Shown here piece after piece: positions 1 through 64,000 of a stretch of 64,000 bases of DNA (position 1 is the stretch's first letter; each line of letters starts with the position of its first letter). Under the pieces are notes generated by a model, which was not told where the DNA came from, ran no database searches, and saw only the letters and a program-made list of their open reading frames with translations. Where the stretch lies: the NCBI GenBank assembly GCA_964036195.1, contig OZ038453.1, positions 5,223,469-5,287,468 of the forward strand. The letters are read 5' to 3'. The translations under genes and the position numbers were made by a program. The DNA comes from Sphaerolaimus hirsutus. Its lineage: Eukaryota; Nematoda; Chromadorea; Monhysterida; Sphaerolaimidae.

Positions 1-45
1 GACGGTCACCTTATTGGAGCATTTACGGTAGTTTGTGTAGCCATC

Positions 46-482
46 TACCGTATTACCTCGAAATACCCCCATGGGGGTTTATTATTTCGCCAGCAAAATT
101 TGAGGGGGGGGGTTAATTCAAGGGGGGGTTTATTCGAGGGGGGGTTTTATTATTTCGCCAGAAATTTTTGTAAGGATCGTAGTAAATAGTAGGCATTTGC
201 GTACCCAAAATAGGTAATAAATGTGTCCAAACAGGATATATTTGGACATAGAGTAGTTTGTGTAGCTATCTACGTTTTTATGTGTAGCTGCAATGCAAAT
301 TAACAGTAATATACATCATGTACATTGCGTACATGACGTATTTATTATGTACATGACGTACATCATTCCGAAGGGGGGGTATTTCGAGGGGGGGTTTATT
401 ATTTCACCAGCCGATTTTGAGGGGGGGTTAATTCGAGGGGGGGTTAATTCAAGGGGGGGGGATAATTCGAGGTAATACGGTA
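46..482. mobile_element. Non-autonomous DNA element with TACCGTATT termini (type A)
   Basis: The element opens with TACCGTATTACCTCGAAATA and closes with the inverted form ending GGTAATACGGTA, so both ends are flanked by or include TA. The interior repeats a short unit made of a TCGA(A)AT core and a C or G run; these runs give the gggggg-TATTTCGAGG texture. It has no coding capacity. At least six other intact copies of related design lie in this window. A TA target duplication would fit Tc1/mariner-like mobilisation, but TA may simply be part of the palindromic terminus. No superfamily is assigned. Confidence 0.75.
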
Positions 483-800
483 CATTCATATGTCAAAATA
501 ATGTTTATCACATTTATTACCAGTTTTGGGTAAACTCAGTGGACCGACAACAAGTCAGTGATTAGGCCCTTGGGTACCAATGACATATGTTTTTAAATTC
601 AAACTTGATTGGTTCACAATACATTTTATCCAATCCGACTTTTATGACAACAATGTGAATTTGATAGGCATATTGTTATAGAAAGTTGGATTGTAAGGCC
701 TTAGGTTGGATCTTGTCATCGCAGCCCTGACAAATTCCTCCGAAAAAGTATGTATGAATTTGGCACATGTTCAAATACCTTGTGTTTCATACCAAAAAAA
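483..800. other. Non-coding stretch, nothing recognised
   Basis: AT-rich sequence without long frames, repeats or recognisable signals. Confidence 0.6.
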
Positions 801-1090
801 TTAAAGACGCATGATTTCTGTTCGCATCACCGATAATGGCTGCAATTAACTCAACACAAGTTTTAACTACTTATGTAGGTTGCCATTAGCGGCGCGAATG
901 GTGACGCAAACAGAAATCAGGGGCCAGTTCCGCAAGATAAAAAAGAGAGTCAAAATTGGAGAGTAGAGTAAAAAGACAAATGGCAAGTAAAGAGTAGAGT
1001 AAATTTTAAATTTTCTTTTTAATTTTTACTCTACTCTCCAATTTTTACTCTTTTCTTTTTACTTGCGGAACTGGCCCCAGGTGTCTTTAA
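801..1090. mobile_element. Palindromic element with a second palindromic element nested near its right end
   Basis: The outer element begins TTAAAGAC at 801 and ends GTCTTTAA at 1083-1090. A second matching block, GATTTCTGTTCGCATCACC at 811-829, pairs with its imperfect inverse at about 899-917. The outer right arm is split by an inner palindrome at about 920-1078, whose ends are GGGGCCAGTTCCGCAAG and CTTGCGGAACTGGCCCC and whose centre is made of AGAGTAAA/TTTACTCT runs. There is no coding capacity. The inner termini match those of the larger element at 4001-5102, so the two belong to one family. No clear target duplication was found for the inner element. Confidence 0.65.
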
Positions 1091-1299
1091 ACTTGTTTGC
1101 ATGAAATGCAAGGAACTTGGATGTGTGCCAAGTTTAAGTATTCACACTTGTACAAAACTCCCGTAGAACAATGACTTCCAAATAGTCCAAAAAGAGTTAC
1201 TGTAAAAACACAACCTACTGCTAAAACACAACAGAACACAACACAGGTGTGCAGTCTTTAATAAATACAACCCATCTTAAAAATTTCTGGGGAACAATC

Positions 1300-1392
1300 A
1301 AACCCCCCTCGAATGAGCCCCTCTCGAAATATCCCCACAAAATTTCCACTCTGAAAAAATAAACCCCCTGTGTGTATTTCAACGAAATACCT
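1300..1392. mobile_element. Relic of a TACCGTATT-type element
   Basis: Degenerate CCCCCCTCGAAT and CTCGAAATA units occur here, ending in TTTCAACGAAATACCTC. This resembles one arm of the type A elements with mutated termini. The outer boundary is not defined. Confidence 0.45.
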
Positions 1393-2457
1393 CAGAGGCA
1401 TGTTTACATTACAGACCTAGTGCATTTATGTTTGCCCAATTAAAAGGTCATTTTGGTCCTGCAAGCAAACAACGTTATGAAAGGCAAAAAAAAACTCACA
1501 GGTAGTAGGCCAAAACCAATGCAGTCGGGATAACCCTGGCATCTACCAGTACAACATTCTATCGTTTGATTAATAGAAACATTCATCGGGTTTTCTTCAC
1601 TGACACCATGCCGGCAGGCATCATTGGTAGGCCAGAATTGCAAAACTGAATTTACAGTGTCTTCAGTTACAGTTAAGATTATGATTCAGTTAAGATTATG
1701 ATTTTTTCTTCAGTATTTAATATAAAATGTGTTGAAATGCCATTTTTTTAGTTGAAGTTTTGTTGTGAAGTTAAAATGAAAGAAAAATGAGATGTGTCTT
1801 GTCTCCAAAAAGTGTAGTAAGGTGGAGTTTGCTAATGTTTTATCATTTGAGAAAAACATTAATAAAGCAATTTTTTAGAAATGCAATAATTTATATAATA
1901 CATTTTTAAAATGATATTGTTCCACTAAAACAACATTAAGATTTCTTCTAATATTGAGAGCAGAGCAGCCTTCTATTTTTGTCAACCATTTTGCCTTTTA
2001 GCTGACAAAACATTTGGCTAATTCACTCATTGAATCACTCATTGTTAGGATCCTTCAAAGCAGAATTAGGGTGCCCTCTACAAAAGCATTTGAGGTTTTA
2101 AGTTTGGTATAAAGACTATACCTTGACAATTTAACCTGGCTGTTTATTTGTTGCAAGTATAGAACTTGGCTATATTTTCTTCCTGGGATGTCGTCACTAG
2201 ATACACCCCATCAAAACATTTATCATAATTTATTTAAGGTTAATTTACGTGTTTTTTAACCACACTTTAGACCTCAAATGCTTACATATAGAGCACTGTA
2301 AACCAACTTTTTAAGTTTCTTTCAGAAGTAAGTGATTTAATCGCTTTCCATCTTTTGAAGCATAGTTTCTAAACAGGAAACTGTGCAGTATGTTACGGTA
2401 GGGTATTCTACAATAAAATAACAAAGCACACCTTCAGGATTAAAATTATATTTAAAA
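1393..2457. other. AT-rich non-coding DNA
   Basis: No protein-like frame, RNA gene or repeat family was recognised. Short open frames are no more than expected by chance. Confidence 0.6.
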
Positions 2458-2770
2458 ATATCGTATTTACTTGAATCATCCCCTTGAATAATCCGCCAAG
2501 CATGATGAGTGAAGAACAAAATATTTCCCCTTTGAATTATTCCCCCTAAGGCATATTATCAATTTTTTATGCCCAATTTGAATACAACCTGCATGTTATT
2601 GTGTTTAAAGCATATTTTGTGCAATCAATTGATAGAAGCGAATTAAAGCAAATTTTGACAAAAGAATAATTCCTCCCCTTGAACAATTCCCACCCTTCAA
2701 TAGTTCACCCCTCAAAAATGTCTGATTAAAAAAGTATACATCAGGGGTATTATTCAAGCAAATATTGTAT
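2458..2770. mobile_element. Degenerate TACCGTATT element of the GCTTGAATAATTCCCC type (type D)
   Basis: The left end reads TCGTATTTACTTGAATCATC and the right end TATTCAAGCAAATATTGTA. They are mutated forms of TACCGTATTTGCTTGAATA and its inverse. The internal block around CCCCTCAAAAATGTCTGA is shared with the intact copy at 39561-40504, so this is an older copy of that family. It is non-coding. Confidence 0.65.
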
Positions 2771-4000
2771 TTCAATGATGCTTTTATGAATATATTTATG
2801 GATAGACACCGTGTTATTGGCTTTTAAGCAAATTTTTTGAAAATGAAATACATAACATTGCTACTTCATAAACTGTTTCTGTATCAATGAACACACTGAA
2901 ATACTAACAATCACTTGTTGACACTATCCTAGCAGCACCCAGCGCCATTTATTTCTGGTGCTTTTCCATCACTAGTCTAGTCAGTGACTGCCCTAATAAA
3001 AATGTCCATGAATTGCAGTTACGATTTCCACATGTATGGTACTTTTTGCAACATAGTTTATACTTTGCCACTCCCTTCCCTGGGATACATTATTACATAA
3101 GTTGTCAAAATACTGGTATTTTGGAAAGCATAAGTGTAAATTCACTTTCCATATTTGGAGTATTTATACTAAAGCATAAGGTATTTTAAAAGCATTGACT
3201 ATTTATACTAAAGCATAAGTATCGAGGAAAGCGTAAAGAAAGTGTAAGCTTAAAAAAGTATTTTTAGAAAGCGCTCTCACTGTTGAGCATCGCAAAACAC
3301 CACTGTTTTCACTTTTAGATACTTAATAAATCATTTTCACGCATTATTTAAAAATTTTGTTGCCTTTTTTAACATGGTGCTTTTTCAGTGTTTCTGATAA
3401 AGTAATGTAATACTCCATGCCTTTGTGTGTGGCCGGTAAATTTATTTTCATTTTGTCTTTTTTACAAAAGTAGATGTGAAACTGTAGAATACCACAAATG
3501 CTCATCAAAACTTGATAATTTTGGAGAGAATCCTTATAATTTGTACATTTGACATATTCTGTATGTTCACATAAAACAACGAAATTTGAAAGAAAACATT
3601 CCCAGTCCCCGGGTATTTCATCCAGGAAAGCATAACAAAGTGCAAGGGTATTTTGTGAAAGTGTAAAAGTTGGCATAAGTGTAAATATACATACCCAAAT
3701 ACTGCTTATTCCACGTAGGCATACATATGTTTCACAACTCTGATTATTGAATATCGTGATATCAATTTTGTCATTATGTTTGAGTGGAAACATTTTCTTC
3801 AGAATTTCTCAATATCAAAAACATAAATGTTACTCTTGTTTTTTCAATCTAGCCAATAAATCACAGCAATTAGATTTCTTCAAAAAACTAAACTATTTTA
3901 AATTAAAACAATAATATAATAAAATATCGAAATGGAATTAAGGAGGAAAGAAACCAACCATTGTATATGCATTTCCTCATGCAGACGCCACGGTATGGCT
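2771..4000. other. AT-rich non-coding DNA with GCATAAG/GTGTAAA repeats
   Basis: The words GCATAAG, AGTGTAAA and GGAAAGC recur at about 3125-3245 and 3620-3690, partly in the same order, suggesting an old dispersed or foldback repeat. The 149-codon minus-strand frame at 3344-3793 lies over it and has no recognisable protein features. Confidence 0.4.
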
Positions 4001-5102
4001 GGACCAGTCCCACAAGTTGACACATGCTTCACTTTTGACTCTCAACTTGAGTCTTGACTTTTCTCTTGACTGTCAACTTGACTCTTGACTTTTCTCTTGA
4101 CTCTCAACTTGACTCTTGACTTTGTCACTTGCCAGCTCCGCAAGTGAAAAAGTCAAGGGTCATGATAAAAGTCAAGAGCAAAGTCAAAAGTTAAATAAGT
4201 TAAAAGTCAAGAGCAAAGTTATGGGTTAAGTTACATTACATTACATTACAGTTAAAGAGATGTGGAGCCCTACCTCCTACAAGGTTACGCTCCTCTCACA
4301 CACACACACTAATGAACACTCACTCACGAGTACACATTAACCATATAAACATTTTCAGATCATTACATCACACTGTTTACGATGTGCATGGAATACGTTT
4401 GACTGTATAAAACAATCCTCCCATTTGCAAGGTACCGTGCATGCTGTTCCACTCATTTGGATTCTTTCTGCTGCATTACCCTTACATATGTACCGTATTT
4501 CTCCGATCAAAGCACCCCCCCCATTCAAAGCTCCCGGGGTGCTGTGCTGTGCAAATTGTTCCAAGTAAAGCACCCGGGTGCTTTACTCTCATCCGAAAAT
4601 TTTTTGGTGATCATCTCTTATCGTAAATAATATTGTGGTGAGGAAAGATCACAAGACCATCCGTTGCATGGGAATTTGTTTGCATGGCACGCGGCGTTGT
4701 TTTGCACACATTGCACACATATTTAATTGCATGCTGCGGCCACATCAAACGCTTCTGGTGTAATTCACCAGAGCAACTTGAAGTGGCGCTTGTGTTCAGT
4801 GATTTCTGGGTCATGGGAATATTGCTGAAGTTCATCAAAAGCATTTCAAATCTACCATAGTATAGCACCCGGTGATTTGCATTGCACCAGGGCTATAAAC
4901 GGCACTTGAAAAGTAGTTCAAAAAGTGCTCCAATTTTGTAAAGCACCCGGGGTGCCTTGATTGGAGAAATACGGTACAACACGTGAACTGTGTTCAATGG
5001 AATTTTTACTTTAAGTCAAGTCAGTCAAAAGTCAAGAGCAAAGTCAACAGTCAAGTTAAAAGTCTAGAGTAAAGCACTTGTCAACTTGCGGGACTGGCCC
5101 CT
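4001..5102. mobile_element. Foldback element with GGGGCCAGTCCCGCAAG-type ends
   Basis: The left end GGACCAGTCCCACAAGTTGA and the right end TCAACTTGCGGGACTGGCCC form terminal inverted repeats of about 22 bp with a few mismatches. The interior is a low-complexity array of the words GACTCTTGACTTTT and AAAAGTCAAGAGC, on opposite strands in the two arms. A related terminus recurs internally near 4130. The centre is occupied by an unrelated nested element at 4491-4977. There is no coding capacity. The ends match the small palindrome at 920-1078. Confidence 0.6.
4491..4977. mobile_element. TACCGTATT element, type B (CCGATCAAAGCACCC units), nested
   Basis: It starts TACCGTATTTCTCCGATCAA and ends TTGATTGGAGAAATACGGTA. 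Inside, the word AAAGCACCCGGGTGCTTT recurs near both ends. It shares only the outer TACCGTATT box with type A elements, while its internal unit differs. It sits inside the foldback element 4001-5102, so it is the younger insertion. Open frames crossing it are by-products of the repeat. Confidence 0.75.
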
Positions 5103-5465
5103 GGTCTGGGAAATCAAAGCCCAAATAGTTTAATCTGCCTTAATTGTATGTTTTTCATGAAATCTGGCTATGCTACCAGTAATAAATGTTGGCACAGTGA
5201 CTTGTCATGAAAATGGTGATTTGTATGCTGTTTACTTACTGAAGACCATGTTTACTTGAATAATTCCTCCACTTGAAGAAGTGTGAAGTGATGTAAAGTG
5301 TATCCATAAGGAGATGGTATGAACTCACTTCACTATACTTGCAGGTGCTTCACAATGCTTCCCAAATCGTGTCAACATCATTTGGGAGTGTCCTTAACAA
5401 CACTTTGATCATTGGGTTGAGGACAACTGTTGGTTCAACTTATTCTATGCAGCATCGTTAACAAG
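5103..5465. other. Non-coding left flank of the satellite array
   Basis: A short TTTACTTGAATAATTCCTCC stretch at about 5250-5270 is a fragment of a type D element. Otherwise nothing is recognised up to the first satellite monomer. Confidence 0.5.
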
Positions 5466-8400
5466 GCTACTTTATACCTAAGAAATCAAAACGTGCTTTC
5501 AGGTCAATTCCCTCAGTTTGCATCGGCTGCGGAAGCCCAATGCAGATCCGCGTAACGGCTATATTTTACACCGTTGCATAGCCCACAATGTCCTCTACCA
5601 GAATCCACAAAGTTTGATGAGGGTTCCCTGTCGCTACTTTATACCTAAGAAATCAAAACGTGCTTTCAGGTCAATTCCCGCAGTTTGCATCACCTGTGGA
5701 AGCACAATGCAGATCCGCGTAACGGCTATATTTTACACCGTTGCGAAGCCCACAATGTCCTCTATCAGAATCCACAAAGTTTATAGGGGGTTCCCTGTCG
5801 CTACTTTATACCTAAGAAATCAAAACGTGCTTTCAGGTCAGTTCCCGCAGTTTGCATCACCTGTGAAAGCACAATGCAGATCCGCGTAACGGCTATATTT
5901 TACACTGTTGCGAAGCCCACAATGTCCTCTACCAGAATCCACAAAGTCAATAGGGGCTTCCCTGTCACTACTTTATACCTAAGAAATCAAAACGTGCTTT
6001 CAGGTCAGTTCCTGCAGCTTGCATTGCCTGTGAAAGCACAATGCAGATCCGCGTAACGGCTATATTTTACACCGTTGCGAAGCCCACAATGTCCTCTACC
6101 AGAATCCACAAAGTTTGATGGGGGTTCCCCGTCGCTACTTTATACCTAAGAAATCAAAACGTGTTTTCAGGTCAGTTCCCGCAGTTTGCATCGCCTGTGA
6201 AAGCACAATGCAGATCCGCGTAACAGCTATATTTTACACCGTTGTGAAGCCCACAATGTCCTCTATCAGAATCCACAAAGTTTATAGGGGGTACTCTGTC
6301 GCTACTTTATACCTAAGAAAACAAAACGTGTTTTCAGGTCAGTTCCCGCAGTTTGCATCACCTGTGAAAGCACAATGCAGATCCGCGTAACAGCTATATT
6401 TTACACTGTTGCGAAGCCCACAATGTCCTCTATCAGAATCCACAAAGTTTATAGGGGGTTCCCCATCGCTACTTTATACATAAGAAATCAAAACATGCTT
6501 TCAGGTCAATTCCCGCAGTTTGCATCACCTGCAAAAGCACAATGCAGATCCGCGTAACAACTATATTTTACACCGTTGCGAAGCCCACAATGTCCTCTAC
6601 CAGAATCCACAAAGTTTGATGGGGTTCCCCATCACTACAATATACCTAAGAAATCAAAACGTGCTTTCAGGTCAATTCCCGCAGTTTGCATCGCCTGCGG
6701 AAGCACAATGCAGATCCGCGTAACGGCTATATTTTACACCGTTGCGAAGCCCACAATGTCCTCCATCAGAATCCACAAAGTTTATAGGGGGTTCCCTGTC
6801 ACTACTTTATACCTAAGAAATCAAAACATGCTTTCAGGTCAGTTCCCGCAGTTTGCATCGCCGGCGGAAGCACAATGCAGATCCGCGTAACAGCTATATT
6901 TTACACCGTTGCGAAGCCCACAATGTCCTCTACCAGAGTCCACACAGTTTGATGGGGGTTCCCTGTCTCTACTTTATACCTAAGAAATCAAAACGTGCTT
7001 TCAGGTCAATTCCCGCAGTTTGCATTGCCTGCGGAAGCACAATGCAGATCCGCGTAACGGCTATATTTTACACCGTTGCGAAGCCCACAATGTCCTCTAT
7101 CAGAATCCACAAAGTTTATAGGGGGTTCCCTGTCTCTACTTTATACCTAAGAAATCAAAACGTGCTTTCAGGTCAGTTCCCGCAGTTTGCATCGCCTGTG
7201 AAAGCACAATGCAGATCCGCGTAACAGCTATATTTTACACCGTTGCGAAGCCCACAATGTCCTCTATCAGAATCCACAAAGTTTATAGGGGGTTCCCTGT
7301 CTCTACTTTATACCTAAGAAATCAAAACGTGCTTTCAGGTCAATTCCCGCAGTTTGCATCGCCTGCGGAAGCACAATGCAGATCTGCGTAACGGCTATAT
7401 TTTACACTGTTGCGAAGCCCACAATGTCCTCTATCAGAATCCACAAAGTTTATAGGGGGTTCCCCGTCGCTACTTTATACCTAAGAAATCAAAATGTGCT
7501 TTCAGGTCAGTTCCCGCAGTTTGCATTGCCTGTGAAAGCACAATGCAGATCCGCGTAACGGCTATATTTTACACCGTTGCGAAGCCCACAATGTCCTCTA
7601 TCAGAATCCACAAAGTTTATAGGGGGTTCCCCGTCGCTACTTTATACCTAAGAAATCAAAACGTGCTTTCATGTCAGTTCCCGCAGTTTGCATTGCCTGC
7701 GGAAGCACAATGCAAATCCGCGTAACAGCTATATTTTACACCGCTGCGAAGCCCACAATGTCCTCTATCAGAATCCACAAAGTTTATACGGTGTTCCCTG
7801 TCGCTACTTTATACCTAAGAAATCAAAATGTGCTTTCAGGTCAGTTCCTGCAGTTTGCATTGCCTGCGGAAGCACAATGCAAATCCGCGTAACAGCTATA
7901 TTTTACACTGCTGCGAAGCCCACAATGTCCTCTATCAGAATCCACAAAGTTTATAGGGGGTTCCCTGTCTCTACTTTATACCTAAGAAATCAAAACGTGC
8001 TTTCAGGTCAATTCCCGCAGTTTGCATCGGCTGCGGAAGCACAATGCAGATCTGTGTAACGGCTATATTTTACACCGTTGCGAAGCCCACAATGTCCTCT
8101 ACCAGAATCCACAAAGTTTGATGGGGGTTCTCCGTCGCTACTTTATACCGAAGAAATCAAAACGTGCTTTCAGGTCAATTCCAGCAGTTTGCATCACCTG
8201 TGGAAGCACAATGCAGATCCGCGTAACGGCTATATTTTACACCGTTGTGAAGCCCACAATGTCCTCTATCAGAATCCACAAAGTTAATAGGGGGTTCCCT
8301 GTCGCTACTTTATACCTAAGAAATCAAAACGTGCTTTCAGGTCAGTTCCCGCAGTTTGCATCGCCTGTGAAAGCACAATGCAGATCCGCGTAACGGCTAT

Positions 8401-11400
8401 ATTTTACACCGTTGCGAAGCCCACAATGTCCTCTACCAGAATCCACAAAGTTTGATGGGGTTCCCCGTCGCTACTTTATACCTAAGAAATCAAAACGTGC
8501 TTTCAGATCAATTCCCGCAGTTTGCATCGCCTGCGGAAGCACAATGCAGATCCGCGTAACGGCTATATTTTACACCGTTGCGAAGCCCACAATGTCCTCC
8601 ATCAGAATCCATAAAGTTTATAGGGGGTTCCCTGTCACTACTTTATACCTAAGAAATCAAAACATGCTTTCAGGTCAGTTCCCGCAGTTTGCATTGCCGG
8701 CAGAAGCACAATGCAGATCCGCGTAACGGCTATATTTTACACCATTGCGAAGCCCACAATGTCCTCCATCAGAATCCACAAAGTTTATAGGGGGTTCCCT
8801 GTCGCTACTTTATACCTAAGAAATCAAAACGTGCTTTCAGGTCAATTCCTGCAGTTTGCATTGCCTGCGGAAGCACAATGCAGATCCGCGTAACGGCTAT
8901 ATTTTACACCATTGCGAAGCCCACAATGTCCTCCATCAGAATCCACAAAGTTTATAGGGGGTTCCCTGTCACTACTTTATACCTAAGAAATCAAAACATG
9001 CTTTCAGGTCAGTTCCCGCAGTTTGCATTGCCGGCGGAAGCACAATGCAGATCCGCGTAACGGCTATATTTTACACCGTTGCGAAGCCCACAATGTCCTC
9101 TACCAGAGTCCACACAGTTTGATGGGGGTTCCCTGTCTCTACTTTATACCTAAGAAATCAAAACGTGCTTTCAGGTCAATTCCCGCAGTTTGCATCGCCT
9201 GCGGAAGCACAATGCAGATCCGCGTAACGGCTATATTTTACACCGTTGCGAAGCCCACAATGTCCTCCATCAGAATCCACAAAGTTTATAGGGGGTTCCC
9301 TGTCACTACTTTATACCTAAGAAATCAAAACATGCTTCAGGTCAGTTCCCGCAGTTTGCATTGCCGGCGGAAGCACAATGCAGATCCGCGTAACGGCTAT
9401 ATTTTACACCGTTGCGAAGCCCACTATGTCCTCTACCAGAGTCCACACAGTTTGATGGGGGTTCCCTGTCTCTACTTTATACCTAAGAAATCAAAACGTG
9501 CTTTCAGGTCAATTCCCGCAGTTTGCATCGCCTGCGGAAGCACAATGCAGATCCGCGTAACAGCTATATTTTACACCGTTGCGAAGCCCACAATGTCCTC
9601 CATCAGAATCCATAAAGTTTATAGGGGGTTCCCTGTCACTACTTTATACCTAAGAAATCAAAACATGCTTTCAGGTCAGTTCCCGCAGTTTGCATTGCCG
9701 GCAGAAGCACAATGCAGATCCGCGTAATGGCTATATTTTACACCATTGCGAAGCCCACAATGTCCTCCATCAGAATCCACAAAGTTTATAGGGGGTTCCC
9801 TGTCGCTACTTTATACCTAAGAAATCAAAACGTGCTTTCAGGTCAATTCCTGCAGTTTGCATTGCCTGCGGAAGCACAATGCAGATCCGCGTAACGGCTA
9901 TATTTTACACCATTGCGAAGCCCACAATGTCCTCCATCAGAATCCACAAAGTTTATAGGGGGTTCCCTGTCACTACTTTATACCTAAGAAATCAAAACAT
10001 GCTTTCAGGTCAGTTCCCGCAGTTTGCATTGCCGGCGGAAGCACAATGCAGATCCGCGTAACGGCTATATTTTACACCGTTGCGAAGCCCACAATGTCCT
10101 CTACCAGAGTCCACACAGTTTGATGGGGGTTCCCTGTCTCTACTTTATACCTAAGAAATCAAAACGTGCTTTCAGGTCAATTCCCGCAGTTTGCATCGCC
10201 TGCGGAAGCACAATGCAGATCCGCGTAACGGCTATATTTTACACCGTTGCGAAGCCCACAATGTCCTCCATCAGAATCCACAAAGTTTATAGGGGGTTCC
10301 CTGTCACTACTTTATACCTAAGAAATCAAAACATGCTTCAGGTCAGTTCCCGCAGTTTGCATTGCCGGCGGAAGCACAATGCAGATCCGCGTAACGGCTA
10401 TATTTTACACCGTTGCGAAGCCCACAATGTCCTCTACCAGAGTCCACACAGTTTGATGGGGTTCCCTGTCGCTACTTTATACCTAAGAAATCAAAACGTG
10501 CTTTCAGGTCAATTCCCGCAGTTTGCATCGCCTGCGGAAGCACAATGCAGATCCGCGTAATGGCTATATTTTATACCGTTGCGAAGCCCACAATGTCCTC
10601 CATCAGAATCCACAAAGTTTATAGGGGGTTCCCTGTCACTACTTTATACCTAAGAAATCAAAACATGCTTTCAGGTCAGTTCCCGCAGTTTGCATTGCCG
10701 GCGGAAGCACAATGCAGATCCGCGTAACAGCTATATTTTACACCGTTGCGAAGCCCACAATGTCCTCTACCAGAGTCCACACAGTTTGATGGGGGTTCCC
10801 TGTCTCTACTTTATACCTAAGAAATCAAAACGTGCTTTCAGGTCAATTCCTGCAGTTTGCATTGCCTGCGGAAGCACAATGCAGATCCGCGTAACAGCTA
10901 TATTTTACACCGTTGCGAAGCCCACAATGTCCTCTATCAGAATCCACAAAGTTTATAGGGGGTTCCCTGTCGCTACTTTATACCTAAGAAATCAAAACGT
11001 GCTTTCAGGTCAGTTCCCACAGTTTGCATCGCCTGTGAAAGCACAATGCAGATCCGCGTAACAGCTATATTTTACACCGTTGCGAAGCCCACAATGTCCT
11101 CTATCAGAATCCACAAAGTTTATAGGGGGTTCCCTGTCTCTACTTTATACCTAAGAAATCAAAACGTGCTTTCAGGTCAATTCCCGCAGTTTGCATCGCC
11201 TGCGGAAGCACAATGCAGATCTGCGTAATGGCTATATTTTACACCGTTGCGAAGCCCACAATGTCCTCTATCAGAATCCACAAAGTTTATAGGGGGTTCC
11301 CTGTCGCTACTTTATACCTAAGAAATCAAAATGTGCTTTCAGGTCAGTTCCCGCAGTTTGCATTGCCTGTGAAAGCACAATGCAGATCCGCGTAACGACT

Positions 11401-14400
11401 ATATTTTACACCGTTGCGAAGCCCACAATGTCCTCTATCAGAATCCACAAAGTTTATAGGGGGTTCCCTGTCGCTACTTTATACCTAAGAAATCAAAACG
11501 TGCTTTCAGGTCAGTTCCTGCAGTTTGCATTGCCTGCGGAAGCACAATGCAAATCTGCGTAACAGCTATATTTTACACCGCTGCGAAGCCCACAATGTCC
11601 TCTATCAGAATCCACAAAGTTTATACGGTGTTCCCCGTCACTACTTTATACCTAAGAAATCAAAACGTGCTTTCAGGTCAGTTCCTGCAGTTTGCATTGC
11701 CTGCGGAAGCACAATGCAAATCCGCGTAACAGCTATATTTTACACTGCTGCGAAGCCCACAATGTCCTCTATCAGAATCCACAAAGTTTATAGGGGGTTC
11801 CCTGTCTCTACTTTATACCTAAGAAATCAAAACGTGCTTTCAGGTCAATTCCCGCAGTTTGCATCGGCTGCGGAACCACAATGCAGATCTGCGTAACAGC
11901 TATATTTTACACCGTTGCGAAGCCCACAATGTCCTCTACCAGAATCCACAAAGTTTGATGGGGGTTCCCTGTCGCTACTTTATACCTAAGAAATCAAAAC
12001 GTGCTTTCAGGTCAATTCCAGCAGTTTGCATTGCCTGTGGAAGCACAATGCAGATCTGCGTAACGGCTATATTTTACACCGTTGTGAAGCCCACAATGTC
12101 CTCTATCAGAATCCACAAAGTTAATAGGGGTTCCCTGTCGCTACTTTATACCTAAGAAATCAAAACGTGCTTTCAGGTCAGTTCCCGCAGTTTGCATTGC
12201 CTGCGGAAGCACAATGCAAATCCGCGTAACGGCTATATTTTACACCGCTGCGAAGCCCACAATGTCCTCTATCAGAATCCACAAAGTTTATACGGTGTTC
12301 CCCGTCGCTACTTTATACCTAAGAAATCAAAACGTGCTTTCAGGTCAATTCCAGCAGTTTGCATTGCCTGTGGAAGCACAATGCAGATCTGCGTAACGGC
12401 TATATTTTACACCGTTGTGAAGCCCACAATGTCCTCTATCAGAATCCACAAAGTTAATAGGGGGTTCCCTGTCGCTACTTTATACCTAAGAAATCAAAAC
12501 GTGCTTTCAGGTCAGTTCCCGCAGTTTGCATCGCCTGTGAAAGCACAATGCAGATCCGCGTAACGGCTATATTTTACACCGTTGCGAAGCCCACAATGTC
12601 CTCTACCAGAATCCACAAAGTTTGATGGGGGTTCCCTGTCGCTACTTTATACCTAAGAAATCAAAACGTGCTTTCAGGTCAATTCCAGCAGTTTGCATCG
12701 CCTGTGGAAGCACAATGCAGATCCGCGTAACGGCTATATTTTACACCATTGCGAAGCCCACAATGTCCTCTATCAGAATCCACAAAGTTTATAGGGGGTT
12801 CCCCGTCGCTACTTTATACCTAAGAAATCAAAATGTGCTTTCAGGTCAGTTCCCGCAGTTTGCATTGCCTGTGAAAGCACAATGCAGATCCGCGTAACGG
12901 CTATATTTTACACTGTTGCGAAGCCCACAATGTCCTCTATCAGAATCCACAAAGTTTATAGGGGGTTCCCTGTCACTACTTTATACCTAAGAAATCAAAA
13001 CATGCTTTCAGGTCAGTTCCCGCAGTTTGCATCGCCGGCGGAAGCACAATGCAGATCCGCGTAATGGCTATATTTTACACCGTTGCGAAGCCCACAATGT
13101 CCTCTACCAGAGTCCACACAGTTTGATGGGGGTTCCCTGTCTCTACTTTATACCTAAGAAATCAAAACGTGCTTTCAGGTCAATTCCCGCAGTTTGCATC
13201 GCCTGCGGAAGCACAATGCAGATCTGCGTAACGGCTATATTTTACACCGTTGCGAAGCCCACAATGTCCTCTATCAGAATCCACAAAGTTTATAGGGGTT
13301 CCCTGTCGCTACTTTATACATAAGAAATCAAAACGTGCTTTCAGGTCAATTCCCGCAGTTTGCATCGCCGGCGGAAGCACAATGCAGATCCGCGTAATGG
13401 CTATATTTTACACCGTTGCGAAGCCCACAATGTCCTCTACCAGAGTCCACACAGTTTGATGGGGGTTCCCTGTCTCTACTTTATACCTAAGAAATCAAAA
13501 CATGCTTTCAGGTCAATTCCCGCAGTTTGCATCGCCTGCGGAAGCACAATGCAGATCTGCGTAACGGCTATATTTTACACCGTTGCGAAGCCCACAATGT
13601 CCTCTACCAGAGTCCACACAGTTTGATGGGGGTTCCCTGTCTCTACTTTATACCTAAGAAATCAAAACGTGCTTTCAGGTCAATTCCCGCAGTTTGCATC
13701 GCCGGCGGAAGCACAATGCAGATCCGCGTAATGGCTATATTTTACACCGTTGCGAAGCCCACAATGTCCTCTACCAGAGTCCACACAGTTTGATGGGGGT
13801 TCCCTGTCTCTACTTTATACCTAAGAAATCAAAACATGCTTTCAGGTCAATTCCCGCAGTTTGCATCGCCTGCGGAAGCACAATGCAGATCTGTGTAACG
13901 GCTATATTTTACACCGTTGCGAAGCCCACAATGTCCTCTATCAGAATCCACAAAGTTTATAGGGGTTCCCTGTCGCTACTTTATACCTAAGAAATCAAAA
14001 TGTGCTTTCAGGTCAGTTCCTGCAGTTTGCATTGCCTGTGAAAGCACAATGCAGATCCGCGTAATGGCTATATTTTACACCGTTGCGAAGCCCACAATGT
14101 CCTCTATCAGAATCCACAAAGTTTATAGGGGGTTCCCCGTCGCTACTTTATACCTAAGAAATCAAAACGTGCTTTCAGGTCAGTTCCCGCAGTTTGCATT
14201 GCCTGCGGAAGCACAATGCAAATCCGCGTAACGGCTATATTTTACACCGCTGCGAAGCCCACAATGTCCTCTATCAGAATCCACAAAGTTTATACGGTGT
14301 TCCCCGTCGCTACTTTATACCTAAGAAATCAAAACGTGCTTTCAGGTCAGTTCCTGCAGTTTGCATTGCCTGCGGAAGCACAATGCAAATCCGCGTAACA

Positions 14401-16524
14401 GCTATATTTTACACTGCTGCGAAGCCCACAATGTCCTCTATCAGAATCCACAAAGTTTATAGGGGGTTCCCTGTCTCTACTTTATACCTAAGAAATCAAA
14501 ACGTGCTTTCAGGTCAATTCCCGCAGTTTGCATCGGCTGCGGAACCACAATGCAGATCTGCGTAACGGCTATATTTTACACCGTTGCGAAGCCCACAATG
14601 TCCTCTACCAGAATCCACAAAGTTTGATGGGGGTTCCCCATTGCTACTTTATACCTAAGAAATCAAAACGTGCTTTCAGGTCAATTCCAGCAGTTTGCAT
14701 TGCCTGTGGAAGCACAATGCAGATCCGCGTAACAGCTATATTTTACACCGTTGTGAAGCCCACAATGTCCTCTATCAGAATCCACAAAGTTAATAGGGGG
14801 TTCCCTGTCGCTACTTTATACATAAGAAATCAAAACGTGCTTTCAGGTCAGTTCCCGCAGTTTGCATCGCCTGTGAAAGCACAATGCAGATCCGCGTAAC
14901 GGCTATATGTTACACCGTTGCGAAGCCCACAATGTCCTCTATCAGAATCCACAAAGTTTATAGGGGGTTCCCTGTTGCTACTTTATACCTAAGAAATCAA
15001 AACGTGCTTTCAGGTCAGTTCCCGCAGTTTGCATCGCCTGCGGAAGCACAATGCAGATCTGCGTAACGGCTATATTTTACACCGTTGCGAAGCCCACAAT
15101 GTCCTCTATCAGAATCCACAAAGTTTATAGGGGGTTCCCTGTCGCTACTTTATACCTAAGAAATCAAAATGTGCTTTCAGGTCAGTTCCTGCAGTTTGCA
15201 TTGCCTGTGAAAGCACAATGCAGATCCGCGTAACGGCTATATTTTACACCGTTGCGAAGCCCACAATGTCCTCTATCAGAATCCACAAAGTTTATAGGGG
15301 GTTCCCCATCGCTACTTTATACCTAAGAAATCAAAACGTGCTTTCAGGTCAATTCCCGCAGTTTGCATCGGCTGCGGAACCACAATGCAGATCTGCGTAA
15401 CGGCTATATTTTACACCGTTGCGAAGCCCACAATGTCCTCTACCAGAATCCACAAAGTTTGATGGGGGTTCCCCATTGCTACTTTATACCTAAGAAATCA
15501 AAACGTGCTTTCAGGTCAATTCCAGCAGTTTGCATTGCCTGTGGAAGCACAATGCAGATCCGCGTAACAGCTATATTTTACACCGTTGTGAAGCCCACAA
15601 TGTCCTCTATCAGAATCCACAAAGTTAATAGGGGGTTCCCTGTCGCTACTTTATACATAAGAAATCAAAACGTGCTTTCAGGTCAGTTCCCGCAGTTTGC
15701 ATCGCCTGTGAAAGCACAATGCAGATCCGCGTAACGGCTATATGTTACACCGTTGCGAAGCCCACAATGTCCTCTATCAGAATCCACAAAGTTTATAGGG
15801 GGTTCCCTGTTGCTACTTTATACCTAAGAAATCAAAACGTGCTTTCAGGTCAGTTCCCGCAGTTTGCATCGCCTGCGGAAGCACAATGCAGATCTGCGTA
15901 ACGGCTATATTTTACACCGTTGCGAAGCCCACAATGTCCTCTATCAGAATCCACAAAGTTTATAGGGGGTTCCCTGTCGCTACTTTATACCTAAGAAATC
16001 AAAATGTGCTTTCAGGTCAGTTCCTGCAGTTTGCATTGCCTGTGAAAGCACAATGCAGATCCGCGTAACGGCTATATTTTACACCGTTGCGAAGCCCACA
16101 ATGTCCTCTATCAGAATCCACAAAGTTTATAGGGGGTTCCCCATCGCTACTTTATACCTAAGAAATCAAAACGTGCTTTCAGGTCAGTTCCCGCAGTTTG
16201 CATTGCCTGCGGAAGCACAATGCAAATCTGCGTAACGGCTATATTTTACACCGCTGCAAAGCCCACAATGTCCTCTATCAGAATCCACAAAGTTTATAGG
16301 GGTTCCCTGTCGCTACTTTATACATAAGAAATCAAAACGTGCTTTCAGGTCAATTCCCGCAGTTTGCATCGCCGGCGGAAGCACAATGCAGATCCGCGTA
16401 ACGGCTATATTTTACACCGTTGCGAAGCCCACAATGTCCTCTATCAGAATCCACAAAGTTTATAGGGGGTTCCCTGTCATTACTTTATACCTAAGAAATC
16501 AAAACGTGCTTTCAGGTCAGTTCC
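5466..16524 (+). repeat. 167-bp satellite array, left block (about 66 monomers)
   Basis: The unit recurs every 167 bp (some copies 164-166 bp), with landmarks TTTATACCTAAGAAATCAAA, GCAGTTTGCAT, AGCACAATGCAGATCCGCGT and AAGCCCACAATGTCCTC. The first monomers next to 5466 are the most divergent and the interior is more homogeneous, as expected for unequal exchange. Higher-order blocks are visible: a six-monomer unit of 1,001 bp repeated at 8711 and 9712, and a five-monomer unit of 835 bp at 14528 and 15363. Each monomer contains an apparent 60-codon frame ending at the conserved GTAA, but 167 is not a multiple of 3, so frames shift every unit and no continuous protein results. The length is close to a nucleosome plus linker, typical of tandem satellites. 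Centromeric or heterochromatic use is only inference. Confidence 0.95.
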
Positions 16525-17262
16525 TGTGTAACATTATCGTAAAATGTAAAATCTATAATATTTAAGTTGACGTTCTTATGTTCGCTTTTATATTTAATTA
16601 ATTCAATTTATTACGATTCCATTTTTATTCACATTCCATTTCTTAACATCTTCACATTTGTCATTTAATATCTCAAGCACGTTGTTTACAACGTGCGCTT
16701 CACATCGCTCACATATTTAGATCTTAGTCATTGCTCACATTCCGCCACATTTCCTTGACAAGCAGCACGCATATACGCCGTCATGTTTATGTTAAGCGGC
16801 AGGCCCACCCCGAGTGGGGGGCCGGGCCCGCGCGCCATTTCAAATGCTGTCTGGCTTGGCTCACATTTTCACTATCTTGTCAGTTTAGCTCGCTTTTCAT
16901 CGGAGAAGTGAGCGGGCAAGAATTGAACTTTCACAATTGGAAATGTTGGGTAAAAATCGGAGATTAGAGCCGACCGATTGGCGCCAAACCAATCGCCATC
17001 GGTCTGGCCCTTAAAAGCCGATTTCACAGCTAGAATCGGCAGTGTTTGCAACCTTGTCAACTTCACACGAATCTCTTCCTAGGATCTAAATAAGCGCCGT
17101 AGTCACTTTATTAAGTCGCTTGTTTTTGGTGCTAAGTTTAACTCTTGGTGCTTTAAGTCACCTCAGTGCTTTATTTCACACCAGCGCTGTTTGAGGTGCC
17201 TGTTCTCACAACCGCGCCACTTAATTGTTGCCTTTTGTCGTAATTAAGTGCCTTCTTTAAAA
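16525..17262 (+). mobile_element. Truncated BEL/Pao LTR inside the satellite
   Basis: These 738 bp match the first 738 bp of the 5' LTR at 23228-24330 with one substitution seen by eye (near 17050). The last 365 bp of the LTR, including its AATAAA, are missing. The right side returns to satellite in mid-monomer (ACGGCTATATTTTACACC), leaving about 46 bp of the unit absent, so this is not a clean insertion with target duplication. The left flank carries the same rare monomer variant (CCCTGTCATTACTTTATACC) as the flank of the full element at 23228. Both points favour duplication of the left junction of that element over an independent solo LTR. Confidence 0.85.
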
Positions 17263-20200
17263 CGGCTATATTTTACACCGCTGCGAAGCCCACAATGTCC
17301 TCTATCAGAATCCACAAAGTTTATACGGTGTTCCCCGTCGCTACTTTATACCTAAGAAATCAAAACGTGCTTTCAGGTCAGTTCCTGCAGTTTGCATTGC
17401 CTGCGGAAGCACAATGCAAATCCGCGTAACAGCTATATTTTACACTGCTGCGAAGCCCACAATGTCCTCTATCAGAATCCACAAAGTTTATAGGGGGTTC
17501 CCTGTCTCTACTTTATACCTAAGAAATCAAAACGTGCTTTCAGGTCAATTCCCGCAGTTTGCATCGGCTGCGGAACCACAATGCAGATCTGCGTAACGGC
17601 TATATTTTACACCGTTGCGAAGCCCACAATGTCCTCTACCAGAATCCACAAAGTTTGATGGGGGTTCCCCATTGCTACTTTATACCTAAGAAATCAAAAC
17701 GTGCTTTCAGGTCAATTCCAGCAGTTTGCATTGCCTGTGGAAGCACAATGCAGATCCGCGTAACAGCTATATTTTACACCGTTGTGAAGCCCACAATGTC
17801 CTCTATCAGAATCCACAAAGTTAATAGGGGGTTCCCTGTCGCTACTTTATACATAAGAAATCAAAACGTGCTTTCAGGTCAGTTCCCGCAGTTTGCATCG
17901 CCTGTGAAAGCACAATGCAGATCCGCGTAACGGCTATATGTTACACCGTTGCGAAGCCCACAATGTCCTCTATCAGAATCCACAAAGTTTATAGGGGGTT
18001 CCCTGTTGCTACTTTATACCTAAGAAATCAAAACGTGCTTTCAGGTCAGTTCCCGCAGTTTGCATCGCCTGCGGAAGCACAATGCAGATCTGCGTAACGG
18101 CTATATTTTACACCGTTGCGAAGCCCACAATGTCCTCTATCAGAATCCACAAAGTTTATAGGGGGTTCCCTGTCGCTACTTTATACCTAAGAAATCAAAA
18201 TGTGCTTTCAGGTCAGTTCCTGCAGTTTGCATTGCCTGTGAAAGCACAATGCAGATCCGCGTAACGGCTATATTTTACACCGTTGCGAAGCCCACAATGT
18301 CCTCTATCAGAATCCACAAAGTTTATAGGGGGTTCCCCATCGCTACTTTATACCTAAGAAATCAAAACGTGCTTTCAGGTCAGTTCCCGCAGTTTGCATT
18401 GCCTGCGGAAGCACAATGCAAATCTGCGTAACGGCTATATTTTACACCGCTGCAAAGCCCACAATGTCCTCTATCAGAATCCACAAAGTTTATAGGGGTT
18501 CCCTGTCGCTACTTTATACATAAGAAATCAAAACGTGCTTTCAGGTCAATTCCCGCAGTTTGCATCGCCGGCGGAAGCACAATGCAGATCCGCGTAATGG
18601 CTATATTTTACACCGTTGCGAAGCCCACAATGTCCTCTACCAGAGTCCACACAGTTTGATGGGGGTTCCCTGTCTCTACTTTATACCTAAGAAATCAAAA
18701 CATGCTTTCAGGTCAATTCCCGCAGTTTGCATCGCCTGCGGAAGCACAATGCAGATCTGCGTAACGGCTATATTTTACACCGTTGCGAAGCCCACAATGT
18801 CCTCTACCAGAGTCCACACAGTTTGATGGGGGTTCCCTGTCTCTACTTTATACCTAAGAAATCAAAACGTGCTTTCAGGTCAATTCCCGCAGTTTGCATC
18901 GCCGGCGGAAGCACAATGCAGATCCGCGTAATGGCTATATTTTACACCGTTGCGAAGCCCACAATGTCCTCTACCAGAGTCCACACAGTTTGATGGGGGT
19001 TCCCTGTCTCTACTTTATACCTAAGAAATCAAAACATGCTTTCAGGTCAATTCCCGCAGTTTGCATCGCCTGCGGAAGCACAATGCAGATCTGTGTAACG
19101 GCTATATTTTACACCGTTGCGAAGCCCACAATGTCCTCTATCAGAATCCACAAAGTTTATAGGGGTTCCCTGTCGCTACTTTATACCTAAGAAATCAAAA
19201 TGTGCTTTCAGGTCAGTTCCTGCAGTTTGCATTGCCTGTGAAAGCACAATGCAGATCCGCGTAATGGCTATATTTTACACCGTTGTGAAGCCCACAATGT
19301 CCTCTATCAGAATCCACAAAGTTTATAGGGGGTTCCCCGTCGCTACTTTATACCTAAGAAATCAAAACGTGCTTTCAGGTCAGTTCCCGCAGTTTGCATT
19401 GCCTGCGGAAGCACAATGCAAATCCGCGTAACGGCTATATTTTACACCGCTGCGAAGCCCACAATGTCCTCTATCAGAATCCACAAAGTTTATACGGTGT
19501 TCCCCGTCGCTACTTTATACCTAAGAAATCAAAACGTGCTTTCAGGTCAGTTCCTGCAGTTTGCATTGCCTGCGGAAGCACAATGCAAATCCGCGTAACA
19601 GCTATATTTTACACTGCTGCGAAGCCCACAATGTCCTCTATCAGAATCCACAAAGTTTATAGGGGGTTCCCTGTCTCTACTTTATACCTAAGAAATCAAA
19701 ACGTGCTTTCAGGTCAATTCCCGCAGTTTGCATCGGCTGCGGAACCACAATGCAGATCTGCGTAACGGCTATATTTTACACCGTTGCGAAGCCCACAATG
19801 TCCTCTACCAGAATCCACAAAGTTTGATGGGGGTTCCCCATCGCTACTTTATACCTAAGAAATCAAAACGTGCTTTCAGGTCAATTCCAGCAGTTTGCAT
19901 TGCCTGTGGAAGCACAATGCAGATCCGCGTAACAGCTATATTTTACACCGTTGTGAAGCCCACAATGTCCTCTATCAGAATCCACAAAGTTAATAGGGGG
20001 TTCCCTGTCGCTACTTTATACATAAGAAATCAAAACGTGCTTTCAGGTCAGTTCCCGCAGTTTGCATCGCCTGTGAAAGCACAATGCAGATCCGCGTAAC
20101 GGCTATATGTTACACCGTTGCGAAGCCCACAATGTCCTCTATCAGAATCCACAAAGTTTATAGGGGGTTCCCTGTCGCTACTTTATACCTAAGAAATCAA

Positions 20201-23200
20201 AACGTGCTTTCAGGTCAGTTCCCGCAGTTTGCATCGCCTGCGGAAGCACAATGCAGATCTGCGTAACGGCTATATTTTACACTGTTGCGAAGCCCACAAT
20301 GTCCTCTATCAGAATCCACAAAGTTTATAGGGGGTTCCCTGTCGCTACTTTATACCTAAGAAATCAAAATGTGCTTTCAGGTCAGTTCCTGCAGTTTGCA
20401 TTGCCTGTGAAAGCACAATGCAGATCCGCGTAACGGCTATATTTTACACCGTTGCGAAGCCCACAATGTCCTCTATCAGAATCCACAAAGTTTATAGGGG
20501 GTTCCCCGTCGCTACTTTATACCTAAGAAATCAAAACGTGCTTTCAGGTCAGTTCCCGCAGTTTGCATTGCCTGCGGAAGCACAATGCAAATCCGCGTAA
20601 CGGCTATATTTTACACCGCTGCGAAGCCCACAATGTCCTCTATCAGAATCCACAAAGTTTATACGGTGTTCCTTGTCGCTACTTTATACCTAAGAAATCA
20701 AAACGTGCTTTCAGGTCAGTTCCTGCAGTTTGCATTGCCTGCGGAAGCACAATGCAAATCCGCGTAACAGCTATATTTTACACTGCTGCGAAGCCCACAA
20801 TGTCCTCTATCAGAATCCACAAAGTTTATAGGGGGTTCCCTGTCTCTACTTTATACCTAAGAAATCAAAACGTGCTTTCAGGTCAATTCCCGCAGTTTGC
20901 ATCGGCTGCGGAACCACAATGCAGATCTGCGTAACGGCTATATTTTACACCGTTGCGAAGCCCACAATGTCCTCTACCAGAATCCACAAAGTTTGATGGG
21001 GGTTCCCCGTCGCTACTTTATACCTAAGAAATCAAAACGTGCTTTCAGGTCAATTCCAGCAGTTTGCATCGCCTGTGGAAGCACAATGCAGATCCGCGTA
21101 ACGGCTATATTTTACACCGTTGTGAAGCCCACAATGTCCTCTATCAGAATCCACAAAGTTAATAGGGGGTTCCCTGTCGCTACTTTATACCTTAGAAATC
21201 AAAACGTGCTTTCAGGTCAGTTCCCGCAGTTTGCATCGCCTGTGAAAGCACAATGCAGATCCGCGTAACGGCTATATTTTACACCGTTGCGAAGCCCACA
21301 ATGTCCTCTACCAGAATCCACAAAGTTTGATGGGGGTTCCCTGTCGCTACTTTATACCTAAGAAATCAAAATGTGTTTTCAGGTCAGTTCCCGCAGTTTG
21401 CATCGCCTGTGAAAGCACAATGCAGATCCGCGTGACAGCTATATTTTACACTGTTGCGAAGCCCACAATGTCCTCTATCAGAATCCACAAAGTTTATAGG
21501 GGGTTCCCCGTCGCTACTTTATACCTAAGAAATCAAAACGTGCTTTCAGGTCAGTTCCTGCAGTTTGCATCACCTGCAGAAGCACAATGCAGATCCGCAT
21601 AACGGCTATATTTCACACCGTTGCGAAGCCCACAATGTCCTCTATCAGAATCCACAAAGTTTATAGGGGGTTCCCCATCGCTACTTTATACCTAATTAAT
21701 CAAAACGTGCTTTCAGGTCAGTTCCCGCAGTTTGCATCGCCTGTGAAAGCACAATGCAGATCCGCGTAACAGCTATATTTTACACCGTTGCGAAGCCCAC
21801 AATGTCCTCTACCAGAATCCACAAAGTTTGATGGGGTTCCCCATCGCTACTTTATACCTAAGAAATCAAAACGTGCTTTCAGGTCAATTCCCGCAGTTTG
21901 CATCGCCTGCGGAAGCACAATGCAGATCCGCGTAACGGCTATATTTTACACCGTTGCGAAGCCCACAATGTCCTCTATCAGAATCCACAAAGTTTATAGG
22001 GGGTTCCCTGTCGCTACTTTATACCTAAGAAATCAAAACGTGCTTTCAGGTCAGTTCCCGCAGTTTGCATCGCCTGTGAAAGCACAATGCAGATCCGCGT
22101 AACAGCTATATTTTACACCGTTGCGAAGCCCACAATGTCCTCTACCAGAATCCACAAAGTTTGATGGGGGTTCCCTGTCGCTACTTTATACCTAAGAAAT
22201 CAAAACGTGCTTTCAGGTCAGTTCCCGCAGTTTGCATCGCCTGTGAAAGCACAATGCAGATCCGCGTAACGGCTATATTTTACACCGTTGCGAAGCCCAC
22301 AATGTCCTCTACCAGAATCCACAAAGTTTGATGGGGGTTCCCTGTCGCTACTTTATACCTAAGAAATCAAAATGTGTTTTCAGGTCAGTTCCCGCAGTTT
22401 GCATCGCCTGTGAAAGCACAATGCAGATCCGCGTGACAGCTATATTTTACACTGTTGCGAAGCCCACAATGTCCTCTATCAGAATCCACAAAGTTTATAG
22501 GGGGTTCCCCGTCGCTACTTTATACCTAAGAAATCAAAACGTGCTTTCAGGTCAGTTCCTGCAGTTTGCATCACCTGCGGAAGCACAATGCAGATCCGCG
22601 TAACGGCTATATTTTACACCGTTGCGAAGCCCACAATGTCCTCTATCAGAATCCACAAAGTTTATAGGGGGTTCCCCATCGCTACTTTATACCTAATTAA
22701 TCAAAACGTGCTTTCAGGTCAGTTCCCGCAGTTTGCATCGCCTGTGAAAGCACAATGCAGATCCGCGTAACGGCTATATTTTACACCGTTGCGAAGCCCA
22801 CAATGTCCTCTATCAGAATCCACAAAGTTTATAGGGGGTTCCCTGTCGCTACTTTATACCTAAGAAATCAAAACGTGCTTTCAGGTCAGTTCCCGCAGTT
22901 TGCATCGCCTGTGAAAGCACAATGCAGATCCGCGTAACAGCTATATTTTACACCGTTGCGAAGCCCACAATGTCCTCTATCAGAATCCACAAAGTTTATA
23001 GGGGGTTCCCTGTCTCTACTTTATACCTAAGAAATCAAAACGTGCTTTCAGGTCAATTCCCGCAGTTTGCATCGCCTGCGGAAGCACAATGCAGATCTGC
23101 GTAACGGCTATATTTTACACCGTTGCGAAGCCCACAATGTCCTCTATCAGAATCCACAAAGTTTATAGGGGGTTCCCTGTCATTACTTTATACCTAAGAA

Positions 23201-23227
23201 ATCAAAACGTGCTTTCAGGTCAGTTCC
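17263..23227 (+). repeat. 167-bp satellite array, right block (about 36 monomers)
   Basis: This block has the same monomer as the left block. The 835-bp five-monomer unit reappears at 17559 and, slightly altered, at 19728. The stretch 18560-19727 repeats 13360-14527 at an offset of exactly 5,200 bp. A 1,001-bp six-monomer unit beginning at 21327 is repeated at 22328. The array is interrupted on the right by the BEL/Pao 5' LTR. Confidence 0.95.
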
Positions 23228-24330
23228 TGTGTAACATTATCGTAAAATGTAAAATCTATAATATTTAAGTTGACGTTCTTATGTTCGCTTTTATATTTAA
23301 TTAATTCAATTTATTACGATTCCATTTTTATTCACATTCCATTTCTTAACATCTTCACATTTGTCATTTAATATCTCAAGCACGTTGTTTACAACGTGCG
23401 CTTCACATCGCTCACATATTTAGATCTTAGTCATTGCTCACATTCCGCCACATTTCCTTGACAAGCAGCACGCATATACGCCGTCATGTTTATGTTAAGC
23501 GGCAGGCCCACCCCGAGTGGGGGGCCGGGCCCGCGCGCCATTTCAAATGCTGTCTGGCTTGGCTCACATTTTCACTATCTTGTCAGTTTAGCTCGCTTTT
23601 CATCGGAGAAGTGAGCGGGCAAGAATTGAACTTTCACAATTGGAAATGTTGGGTAAAAATCGGAGATTAGAGCCGACCGATTGGCGCCAAACCAATCGCC
23701 ATCGGTCTGGCCCTTAAAAGCCGATTTCACAGCTAGAATCGGCAGTGTTTGCAACCTCGTCAACTTCACACGAATCTCTTCCTAGGATCTAAATAAGCGC
23801 CGTAGTCACTTTATTAAGTCGCTTGTTTTTGGTGCTAAGTTTAACTCTTGGTGCTTTAAGTCACCTCAGTGCTTTATTTCACACCAGCGCTGTTTGAGGT
23901 GCCTGTTCTCACAACCGCGCCACTTAATTGTTGCCTTTTGTCGTAATTAAGTGCCTTCTTTAAATTGCCTTATTTCTCCGGTAATTAGAGCTTTTCTTAG
24001 TTCTTAGAGAATTAAGTAATTAATTTAGTTGTAAATTAATTCCTTTGTTTACGTATAATTTTATATATATTTTATTTACACTTATTTCTTTGTATTTAAT
24101 TGTCTAAATAAAAACGTTCGTCAAAACCTTTGGTAAACAATCTAAATTTGCTTCACACTAACTCACGTCAATTCACGTCAACTCAATTAATCACATTTGA
24201 TAAAATAACGGAACGTCAACTATAGACGACGCTTCACGTCAACTTTCATACGTTCACATTTGTCCTCTTCCTCGGTTAGGAATAGGAGCTGGTTCACAAG
24301 TCAATTCAATAAGTTCCGTATTATTTTACA
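23228..24330 (+). repeat. 5' LTR
   Basis: It begins TGTGTAACATTATCG and ends TTATTTTACA, giving a TG...CA LTR of 1,103 bp. It includes a palindrome CACGTTGTTTACAACGTG, a GC-rich hairpin-like block around 23510-23535, a TATATATAT stretch near 24060, AATAAA at 24107-24112 as a probable polyadenylation signal, and repeated CACGTCAA words in the last 200 bp. The start is fixed by comparison with the copies at 16525 and 34400. Confidence 0.92.
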
Positions 24331-24348
24331 TGGCGCAGCGAGCAGGGT
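24331..24348 (+). other. Primer-binding site for minus-strand DNA synthesis
   Basis: TGGCGCAGCGAGCAGGGT follows the CA end of the LTR directly. TGG is the complement of a tRNA 3' CCA, so this is the expected primer-binding position. I did not identify which tRNA it fits. Confidence 0.75.
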
Positions 24349-24607
24349 GACTAATTAAACTAATTGGTCACTCTAATTAAGTCGTCTCGCGCGAAAATTC
24401 ATTGGAAATTGTTTTTCACAGCCTGAGTCACAAGCACGAGGTTACGGTAATACGGTTTTGGACGCAAAATCGTTAGTAGCGTGTGCATATTTACTTACGA
24501 TTTTACAAGTACAAGTCACAAGAAACGAAATATTTATTTTATTATTTTATTTCGTTCACAGCTAGCTACCACTTTGCTAATAAGCAATCAATCGACCGAG
24601 ATTTGCT
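24349..24607 (+). other. Untranslated leader of the BEL/Pao element
   Basis: AT-rich leader between the primer-binding site and the first long-frame ATG at 24608. It would be expected to carry packaging signals, but none can be pointed to. Confidence 0.55.
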
Positions 24608-27600
24608 ATGGAGGAACGCTTACGCACTCAGCGAGGCGCCCAAGCCGCCGCAGCTATGCCTGTGAGCAACGTAGATGAGTCCGACACAACTCATCCGTTG
24701 ACTCAACATAGCCGGGCGTTGACTGGAGTGCGCAACGGAGTGCTACGTTTCACATCCAAACCGATTCCTAAAATCGTCAAGGACAAGTCACAACCCGCCG
24801 CCGTGAACTTGCGCGCGGCGGAGGAAGTATTAGAATTACTTCAAGCCTACGGCTACCAAGCTGAGCTGAAACGCTCGGACCTGTCTCAGGCAATGGACAA
24901 ATTCACATCTATTGTCCAAGATCACATCACAAGCCTAGACAGAGATCAAGACGGAGTGGCCGAAGAAATAAAGAGCGCCAACGCGAAATTAGAGCGCGCG
25001 CTCTACTCGGGCTCGAACAACGCGATGATGCTCATGGATGAGCTGGAATCGAGGATGGCGACCGCCCAAGCGCAAATCAAATCCGCGGAAAGGTTGATAC
25101 TTTCCTTGAAAGGTCAGTCAAATGTTGATTTAACTACTCAACCCCCTTCACAACCCCCTTACAACAATGTCAATATGGGAAGTAGTTCTCAACCTTCACA
25201 ACCGGAAACTTTGTTAAAGTTACCTAAAATCGAGCTTGCTAAATATAACGGTGATCCGTTAGAATGGGCAGCTTGGTGGGAGATTTTTCGAGCTCAAATT
25301 CACGACCGAGCTAATTTGTCAAATGGTATGAAATATACATACCTCAAGCTCAGCCTTATCGGTCCAGCAGCAGAACTGCTGGCCGGATTAAAAGGTGATG
25401 GTCGAGATTACAACACAGCGGTCACCATGTTAAAATCAAACTTTGGTGAAATGCATCGGGTACAAGCCACCCTTTGGGATAAATTGTATTCACTTGAAAA
25501 ACCTTCGTCAAGAGGAGACTCCCTCACAAATTTCACACGAACCCTTTTGTCAACTCTCAATCAACTTAAAGAAAGGGGTGAAAGTGTCGATTCTGGTGCA
25601 GTGTTAAGAATAATTCGTGGTTATCTTCCCGATAATATTGTTCTTGCCGTCACAGAAGAACACCGGAATTCGATGCGCACTGCTGCAACCGACGACACAG
25701 AACTCACAGTCGTCAGGTTTGTTGATGCATTAACTACCATTGCTCGTGCTCGGTTAGATGCAATGAAAACTGAACAACAAAGTTCACAATCTTCAAATGT
25801 TGTTCAGAAATCACAAAATTCATCGTTGAAAAAGCCACAAAATGGAGGTGGTTGGCAACAGCAAAAGAAAAAAGGAAATAAATCACAAAATACCTTTTCA
25901 AAACAAAAACCTATTCACAATACGGTTGCTTTTGCTGGTACCAATGCTAATGTTGGTAAGCAACAAGGAAAAAATAAAAATTCCACTCAACCTCCCAGAA
26001 CTCCCGCTATCGGAGCGATTAGTCAAAAGCAGTCCTCACAACCTGCTGCTGACTATCGCAAGCCGAAATTCGAGTGCTTGTTCTGTGGCATCAAGGAGCA
26101 CTACACAACCGATTGCCCTCAATACGTCACACCGAGAGAGCGCACTGAGCGGTTGCAAGCTTTGGGCGATGTGTGCACGCGCTGCACACGCAGAGGCCAT
26201 CAAGCGTCACAGTGCACTCAACAACTGAGTTGCTACTATTGTCGCCAGATTGGTCAGCATCACGGGGCGTTCTGTCCTACCAGACAGGCACCCGCCAGGC
26301 GTCAGGTAAACAATTCACAAAATAAAACCTTTGTCAAAGCAACGAGCGCTAATTTTGTCAACGCTCAGGTAATCACAACGGGCGCGGCTTCGTCACATGC
26401 ACCGCCATCGTATCCGCCTTCACACACGGAACCGATGAGCGTGTGTGTCATCCCCCCGGACGAGAACGATTTCCGGTGGAGACAGCATACGCTGTATCAA
26501 TTGGATATGGACGGCCCGCTGGACATGGGCGAATGGCCGAAGCCCGCGAACGAGCTCCAGGCTAGAGCTCAAGAGGAAGCCCGCAAGTATCACAGCGAAA
26601 ATGAGCTGTGGACGACGCTCCGCGCCAGCCTCATCAAGGACGGCATGGACATGGAGACCGTCGAAGCCAAAATCCGCGGCTTCCAGCAGAAACGGTACGA
26701 GATGTACCCACACCTCAACCCGAACCAAATGTCATCATCGGTGCCACTTCAACCCAGTCACAGGCCCACGGTGGAAGTGCTGAGCGCACAAGCGGGTTAC
26801 GGTAACCCCAACACCGCTACCAGGCAGCAGGCCGAACAAGAATGTGAGTTCGATTTTGCACCTATTGTTCGTTTGCAAGTGGCCCAGGCTTCATTAATTA
26901 ATAAAGACGCTGAATTAAATCGAGTCACAGACCCTTTGTTAATATTCTTTGACACTGGATGCGAATATTCATACATTAAAGCATCCGTGGCAAATGAGTA
27001 TAACTTTGAAAACAAAGGAGATGTTGTTCTTCAAATGAACGTGTTTGCGACAAAAACGCCTGTCACAGTCAATACGTTTTTGGTCGAGGCTGTCATGCCT
27101 ATTTACAAACACGTCGACAATAAGGGCAATATGTTACAAATTCCGCTCACTTTACGTGCAGTGGATAATTTGGCAACATATGCATGCCCACCTCCTTTGT
27201 CACAAGATGACAAAACAGTCATTTATATTGTGTACGGTGAACACACACAAGAACAATTCGCAGAACCGCTTGAATTGACCGAAATGACTGATGAGTTTTG
27301 TCACAAACTATGTCAACCAGATGTAGTCATTGGTCAAGACTATTATTGGAAGTTCGACATTCGACCAACAGAAATCGAACTCCCATCTGGATTGATCATA
27401 GTCGAATCAATACTTGGATTGATGCTTGGCGGAAATGCGTCATCACAATCATTTGTCACAACACCCGACATTTCACCACATCAATTCATGGTTTCATGCA
27501 GTTCACATGCTTCATCAGCTGTTGCTGTTGGCCAAGAGACATTATTTCAGTTTCACAGTCTCGAGTCAATAGGTATCACAGATGATCCATTATCACATGA

Positions 27601-28735
27601 TGACGACATAGCTGAACAGTTAATTCTGGAATCAATTACTCTCGATCCAGAAACTGGTCGCTATAGCGTAGATTGGCCATTCAAATCAACAATTCAAGAA
27701 TTGCCAACCAACAATGCAGAAGCATTTCGCCGCTTTCTGTCACTGTTGAAACGGTTTCGAAAAGATCCCGATTTATTCGCTACATACGCGAAAGTCATCT
27801 CAGATCAACTTCACAAGGGTGTCATAGAACCCGTATATGGTTCACAAGATGGTTTGCAAGAACACATCCTACCTCACCAACCTGTCATCACACCTGGCAG
27901 ATCGACAACATGTCGAATAGTGTATGATGGTTCTGCAGGCAAGCCAAGTCTCAACAACTGCTTATTCCGAGGCCCAGTTCTCACACCACTGGCGCTCAGA
28001 TTAATGCTTCGCTTCAGAGCCGGAAAAGTGGTGTTATTAGCAGATATTGAGAAAGCATTTTTACAAATTGCTCTTCACCCAAAATCACGCGCTTTCACAA
28101 AATTTTACTGGCTGCGTGATGACACTATTCCGTCTCACAAAGACAATATTCAAATGATGCAATTCACAAGGGTGCTGTTTGGTCCCACATGCAGTCCATC
28201 CATTTTGTCAACTGTTATCAAATATCACCTAGAAGCGGAATTAGCTCACATGCATCCCGCTGAGACCCATGAACGATTGAAACTGGAGCTGTTGCTCAAC
28301 AGCATTTACGTTGATGATTTAGTTATCAGCGTAGATGATGACAAATATGCAATACAGCTCTATCGTTTAATTAAAGCTGTTTTTGCCAGAGCAAATTTCA
28401 ACATGCGCGAATGGATGACAAATTCGCCTATTGTTTCGGAGAAAATCAAACCTGATGACCTCAACCCGAAAAAGTCACAATATATCAAAGTAATGGGTCT
28501 CGTTTACGATCACATTGAAGACACCATTGTGGTGCCAGCTCCCAAGAAAGATTTCACGCTCATTGTCACAGCCACACGCCGCAATTTGAACAAATTGCTG
28601 GCTTCAACATACGATCCCATTGGCATCACAGCACCTGCGTTATTTCAGTTGAAATTTCGTGTGTCACAAATAATTCAAAGGTGCAATATCACAACTTGGG
28701 ATGAACTCATCGAAGACCCAGAGGCGGATGACTAA
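24608..28735 (+). CDS. BEL/Pao gag-protease-reverse transcriptase polyprotein (first part, stops at TAA)
   Basis: The 1,375-codon frame starts at an ATG. Residues 1-170 are a hydrophilic, coiled-coil-like N-terminus. From about 200 comes LPKIELAKYNGDPLEWAAWW, the hallmark of BEL gag (DUF1759). Zinc knuckles begin near residues 490, 523 and 542; the first two are CX2CX4HX4C and the third has one extra residue. An aspartic-protease motif FFDTGCEYSYI lies near residue 781. The reverse transcriptase follows, with LADIEKAFLQI near 1145 and the catalytic IYVDDLVIS near 1237. The frame ends at TAA 28733-28735, just after the RT, where BEL polyproteins normally continue. The sequence immediately downstream continues RNase H and integrase in the same frame, so this TAA looks like a single nonsense change or a readthrough stop. 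Confidence 0.93.
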   Translation: MEERLRTQRGAQAAAAMPVSNVDESDTTHPLTQHSRALTGVRNGVLRFTSKPIPKIVKDKSQPAAVNLRAAEEVLELLQAYGYQAELKRSDLSQAMDKFTSIVQDHITSLDRDQDGVAEEIKSANAKLERALYSGSNNAMMLMDELESRMATAQAQIKSAERLILSLKGQSNVDLTTQPPSQPPYNNVNMGSSSQPSQPETLLKLPKIELAKYNGDPLEWAAWWEIFRAQIHDRANLSNGMKYTYLKLSLIGPAAELLAGLKGDGRDYNTAVTMLKSNFGEMHRVQATLWDKLYSLEKPSSRGDSLTNFTRTLLSTLNQLKERGESVDSGAVLRIIRGYLPDNIVLAVTEEHRNSMRTAATDDTELTVVRFVDALTTIARARLDAMKTEQQSSQSSNVVQKSQNSSLKKPQNGGGWQQQKKKGNKSQNTFSKQKPIHNTVAFAGTNANVGKQQGKNKNSTQPPRTPAIGAISQKQSSQPAADYRKPKFECLFCGIKEHYTTDCPQYVTPRERTERLQALGDVCTRCTRRGHQASQCTQQLSCYYCRQIGQHHGAFCPTRQAPARRQVNNSQNKTFVKATSANFVNAQVITTGAASSHAPPSYPPSHTEPMSVCVIPPDENDFRWRQHTLYQLDMDGPLDMGEWPKPANELQARAQEEARKYHSENELWTTLRASLIKDGMDMETVEAKIRGFQQKRYEMYPHLNPNQMSSSVPLQPSHRPTVEVLSAQAGYGNPNTATRQQAEQECEFDFAPIVRLQVAQASLINKDAELNRVTDPLLIFFDTGCEYSYIKASVANEYNFENKGDVVLQMNVFATKTPVTVNTFLVEAVMPIYKHVDNKGNMLQIPLTLRAVDNLATYACPPPLSQDDKTVIYIVYGEHTQEQFAEPLELTEMTDEFCHKLCQPDVVIGQDYYWKFDIRPTEIELPSGLIIVESILGLMLGGNASSQSFVTTPDISPHQFMVSCSSHASSAVAVGQETLFQFHSLESIGITDDPLSHDDDIAEQLILESITLDPETGRYSVDWPFKSTIQELPTNNAEAFRRFLSLLKRFRKDPDLFATYAKVISDQLHKGVIEPVYGSQDGLQEHILPHQPVITPGRSTTCRIVYDGSAGKPSLNNCLFRGPVLTPLALRLMLRFRAGKVVLLADIEKAFLQIALHPKSRAFTKFYWLRDDTIPSHKDNIQMMQFTRVLFGPTCSPSILSTVIKYHLEAELAHMHPAETHERLKLELLLNSIYVDDLVISVDDDKYAIQLYRLIKAVFARANFNMREWMTNSPIVSEKIKPDDLNPKKSQYIKVMGLVYDHIEDTIVVPAPKKDFTLIVTATRRNLNKLLASTYDPIGITAPALFQLKFRVSQIIQRCNITTWDELIEDPEADD

Positions 28736-31700
28736 CTGGACGATTTAAAACGACATCTCTCGTCCATAAGTCAAATCAAATTCCCACGCTCATTTCATTC
28801 TTTTGGCATCGATGTCAAAGCCGAAACACGGCCATTAGAATTACATGTATTTTGTGATGCCTCAAAAGATGGATACGCCGTTTGCGCTTATTTGCGTCAA
28901 AAAGCGATTTCACCTGACGAATATGGCTATGAAGATGACCGATATTTTAGTGGTTTTCTCACAGCTCGCACAAAACTAGCCCCGCTTCCGTCAAAACAAG
29001 GTCAACCCCTCACAATCACACGCTTGGAATTGCTAGGTGTCACAATTGGTGCACAGCTCATCGATTATTTACATCATGAACTCGCTGAGCTGGGTGGATG
29101 GAAAATTCTCAGTAATTTCCTCTGGACCGATAGTACAGTTGTCATCGGCTGGCTATATACCGCAAAGCCGCTGGCTACTTTTGTCAACAATCGGGTCACC
29201 AAAATCCATTCACTAATGTCAAAACATTGCATTCAAATTTGCAAGGTTGCTACAAAAGACAATCCAGCTGACATTGCGTCACGGGGTTGTACTTTTGATC
29301 AACTAATGATTGAAACAATGTGGTTTACCGGACCCACATTTTTCGCTGAACCCCTCACATCAACCATGCTTGACATTTTGCAATATCAAGCGCAACCTGT
29401 CACCGAAGAGCTTGCGAAAGGCGACACTCACATCAGTCGACCTTTATATGCTGGAGCAGTAACTTCACAGCCTGTTTCACAGCCTGATTCACAACCAGCT
29501 AATGCTCTTGCACAGCAAGCGCCTGTCAATTTGGACCCCAATTTGTCACAAAATGTCACTCCTCAAAATCCGTTTGTCGAAAGTCGACAACGTCACATCC
29601 CTTCAAATCCATTCGAAATCGACATTCAACGATTTTCAACACTGTCAAAATTGTTGCGCACTGTCGTATATCTACTTTGTGTCAAAACATATTGGCTAAA
29701 TCGCTCCATGCATAAAGCTGCAAAACGCGAAAGCGAATATTTATCAAAACCCATCACACAAGCTGATTTAAACGAAGCATTTAGACATGTATTGCGCATT
29801 TCACAAGCAGAGGAATGTGCCGGTTGCATTTCACAAGCGCAACTTGGCAAACACCACATGCTCAAATGGGACGCGTGGAATAATTTATTATATTGTGTCA
29901 CGCGTGTGTCTCACAAAGAACACCGAAACCCTTCGTTGTTTTACTACCTGCCAAAGACCGGGTGGTTAACAACGCTAGTGGTTACTCATTTTCATGAGCT
30001 TGCTGGTCACAGTGGCATGCTTCACACTTTAGCAGATTTACGCGAACACTGCTGGTTGTCAAGTGCCAAGCAGGTAGTTGCAAAAATTCTACGAAAATGT
30101 GTCACATGCCGCAAAGCGGAAGGAGGTCCATTCACATTACCTGATTTTCACACATTACCTGTCACTCGAACTCAATCACAAATCAAGCCATTTCAACATA
30201 TTGGCATTGATTATATGGGACCGTTAGTTTATTCACAGAATGGTACCCGTCACAGTCAACACATTTTGCTGCTAACATGCTTCAGCACACGCGCCATTCA
30301 TTTAGAGTCAACTAATAGTGTCTCAACAGCTGACACAATTATGGCTCTAAATCGTTTTATTTCGCGCCGTGGCATGCCGGACACAATTTGGTCCGACAAT
30401 GCCCCCGCGTTTAAAAACTGTGTCAAATTACTGCCGGACGTAAAATGGCATTTTATCACAGCCAATAGTCCTTGGCAAGGCGGCGTGTACGAACGCATGG
30501 TTGGATTAGTCAAACGCTTGCTCAAAAAAGCATGCGGACGACGTTGTCTCACATGGCATGAATTTCTCACAGTCATGCTGGACGTCGAATTCTCCGTCAA
30601 TACGCGACCATTGTCATACTTGTCAAACACAGACATTGGTGCAGCGATACTGGGCCCAATACATTTTCTTTGGGGCACCCCACCACCATGTTACATGGAT
30701 GAAAAACGTGAGATGGAACTCGATTCCACCACGATTGAACCCATGCAAAAAATTCCGAAAGAGGAATGGGATAAGCTGACGGATGGATCTTTCAATCTCA
30801 CACCTTCACAAATTGGAAAGTCCTACACACTCACACCCCCACGTGTCAATGACGTCAACTGCATTGATGAAATTGCACTCAATTCTGTACCTGAAAAGGA
30901 CAGAGATGATATCACACTACTTTGGGACCAAATTCGTCACAATCGTGAAGTGCTTTGGTATGAGTGGTCACGTCAATACATTGACTTACTCAAAGATCGA
31001 GCTAAAAATCAACGATTGAAAAAAGGTACAATCAACGAAGCTCCCAAACGTGGCCAAGTGGTGTTAATCACAGATGATAAACAGCCACGCGGCATGTGGC
31101 AAATGGGCCGCGTTCACGAAATACATGTGTCAAGCGATGGCAAAATACGTGCAGTCACAGTATTGTCAAGCAACGGCCGTAGCACACGTAGATCTCCATC
31201 TAACCTAGTGCCTCTTGAAATCGACACAGAGGACGGTGTTGAATATAAAATCGACACTGAGGTAAAAGATGATGATAATTCACAACCTTCACCTGATAAG
31301 AGTGATGATTCACAAACAGATCAATCACATCAACAATCACAATCTTCACAACAAGATGCAAGACGCGCAAACCCACGTCGAACATGTCGCTACACTGGCA
31401 CATATTCGTTCTGGGGAAACGTGTCGCATTTAATGGCGCTCACGTTGCTAATACAATCAAAATTAGCCAACGCGCTCACATGGACAGATCAATATCACAA
31501 AACTTTCAATCTGTGCCATAAAACACGCACTGGTCACGCAATTCAACTTCCGGAAAAAGTAACATGTCACTTTCCTCAAGTTACAACCATAGAAGATATT
31601 GTGGTATCCATATGGACGTTGCGTGTTCAGCCGCAAACGACACCAATTTATAGATGCTTTCAACAAGAGCATACTATAGTCACGTATATGAGTCTGGTGG

Positions 31701-32164
31701 GCGGAAAAGCTATGCTGCCACCAGAAATCATTAAAAACCACAGAGTCACAACCTACGATTGCATGATCGCCTACCAAAATAAAACTTGGAAAGGCGAACC
31801 CTTAATAAAAATCGGTCATGCATTGTGGAGCACTAACAAATCACTTCACATCGATTATTGTTACTTTTGTCACAATCTGAGTAACACAGTAATGAACTTT
31901 CACATAGAGGAAGGTGTGGTCGCAAGTCTTGACGGAAAGAAAATTGTTTCTGAAATTCAAGATCTGTCACATTGCAACCCACAAGCCGGCTATTGTTATG
32001 ACAGCGACAATGGCGTCTCTTTATGGAATGCTACTGCCTTTAACAAGCAGTGTGCATTCCAAGAGATTGGTCAATTCGATGCGCAATATTCACAAAATCA
32101 TTACAGTGGAAAAATTGCAAGCTGCATTTTCTGTCACATGGAGATCACAACAATTTCCAAATAA
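28736..32164 (+). CDS. BEL/Pao RNase H-integrase, continuing into env-like sequence
   Basis: This is the same reading frame as the upstream gag-RT, separated only by one TAA. LHVFCDASKDGYAVCAYLR at about 28840 is the RNase H start. The integrase has an HHCC zinc-binding region at about 29989-30110 (HELAGHSG ... CVTC) and catalytic residues D at 30209 (GIDYMG), D at 30395 (SDNAPAF) and E at 30491 (GGVYERMV), with 31 residues between the second D and E. A post-integrase domain with GQVVLITDDKQPRGMW near 31046 resembles the DUF5641 C-terminal module of BEL integrases. A Ser/Gln/Asp-rich linker follows (about 31260-31380), then env-like sequence. There is no ATG at the start, so expression depends on the upstream frame. 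Confidence 0.9.
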   Translation: MDDLKRHLSSISQIKFPRSFHSFGIDVKAETRPLELHVFCDASKDGYAVCAYLRQKAISPDEYGYEDDRYFSGFLTARTKLAPLPSKQGQPLTITRLELLGVTIGAQLIDYLHHELAELGGWKILSNFLWTDSTVVIGWLYTAKPLATFVNNRVTKIHSLMSKHCIQICKVATKDNPADIASRGCTFDQLMIETMWFTGPTFFAEPLTSTMLDILQYQAQPVTEELAKGDTHISRPLYAGAVTSQPVSQPDSQPANALAQQAPVNLDPNLSQNVTPQNPFVESRQRHIPSNPFEIDIQRFSTLSKLLRTVVYLLCVKTYWLNRSMHKAAKRESEYLSKPITQADLNEAFRHVLRISQAEECAGCISQAQLGKHHMLKWDAWNNLLYCVTRVSHKEHRNPSLFYYLPKTGWLTTLVVTHFHELAGHSGMLHTLADLREHCWLSSAKQVVAKILRKCVTCRKAEGGPFTLPDFHTLPVTRTQSQIKPFQHIGIDYMGPLVYSQNGTRHSQHILLLTCFSTRAIHLESTNSVSTADTIMALNRFISRRGMPDTIWSDNAPAFKNCVKLLPDVKWHFITANSPWQGGVYERMVGLVKRLLKKACGRRCLTWHEFLTVMLDVEFSVNTRPLSYLSNTDIGAAILGPIHFLWGTPPPCYMDEKREMELDSTTIEPMQKIPKEEWDKLTDGSFNLTPSQIGKSYTLTPPRVNDVNCIDEIALNSVPEKDRDDITLLWDQIRHNREVLWYEWSRQYIDLLKDRAKNQRLKKGTINEAPKRGQVVLITDDKQPRGMWQMGRVHEIHVSSDGKIRAVTVLSSNGRSTRRSPSNLVPLEIDTEDGVEYKIDTEVKDDDNSQPSPDKSDDSQTDQSHQQSQSSQQDARRANPRRTCRYTGTYSFWGNVSHLMALTLLIQSKLANALTWTDQYHKTFNLCHKTRTGHAIQLPEKVTCHFPQVTTIEDIVVSIWTLRVQPQTTPIYRCFQQEHTIVTYMSLVGGKAMLPPEIIKNHRVTTYDCMIAYQNKTWKGEPLIKIGHALWSTNKSLHIDYCYFCHNLSNTVMNFHIEEGVVASLDGKKIVSEIQDLSHCNPQAGYCYDSDNGVSLWNATAFNKQCAFQEIGQFDAQYSQNHYSGKIASCIFCHMEITTISK

Positions 32165-34322
32165 TGCAGAATGTGTGCCAAAAGACGCAAAATATATTGA
32201 CCAGGGCTCGGCATTCATTCAATTTCTTCGATATCAACTTAAGAAATTGAAAAAACCTGAAACCGAAAAAGCTCCTCTTCATTTCAAACTCGCACCAAAT
32301 CTTGATGTTGGTGTGTTTCACTTGCTCACAGCCCGTCAACAATACGAAGTTGACAAAATTGCACATCTAGAACAAAAACAATTTGGATCTATCTGGCAAC
32401 AATTATGTCACATCCGTCAGACTCAGCTAGATATAATTCATGCAATTGTCACATTCAATCCCACGCTTGGCTTGCGAGCATTGCTAGGACGTCAAAATCT
32501 CTATGCTGAATGGCATGGAGATATATTAATGTTCTGGGATTGTAAACCAGTCACCGCAGAAATTATTTATTTTCAACATGAATATAACAATACATGTTAT
32601 AAATTTCTCCCGGTAAAAGTCACAAATCACCCACATATTATGTTCGTTGCTCCTGGTACCAATGATCTGATCACACATTCACCAATAGATCATTGTCTCA
32701 TGAAAGATCACAAATATTATCAATTAAATGATAATTCATGGGCCAACGAAAACGGACCAACGAATTTGCACGTCACAAAACTCCCAATCGAATTAATTTG
32801 GGCTGGCTCGTGGAAACCATTCACACTAAATGTTTCCGGGTCACCAGGTGTAAGCATGACTGACATTGCATTCAGTATCATGGCTGCACATCATCACTTT
32901 CAAAATTTGCAACGACTCGAACAACAAGTCACACGTTCAGTCGATTATATTACAACAAAATCCAACGATCCTAAAGCAGTGCAAGCATATATTGCTGGCA
33001 TTGGCCAAGGGGTTGGTGCATATTTTGAAGGTGTAGGAAAAGTATTGGGTCACATCATTCACGGTAGCGTCACAGGTGGTGCGTCTGCATTAGACACGTT
33101 ACTTACTGGGCCACTTCAAACAGCTGTGAACATCATACTCATTATTATCACAATTGCTTGTATTGGGTATATTGGTTATGTTTACATGCAGTGGCGGCTC
33201 GTAACCGGCAGGGGTATGCTGCCAGACATCAAGGGCTTTTTCCGAAGAAAGGGCAGAAGGGACAGAAACCCAACCAAATGGGAGACCCGTCCGTTCAGCA
33301 AGGAAAAATTGGTAAGCGACGGCGACGTAACCGCCAGAAGAAACCGGAAAGCGGCTTCGACAAACCCGCTTTGTCAAATCAATCCGTCACACAATCGTCA
33401 AGTTCGTCACAGTTACCTTCAAAGTTTGTCACACCCCTCAAACGAGTATCTCCATTCAAACGACTTTCAGGACGCTCGGTACAGCCTAGATCGGATCCCC
33501 CGGTCGGTTATAGTACCGAACGCGCTGAAGAAATCGAAATGGAGACGGGTGCGCGCCGGGTCACAAAACCTGCACCCCCCTGCGAGTCACAACCGCAGAG
33601 CTCGTTACCAAACGCCAGACTCACAGTCACCGAGCCTGTCACAACGGAAGTCACAATGGAAGATGCGATCCCTGAACGCGAGCCCTTGCAAAAGCGACTC
33701 AAGAGATTCGCTGGAGTCGCAGGGCTCCCAGGTGAGCAGCAATCGTCACACCAGACATTTTCCTTTATACCCCAAACTTTTCACAAATTCAATAACATCA
33801 ATAAAAAACTGGTCAAATCAAAAGTTAAACGATCTAAAAAGATCCGTGACCTTCCTCAAACAAACACCTTCACAGTCCGACATAGAGCTCGGAGAGATGG
33901 AAGAAAGTCACGATCAAGAACTAGATCCCCCACCGTACCATTTGACCAATTCAACTCAATCACTTCACAATGTACTACCTCATTCACAACCTCCCATGTC
34001 CCCTTGCTATCAAGCCAACCGCTTGCAGCATCGGAGCAATGGCAGCCCACCGAGCCGTCGAAGGCGGTCGTCGACGAGACCGACACGCTCCGACAAGCCT
34101 TCGAGAGGCTCGCCAAGGAATCTGAGAAGCTCCCCAACTGGCCGGGCAGACCAGCGGGGGCCCCAGAAGACCAGGCGCCCGGACACGGGGAAGGCAGCCA
34201 GCCTGAGGAGGATGCCGTCGAACCCATGGACGAGCATCATGAGGAGGGCCGGGAAAATGCCGGCGTCGAAGACGCCGACGATCTGCTACCACAGGAGTGA
34301 TGAGAGTATCACAGGCGTTTGA
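31433..34322 (+). pseudogene. env-like glycoprotein region, frame broken
   Basis: An ATG at 31433 opens a short hydrophobic, signal-peptide-like stretch (MALTLLIQSKLANALTW) in the pol frame, followed by a Cys-rich, N-glycosylation-site-bearing ectodomain. That frame closes at 32164. The remaining ectodomain continues in another frame, open from 31914 to 34322, so a single indel somewhere in 31914-32164 explains the break; an A5 run at 32110-32114 is one candidate. Downstream are a Gly-rich segment, a strongly hydrophobic membrane anchor at about 33121-33190 (IILIIITIACIGYIGYVYM) and a long basic tail of about 370 residues with a PPPY motif near 33930. Env-like third genes are known in some BEL/Pao elements. 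No homology to a specific viral envelope family is claimed. Confidence 0.7.
33158..34300 (+). CDS. Overlapping frame across the env-like tail
   Basis: A 380-codon frame overlaps the env-like tail almost completely in a different register. The product would be hydrophilic: basic near the N-terminus (KRRRRNRQKK), Ser/Pro-rich in the middle, and ending in an amphipathic stretch LRQAFERLAKESEKLPNW and an acidic tail. The open start is not clearly a real initiation site; an acceptor splice or reinitiation would be needed. The overlapped tail frame also looks protein-like, so both could be coding. Chance openness is possible because the last 300 bp are GC-rich and also open on the minus strand. Confidence 0.35.
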   Translation: MYWVYWLCLHAVAARNRQGYAARHQGLFPKKGQKGQKPNQMGDPSVQQGKIGKRRRRNRQKKPESGFDKPALSNQSVTQSSSSSQLPSKFVTPLKRVSPFKRLSGRSVQPRSDPPVGYSTERAEEIEMETGARRVTKPAPPCESQPQSSLPNARLTVTEPVTTEVTMEDAIPEREPLQKRLKRFAGVAGLPGEQQSSHQTFSFIPQTFHKFNNINKKLVKSKVKRSKKIRDLPQTNTFTVRHRARRDGRKSRSRTRSPTVPFDQFNSITSQCTTSFTTSHVPLLSSQPLAASEQWQPTEPSKAVVDETDTLRQAFERLAKESEKLPNWPGRPAGAPEDQAPGHGEGSQPEEDAVEPMDEHHEEGRENAGVEDADDLLPQE

Positions 34323-34399
34323 TTTTGATTCACATCAATTTGCCAAGATTGGCTGAGATAAAATTAAATTAAATTTAATTTTTATTCTAGTTTCGGGAG

Positions 34400-34878
34400 T
34401 GTGTAACATTATCGTAAAATGTAAAATCTATAATATTTAAGTTGACGTTCTTATGTTCGCTTTTATATTTAATTAATTCAATTTATTACGATTCCATTTT
34501 TATTCACATTCCATTTCTTAACATCTTCACATTCGTCATTTAATATCTCAAGCACGTTGTTTACAACGTGCGCTTCACATCGCTCACATATTTAGATCTT
34601 AGTCATTGCTCACATTCCGCCACATTTCCTTGACAAGCAGCACGCATATACGCCGTCATGTTTATGTTAAGCGGCGGGCCCACCCCGAGTGGGGGGCCGG
34701 GCCCGCGCGCCATTTCAAATGCTGTTTGGCTTGGCTCACATTTTCACTATCTTGTCAGTTTAGCTCGCTTTTCATCGGAGAAGCGAGCAGGCAAGAATTG
34801 AACTTTCACAATTGGAAATGTTGGGTAAAAATCGGTGATTAGAGCCGACCGATTGGCGCCAAACCAATCGCCATCGGT
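34400..34878 (+). repeat. 3' LTR, first 479 bp before the assembly gap
   Basis: It begins TGTGTAACATTATCG like the 5' LTR and differs from it at six positions by eye. It is preceded by TTTCGGGAG, the only purine-rich stretch available as a plus-strand primer. The rest lies in the gap. Confidence 0.92.
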
Positions 34879-35078
34879 NNNNNNNNNNNNNNNNNNNNNN
34901 NNNNNNNNNNNNNNNNNNNNNNNNNNNNNNNNNNNNNNNNNNNNNNNNNNNNNNNNNNNNNNNNNNNNNNNNNNNNNNNNNNNNNNNNNNNNNNNNNNNN
35001 NNNNNNNNNNNNNNNNNNNNNNNNNNNNNNNNNNNNNNNNNNNNNNNNNNNNNNNNNNNNNNNNNNNNNNNNNNNNNN
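34879..35078. other. Assembly gap of 200 N
   Basis: Exactly 200 undetermined bases. Because the remaining LTR alone needs about 620 bp, the real distance is probably longer than 200 bp. The right target duplication and satellite flank are hidden here. Confidence 0.99.
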
Positions 35079-35110
35079 AGTTCACTTCTGCTAAATTCTT
35101 ATTGTTGTTA

Positions 35111-35579
35111 TACCGTATTTCCTCGAAATACCACCCCCCCCCTCGAAATACCCCCCCCCCTCGTTTGACCCCCCCCCCTCTCGAGACCACTATGAAACAA
35201 TCACCCCCCCCCCCTCGAAATACCCCCCCCCCCCAAATTGAGTGTAATGGGGATTTACATGACAATAACTGTAGTTTGTGTTCTGTGTACTGCAGAACAC
35301 ACGTTAAAACAATGTCGGTGTCACTTTAGAACAGTGTACATACCACCTACATACTAATATTAGTCTACAGAACCTTATAAAGGGCGGTTTTTGTTGCATT
35401 TTTTGACGTCTGCGTACGTTTCAGACGACAATTTCATACTTGGTTTTCCAAAATTTCTTGTGAAATAATAGCCCCCCCCCCCCCTCAAAATACCCCCCCC
35501 CCCTCGTTTAACCCCCCCCCCCTCTCGGGACCACTATGAAACAATCACCCCCGAGGGGGTATTTCGAGGAAATACGATA
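35111..35579. mobile_element. TACCGTATT element, type A
   Basis: It starts TACCGTATTTCCTCGAAATA and ends TATTTCGAGGAAATACGATA. C-run arrays with TCGAAATAC flank a unique core of about 200 bp (around GTCTACAGAACCTTATAAAG). The same core occurs in inverse orientation in 42014-42539, so these are two copies of one family. It is non-coding. Confidence 0.8.
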
Positions 35580-36009
35580 GTGTATTATTTTTTCTACTTT
35601 TTGATTATTTTTTGTTGGTTCAGTTAAGCTTGAACTACATGTGAAGTTACTGGCATGATCCATAGTTGCAGAATGTACAGCTACCACAATCAAAGCTAAA
35701 CAGACAAATCTGCATGCAGGTTTTCCTGCTGCAAATTTGTCTATCACCATGCAAATTTCACTTATTTTCTCCGTTTCCGTGAAAATTTCGCTTTCCGTTT
35801 TCTGTTTTCCGGCATTTCATTTTTCTGTTTTCCGTTTTCCGGCTGACAATTTTTTTTTCCTTTCCGTTTTCCGTTTTCTGCTGAGTGAAATTTGTTTATC
35901 TTTCCGTTTTCTGTTTACCAGCAGAAATTTTTTTTTAACCTTTCCATTTTCCGTTTTCCGTAAAGTGAAAAAAAATTACCTTTCTGTAAAAATTTTTTGA
36001 CACCCTATT
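35580..36009 (-). mobile_element. Partial hAT-like element, inverse copy of the left end of 44628-46592
   Basis: It ends in TTTTTTGACACCCTA, the inverse of the TAGGGTGTCAAA terminus at 44628. It contains TTCCGTTTTCTG/TTTTCCG arrays and then the same unique sequence (GTTGGTTCAGTTAAGCTTGA) in inverse order. Only one end is present, and the other side abuts the type A element. No BEL-derived sequence is seen in this copy. Confidence 0.65.
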
Positions 36010-36900
36010 GAACCCCAAGCAACACAATAAAAATTTTTACAAAAAGATGAATTGTTATACAATTTTCACAAAAATATGAATTTGTATACAATTGTACAAA
36101 AATTCAAATTTTTATACAATTTTTATTTTTATTTTGAAATTTTCCATTTTATTTTATTTTATTTTATTCTTAAATTTTCCATTTTATTTTTATTTTATTT
36201 TTATTTTTTTTCTGAGATTTGGCCAACCCTGCTTATGATATCATAGCTAATGTTGGTTAGTGCTGGCACATTGCCAACACTGGTGGCTCACACTAGCCAA
36301 AGTTTCACGATCACAATTTAAGCAGCATTGAGTTAGAGCACCATTTGTACATCAGTACAAAATGATCGAAATTGTAACCCCCACAGTTCCGCAGTGGGTG
36401 GAGCTATAGGGGTGAAATTTTAGGTGAAAACTCAAAACGCCTGATACCTTAACCTGTCAAAATTTTATGACTGCAGCTTACCCGTAGCGCGAATGGCGAG
36501 CACTGCCCGGGAACTTTTCAGCCGGACCATGTATATATAGAGCGGCAAGCACACGTTTGAGATTAATTTCAAGGATTTGTGTCTATGGGGATCCATGCAC
36601 TGATAATTATTCGTTTATTGATGAGGTGACCTTGAAAAATGTATGCTTGAATGATATTAAAAACTTGAATTTGCTGGGATTTTTTTGGTCTCGTCCTGGG
36701 AAGGGGGGGGTGCAGCCCCCCCCCCCTCGTCCCCTGGATACGGCCTTGCTCATATTGCAAAATAATTTGTGCACAGCTACGTTTGGCAAAGTGCCCATTC
36801 GGTTAACGCTACGGTCATTGCGTATTCTTTTAGCCATCATGTCCGCATTTGTATGCCATCATGTCCGCCAGTTTACATGTGTGAATATTGTGTCTAAACT
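36010..36900. other. Low-complexity and unassigned DNA
   Basis: An ATTTT-rich microsatellite spans about 36119-36212. A TATATATAG box at about 36530 and a G/C-run hairpin at 36700-36730 (GGGGGGGTGCAGCCCCCCC) look like parts of degraded DNA transposons. No convincing gene. Confidence 0.4.
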
Positions 36901-36999
36901 ACCATATTTCGTTGAAATACCCCCGTGGTGTTTATTTTGCAAATTTTAAGGGGGGTTCATTGAGGGAGAGGGTATTTGGAGGGATTGGTTATCATTTTG
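36901..36999. mobile_element. Relic arm of a type A TACCGTATT element
   Basis: CCATATTTCGTTGAAATACCC followed by GGGGGGTTCATTGAGGG retains the family layout with mutations. No right terminus was found. Confidence 0.4.
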
Positions 37000-39086
37000 C
37001 CAGAATTTTTTGAACTCACTTCACAGTACTTTTTTGTTGTTTCAAACTTACACAGAAGTAGAAAAATGCAACAATAAAGAACATTTATAAGCATCTATAG
37101 ATTTATATGAGTATGTATTTAGAATGGTATGAAACATTTCCTATTATAACTCAAGTAGTTTTTCACATGTGCCCAGCATTAAACAGACCACAAACTTTTC
37201 TGGCAACTACATTCTATTTACACTCATTTTGGGTGGGTGTATTTTAGGGTATTTAAATGGAATATGGTATTGGCATTGGCCAAAAACATTGAGAAGTTCC
37301 GATAAAGTTTTCAAAGGCAATTAAAATATTTGGCAATATTTTGTTTGATTCACAGAAAACAAGCAAAAACATTTTATAGCAATGTACAGATGAATACAGA
37401 TGTTGCTGCTATGGTTGTCAAATTAATTGACAAGTATATTTGATGTTTTTTCAAACATAATTATTTTCTGTGTTACTTTTTCACCTTATATGCATTTTGT
37501 TAAACAATTTACAGCGTTTTCTCAAATTATCATCAATTTTCAATTTAGATCTCCATCATCCCAGAAACCATACTGCAGAATACCCACACACAATTATGAG
37601 TGATTTCTGATAAATGTGATGACTATACAATTCACCCCATTGAAAAGCATTGCGTTACCAAACAAATGCTACAATTATGGGTAATCCTGTAAAAAAACAA
37701 TTGCAGAGCACTTTTGTTATAAGGAATGTACCCACTTGCAGGACTATCATGATCTATAAACCAGTTTCAGTCTGGAATTAGTTTTGCTTATACACCTTAT
37801 ACACAAATCTGCTAAAAAATATACCCACTTGTGATGAATAAACAATAAACTTGAAGTTTGTACTGTCCATTGAGCCCACATAAATACCAAATATGTTTCT
37901 TCAAGCAATTCCCAACCAATTTAAAGTGATTTTTGCAATCACAATTCTCACCCAATACACCAGAAGTGAAGTGGATCTCAAAGAACAAATGCAATGCCCC
38001 AGGTAGCAATCGCAAAGTCTGTCAAGTGAAATGTCAAGTGACAATATTCCACACTTGATTTCAACTGATTACTGAAATACAAAATTTAGTTGGTCACTCA
38101 ATTCAATGTGAATCTGATAGTTTGAAATCCAGTGGGAATGAGTGAATTACATTTATCAAAGAAAAATGAAAAATGGAAAATGAATGCAAAACAAATGACA
38201 TTATCATGTATACTGTGAGCATAAAAACATTGCATGCAAGAGTTGAAAACAACTTTCATGTTATATGGTTGTGATTCAGGGACAACCTTTTCCCATTAAT
38301 TTCTTTACACCAGGAGCTACTTATTATAGATGGACCTGTATGAAGAAAAAATGGTGTCTGAAATGTTTCACTGATATTTTTCTGACACTTTGTGGCATTG
38401 CCCTCAGGACCAAGAATGCATACTACAAGCTGCCAGGGGTAATGGAGAATAATAACTATTGTTACTGGCTGATAGAAGGCTTGCACACAAGAAAAGTGAT
38501 GGACTTGATCTGTTCTGAACAAAATGGAATGATGGCATGGTTCAAAAATCTGGACCAGTTCAATTTTGTTTGTTAGTGGGTGGGGTATTTGCATTTTCTC
38601 ATGTCATTTTTTCAGTGCATGTGGAAGCTCTATGTTTATGTGCTTAATGTTCTTTTATAGGGCTTATATTTCACATTGATTTATTTATGCAGTAAAAAAA
38701 GATGAGTACAGAAAGCACTCAAGCAAAACCCAATGTGTCCACAACAACAGAGGATAAAATGGAGGATAAAAATACAGAAATATTATAAATTGAACACAAT
38801 AATTTGTGGATAAATATTCCTAATATGGAAAAATTCCAAAGTGTTCCAGAGAAGTATTCCAAAATCATAAATTCAAAAGCTAAATTTGAAAAAATTTTTT
38901 TTGAAGATTTCAAATTTTACATTCAAATGTTATTTTTGACAAAATATTCAAAAATTCAAATATTGAACACTGTTTCCAAATGTTTGCCATCATTGACACC
39001 ATCACATGAATACACATGAACAGCATATGATGGTGAAGAGGCATGAGATTTTTCATTTAAATGTTCCACCAGTTTATGCTTTTCAG
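37000..39086. other. AT-rich non-coding DNA
   Basis: Nothing with a recognisable domain. An open frame at 38265-38576 encodes a Cys/Trp-rich peptide (YYRWTCMKKKWCLKC) that I cannot assign, and its strand is ambiguous because the complement is also open. The region could be intron if the candidate exon at 39087 is real. Confidence 0.35.
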
Positions 39087-39186
39087 ATGCTCTGATAGCA
39101 AGAATGAGGGACCAATCTGCAATGCTCAATTCAAAGGAAGAACGACTGACAGATGAACGCTTCTGGATTGGCGGCAAGCCAACAGA
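39087..39186 (+). other. Candidate internal exon
   Basis: The pyrimidine-rich acceptor TGCTTTTCAG precedes the segment and the donor GTAAGATT follows it. The 100-nt segment reads ALIARMRDQSAMLNSKEERL and then a short FWIGG-containing end. The spacing of an acidic EE pair and FWIGG recalls C-type lectin-like domains, but this is too short for a secure call. No adjoining exon was identified with confidence. Confidence 0.3.
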
Positions 39187-39311
39187 GTAAGATTATCATT
39201 CTTGATTTTTGATTTTGATCTTGCTTCTCATCTCTGTTTCCACTTATCATTTTACTTCCCACTTTAAAAATTGTTTTCCCCTGGTTTACAACCGAAATTT
39301 TGTAAACTCAT

Positions 39312-40655
39312 TACCGTATTTCTCATTGTAAACCGCCCGGGTGTTATACAAAACTGGGGCACTTTTTACCAACATTTTTTTGAAAACTTGTGTAACGCCC
39401 GGGTGGCGTTAATTTATTGGGATGGCGGCGTTATACATAACCACATTTTCACATTTTATATAGGCATTTTCACATTTGGTTCCCAGCGCGCAGCTTATTC
39501 AATTTAAAAACGTGCATGCCGCGCAGACGCGGCGCAGTGCCGCCATGCATAGCATTCAAATACCGTATTTGCTTGAATAGTTCCCCCTTGAATAATTCCC
39601 CCCTCGAATAATCCCCCCCCTGTAAGACGAGCGAGGGATTAAAAATTCCCCCCTCGAATAATCCCCCTTTAAAGATTTGATTAATTTGTTATAAAGTCGG
39701 CGGACACTTCACCCTACAAAATCGGAGAGTTAGAATTCGCTCGCGAATAGAGCGAACACAAAACTTGTGTCCCACCCGGACGCTCGGAATTGAAAAAGAA
39801 AAAAAATATTAAAAGAGAAATGGACGCTTCGCCGTGTCCGTGTGTGCACGCCGCCCGTTTCAACGTTTCGTTTCAACGTTGTCCGTCGGAAGCGAAAAAA
39901 TTTGACTGTTTAAATGTCCCTTTTACCGTTTTTGTCAATTTTTCATTCGTTGGCTCCGTTCCAATGGAAGAGTCCCCATATGAGAACTTGGCAGCCAGCC
40001 AAAATTGCGAAATCCGCTATAAATGTGAATAAAAAAGGCACTAACTAGGTATATAACCATGTATTTAAAGAAAAATAGCGATTATAAAGATGGAAATTGG
40101 CAAAGTGGAGCAACTTTTAACGATTTTTAGCTAACTTTGACTTTTCACTCGCATTTGTATAATACGCAACTGGAAACTGGGATAAGAACCAAGTTTTCAT
40201 ACGTGACCCGATCCATTCCAATCATTAAAATATTGCTGCGTCACAATAATGACGACATGCACTCTCCACTGGAGAGACTGACGCAAATGTTTGTAGGGCG
40301 ATACGTCTGCCGACTTTACCTAATTTGGCACGTTTTTGTGTTTACAAGGCATATTTTGTGAAATGAGTTGATGGAAACATGCTTGAAAATTTTGACGAAA
40401 TAATAATTCCCCCCTTGAATAATTCCTCCCTCGCATAGTTCCCCCCTCAAAAATGTCTGACGACATAAAAAATCCCCAGGGGGATTATTCAAGCAAATAC
40501 GGTAGTTCAAATTGGGCGGGCATTTCATTATTATGCATTGTTATTTGTCGTTTGGATTTTAAACTTTTCATGTTTTTTGAATCTTGCTATAAAGCTGTAT
40601 AACGCCCCGGGCGTTGTGCACGGGGGGGGGGCGGTTTACACGGAGAAATACGGTA
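39312..40655. mobile_element. TACCGTATT element, type C (GTAAACCGCCCGGG units), split by a nested copy
   Basis: It starts TACCGTATTTCTCATTGTAA and ends TTTACACGGAGAAATACGGTA. Its internal words are AACGCCCGGGTGGCGTT and AACGCCCCGGGCGTTG. The type D element 39561-40504 is inserted within it, leaving about 400 bp of type C sequence. It is non-coding. Confidence 0.75.
39561..40504. mobile_element. TACCGTATT element, type D (GCTTGAATAATTCCCC units)
   Basis: It starts TACCGTATTTGCTTGAATAG and ends TATTCAAGCAAATACGGTA. Arrays of TTGAATAATTCCCCCC sit at both ends and a core of about 700 bp lies between. Short frames in the core (for example 39790-40032) show no recognisable domain. An older copy lies at 2458-2770. 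It is nested in a type C element with the same outer box. Confidence 0.78.
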
Positions 40656-40782
40656 AGGGGCATTTACAGCATTACAGAAGATACCTAATACTGAAATGAA
40701 AAACTGAACTTTGCTGGAAAATTGATAACATTAGAATGGATAAACATATGACACTGCAGTTTGTCATGAACCGAGTGACAAC

Positions 40783-41689
40783 TAGTGATGGAATGGCGCC
40801 ATGGCGCTGGCGCCAATTGAGGGCGCCAAAGGGCGCCGCGCCATGGCGTCATTGGCGCTTGGCGCCCTTTTTCTGTGGCGCCCTTGGCGCCTGGCGCCCA
40901 CATTCTGAAAGGCGCCATGGCGCCCTTGGCGCTTGGCGCCCTTTTTCCGTGGCGCCCTGCTTTAAAAGGGCGCCAAAAAGGCGCCAGCAGGATTTCAAGG
41001 TGAGTGCTGTGTAAATGAAAAAAAGATGAAAAACGCATCTGTGGATGATCTAAATTCGCCAGAAAAATGGACGAAGTGGTGTGAGCGAGTGAAAATCTTT
41101 TGTGCAACGGTTCATCAGATGTGTCTGACAGATCAGAAGACGAGAATGATGAACCGTTGAACTTGCAAAATCATAAATCAACGGATTCAAATCGTTGCAA
41201 TTCCATTTTTTGTTCAATTCAAGGAAACCTTGATTGGCAAAGTCTATTTGAAGTGAATGGATTGTTGTCAAATGACAATATCCATTGTGTTTGAATTTGT
41301 CATGTAAATTTTATTTAATTTTTTTTGTTCTAGTGTTGTTTTTGTTAATTACATCCTGGAGAACGCAAATTAAGTAGTGAATGTGTGTACTAGGGTGCTG
41401 TAGAACCTGTTTTAGCACACGCAGGGCGTTCTATGCACTTTTTTATCCTGGCGCCCTTGGCGCCTGGCGCCCTATTTTTCAAACGGCGCCATGGCGCCCT
41501 TGGCGCTTGGCGCCCTCTTTCCGTGGCGCCCTTGGCGCCTGGCGCCCGCTTTCCGAATGGCGCCATGGCGCCCTTGGCGCCTGGCGCCCTTTTTCTGTGG
41601 CGCCCTTGGCGCTTGGCGCCCACTTTCTGAAGTGCGCCATGGCGCCCTTGGCGCCTGGCGCCCTTTTTTCTGGCGCTTTTCCATCACTA
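40783..41689. mobile_element. hAT-like non-autonomous element with GGCGCC arrays, TSD GTGACAAC
   Basis: The left terminus TAGTGATGGAATGGCGCC and right terminus GGCGCTTTTCCATCACTA are inverted. They are flanked by perfect 8-bp direct repeats GTGACAAC (40775-40782 and 41690-41697). Both subterminal regions are dense arrays of GGCGCC, CCATGGCGCC and CCTTGGCGCC. The middle (about 41000-41430) is unique and encodes no recognisable transposase. Eight-base duplications and TAG...CTA ends fit the hAT superfamily. Open frames on both strands through the arrays are repeat artefacts. Confidence 0.85.
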
Positions 41690-41697
41690 GTGACAAC

Positions 41698-42013
41698 CAT
41701 TATATTCATCCTGACAAAAACTCAGCAGAAAGTGGTCAATGTTCCAAAGTTCAATTTTTTCAGTGAGATTTTATATATTACAATCATTTTCTATTGAGAT
41801 TTTATGTCCTTTTACCTTTTTACCCATTATTTGATAATTTTAGAATTCATTGACAACATGAAATTGTTTGAATTGAAATCTCTGAAAAATCAAATCTAGA
41901 CGAAACATGCACAATTTAAGCCAATTTTTAGAAATTTAAAAATGGTTACCACTTGCTCAAATAATAGTATAATAAATTTAACAGTTCAGTGTTATTTTTA
42001 GTTTGACTGTAAC
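41698..42013. other. AT-rich non-coding DNA
   Basis: No recognisable feature between the hAT-like element and the next TACCGTATT element. Confidence 0.6.
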
Positions 42014-42539
42014 TACCGTATTTCCTCGAAATACCCCCCGGGGGGTGATTGTTTCATAGTTGTCCCGAGAGGGGGGGGGGTCAAACGAGGGGGGGGGGGG
42101 TATTTCGAGGGGGGGGTTATTATTTCACAAGAAAATTTTGGAAAACCAAGTATGAAATTGTCGTCTGAAACGTACGCAGACGTCAAAAAATGCAACAAAA
42201 ACCGCCATTTATAAGGTTCTGTAGACTAATATTAGTATGTAGGTGGTATGTACACTGTTCTAACGTGACACCGACATTGTCTTAACGTGTGTTGTGCAGT
42301 ACACAGAACACAAACAACAGTTATTGTCATGTACGTTCCCTTTACACTCAATTTGGGGGGTATTTCGAGGGGGGGGGGGTGATTGTTTCATAGTGGTCCC
42401 GACTGAGGGGGGGGGGGGGGTAGAGCGAAGGGGGGTATTTCGAGGGGGGGTATTTGAGGGGGGGGGTGATTGTTTCATAGTGGTCCCGAGTGAGGGGGGG
42501 GGGGTAGAGCGAGGGGGGGTATTTCGAGGAAATACGGTA
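42014..42539. mobile_element. TACCGTATT element, type A, inverse copy of 35111-35579
   Basis: It starts TACCGTATTTCCTCGAAATA and ends TATTTCGAGGAAATACGGTA. The core is the reverse complement of the core at 35111-35579. Extra GGTAGAGCGAGGGG units expand the right arm. It is non-coding. Confidence 0.82.
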
Positions 42540-43024
42540 TGCTTGATTCAGCTGTGAAAACAATTGAGATTTCTGTAAGGGAATTTTTTTGATGTGTGTG
42601 ACTGTAGTTAGGATAAGCATCTCATTCAGGTAAACATGATCAGTTCAAAGCTGATCAATTACTAGTTTTCTGTTGTAAACTAAAATAATCATAAATATAC
42701 TCGGCAAACATGATACTCTACCACCGCAAATATTTATGTACATTTTTATGAAAATCAAATATCTAAGTCAAATTGAAAACTTTAAGGACCGACCTTTCAC
42801 AAAAATATTAAGAAATGAATAGATTTGCGGGTATGCCGGCCAACCCTACTATTTTCAAGTAAATTTGTCGCGTTTCCGGAGCCAGAAATATTGCTATAGT
42901 GGAACTTATAGCAGGCTATTTCACCGTGCAGCGAAACGTTTAGAAAATGGCCTTTAGAATCAGGAAATATTCCGTTCTGACTACGCATCGAACCCGCGCA
43001 TCACACAATGACCCAGGCCTATTC
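42540..43024. other. AT-rich non-coding DNA
   Basis: No gene or repeat recognised. Confidence 0.55.
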
Positions 43025-44240
43025 CGAATGTATACCCGCACCGCATGGAAGCATACCCGCTCCGAAGGTAAGCCCGGCCCGAAGGTAACTGATGCTACCT
43101 GCGGGCCGGGCTTACCTTCGGAGCGGGTATACATTCGGACCGGGTATACATTCGGACCGGGTATACATTCGGACCGGGTATTCATTCGGGCGGGGTTGGA
43201 GATTAACGGGCCGGTGTATTGATTTGTGAACGAGAGCACGACGGTCATCGACCCCCCACCCCCTCGCAGCTCACATCAATAAGAAGTGCCAACAATACAC
43301 AATAATAAGTGATGGCAGGCTGGACAATGGCCGGGTAAACTGGGAAAATGAGCTATGTTCAGATAAATTTTAGATGGAAAAAACGGTTATAGGTGTAATG
43401 TAAATGGGAAGGGCAAAGGGAATGACTATTTATAACTCAATTCAAATTTATTATTTTGCACCGATTTTTGTGTCAACTCGATTTTAGTTCAATTTAGGTC
43501 AAAGGCCAATTTTCAGTGCATTTTAAGTGCATCAATACAGTTGTGCATGTGTGGTTCACGTGCAATTACATGCAAACGTGCCACACACATAATTACCCCC
43601 CCCCCCCCCCCCCCCCAAGTCATGGCAACTATGCAATTGCATGCAATTAAGAGATTACTGCACCCGCAGTTTTCGGCTCACAATTAATTACAAAATTGTT
43701 TCACATTATCCCCCCAAAAAGCCGTTCATCTGTTAATTGATCAGCACCAGCCGTGAACTGGTGGTGTAATAATCACTTATTTGCCCAGCTCCGGCTTGCA
43801 CAAGCCGCGAACTGCGCTCGCGCTGATAACGTAAATAATTGCGCGTGGTGCAGCTACTGGCTTTGAAGCCGGAAATGGGCACCTAAAAAACGTAAAAACA
43901 TTACACCTAAAAACGTTTATTCCATCTAAAATTTATCTGAACATAGCTCATTTTCCCAGTTTACTCGGCCATTGTCCAGCCAGCCATCACTTCTTATTGT
44001 GTATTGTCGGCACTTCTTATTGATGTGAGTTGCAGGGGGGGGGGAATCGATGATTGTCGTGCTCACGTTCACAGATCAATACACCAGCCCGCTAATCTCC
44101 AACTCGGTCCGAATGTATACCCGCTCCGAAGGTAAGCCCGGCCCGCAGGTAGCATCAGTTACCTTCGGGCCGGGCTTACCTTCGGAGCGGGTATGCTTCC
44201 ATGTGGTGCGGGTATACATTCGGGGCGGGTATACATTCGG
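43025..44240. mobile_element. Long foldback element with arms of about 370 bp
   Basis: The left arm (about 43025-43405) and right arm (about 43893-44240) are inverted copies: the block GAGCTATGTTCAGATAAATTT on the left reappears as AAATTTATCTGAACATAGCTC on the right. The outer parts are tandem copies of GGTATACATTCGGACCGG, and each contains a smaller hairpin of CCGAAGGTAAGCCCGGCCCG and its inverse. The loop (about 43406-43892) has a C run near 43597 and no coding capacity. No target duplication was found; superfamily unknown. Confidence 0.6.
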
Positions 44241-44627
44241 CGAGGCACAGGCTCTCACACAATATCGAATCAATCGATCGAATATTCCAGATCATTTTTT
44301 TCTGCATTTCACACTGGAACGAGTTGGACAGCGGCGAAAATTTACACCGCTGGAGTGTTTCCTCGGGAAAAATGTACGGCATAAAGTAACCCGAGTATAC
44401 AACATTTTCAGTATTAGACATAACAAGGCGCAAACAATGGATGGTTATGACATCGAAGCAGTTTATATGGTAGCAGATCCATATGCATTAGAGAAGAAAA
44501 GATGGGAAAGACACTTAAAGAAAGTATAAATAGAAAGGCATTTGAAAATTCAGCTAGATTATGAGTAAAAAAGTACATCACTATGCATAATTGTTGAACA
44601 TAGGTAATTTAATGTTCGGGAAATGAG
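44241..44627. other. Unassigned DNA
   Basis: A frame running to 44529 ends MDGYDIEAVYMVADPYALEK plus a basic tail. It is protein-like but has no recognisable family, and could be an exon or chance. Confidence 0.25.
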
Positions 44628-46592
44628 TAGGGTGTCAAAAAATTTTTTTTACGGAAAACGGAAAACAGAAAGGTAAAATTTTTTCACTTCACGGAAAACG
44701 GAAAACGGAAAGGTAAAAAAAAATTTCTGCCGGAAAACAGAAAACAGAAAGGTAAAAAAATTTCACTCAGCGGAAAACGGAAAACGGAAAGGTAAAAAAA
44801 AATTGTCGGCCAGAAAACGGAAAACGGAAAAATGAAATGGCGGAAAACGGAAAACGGAAAGCAAAATTTTCACGGAAACGGAAAAAAATAAAGTGAAATT
44901 AGCACGGTAATAGACAAATTTGCAGAAGGAAAACCTGCATGCAGGTTTGCCTGTTTGGCTTTGATTGTGGTAGCTGTACATTCTGCAACTATGGATCATG
45001 CCTGTAACTTCACTTGTAGTTCAAGCTTAACTGAACCAACAAAAAATCATAAAAAAGTAGCCATAGTGGCCATAGGAAAGGAAACACTATGACAATTTCA
45101 CAGTCTAGAAGCAGTGGGAATCACTGATGACCCCTATGCAATTGATGACAACATTGCGGAGGAGATGATAATAAATAGCATAAAATCAAATGACAACAAA
45201 CGATACTATATTGACTGGCTGTATAAAGAGAGTATCAGTGACCTGCCCATGGGAAAAGCAGAAGCCTTGGTGCAGTTTAAATCACTGATAAGAAGATTCA
45301 ACAAAGATCCAAACTTATTCGAACAATACCGGAAAGTTTTGGACGACCAACTAGAAAAGGGAATAATTGAGATCTGTGATGACAAAACAGACAACAAGGG
45401 GATTCATTACCTGCCACACCAGCCAGTAATCACACCGGGCAAATCGACATCTTGCAGAATCGTGTACGATGGGTTGGCAGGTAAGCCCAGTTTCAACGAG
45501 TGCTTTTTTAGAGGACCAATTACAACACCATTAGCACTGGGCCTACTTCTGAGGTTCAGGGCAGGCAATCTAGCATTAATTGCCGATATTGAAAAGGCAT
45601 TTTTGCAAATAGGATTGCATGACCAAGCTAGAGACTACACACGATTTTTCTGGCTGAAAGATGCCTCAAAACCAGTAACTGAAAATAACTTAATAGTACT
45701 TTGTTTTAAACGCGTACTGTTTGGACTTGCCTGCAGCCCAGCAATTTTGGGAGCAGTCATAAAATACCATTTAAATGTGACAATAAACAACATGAATGAA
45801 TATGAAGAAAATGAAGGGGAATAAAACCAGTTGGCGATGATAATAAACAACATTTACATCGATAACTTCATCATGAGCGTCACAAATGAAGTTGAAGCTT
45901 TAGAACTATATTACAAAGTCAAAGCTTTATTTAACTAATGTTCTATGAACATGAGGGAATGGCTGTCAAACTCCAGATCAGTCATGAATGAAATAGCAGA
46001 AAACAACAGGAGTCCAAAGGTGAATAAAATTGTCGCAGTAATGGGCATGAAATAAAATCACCAAATGGACATGCTGGCAATATCAACACCAAAATTGCAA
46101 ATTGACAGCATCACAAACCAGATGAAACTTGAATAAATTATTGGTGTCAGCACATGACCCAATTGGGTTCACGGCACCTGTTTCACTGACTCTGAAATCC
46201 CAGTTGTCAATGCTGCTCCAAGAGACAAAAACAACACAATGGGATGAGCCAATTGAAGATAAATACAGATTGGAAAAACAATGGAAAAATGCCAGAAAAC
46301 TGAAAATCAAGCCAGAAAATGGAAAAATGGCCTGGTATAATGGAAACGGAAAGGTAAAAATTTTTCAGCCGGAAAACGGAAAAATGGGCCGGAAAAACGG
46401 AAACGGAAAGGTAAAAAATTTTCAGCTGCCGGAAAACGGAAAACGGAAAGGTAAAAATTGTTCGGCTGCCGGAAAACGGAAAACGGAAAAGGTAAAATTT
46501 TTTCGGCTGCCGGAAAACGGAAAACGGAAAGGTAAAAAATTTTCCTGCGGAAAGGCGGAAACAGAAAACGGAAACGGAAATTTGACACCCTA
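44628..46592. mobile_element. hAT-like element carrying a BEL pol fragment, TSD GAAATGAG
   Basis: The ends TAGGGTGTCAAAAAATTTT and AAATTTGACACCCTA are inverted. Perfect 8-bp direct repeats GAAATGAG flank it (44620-44627 and 46593-46600). Subterminal arrays of CGGAAAACGGAAAACGGAAA plus GGTAAAAA lie at both ends in the same orientation (about 44650-44890 and 46310-46580). The interior holds a short family-specific segment shared with 35580-36009, then a BEL/Pao RT fragment. No transposase is present. Confidence 0.85.
45093..46280 (+). pseudogene. Decayed BEL/Pao reverse transcriptase fragment inside a DNA transposon
   Basis: The fragment begins with QFHSLEAVGITDDP and parallels the pol of the intact BEL element from about 27550 to 28725, roughly half identical at protein level by eye. 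The open part (to 45824) includes CRIVYDGLAGKPSFNECFFR and LIADIEKAFLQIGLH. The catalytic region is recognisable later as a degraded YIDNF, where YVDD is expected. Several stops follow (45822, about 45936 and beyond). It ends at DEPIEDKYR, next to the GGAAAACGG array. Divergence shows it came from another BEL lineage, not from the element in this window. It is non-functional. Confidence 0.85.
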
Positions 46593-46600
46593 GAAATGAG

Positions 46601-47136
46601 GGACCTGGCACACTGTGGGAACATGTGACACTTTTGTGTTTGATCTTAGCTGTCCATCCATGTCTACAATTTTTGCTGTCACAAGATGGTAACCTACAGT
46701 ATGGATGCCCTACCTCCTGTCCTGGTAATGTAGAAAAATGAAATTTTGGAAAAGTGTAGCCAACACCCTCACTTACTATACACAACCAAGTGGGCTGTGG
46801 TTATGATGTCAAATTTCTGCTTTCCATTTTCCAAAGGCAACATTTTCCTGTTCCCATTTTCAATTTCCAGCTGCTAATTTTGTGTTTTAGCCAAACTGGT
46901 AAACCTGTATGCAGGTTTTTCAATCATGCAAATGTGTCAGATGCATTTTCAGAAAACATTCTGCATTTTTTTTGTTCCATGCAAATTTTGCATTCTGTTT
47001 CCTATATTATTTTTGTGCAATTTTCCCCCACAAAGATTGCATCTTGAATTTGCATGCAACAATGCACTTCACACTTTCCATGCATGTAAAAAATGCACCA
47101 ATAATGCAACACATGTCACGCTAAATTGTACAAATA
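46601..47136. other. Non-coding DNA
   Basis: No recognised feature. Words such as CATGCAAAT and TTTGCAT recur around 46900-47080 without clear unit structure. Confidence 0.45.
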
Positions 47137-47389
47137 TTGTATATCCTTGAAATCCCCCCTTGAAATACCCCCCACAAAATTGACACTCAAAAGAAGGAAA
47201 AGTTTAAATCCTAGTACATGTGCTTATTGTTGCATTTTTCTACATCTGCATACATTACAAACAACAAATTAGTACTGTGGGTTCAAAAATGTCTGGCAAA
47301 ATAATAAACACCCCCCTTGAAATACCCCCCTCATTTCACTCTGAAAAAATAGACCCCCTGGTCTGGTGGTATTTTGAGGAATTATGGTA
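47137..47389. mobile_element. Degenerate type A TACCGTATT element
   Basis: GTATATCCTTGAAATCCCCCC at the left and GGTATTTTGAGGAATTATGG at the right are mutated type A termini, with CCTTGAAATACCCCCC units inside. It is non-coding. Confidence 0.6.
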
Positions 47390-47555
47390 GTTGCATTTTC
47401 ACTGGTGTGACTGTGTGATACACAATAATGTGAAAATGTGATAAAATAATGGTGACCATGACACTAGGCATGGACAGCATAAACAGGTAAACACTTTGTT
47501 ATGCACCCCCAGCTTACAAATGTCTACGAAAAGGTGAGCGATTGAGAAAACATAG
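47390..47555. other. Non-coding DNA before candidate exon
   Basis: No recognised feature. It ends at a weak acceptor, ACATAG, at 47555. Confidence 0.3.
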
Positions 47556-47746
47556 ATCAAGTGCAAGCTGAATTGACAATTTTCAATCTGACAACAGATC
47601 TTGCACTTGAAAAGTGCACAAGACCCAGGTATTTGAATGCAAATTCGCAGATGCTTGGGAGTGATGATCAATTGGGACTTGTTTTTTATCCAGTTGTTGG
47701 TGTATCTAGGATATCAGATACACCATACAGTGACAAAGACTTGCAG
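47556..47746 (+). other. Candidate internal exon
   Basis: The segment lies between an AG at 47555 and CAG|GTATTG at 47746/47747. It reads QVQAELTIFNLTTDLALEKC, then a segment with SDDQLGLVFYPVVGVSRISD, ending DLQ at the donor. Amino-acid use looks like a real folded protein, but I do not recognise the family. The reading continues past the donor for about 39 codons in lower-complexity, hydrophobic sequence typical of intron. Confidence 0.35.
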
Positions 47747-47934
47747 GTATTGAATACATTTTTGTTAGCTAGTAAAAACTCTACTTTATTTGCAATTTCA
47801 ATCTTCTTATTTATTAAGGTTTGCTTGTTCACAACACAATTCATGTGGTACCTGATCAAGTAGTCAGCAAAGGTCAAACTAGGGTTCACTGTATTAAACA
47901 CATTTTACAGAAAAATTTTATACATACCGTATTA

Positions 47935-48390
47935 CCTCTAATATAAGGTATACCTTATATTGTTTTCATCAGATTTTTAGAGCCAAAAGTTATACCTTAC
48001 ATTAGAGGGTACCTTATATTAGAGGGTACCTTCAATTTTTTCCGCCAGATTTTTGTCTGGTCAACAATTCAAAGTTTCTCTTCGAGTGAATAGTGCCGCC
48101 GTATTCTGACACATTTTTCAGCGGCGGAAGTCGACGAAGAGTTATCGCAGTGCCCTTCGGCACCATTTTCATCAGTTTCCGCCATGTTTAGCAACCGTTT
48201 GTATTATTTTGCGCGTTTTGGCACGCAGCCAGCTGTGCCTTATTAGAGGTATGCCTTATATTAGAGGGTACCTTATATTTATTTCGTCACGTTCAAAATG
48301 GCCAAAAGTTATACCTTATATTAGAGGGTACCTTATATTAGAGGGATGCCTTATATTAGAGGGATGCCTTATATTCGAGGTAATACGGTA
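47935..48390. mobile_element. TACCGTATT element, type E (TATAAGGTACC units)
   Basis: It starts TACCGTATTACCTCTAATAT and ends ATATTCGAGGTAATACGGTA. The arms are arrays of TTATATTAGAGGGTACC. The core (about 48060-48240) is unique and GC-richer. It is non-coding. Confidence 0.78.
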
Positions 48391-48651
48391 ATTACATTTA
48401 AATGTTTGTCTTATTTGTGTTCAATTTACTTTTTATTCCAAGTTTTTAACAATATAAACATAGATAAAGAAAGAAAAAGATAAAAAGATTTTACAAACTA
48501 TTCCAAAATTTAACTATCTTGCATGAAAGGTTGAAAAATACAAATGACAAAGAAAAAAGAAAGGTTTGGACAAAGAAAAAAGAAAAATTTTCTGGTCGAA
48601 TTTTTTTCTTGACTTAACGCGTGAATCGAGAATCTGCGGCTGCGAAGCGGT
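48391..48651. other. Upstream flank or 5' UTR of the LINE
   Basis: Purine-rich sequence with AAAGAAAAAAGAAA runs. The 5' end of the LINE must lie near here, but no boundary or target duplication was found. Confidence 0.35.
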
Positions 48652-48702
48652 GTGGCCGTGGTGTGGCAGGTGTGTTTGGTTAGAAATGGGTCTAAACCAC
48701 CC

Positions 48703-51700
48703 ATGCTACGTATCGTAGCAACTCTCAAGACACTTTTAAAGTTGATTGGGAGCTTCAGCTACAAATTGGCATTGTGCCATAAATGTAGCTATTCCACTAT
48801 ACAAATGTGGAGTCCATTTGGTGGACAGGCTGTCACTGAGACGGTCAAATTGTCGCGACCTCGGTCCGACATTCTAACCAGATGCGCCTCTGTCGCATAT
48901 ATGTCGGACTACAATTCGCGACATACTTTGGCAGCGTGCCAATTCGGGCTATGGTCCCTAAATACCGGTGTTATTCATACTAACATTATAAATCGATGTA
49001 CATATTACAGACTCGAAAATACCTGTGCCTGCGACTGTGCTGAACGAAAGTCCACCCGTTGGATAAAAACGTTGTGTCGATACACCAACATGTCGATTCA
49101 ACCGGCAGTAAGTTGGGAATTGAATAATTTTGGGTTGATATACGGACTTGACGTATCGATTTATACAATCATACTGCCCAATAAAATATACTCGTTATAT
49201 AGTCAAGTAAAGGTACAATGTTTCACAGTGTCCTGTGTGGACAAAGCGCAAAATATGTTTGTTGGTGGCGAATCTTTGGTCCTGTTTGGACATAGCGCAA
49301 AATATGTGGGCTTAAAATTTTTAATGATCAGATGTATGATATTTCACAATGTTCTCTATAATGTAATATATCCGCAGAGTTCGGGGCTTGTAGCTGCGGT
49401 GCTTGCAACGGATATGGCTGACCAACTGGTAAATGCGCCCAACGTAAGCAACGATTCGAACGTAACGAAATCACGCCGAAGTCGTTTGGTTCGAAATCAA
49501 CTGCAAGATGCGAACACAAACAACGTGGACACATTAGCGGGTAAATATATTTTGAAATGGTGTAGTTTACGTGGAGAGGGTGCTTTATATGCAATGTCCA
49601 TTGAATTTCGATTAGGGGTAGCTATCATGTTCGTATACGGTCTTGTAATTAAAAAAAAATGGGGGAAATATACATTGAATTTATATAAACACTATTCAAA
49701 TACAGACAATAATCTCGATGCGGAGCGCCGCGAGAGTGCGGAATCCATGGCGATCGGGCCACAAATTGGCACAGTGCCAGAAGAGAGTGGTAGTGAGGAC
49801 AGATCTCAGGAAATGGAGGAGGATGTCGTTGATGACTACAATTATGGCGTAGGGTTCAATCCAAACTGTATTGTCGGTGGATACAGCCTCAACAGGCAGA
49901 TTCAGCTGGAGTCGGGAAGGGTAATTGAACCGGACATTCCCGAATGCACTACTGTGGATGCTATGGCCAAATCTATGGGTTGGTCAACATTTGTTATGAC
50001 TTGTGGTTTAATGAAAGGTACATTTGGAGAAAAATTAGGTAGTCTCTACAGTGCTATACATATGTCCATAAGCATCGTTAGACATTTGTATCTGAAAACT
50101 TATATGACATACATTATAGGCTTCATGTCGCGGCGTGGCCTGTACAACTGGGAATGCGCAACTTCAAAAGCCGGAAATGGCTATCTCGTCAGCGATACTA
50201 AACTGCACCCCTTCGAGCTGGCTTCTAGCATGGTGAAATGTTTTCACGAAAAAGGCCTGGCTACACCAAATGCCCTAGAGATGAGTTATCTAGCGACACT
50301 AGTACGGGACCTGGAGGAATCTAGGACGTTGCATGGCGACTACATGTGTCATGTTAGTTTAATACAGTCTACAAATGATGGTTATATAGCTTTGTGCAGT
50401 TGTCCAGCGGGTAATCATGGGACAACAAGTTGTCTAGATGGTTTAGTATTACATAAAAAATCGGAAACGTGTCGCAATATATTATTTTATAATTGTAAAC
50501 GGACTAGATCACTGCTGATAACATTTGGGCTGAATTTAGACTTAGCGTCTCCTGGGATAATTAGTTGTCCAAAAGTATTGGTGCATCTTTACTTCTTCAA
50601 CTCAAAATTCCCGTCTACTACAATTTCTGATAAAATCCAGCAATCTTATTCTTTATGTACACACATGAAAAAAATTTGTAATGATGAAAATTGTTCACAG
50701 TTGGAAATCGAATGTGCGAATGCATGTGGGCAGTTGAAATTTGAATCGTCCGAAATCCAAATGCAGCTTGGGGCTTTGTCAAATCGACTTAAAAGGGTGG
50801 AGGACGGTATGGCCGATTTAAAAAAGGTATGGGGTCATTTTATACGGTTACACTGCGAAATGATTATCTCAACTGTGGGTCGACTTTTGATAAAATACAA
50901 TATGAACGTAAAAAAAACATTGTCGCAGGGGAAAAGTGAACATGACGATGCGATTCGACAGATACACGCTCGATTGGCGACATTAGAAAGCGCCGGCAGC
51001 ACATTCCGTCAATCGATAGCACCCAAGCGCAGAATCGAAATGCCACCACCTAGCGCTGGGGGGGGTGCGAAGAGAGTACACACGGTCCGCGTAGGCACCG
51101 AGGTACGTAAAATTGGGACTTTTATTGGTTGCATACCGGACATAAGTTTGGGGTTATGTAACAAGGGTAAAATAGGAGCTGTGTGTGTTAATTCTAAGAG
51201 AAAAAGTAATAATTTAAATTACAAAAAAGATGGGGAATTAACGTTGATACTTAGAGTATGTATACCAGGTAGATTGTGCTATGGGAAATCGATACAATTT
51301 CATAATATATTTAGAGTTGTGTTACAGATAACCACACCGGCGACTACACCGTATCTGCCGCTGGCACCGGTGCACGAATTTAAGCCGAACATGGCGGACA
51401 TAGTGATAGTGCTAGAGGACCCCACAGACCCATTTGGCGGGTACTACCCCTGGCAGGTCAACGTCAAAGGCAACACTTTCGAATGCATTTTAAATGCGAT
51501 GATTTATGTGAGTATAGTTGGGATAATGTTCTTTGGTATTGAATTGGGTTTTATGTATATGGGACAATATTCGAACCTTGGCAAACATCCAACATGGGTA
51601 CTGTGTGATGAAAATGGGCGATTTTTTGTATTGGATCGATTTTTCAAATTGACACATTACACACAGGCTGAGGCGCTCGAATGTGCCACGCCGAACATGT

Positions 51701-54700
51701 CGAGCATGGCGTTTGCGTTAAACAGCCGCTTCGCATCGACAGACGGAACAAAATGGAAGGCGGATTTTCATGAATATAGAAGGGAGCTTGGTCGCGTATG
51801 GGGACAAATTACCAGACACGTGGATGTTTTGAAACTGGACGTGGCTAATAAGTGGTTTAGGACAGGTGATGGCCGCGACAGCACAAATGGCAGGCTGTAC
51901 GACACAATCGAGGAAGCGTCTGACACTGTCGCCTATGCGACATTAAAGACAATAATTCAAAATGCGGTCGACAATAATGCTGGACTGCGGTTAGAATTTG
52001 ATACTTCATTTGGTTTAGTACTTTTTTGTAAATATGGTGTAGTACTGTATGGGGATATAACCAACAATATATACGATACAAACCTCTGGACCACATGTAC
52101 ATTTAACTTTTGTAACATTGCTGCTGTTTTTTTGGTAAATAAAGCATTTCCCCGAGGATACAGTCTTTTTACAATTATTTACAACGTATCAATCATCCTG
52201 ATACAATTGCGCAAATTCACTCCCATTTGCAGCCAATTACTTTGGTCTTCGGGAAACGCCAAATCGCCATCGGGCGGCTGGATATGCACCAACCGTATGA
52301 TTCGGTGCGCGGGAGAAAAACCGTCAGAAGGCTGGCAAGGCGCACTAGTTTGCGGTGCCATCAAAGGAAAACTAGAAGTGAGTAGGTATTTCTTTTGGGT
52401 TTTGAGATCATGGGAAATTATACGTGGGGGTCTTGTGGGTATAGGGTATGCACAACGAACAACGTTGAGTACTTGTCACAAAATACAAATATCTCGATAC
52501 TCATTCCAATTGCAGTGTGCGATACCCACCGAGCACGGCCCGTATTACCTGGCTCCGTATATGAACCTGTATGGACAGGCGTGGATGGAAGTTCGGGATG
52601 GCCTAACGCTGGAAAGTGTATTCAGCAAACGTACGGACACGGGTGAAATCGAAGAGATCCCAGATGAGGGAATTTTTAAAGAGTTTGATGACATGCATCA
52701 ATGGGATGCCCGCGACAAAGCGAATGTTTACGCCAAAGTTCAAGCCAATATGATAGCGCCGGCTGACTACATGGAAACGGTGAGGGAAACTTTAGCTGGA
52801 TCTTACTTTAATGATTTTGGAACGGGAAAAACATCACTGAAATGTGCTGATTTTATACAGCAACGACAAAACGCTGCGTTCCGGCGTGGCTACGTTCCCG
52901 GCATGATTGACGCAATAGCTAGCCAACAGACGTCCGCTGGACAACAAAGCAGCAATGGACAACGCGGGCGCGGAAATCAAAGGGGTCGCAATACCCAAAA
53001 CCCAAGGGGTAATTCAAGGGGTGGCAGAGGTACTTCGCGGGACAATCAAAGGGGTCAGTTGTGTTTTAGGACTCTGCTAGCTGTACTACTGTTGATGGGA
53101 TACGGTGTAATTAAAGTAATGCCTTATAATCAAATTTCTCACCCACACCAAGGCATATACCCCAACTCAACTGAGAAAACACATTGTCTCGAATTTTCTC
53201 ATAACATAGCATCTGGGCATAAAATGTTGAATAATATTTGCTGTTTGTTATATCTACATTGTGTCTCAGGTCGCGGCTATGGGCAAGTGCCACGCGAGCG
53301 GACGGCTTATCAAAAAACCCAGAATAAACTGGCAGCGTTGCGAGAACCGGTGATGGAATGCGATCAGGTGGTGGTTAACGACCAACAAAGTTATGCGCCA
53401 GGTGAGCAGTACAGATTTAGTTGTAAGGAGTTTTGGGTAGCTAAAAAGTGGGACGTATTTGAATTACTGGGGTTGTCGAATGAACATACAGCTAGAATAG
53501 ACTTTTTTAACATTTTTGGGCTCGAAACTACATGTATCCAACACAAAAACTCGATTTCAGCGTCGAACTTCCATTTCGACGAAACGTTGGCGTCCACCGG
53601 TCAAGCGGCTGTGTCTCAGGGCGTTGTCCAGCACGCTGATGCCGGTCAGGGTGAAGCTGTTCATGGTGAGCAGGGTGAACAATCGACTTGGTTAACATTT
53701 GCACAGATATGCTTGAACAGGGATAGAATTCATGATTTAAATATATTTCAAAAGGGTTCTATAGTAAAAATTAGCAGTGTATTTTTCTCAGATTTTATGA
53801 GATCGCCCGTATACTTTCCAGATTTGACGAATGCGGGCGGCAGCAGCTCTACGGGCGTGGCAACCGAAGGCACTTATGCGGGCCACGCACAGGCTAGCGC
53901 CGCTTCGAATTTACGCAATACTTCACATCTACACGCCAAACTTGCCAAACAGGTGCGTATGGGCGGCGCCAGCACTCTCCATGTGAAGCCATGCAAACTG
54001 TATCGCCTCACCCATCTGGAACCATCTACGCGCCTCAAATGCACAAAAAGCTTGGCGTCGTATTATGAAAGCACAAGTGTCACGGATGATCAAACTCTGC
54101 TGACAGATGCGACATTTGGTCGACGCCCTAAAAAGATGTCAGATGTGCTACGCATGCTAAATAATGGTGTTGATATGGGACCGCAGTGCCCTTATAGGGA
54201 CATAGAATACACTTGCGCAATTAGAGTACCGCCGCCGAAATTTGTTGTGGAAAACGTAAATCCGTATGAATACTTTTTTACGGTTTTGTTATCGGGTGAT
54301 AGTACAGCCGGCTCTCTTTCCAGTGTTTTGGGTAGGGATTGCGCCGCTTACAATGTACCGATAGTGTTGCACTCGTCCAAAGCGCTTTTTAGCGGTAGGA
54401 GATTGCCTGCAATTACCGCAGCCATGAGTGAATTGACGTTAACGAGTTCTTATGACGCGGTTATTTTACGGTGTGTGCTAAATTCATGTGATGCTGAGCA
54501 ATATTTTGCGGTAGGGTTGAGTGAAACTTGTGTGGATGATTACTTTGTCACTGGGGTATATAAGTGTGTGTCTGAATTGATTAGCAATACGGGTATTTCG
54601 TTGCAACCAGCCGGTAAATTCATCCTAAGTCTAATAGGCCCGACGTTACCTAGGCACATGAAAAATGGCTGGGGTTCTGAATTGATTGCGGATAATTTTG

Positions 54701-55080
54701 ACTTTTTTCTGAAATTGGAAAATGCCTTGGTTGACCTTTGCGCAGAAAACTTCTCTGATGTAATTGTTCTGCCTATAATGCGTTTTTTGAGGGATAATTA
54801 TTCCGATATGCATTGTGATGGTAGGAATGATGCGTATATACAGATGCTTGCCAGGGACGGAATGCACACGTCAAAAGTAGGCAATGCTGTGCTGTCGCAT
54901 CTATTGCGCAAAGAGTTATTGAAAATGTGGGTTATTGATAATTATGTGAAATCGACCTGTTCATGTAAACTACTAATTTACATATTTACAGGGTGCGAGG
55001 CGTGGAGGCAGCCGAGTGAATGCAGTGGCGTCAAAAGGGCCCGTTCAGACACCTCTCACAGAACACTTCGCGCGGCAGAA
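48703..55080 (+). CDS. LINE ORF1 region, continuous frame with 13 candidate 3n introns
   Basis: In-frame ATGs lie at 48703 and at 49414 (MADQLVNAPNVSN). Protein-like parts: an acidic segment (about 49710-49850), a coiled coil (about 50700-50825 and 50930-51010), a gag-like region, an RGG-rich stretch at 52965-53055 (GQRGRGNQRGRN) and an SGNH-like domain at 54240-54920 with LLSGDSTAG and DGMHTSKVGNAVLSHLL. Between them lie hydrophobic, AT-rich segments bounded by GT and AG: 49108-49377, 49541-49705, 50018-50119, 50353-50700, 50827-50928, 51103-51327, 51508-51666, 51990-52232, 52378-52515, 52780-52860, 53054-53269, 53402-53560 and 53666-53821. Every length is divisible by three and none holds an in-frame stop. 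Unspliced translation gives about 2,126 residues fused to ORF2; splicing gives a more ordinary ORF1 protein. Splice sites were called by eye, without transcript evidence. Confidence 0.7.
54240..54925 (+). other. SGNH/GDSL-like hydrolase domain within LINE ORF1
   Basis: LLSGDSTAGSLSSVLG supplies the GDS nucleophile block, and DGMHTSKVGNAVLSHLL near 54858 supplies the C-terminal D-x-x-H block of SGNH hydrolases. YDAVILRCVLNSCD lies where the G/N oxyanion blocks are expected but is not a clear match. Esterase domains of this fold occur in ORF1 of CR1-like LINEs. Catalytic activity is not proven. Confidence 0.65.
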
Positions 55081-58000
55081 ATGAATACTTTAGGGTGGAA
55101 AATAAAATTTTTTGGATGTCTTGCAGAAACTTTTGTGCATGTGTTTACCTTTTTTGAAATGCATGTTGGTAATTTGATGGTTATGTTCAATACAGTCAAT
55201 CTTATGGTAAATTTATATGCGATGATCTGCCCAAATGGTCAACTGAACCGAAATACCAACATGCATCGTTATGCGAAACGGTACGAATGTTTTACTGTGT
55301 GGATTCGCCTATGGGTACTTTTTTGTGTTTTTGACTTGGTTGTTGGAATAAATAACGGTGGTGAATGTGATGACAATTTGACTTGCGATACAGGGTGGAT
55401 ACTTCCCCCCCTCTATCAAAATGCTAGATATTTAAAATGGAAATGTGATGAAGTTCTAACGGCTGTACAGAAAACGGGAAGTGCTATTTTATGCTTTGTC
55501 GAGACACACTTTAGATGCCCGACTGAAGCGATACTTGTACCGGGGTACAAATCGATTCATAGATATAAAGATGGTACAATAGCTGGGGGCCTGTCCATCT
55601 ATGTAAGAGATGATATCGCATTCAAGAGTGTGCAATGTAGTTGCGAAAATAATTTACTAGGAATAAGGCTTACGATAGACGGTAAAAAACATACAATCTT
55701 TTGTTGCTATCTAGAAAACAATAGTAAGGTAAAGAAATCGGGTTTTATACGCAACAAAAATATTGAAATTATGGAAGAACTAGGTAAGCATTATCTGCGA
55801 TGTGTGGATAATTCTGAGGAAATATTGATTGTAGGCGACTTTAATGGGCATATCGGTAACGATAAACTGGGGATAGAGGGTAACAACCCAGACATAAATG
55901 AAAATGGTAAAATCATAAGAGATTGGTGTGCAAACTATAATCCAGTTTTGCTAAATAAGTCATTCAAAAAAAAATGGACCTATGAAAGGGTGAATTCTAG
56001 CACGATCATTGATTTCTGTTTCACAAGTATCCAACTGGGGAAAATAAATGGGGATATAGATGATATAGGCGAGTTTTGCCCTCTGGTATCTGATCACCAT
56101 GCCATCATCTTAAACCTGACAGGGGTGTGCCAGGAAATTACAAAAAAGGATGTGTTGGTCAAACCTAGGGGGGATGAATGGACCATCTATAAAGAGTGCA
56201 TACCTTTCTTACAAATGGACACATACCAGAACATTGTCCAATCAATACACTCTGCTGCTACCACAGCAACTGATGCTAGAGTAAGTAAGGATAATAAGGC
56301 ACATGTAGTTCCACATCATATAAAGAAATTGCAAAGGCAAATAGGTAAACTAAGAAAAAAACAAAAAAAGGGGGATAATGATGACTTAAGAAGGTCTCTG
56401 TCTCATCTCAAATGGCTACTAAATAGAGCCAAGAGAGAGATAAACAAAAAAAGGAAAGATAACACGATAGGTAGATATCTGGAAAACAATTTTGGAGAGA
56501 TAAATGCTGTTTACAAGCACATTAACAAAAATTGGGCTGAAAAATTGCCAACAGCACAAATATTGGATGATCTAAACAAGCCTGTTGACACCAGTGACAA
56601 AATGAAAGTTGAAATGTCAAAATTATGGAATCATATAATGGACAGTAATCCTGGTTCTGCAACATGTCCACAAATAGCTAGCAAAATTGACCAGCCAGAT
56701 ACGGCGGAAATGTTAACCCCCTTCTCACTGGATGAATTGGCTAATGGTATGAAATGCCTAAAAAATAATAAATCTCCAGGTACATCAAACATTCACCATG
56801 AAATGTTAAAAAATCTGCCCATAGAGGGAAAAATGGGGCTTTTGGATATGTACAATTCTTGGCTAGATGGTGATCAAATACCAGATGAGGCAAAACTGTG
56901 TAAATTGGTACTACTTCATAAAAAGGGACCTAAATCTAACATGAAAAATTATAGGACGCTGGGTATAGGCTGCAATGTAAAGAAATTATATATGATCCTG
57001 TTGAATTATCGTTTGATGACACTTTGTGAGGAATTTAATATTTTTACAGAACTACAAGGTGGATTTAGGCCAAATAGAAGGACATGTGACAATGTTCAAA
57101 TCATACGTGCATGTCACAATTATGCGTTATGTAACGGAAATGCATTTTTTACATGCTTTGTCGATGCGGTAAAGGCATTTGACAGAGTGGATAGAAATAA
57201 ATTGTGGGAAAAACTTAAGTGCCTAGGAATCCCAGAGAATTTTGTGTCAGCAATTAGTAACGCTTATCGTAACATTAAGGTAAAAATGACATACGATGAA
57301 TTTATTTGTGATGCGATGGAATATCCAATAGGGGTGGCGCAAGGTTGTGCATTAAGTCCTACCCTATATGCATTATACATGCATGATTTAGCTGACAAGC
57401 TGTTGAGTACAGGTAGGGGTGCAAAGCTAGGTTGGAATAAACCCAAATTACCAGGACTGTTTTTTGCTGATGATATTGTTTTGATGGCCAATACTGCCCC
57501 TGAACTGCAAAGTCTAATGGATACATTCACTGAATGGGCATGGGGTTGGAACATCTCATTAAATAAGGACAAATCAAATATACTTTGTTGGGGGGTTCAG
57601 TCTACGGATAGAAAGTGGGGGTTGGGCTTTGATGCCCATAAGAATTTACAACAAATATCAGAAATAGATACAATAAAATATTTGGGTGTGACCATTACTT
57701 CTGAAACAGACCCTTTTGAGAAACATGCTAAAAATGCTGTCTTAAAGATGAGAAAGTTTAGCTCATTGGCCATTTTATCATCATCAAATACAACTAAACC
57801 TGGGCTTTACAGTAAGATGGCTTTCAAAAGTTACATTGAGCCAGCAAGTATGTATGGATTGGAAATTACAGGTATTAGCAAGGCATGTCTGCAAGAAATG
57901 GACAGGATATATATGCAAACTATGAAACGTTGTTTATTTTTGCCGCAAAATACAAGTTCTTCCAGTTTGCAAATAGATCTCGGTGGATATCTGCCTTCAG

Positions 58001-58617
58001 ACAGATATCGGCAAATGACAGTAACTTACTTTAACTATGCTAGATCACTAGACGGTACACGGCTACTTAAGCATGCTTTGGAAGTTGATGCCAACTTACA
58101 TAATCGGAGTAGGCTGGGTAAAATGTTAAGAATTGAGGACAGATGCAAGACCATTGCAACCACTATTGGAATTCCGTGGATAAACTTGTCGATATTAGTA
58201 AAGGGTAACGTTAAAAAAGTAGTTACAAATGCACGTTATACAGCGTGTGTAAAAGAGGTGAAAATGCAAAATATTAGTAAGCTTCGAAATGACATTGGTG
58301 AACAATTCCATCCCTCAAAACTTCCATACAATATTTTGTGTTGGTTTGCTGCACGCCACAATGCCGTGCGGCAACATGGTATAAATGGTCGAAAAATTTG
58401 TAATAAGTGTAGTAAGTCCCCAATTAAAGTGATAGGTGGTGTATATCATACACTGTATGTTTGTCCATACTTAGATAGAGAGAGAGAAAATATAATGCTG
58501 ACAAAATGCGTTTCTAACTGCACAGATAAATGTGCGTGGCTCTCTGTTCACAATTGTCAAAAACATCTAAAGTTGCTAAATGATATGTTGCACAAGGGTC
58601 TCACCTGGATGGTCTAA
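55081..58617 (+). CDS. LINE ORF2: APE endonuclease and reverse transcriptase
   Basis: ATG at 55081 lies in the long frame (MNTLGW); the product would be 1,178 residues. The first 100 codons are hydrophobic and may contain a further intron (one 3n option is 55169-55393). The endonuclease starts near 55400 with ILCFVETHF, continues with ILIVGDFNGHIG near 55830 and ends with LVSDHHAIILNL near 56090, the expected E, D/N and D-H catalytic blocks. A basic linker follows. The reverse transcriptase has ELQGGFRPNRRTCDNVQ, CFVDAVKAFDRVD, GVAQGCALSPTLYALYM and catalytic LFFADDIVLM (FADD) near 57465. The C-terminus has a zinc-finger-like ICNKCSKSP ... HTLYVC near 58400. It nicks target DNA and primes cDNA synthesis from the nick. 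No stops or frameshifts are seen. Confidence 0.92.
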   Translation: MNTLGWKIKFFGCLAETFVHVFTFFEMHVGNLMVMFNTVNLMVNLYAMICPNGQLNRNTNMHRYAKRYECFTVWIRLWVLFCVFDLVVGINNGGECDDNLTCDTGWILPPLYQNARYLKWKCDEVLTAVQKTGSAILCFVETHFRCPTEAILVPGYKSIHRYKDGTIAGGLSIYVRDDIAFKSVQCSCENNLLGIRLTIDGKKHTIFCCYLENNSKVKKSGFIRNKNIEIMEELGKHYLRCVDNSEEILIVGDFNGHIGNDKLGIEGNNPDINENGKIIRDWCANYNPVLLNKSFKKKWTYERVNSSTIIDFCFTSIQLGKINGDIDDIGEFCPLVSDHHAIILNLTGVCQEITKKDVLVKPRGDEWTIYKECIPFLQMDTYQNIVQSIHSAATTATDARVSKDNKAHVVPHHIKKLQRQIGKLRKKQKKGDNDDLRRSLSHLKWLLNRAKREINKKRKDNTIGRYLENNFGEINAVYKHINKNWAEKLPTAQILDDLNKPVDTSDKMKVEMSKLWNHIMDSNPGSATCPQIASKIDQPDTAEMLTPFSLDELANGMKCLKNNKSPGTSNIHHEMLKNLPIEGKMGLLDMYNSWLDGDQIPDEAKLCKLVLLHKKGPKSNMKNYRTLGIGCNVKKLYMILLNYRLMTLCEEFNIFTELQGGFRPNRRTCDNVQIIRACHNYALCNGNAFFTCFVDAVKAFDRVDRNKLWEKLKCLGIPENFVSAISNAYRNIKVKMTYDEFICDAMEYPIGVAQGCALSPTLYALYMHDLADKLLSTGRGAKLGWNKPKLPGLFFADDIVLMANTAPELQSLMDTFTEWAWGWNISLNKDKSNILCWGVQSTDRKWGLGFDAHKNLQQISEIDTIKYLGVTITSETDPFEKHAKNAVLKMRKFSSLAILSSSNTTKPGLYSKMAFKSYIEPASMYGLEITGISKACLQEMDRIYMQTMKRCLFLPQNTSSSSLQIDLGGYLPSDRYRQMTVTYFNYARSLDGTRLLKHALEVDANLHNRSRLGKMLRIEDRCKTIATTIGIPWINLSILVKGNVKKVVTNARYTACVKEVKMQNISKLRNDIGEQFHPSKLPYNILCWFAARHNAVRQHGINGRKICNKCSKSPIKVIGGVYHTLYVCPYLDRERENIMLTKCVSNCTDKCAWLSVHNCQKHLKLLNDMLHKGLTWMV

Positions 58618-59003
58618 ACTTAATGGACGACTGCCAAATCAATTCCCGGCTGATAACTGCAACAGCCGCTGTCGAGATGCCCCAATGAAGGTGAAATATA
58701 CGCATGTGAGTGGTATTTTTCTCGACTAAATCTGGATAATTTTCCCAGATACGTTGAGTTTTTTATCTTAGCTCATAGCGTGAAGTCCCATCGACGGGGT
58801 ATTTAACGTACAGTGGATGCGTGTGTGTATTTTCAGCCAGGATAATTTTCATTTGGTATCTGTCTATTTATGACCAATCTAATCGTACCCTTCTATGTGT
58901 CGCAATTTAAATGCCTCTTGGATGGTTGCTAAATTCATACATGTAATATTGTAACATACAGGAATAAGATATTAAGTTATTCATAGATCATGAAGACGTG
59001 TTT

Positions 59004-59038
59004 AATAAAAATAAAAAATAAAAATAATAATAATAATA
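59004..59038 (+). terminator. LINE 3' end: AATAAA and A/T-rich tail
   Basis: AATAAAAATAAAAAATAAAA followed by repeated AAT marks the 3' terminus. It combines a polyadenylation signal with the simple-repeat tail left by target-primed reverse transcription. Confidence 0.7.
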
Positions 59039-60426
59039 CGTATCGAAAAAATTCTTCTTTAAGAATTTAACAAATTCTTATGTCCAAAAATAAAGGCTAA
59101 TTAGAAAAAAGGTGCAAAAACAGAATGAAAATACACTTTTGTCACATTTGGATAGTTACTTCAACATTTGATCCGCCAGGTATAAACATGGTAGACGGCG
59201 CCTCCAGGACTTGGACGGTCGCGCAGCAAACTTTGGTGAAACAGCGCGGCCTGACAGCAAAAGGATCGAACAGGATCCTGGCGCCCTACATTGGTACGAA
59301 TTTTGGAAATTGGCGTGTTTATTATTTAGGGGGGAAAAAAATTTTTATTGGGAATTATGCCAACTATCGGCTGGGTGTGTAGCCTGGTAGAGTCGTCGAT
59401 CTGCAGCCTGGCTATCTATACGGTATAAAGGGAAAGATTTATTAGAAGTTGCTAAAATATACGTTAACCAGATAGCGAACATACATCGGGGGTTGATTCA
59501 GGGGGGTTGCGTTGACCGATATCGACAGCAAACCCTAGCCGAAAACCTTTTGTAGTCCAGAGAACGCACTGAGCACTGTGAGATGTGGACGTAATTTATT
59601 ACAATAAAATTCATATTTGAGGGGGATTATAAACTTCGAAATTATCAAAAATGAAAATATATAAATAAGGGGCGGTACATACAAGCCATGCTGCATGGTA
59701 ATTTCCGTCCTTGGTGTAAATTGAATATTCATAGGACATTCGTCCAAGAAAAGTTTAATCGACACACTATTTCTGATCCAGTTAAAGTCAATATTCAAGT
59801 AGGTAGGTGTGCAACCGCTAAAAATAGGTGAAACGATAACATCACAAGGTGTCATGACGGATAGATGGGGATAGATAGTGTGGAAGTGATATGGTGAAAA
59901 ATAGAGGGAAATATATGAGGTAAAATACACAATGCTTTGGAGCAAAAATATAAGATGGTCATGAAAATTAATGAGGCGTTATTTCGTGGGAACATGCTAC
60001 GCAAAAATATGTAGTATTTTGTATCCTGTATTTCTAGGTAATAATATCTTACACATTTTTGTTCCTTTTACAGGTGCTAAATCTGGAGCGGCGAGCAACA
60101 AACTGTGTGGCCGCGGGAATTCGCTGTGCATGTGATATACATTGTGATATGCGTGTATTGCGTGTACGCGTGTACCCAATCCGAAATTTTCGCTTTGATT
60201 GATTGATTGAAAAGGAACATTTTAACATTGGGATTGAAATTCGTGTTTGCCATTTTAGTTTTTGAAATCAGGTTTTGAACTCTTAGGTCATGGGGTTTGG
60301 ATCACAAATCTGAAACATGCTCTAGATTTGTGAATGCATCAATTTTGTACACTACTGATGGGGGCTGGTGCAGAATCTGATCAGCATCCAATCCAAGCCC
60401 ATTGCATTGCGGTAAGGTCCAACCCA
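59039..60426. other. Unassigned DNA with exon-like pieces
   Basis: A GC-richer segment at about 59165-59293 reads MVDGASRTWTVAQQTLVKQR and is followed by GGTACGAATTTT, a possible donor. At 60073 a strong acceptor (TTGTTCCTTTTACAG) precedes another GC-rich segment. These could be exons of a host gene or of another LINE copy. No family is recognised and no reading frame joins them convincingly. Confidence 0.25.
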
Positions 60427-60779
60427 CACAGGGAAAAGTGATTTTCTGACAGTTAGCTGACAGTTTGCTGACATACATATGTTTACGGTTGTCAGCAAAC
60501 TGTCAGCGTATGGCAGCCTACTGTCAGCATACTGTCAGCGTATGGCAGCGAGCTGCAGGCACATTAAAAAGCAGCAGTGTTGCTGTCAGCGAGCTGTCAA
60601 CATACTGACTGAGAATACCTTGCATAAAATATATGACTGTCAGCGAGCTGCAGCATGCAGCAATTCAGTTGTCAGCGAGCTGTCAGTAAGTTCCAAATTT
60701 TTGTCAGCGAGCTGCCACATTTTTTGATGTATGTCAAGCAAACTGTCAGCAAGCTGTCAGAAAATCACTTTTCCCTGTG
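60427..60779. mobile_element. Foldback DNA element with GACAGC-type arrays, TSD CCAACCCA
   Basis: The ends CACAGGGAAAAGTGATTTTC and GAAAATCACTTTTCCCTGTG are perfect inverted repeats of at least 26 bp. Perfect 8-bp direct repeats CCAACCCA flank them (60419-60426 and 60780-60787). The interior is an array of CTGTCAGC, GAGCTG and CATACTGTCAG words in both orientations. There is no coding capacity. The 8-bp duplication fits hAT or P superfamilies; the termini do not decide. Confidence 0.85.
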
Positions 60780-60812
60780 CCAACCCAATAATCTTGGGTA
60801 AGCAGTCAGAAG

Positions 60813-62545
60813 TAGTGTTCAAATGGGATCCCTATCCCAGCCCCGAAACTTTCAAGGATTCAGCATACCCAATCCCGAAACTCCAATCCTGATCATGATC
60901 CTGCAACTAAAAAAAACGAATCCCATCCCAATCCCAAAACTTTCCAAGATTCAGCAGCCCTGATCTTAATCCCGAAACTCCAATCCTGATCCCGATCCCA
61001 AAATCTGAAAAAAACGAATCGCGATCCCGATCCCAGTCCCAAAAAATTTCAAATCCCAATCCTGATCCCGAAAAATTATACAATCCTGATTAGTGATGTG
61101 AACAGCGCCAGAGTTTTGGCGCCAAGCGCCAAAAGCGCCATGGCGCTTTTAACATTGTGGCGCCAAGCGCCAATGGCGCCAAACGATTTTAGCGCCAAAC
61201 GCCAAAAGCGCCATGGCGCTTTTCCATACCGTAGCGCCAAGCGCCAATGGCGCCAAACGATTTTAGCGCCAAACGCCAAAAGCGCCATGGCGCTTTTCCA
61301 GACCGTAGCGCCAAGCGCCAATGGCGCCAAACGATTTTAGCGCCAAACGCCAAAAGCGCCATGGCGCTTTTCCAGACCGTAGCGCCAAGCGCCAATGGCG
61401 CCAGAGGACAACGGCGCCAAGCGCCAATAGCGCCAGCGCCAAAAATTTCTCGTCCGATTTACAATTAGCCATGTACATCAATGTTGAAAGTTACATGCTG
61501 CGTTGTGTATGGATCGAACTGGATGCTCAATACACAAAGCTGTTTCTCTACTTGATGAATGAAACTGCGTGAAAATTAGTGCAAAAAATTACTCGCAGTG
61601 AATGCAAGTGCCATATATCCTGAAATTGGGACAAATTACCTCAAAAATCGCTTCGAGTTATATAGCTGCCGATTTGGGAGGGATAGATAGAAAGCTGAGC
61701 GGCCCCGGGGATACATTTACATAGATAGCTGGAGCGTTTTGGGCGGGTGTCACCCTGGGAAAAAATAGTTGTGATATGATAGATACCTAGATTGTTTTAA
61801 CGTGTACATTCAGTATGCTATATAGGTAGTTTTATTCCGGATGCAAAAAGTTTCAGTAGGTTACTCTTTTAAAGCAAGTGAAGTTGTGATATTTATATAA
61901 AAATTTTCAAATTTGGATGTGTGAACCATAATTGTTAGGTGATGGAAAAATTGGATGGAACAAAAAAAACCAATCATCTCATATTTTGATGGCATATTTG
62001 ATGCCAGCTATCGAAATCGTACACAGATGGTATGGCGCTTTTTTGGCGCTTTTTAAAGTGTGAGCGCCAAGCGCCAATGGCGCCACGGCATTATAGCGCC
62101 AAGCGCCAAAAGCGCCATGGCGCTTTTGGAAGTCTCGGCGCCAAGCGCCAATGGCGCCACTGTAAAAAGGCACCAAGCGCCAAAAGCGCCATGGCGCTTT
62201 TTGGTTTGGCGCTAGCGCCAGGCGCCAGCGCCATGGCGCTTTTACATCACTAATCCTGATCCTGATCCTGGAAAAAAATGGCCAACTAAATAACATGCCA
62301 TTTTTGCACTAATAAATGTGAATGGAAACCTCCAGTGTCCACTTTATGCCACTTTTCTGGCATCCAGATGTGTTTTCAGGTCTGTTTTCTGTTTTGTCCA
62401 AAAAAGCAGTGAAAAAGCATGTAGGTATATTTCAACTTTTTCAAAATACCAATCCCAATCCCGAAAAAATGTCGATCCCAGTGCCAATCCTGATCCCGAT
62501 CCCAAAACCCCAACCCTGAAAAATCTGAAATCCATTTGAACTCTA
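60813..62545. mobile_element. hAT-like element built of GATCCC/AATCCC words, host to a nested element
   Basis: The left end TAGTGTTCAAATGGGAT pairs with the right end ATCCATTTGAACTCTA. Flanks GTCAGAAG (60805-60812) and GTCAGAAA (62546-62553) form an 8-bp duplication with one mismatch. The body is a degenerate array of ATCCCGATCCC, AATCCTGATCC and CCGAAACT words. Without the nested insertion it is about 563 bp. It is non-coding. Confidence 0.72.
61091..62252. mobile_element. hAT-like element with GCGCCAAAAGCGCC arrays, TSD ATCCTGAT, nested
   Basis: The left end TAGTGATGTGAACAGCGCC and right end GGCGCTTTTACATCACTA are inverted, flanked by perfect 8-bp repeats ATCCTGAT (61083-61090 and 62253-62260). 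Subterminal arrays of CAAGCGCCAATGGCGCC and AAAAGCGCCATGGCGCTTTT occupy both ends (61100-61445 and 62033-62240), and unique DNA of about 590 bp lies between. It shares its outer box with 40783-41689 but has its own array unit. No transposase. Frames through the arrays are artefacts. Confidence 0.85.
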
Positions 62546-62553
62546 GTCAGAAA

Positions 62554-63843
62554 TGCATGCATATTGATAAGACCACAGTATAGTGTGGTTGGCCGTAAGA
62601 CAGCATGAGTGCAGACAAAAACAACTTTTGTGCAAGGAGATTGTAAATTTCAGAATATCAAGCAAACATAATGTAAACGCAACAACCAGGTGCCAACTAT
62701 CAAATTTACAAAATGTAGAGAAGTTACAAAAATTTCACTCATCAGGTGACTTTTTCAAAAAAAATTTGACAACTAAACAACAACAAAAAACAAAATATAG
62801 AAACATTTATACAATTTTTATTTTTAAATTTTCCATTTTCCCATTTTTATTAAATTTTATTCATGATGGTGTAATTTTTTATCCATTTGTAAAAGATTTA
62901 CAATATGTAACTCTGATAAAAAGGAAATGTTGAACAAACTATTTAACAAAATCAAACATTACTCACAGGAAAACAAATGGGGTGCATATTTGAGGTATCA
63001 TCATTATTATGATCCTACTGGAAAAGTCTGATTCTATGCAAAAACTACAACCTTAGAGTTAAAAGCCACTTATCTGCTCTATGTAAACTATGCATGAAAT
63101 GTATAATGCAAATTCAGATGATTCAGAAAATGAGACAAATCTTTGCAGACTTTGCCATCATTAGTGATGTAAAAAGCAGTGCTGCAAAAACGTATTTACG
63201 TTTACCCAAAATACCCGGGTATTTTGGTATTTATCTTTATGTTTATGTTTACATATTCGGAAAATACCATTACATATTGTTACATATTCCTGACTTAAAT
63301 ACCTGGGTACTAGGAAAAACATTTAAAAAAATTCTGATCTATCACACATTCATACGTTCAAAATAGCTGCACCACCTGCAGCAAACAAAATTTGATGGTG
63401 TACTATTACGTACAAATACCCCTTCCGCACATTTGCTGGTTATGCACAAAATCGAACCCATCACAGTCATTTCTCAGCCGATTTTCATCAATGAACACTT
63501 AAAATGATCAGAATCACATGGAGATTGCATTTTTATGTTCAGATTAAATCTTTTTACTTTAAGTCTTCAAGAGTGAAAATAGTAAAAACTATGCAAATCA
63601 GAAACGTGAACCACACTACAGTTTTAGGCATTCTATTGTGAAAACTGGCATAGTTAGATTGATGTAATGTAACATGAATAAATATATATATATATTTACC
63701 TGTTTGGTTTTATATTGATATTCAGAAATTGAATATTGAACCAAAAATCATTCAGTTTTTCTTCATGATATTTTGTTTTTCTACGGAACAATTAATTATG
63801 GAATTTATCACAAGATATTAAATTGTAAATTTTAATCATGACA
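62554..63843. other. AT-rich non-coding DNA
   Basis: TAGTGATGTAAAAAGCAG at about 63163 resembles a lone hAT-like left terminus, followed by degenerate TTTACxxxATA words and CCAAAATACCCGGGTATTTTGG. No right end was found. A (TA)n run lies at about 63683-63697. No gene recognised. Confidence 0.4.
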
Positions 63844-64000
63844 GACAAAATGCCAGTGCAACACAGACAAAACGCCAATGGATCAAAGACAAAACGTCAA
63901 TGCAACACATACAAAACCCCAATGCATCACAGACAAAACACCACTGCAACACAGACAAAACCCCAATGGATCACAGACAAAACCCCAATGCAACACAGAC
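63844..64000 (+). repeat. 22-bp minisatellite running off the window
   Basis: At least seven units follow the pattern GACAAAACCCCAATGCAACACA. Alternate units end GCAACACA or GGATCACA/GCATCACA, so the recent unit is probably a 44-bp dimer. The array continues beyond 64000. Confidence 0.88.

Follow-up and report, generated by a model that had tools for sequence, protein, structure and literature searches.

The window, a stretch of 64,000 nucleotides of the Sphaerolaimus hirsutus genome, contains on its forward strand, as do all features described below, a LINE element of about 10.5 kb (48552..59039). Its 5' edge is placed where similarity to the near copies L038 and L039 starts (48553 and 48552, respectively) and its 3' edge at an (AAT)n-like tail located by eye at about 59022-59039; no target-site duplication was recognised by eye at 48552/59039. 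Assignment to the LINEs is based on the short-repeat tail, on dispersed copies found by DNA matches on C15 and C9 (96-98%), and on the presence within one ORF of an APE-type endonuclease followed by a reverse transcriptase (RT), namely an Exo_endo_phos_2 domain (PF14529, 55696..56109) and an RT domain (PF00078, 56929..57696), both above the Pfam cut-off. Scanning the 64-kb window against Rfam at the gathering threshold, and for tRNAs, returned nothing.

A single frame, f0, is open from stop to stop for 3,330 codons (48625..58617) and spans the 5' leader, the ORF1 exons, all introns, a linker and ORF2; counted from its first GTG, the ORF (48652-58617) has the 9,966 nt reported in a first-pass annotation. 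The 5' leader, or exon 1 (48625..49107), has no f0 stop and shows little or no amino-acid constraint, with differences by codon position nearly flat over aligned codons 61-161 (54/52/54 for L034, 55/54/60 for L032 and 32/25/34 for L047). Of the 7,987 candidates scored in a search of 5.8 billion proteins, none matches the spliced ORF1 protein (1,130 aa) at E <= 0.001, and Pfam returned nothing above cut-off on pieces of it. The end of ORF1 (54241..54924) is predicted to encode an SGNH/GDSL esterase-like domain, in which GDS and DGxH are invariant in 9 sequences and whose structural model (mean pLDDT 79.8) has three Foldseek matches with E <= 0.001 to SGNH/GDSL-type hydrolases, the best being 1yzf (E 4.8e-5, TM 0.53); by predicted structure and motifs, ORF1 has the SGNH esterase of CR1/L2-like LINEs. 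Protein searches with ORF2 yielded 8 and 19 matches at 21-26% identity, and the closest database RTs are 22-26% identical to that of the window. Upstream of the endonuclease lies a hydrophobic, signal-peptide-like segment (55315..55347), near which ORF2 seems to come under amino-acid constraint; the corresponding segments read by eye in L035 and L036 are LMSFFTPVNA and LMSLFTPVNA, and a scan for such segments found none in L058 and L062.

ORF1 is divided by thirteen segments bounded by GT and AG, found with the lengths and the total of 2,364 nt given in the first-pass annotation: introns 1 (49108..49377, 270 nt), 2 (49541..49705, 165 nt), 3 (50018..50119, 102 nt), 4 (50353..50700, 348 nt), 5 (50827..50928, 102 nt), 6 (51103..51327, 225 nt), 7 (51508..51666, 159 nt), 8 (51990..52232, 243 nt, phase 2), 9 (52378..52515, 138 nt), 10 (52780..52860, 81 nt), 11 (53054..53269, 216 nt), 12 (53402..53560, 159 nt) and 13 (53666..53821, 156 nt). 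The positions of introns 7, 8 and 9 are common to L035 and L036, at 35-36% identity. The claim that stops are absent from the ORF frame of these introns and present in others also held, with 0/782 codons in the ORF frame against 71/780 and 69/776 in the other two sense frames; the antisense frames carry 41, 38 and 36 stops. Dinucleotide shuffles of the introns lead one to expect 52 stops, and multiplying the chance of having none over the 13 introns gives about 1e-24, one intron with 0/1,000 stop-free shuffles being entered as 0.5/1,000. The introns are AT-rich, with a GC content of 0.31-0.40 each versus 0.49 in the exons, and DNA matches to distant copies (n=61) overlap any one intron by 19 nt at most, for a total intron overlap of 387 nt versus 6,074 under random placement.

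Comparison with relatives down to 35% protein identity revealed GT-AG introns at the same positions and in the same phases, differing in length (73 to 879 nt for core introns across elements). Among 101 introns of 13 elements the donor consensus is AG|GTRAGT-like, with G at +5 in 85%, and the acceptor is YNCAG, with C at -3 in 95% and Y at -5 in 101/101, a preference sharper than the scoring of the aligner could have imposed. Such host-like splice signals are those of spliceosomal introns. Wherever neighbouring exon matches left an intron-spanning gap, extra DNA lay between the exons (27/27 pairs), although pairs spanning several introns do not prove each of them present. No intron was placed in the ORF2 part of the relatives, most of which is covered by six of the 17 loci.

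A fourteenth intron, overlooked in the first-pass annotation, probably lies downstream of the esterase domain (54931..54991). It is 61 nt long (3n+1) and stop-free in f0, so that the claim that all introns are multiples of three applies to introns 1-13 and fails for this one. Splicing at 54931 would lead into the +1 frame, where an ORF1 C-terminal tail with the sequence …PLTEHFARQK ends at a TGA (54992..55084, stop at 55082-55084), while f0 stays open across the same interval. With acceptors picked by eye throughout, the length of intron 14 is 1 modulo 3 in 13/13 loci measured, 11 of them not near-identical, and f0 has no stop across intron 14, the tail and about 20 more codons in any of the 13. 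The tail is conserved in the spliced frame (identity 0.51 versus 0.22 in f0), and its differences by codon position are 307/266/549 over eight elements; for L054, L057 and L067 the tail was located by eye before it was measured. A second donor, overlapping the first and 4 nt upstream of it (54927, GTNNGT; GTGGGT, GTCAGT or GTGTGT) matches the donor consensus better than 54931 and would give a 65-nt intron; it was set aside because the resulting tail is unconserved, whereas 54931 yields the conserved one, and we infer 54931 to be the donor used.

The openness of the introns was followed in two sets of relatives. In the long-frame set (six elements, L031-L036), 39/39 core introns are multiples of three and stop-free, a circular result since these elements were chosen by frame length. 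In the exon-homology set (eight loci, chosen with the frame ignored), 50/64 core introns have both properties, and f0 contains 28 stops in 4,696 codons against 382/4675 and 378/4667 in the other frames. The relatives with intron stops or non-3n lengths that the first-pass annotation had named as evidence against its proposal do exist, to the extent of the remaining 14 of 64 (five in L049, three in L046, two in L048, and one each in L047, L050, L044 and L045) and of intron 10 of L038, which carries an 8-nt deletion. Most of these failing introns may have decayed after insertion; a 203-nt intron, not a multiple of three, is common to L044 and L046 and lies at a run of C that may contain a sequencing error. 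Outside the core positions the aligner also placed non-3n introns, six of them in the long-frame elements and five in the exon-homology loci, and some contain stops; they lie in weakly aligned stretches and were left out of the counts. As a host control, two eEF2-type genes have ordinary introns, 4/21 being multiples of three and 0/21 both 3n and stop-free, and on these two genes a genome-wide rule of open introns is unsupported.

Substitutions between copies indicate what is being selected. Between L045 and L046 they fall on the three codon positions as 166/159/152 in introns and 32/13/131 in exons, and the flat intron distribution means that no peptide is conserved there. Observed over expected N/S in introns is 1.00-1.24 in five pairs of related copies, and the protein-like conservation that would have told against the earlier proposal is thus absent. 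Nonsense changes are missing from the introns of three pairs (0 observed versus 18.9 expected) and depleted in two pairs that include a broken copy (8 versus 28.8 and 6 versus 23.3 expected). The choice of long frames, which did guide the selection of L031-L036, could in principle have created the open introns as an artefact; the stop counts of the exon-homology set, the shuffles of the window introns and the absent nonsense changes leave this explanation a practically negligible chance, and it was rejected.

The splice sites bear the same mark, and in the introns placed here donor variants shun in-frame stops depending on phase. The variants GTRA/GTAG occur at 0/13 donors in phase 2 versus 41/88 in phases 0-1 (p 0.0007); donor positions +3..+5 form a stop triplet in 0/24 phase-1 introns versus 18/77 elsewhere (p 0.006); and the acceptor is TAG in 0/64 phase-0 introns versus 4/37 elsewhere. 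Sense-codon use also sets the open frame of the introns apart from the others (chi-square 265 over 61 codons, about twofold or less for each), and a bias beyond the removal of stops is therefore possible.

These data were also weighed against two readings in which the segments are protein-coding. Being open and in frame in the long-frame copies, they could be variable coding linkers in a giant ORF1-ORF2 polyprotein rather than introns. Against this stand the neutral N/S and flat substitutions, the AT-rich composition and widely varying core lengths, the GT-AG boundaries with host-like consensus at fixed positions, the phase-dependent choice of donors and the switch of frame by intron 14 into a conserved tail; the linker reading was rejected as highly improbable. 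Just as improbable, and likewise rejected, is that the segments are exitron-like, retained as alternatives that widen the protein repertoire. Exitrons are intron-like, stop-free and multiples of three, which introns 1-13 match and intron 14 does not; in the excerpted text of PMC4494720 they are nevertheless GC-rich and conserved as coding sequence, with mostly synonymous substitution, whereas the window introns have neither high GC nor a prevalence of synonymous changes.

We consider it likely, on the strength of these sequence comparisons, that the segments are real spliceosomal introns of ORF1 selected to remain translatable, with spliced RNA serving as ORF1 mRNA and unspliced RNA as template and ORF2 messenger. 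Introns at positions common to different families imply that copying must have used unspliced RNA. The fully spliced RNA, with intron 14 removed as well, would be the ORF1 mRNA: removal of this 3n+1 intron would bring ribosomes into the other frame, through the conserved tail to its stop, and release a free ORF1 protein. The unspliced full-length RNA would be both copying template and messenger with the endonuclease-RT in frame with the start, which would be reached in frame only when intron 14 is retained. Openness extends to intron 1 and the 5' leader, which would require a start far upstream. Ribosomes would have to traverse every ORF1 intron to reach ORF2, which requires both a 3n length and the absence of stops in introns 1-13 and the absence of stops alone in intron 14. 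LINE enzymes preferentially copy the RNA from which they were translated, a cis preference established for human L1. Given such a preference, and spliced RNA without ORF2, a stop in even one intron would keep an element from being copied via its unspliced RNA. From the sequences we infer splicing itself, translation of the unspliced RNA and the operation of cis preference in this LINE. The enzyme would presumably be released from a polyprotein fused to junk, with the signal-peptide-like site upstream of the endonuclease as a possible point of release. The first-pass annotation had suggested an unspliced, translatable full-length RNA and a shorter ORF1 protein from spliced RNA; its suggestion agrees with the shared positions, the preserved splice sites, the loss of stops from introns whose peptides are unconstrained and the ORF1 stop reached through intron 14.

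Two other explanations accept the introns and dissociate their openness from translation of ORF2. Openness might only shield unspliced genomic RNA from nonsense-mediated decay (NMD) or similar surveillance, with ORF2 made otherwise, for example by re-initiation past the ORF1 stop. A bias against stop-less 3n introns has been reported for several species, and removal of retained introns by NMD would produce it (Jaillon et al., cited in the excerpted text of PMC2911113); by eye, the ORF1 stop overlaps an f0 ATG as ATGA in the window element, L032, L036 and L067, or 4/11 non-identical loci. This overlap is missing, though, from the other 7/11; re-initiation has no need of an f0 open over intron 14, the tail and the codons beyond; and evasion of NMD alone leaves unexplained why the open frame is that of ORF2. 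We regard this explanation as unlikely. Very unlikely, in our view, is that the introns persist through an antisense RNA or DNA template, their open frame being unrelated. Penelope elements do keep introns, and an antisense template has been proposed for them (PMC3846280, in excerpt); it needs no open introns, however, the antisense intron frames of the window carry stops, and the enzyme is an APE-type endonuclease with RT, Pfam detecting no GIY-YIG domain.

Returning to selection for translatable introns, we lean towards viewing them as a new intron class, maintained as an empty ORF without functional peptide, in a LINE whose spliced RNA would yield ORF1 protein and whose unspliced RNA would be genome and source of the ORF2 enzyme, with a conserved 3n+1 switch between ORF1 and ORF2 and a signal-peptide-like site that may free the enzyme from a random N-terminal half. 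Among the best-ranked titles of the open-licence literature no LINE with stop-free 3n introns was found, which is weak evidence of novelty. If the proposal is true, neutral sequence records the end-to-end translation of a retroelement's unspliced RNA, the translated molecule is the copied molecule, and cis preference becomes visible in evolution instead of through a reporter assay; a LINE would divide labour between spliced and unspliced RNA under a new kind of intron constraint. A possible reason for having introns is that they let the LINE pass for a host gene where silencing systems target intronless transcripts.

The architecture of the element is one that we take to be CR1/L2-like, with an SGNH esterase in ORF1, then APE-type endonuclease and RT, and a short-repeat 3' tail. 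It differs from CR1/L2-like LINEs in its 14 ORF1 introns, in an ORF2 that shares the frame of the start only if intron 14 is kept, in an ORF1 stop hidden in another frame, and in a spliced ORF1 lacking matches at the threshold given above. In retroviruses, unspliced RNA is both genome and RT messenger and spliced RNA gives another protein, the same division of roles as proposed here; the LINE differs by its 14 introns, its LINE-type endonuclease-RT and in that the introns themselves would be translated. The HUSH system silences intronless elements, and introns protect even when unspliced (PMC8770142, in excerpt), which may be why introns would help an element, although that system was described in human cells, where short introns gave little or no protection. 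Penelope-like elements share the retention of introns through copying and differ by their GIY-YIG endonuclease and proposed antisense template, the excerpted text of PMC3846280 mentioning no stop-free 3n rule. Human L1 also has splice sites within a LINE, shows cis preference and produces spliced copies that can integrate (SpIREs; PMC5860796, in excerpt); in L1, splicing acts against retrotransposition and the spliced copies count as dead ends, whereas the splice sites of the LINE described here are kept across families.

The element frame at 48625-58617 (+) runs for 3,330 codons without a stop, with an APE-type endonuclease followed by a reverse transcriptase (RT) at its end. Because the similarity of two near copies to the window begins at 48552/48553 and the 3' short-repeat tail stops near 59039 (read by eye), the LINE is about 10.5 kb long, nearly all of it one open frame. 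The first-pass annotation had placed 13 GT..AG segments in this frame (introns 1-13, 49108-53821), and their locations proved exact. The window (G000:C4:5223469-5287468 in a genome of 348 Mb and 762 contigs) also carries a satellite array (5466-23227), in which a 167-bp unit is repeated in tandem about 106 times, and a BEL/Pao-type LTR element with gag/pol pieces (24608-34322), in which a reading frame matches a family of viral fusion glycoproteins (PF24664, E 3e-10).

Sequence comparison indicates that the 13 segments behave as introns. When the ORF1 region was used as query in a DNA search, the best candidates scored comprised the two near copies and 61 more matches from distant copies. The latter end at the proposed exon edges, overlapping introns by 387 nt versus 6,074 nt under random placement and by at most 19 nt in any one match. 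Among the matches listed, all 27 gaps between neighbouring exons due an intron hold extra DNA and no such exons were found joined, gaps across several introns not demonstrating each intron singly. In relatives at 35-73% identity, a purpose-written spliced aligner that set no limit on intron length found introns whose phases match and whose positions agree to within one residue. The logo of 101 introns from 13 elements, with an AG/GTRAGT-like donor and a YNCAG acceptor, is partly imposed by the aligner, which favours GT, AG, AAGT at +3..+6, C/T at -3 and pyrimidines generally; the sharp pyrimidine position at -5, found in 101/101 introns, is not. Splice sites of two host eEF2-type genes (L051 and L053) are similar. 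In this small control, 4/21 introns are multiples of three (3n), 3/21 are stop-free and 0/21 are both. Long C-runs often precede CAG at intron ends in L053.

In the element frame, introns 1-13 contain no stop in 782 codons, versus 71 and 69 in the other sense frames and 52 predicted by shuffles; their GC content is 0.31-0.40 versus 0.49 in exons. Core introns are 3n and stop-free in 39 of 39 cases in six elements chosen for a long RT frame, a count that is circular for this set because exons within one open frame force 3n. Eight further loci were chosen on exon similarity alone (the search's best matches and four hand-chosen from its table). Their core introns are 3n in 54/64 cases, stop-free in 54/64 and both in 50/64, with 28 stops in 4,696 codons of the element frame versus 382/4,675 and 378/4,667 in the other frames. 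We take most of the 14 failing introns (L049, 5/8; L046, 3/8; L048, 2/9; one each in L047, L050, L044 and L045) to reflect post-insertion decay. A 203-nt intron at a C-run, common to L044 and L046, breaks the 3n rule, and intron 10 of the related copy L038 has an 8-nt deletion. These counts leave out aligner rows off the core positions, of which six among the long-frame elements and five among the exon-similarity loci are not 3n.

Among the best 150 of 3,823 RT candidates, 65 matches are of LINE-like length (at least 700 nt). Since 24 of these lie within open frames of at least 2,000 codons (hand count; two contain internal stops), the open-intron design looks widespread in the genome. Two short, LTR-like RT matches (G000:C3:21887261 and G000:C16:23421047) sit in 4,837-codon open frames, which far exceed most in length and may represent this kind of design in a different type of element. 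Separately, intron 9 of the copy L039 (window 52510) carries a 3n insertion of 162 nt relative to the window and is still stop-free; the insertion overlaps a stretch matched two times by L039 and so resembles a duplication internal to an open intron.

The intron-encoded peptides are not conserved. In introns, substitutions by codon position number 37/41/36 between the window and L039 and 166/159/152 between the more diverged L045 and L046; the corresponding exon figures are 12/4/39 and 32/13/131. Across five pairs, which share members and so are not independent, the intron non-synonymous/synonymous ratio is 1.00-1.24 of the neutral expectation. Nonsense changes are absent from three pairs (3.4, 7.6 and 7.9 expected), and the two pairs with the broken copy L046 have 8 versus 28.8 and 6 versus 23.3 expected. 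In 3n stop-free introns, where zero stops follows from the choice of introns, non-stop codons differ by no more than about a factor of two between the element frame and the others; since this variation is uneven (chi-square 265 over 61 codons, with CGN low), a weak codon bias besides stop removal may exist.

Between L045 and L046, splice sites have diverged less than intron interiors (10/80 versus 417/1,354). Donor variants obey the reading frame. GTRA/GTAG donors, which create a stop in phase 2, occur in 0/13 phase-2 introns versus 41/88 others; stop triplets at +3..+5, which matter in phase 1, in 0/24 versus 18/77; and TAG acceptors, which give a stop in phase 0, in 0/64 versus 4/37.

The 3' end of ORF1 is an esterase-like domain, directly followed by a short intron 14 (54931-54991, +). 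Its length (55, 58, 61, 64 or 277 nt) is 1 mod 3 in every one of 13 loci, of which 11 are not near-identical; the 13 are those that cover the site and have a tail recognised by eye. Splicing it enters the +1 frame, where a tail some 30 codons long and then a stop follow in 13/13 loci; the element frame across this region has no stop in any of them. The motif [LI][ST]x[HY]FARQ is present in 8 of the 11 non-near-identical loci and looser in L033, L035 and L036. Mean tail identity is 0.51 in the +1 frame versus 0.22 in the element frame, and differences over +1-frame codon positions are 307/266/549 (eight elements). Either of two overlapping GTs (GTNNGT) could be the donor; the upstream one is closer to consensus, and the downstream one alone yields the conserved tail. 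The tail (54992-55084) looks to us like a possible PIP box, a PCNA-binding peptide. Of 16 loci examined for this question, three were counted, two were repeats (L056 and L064) and 11 belonged to other families, in which this tail was not found; L058/L062 and L059/L060 have other ORF1-like tails (RGG-rich; PPKKRL) with stops outside the element frame (by eye).

The 5' leader (48625-49107) is open in the element frame under little amino-acid constraint; MSDYNSRH at 48901 is common to the window and L047. ORF2 constraint seems to begin at a hydrophobic segment with a small residue after it, about 30-57 residues upstream of a YQN-like motif at the endonuclease start. In the window it lies at 55315-55347, with equivalents in L031, L032, L034, L040, L049, L054, L055, L057, L059-L061, L063 and L065-L069 (18 loci compared, chosen by eye); L058/L062 lack it. 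The segment resembles an internal signal peptide in having an n-region mostly bearing basic residues, a hydrophobic core and A/G where cleavage would be expected. A hydrophobicity score of at least 2.3 occurs in 16/23 anchored loci versus 10% of 113 intron-peptide windows, T-rich sequence by itself favouring hydrophobic residues. Codon-position differences in the segment are 18/4/29 for L065/L066 (upstream, 37/35/45) and 19/10/24 for L031/L057, and near flat for L032/L034 (22/18/23), L032/L049 (21/18/24) and L034/L067 (26/20/28). Speculatively, the segment might serve to release the enzyme from the fused junk half.

Most likely, spliced RNA would encode an ORF1 protein with its own stop, and RNA retaining intron 14 would place ORF2 in frame with the start, so that the upstream introns would need to be open. 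The aligner placed no intron in the ORF2 part of 17 loci (six cover most of ORF2; the others stop before or soon after its start), as expected if ORF2 must function from unspliced RNA. L1 proteins, according to PMC5860796, favour their own encoding RNA; with a similar preference here, an intron stop would be fatal to the copy bearing it. The introns may be retained as a device parting ORF1 from ORF2 synthesis, or they may disguise the element: in human cells, according to PMC8770142, long transcripts that lack introns are silenced by HUSH, and introns give protection from it even unspliced, long ones more than short.
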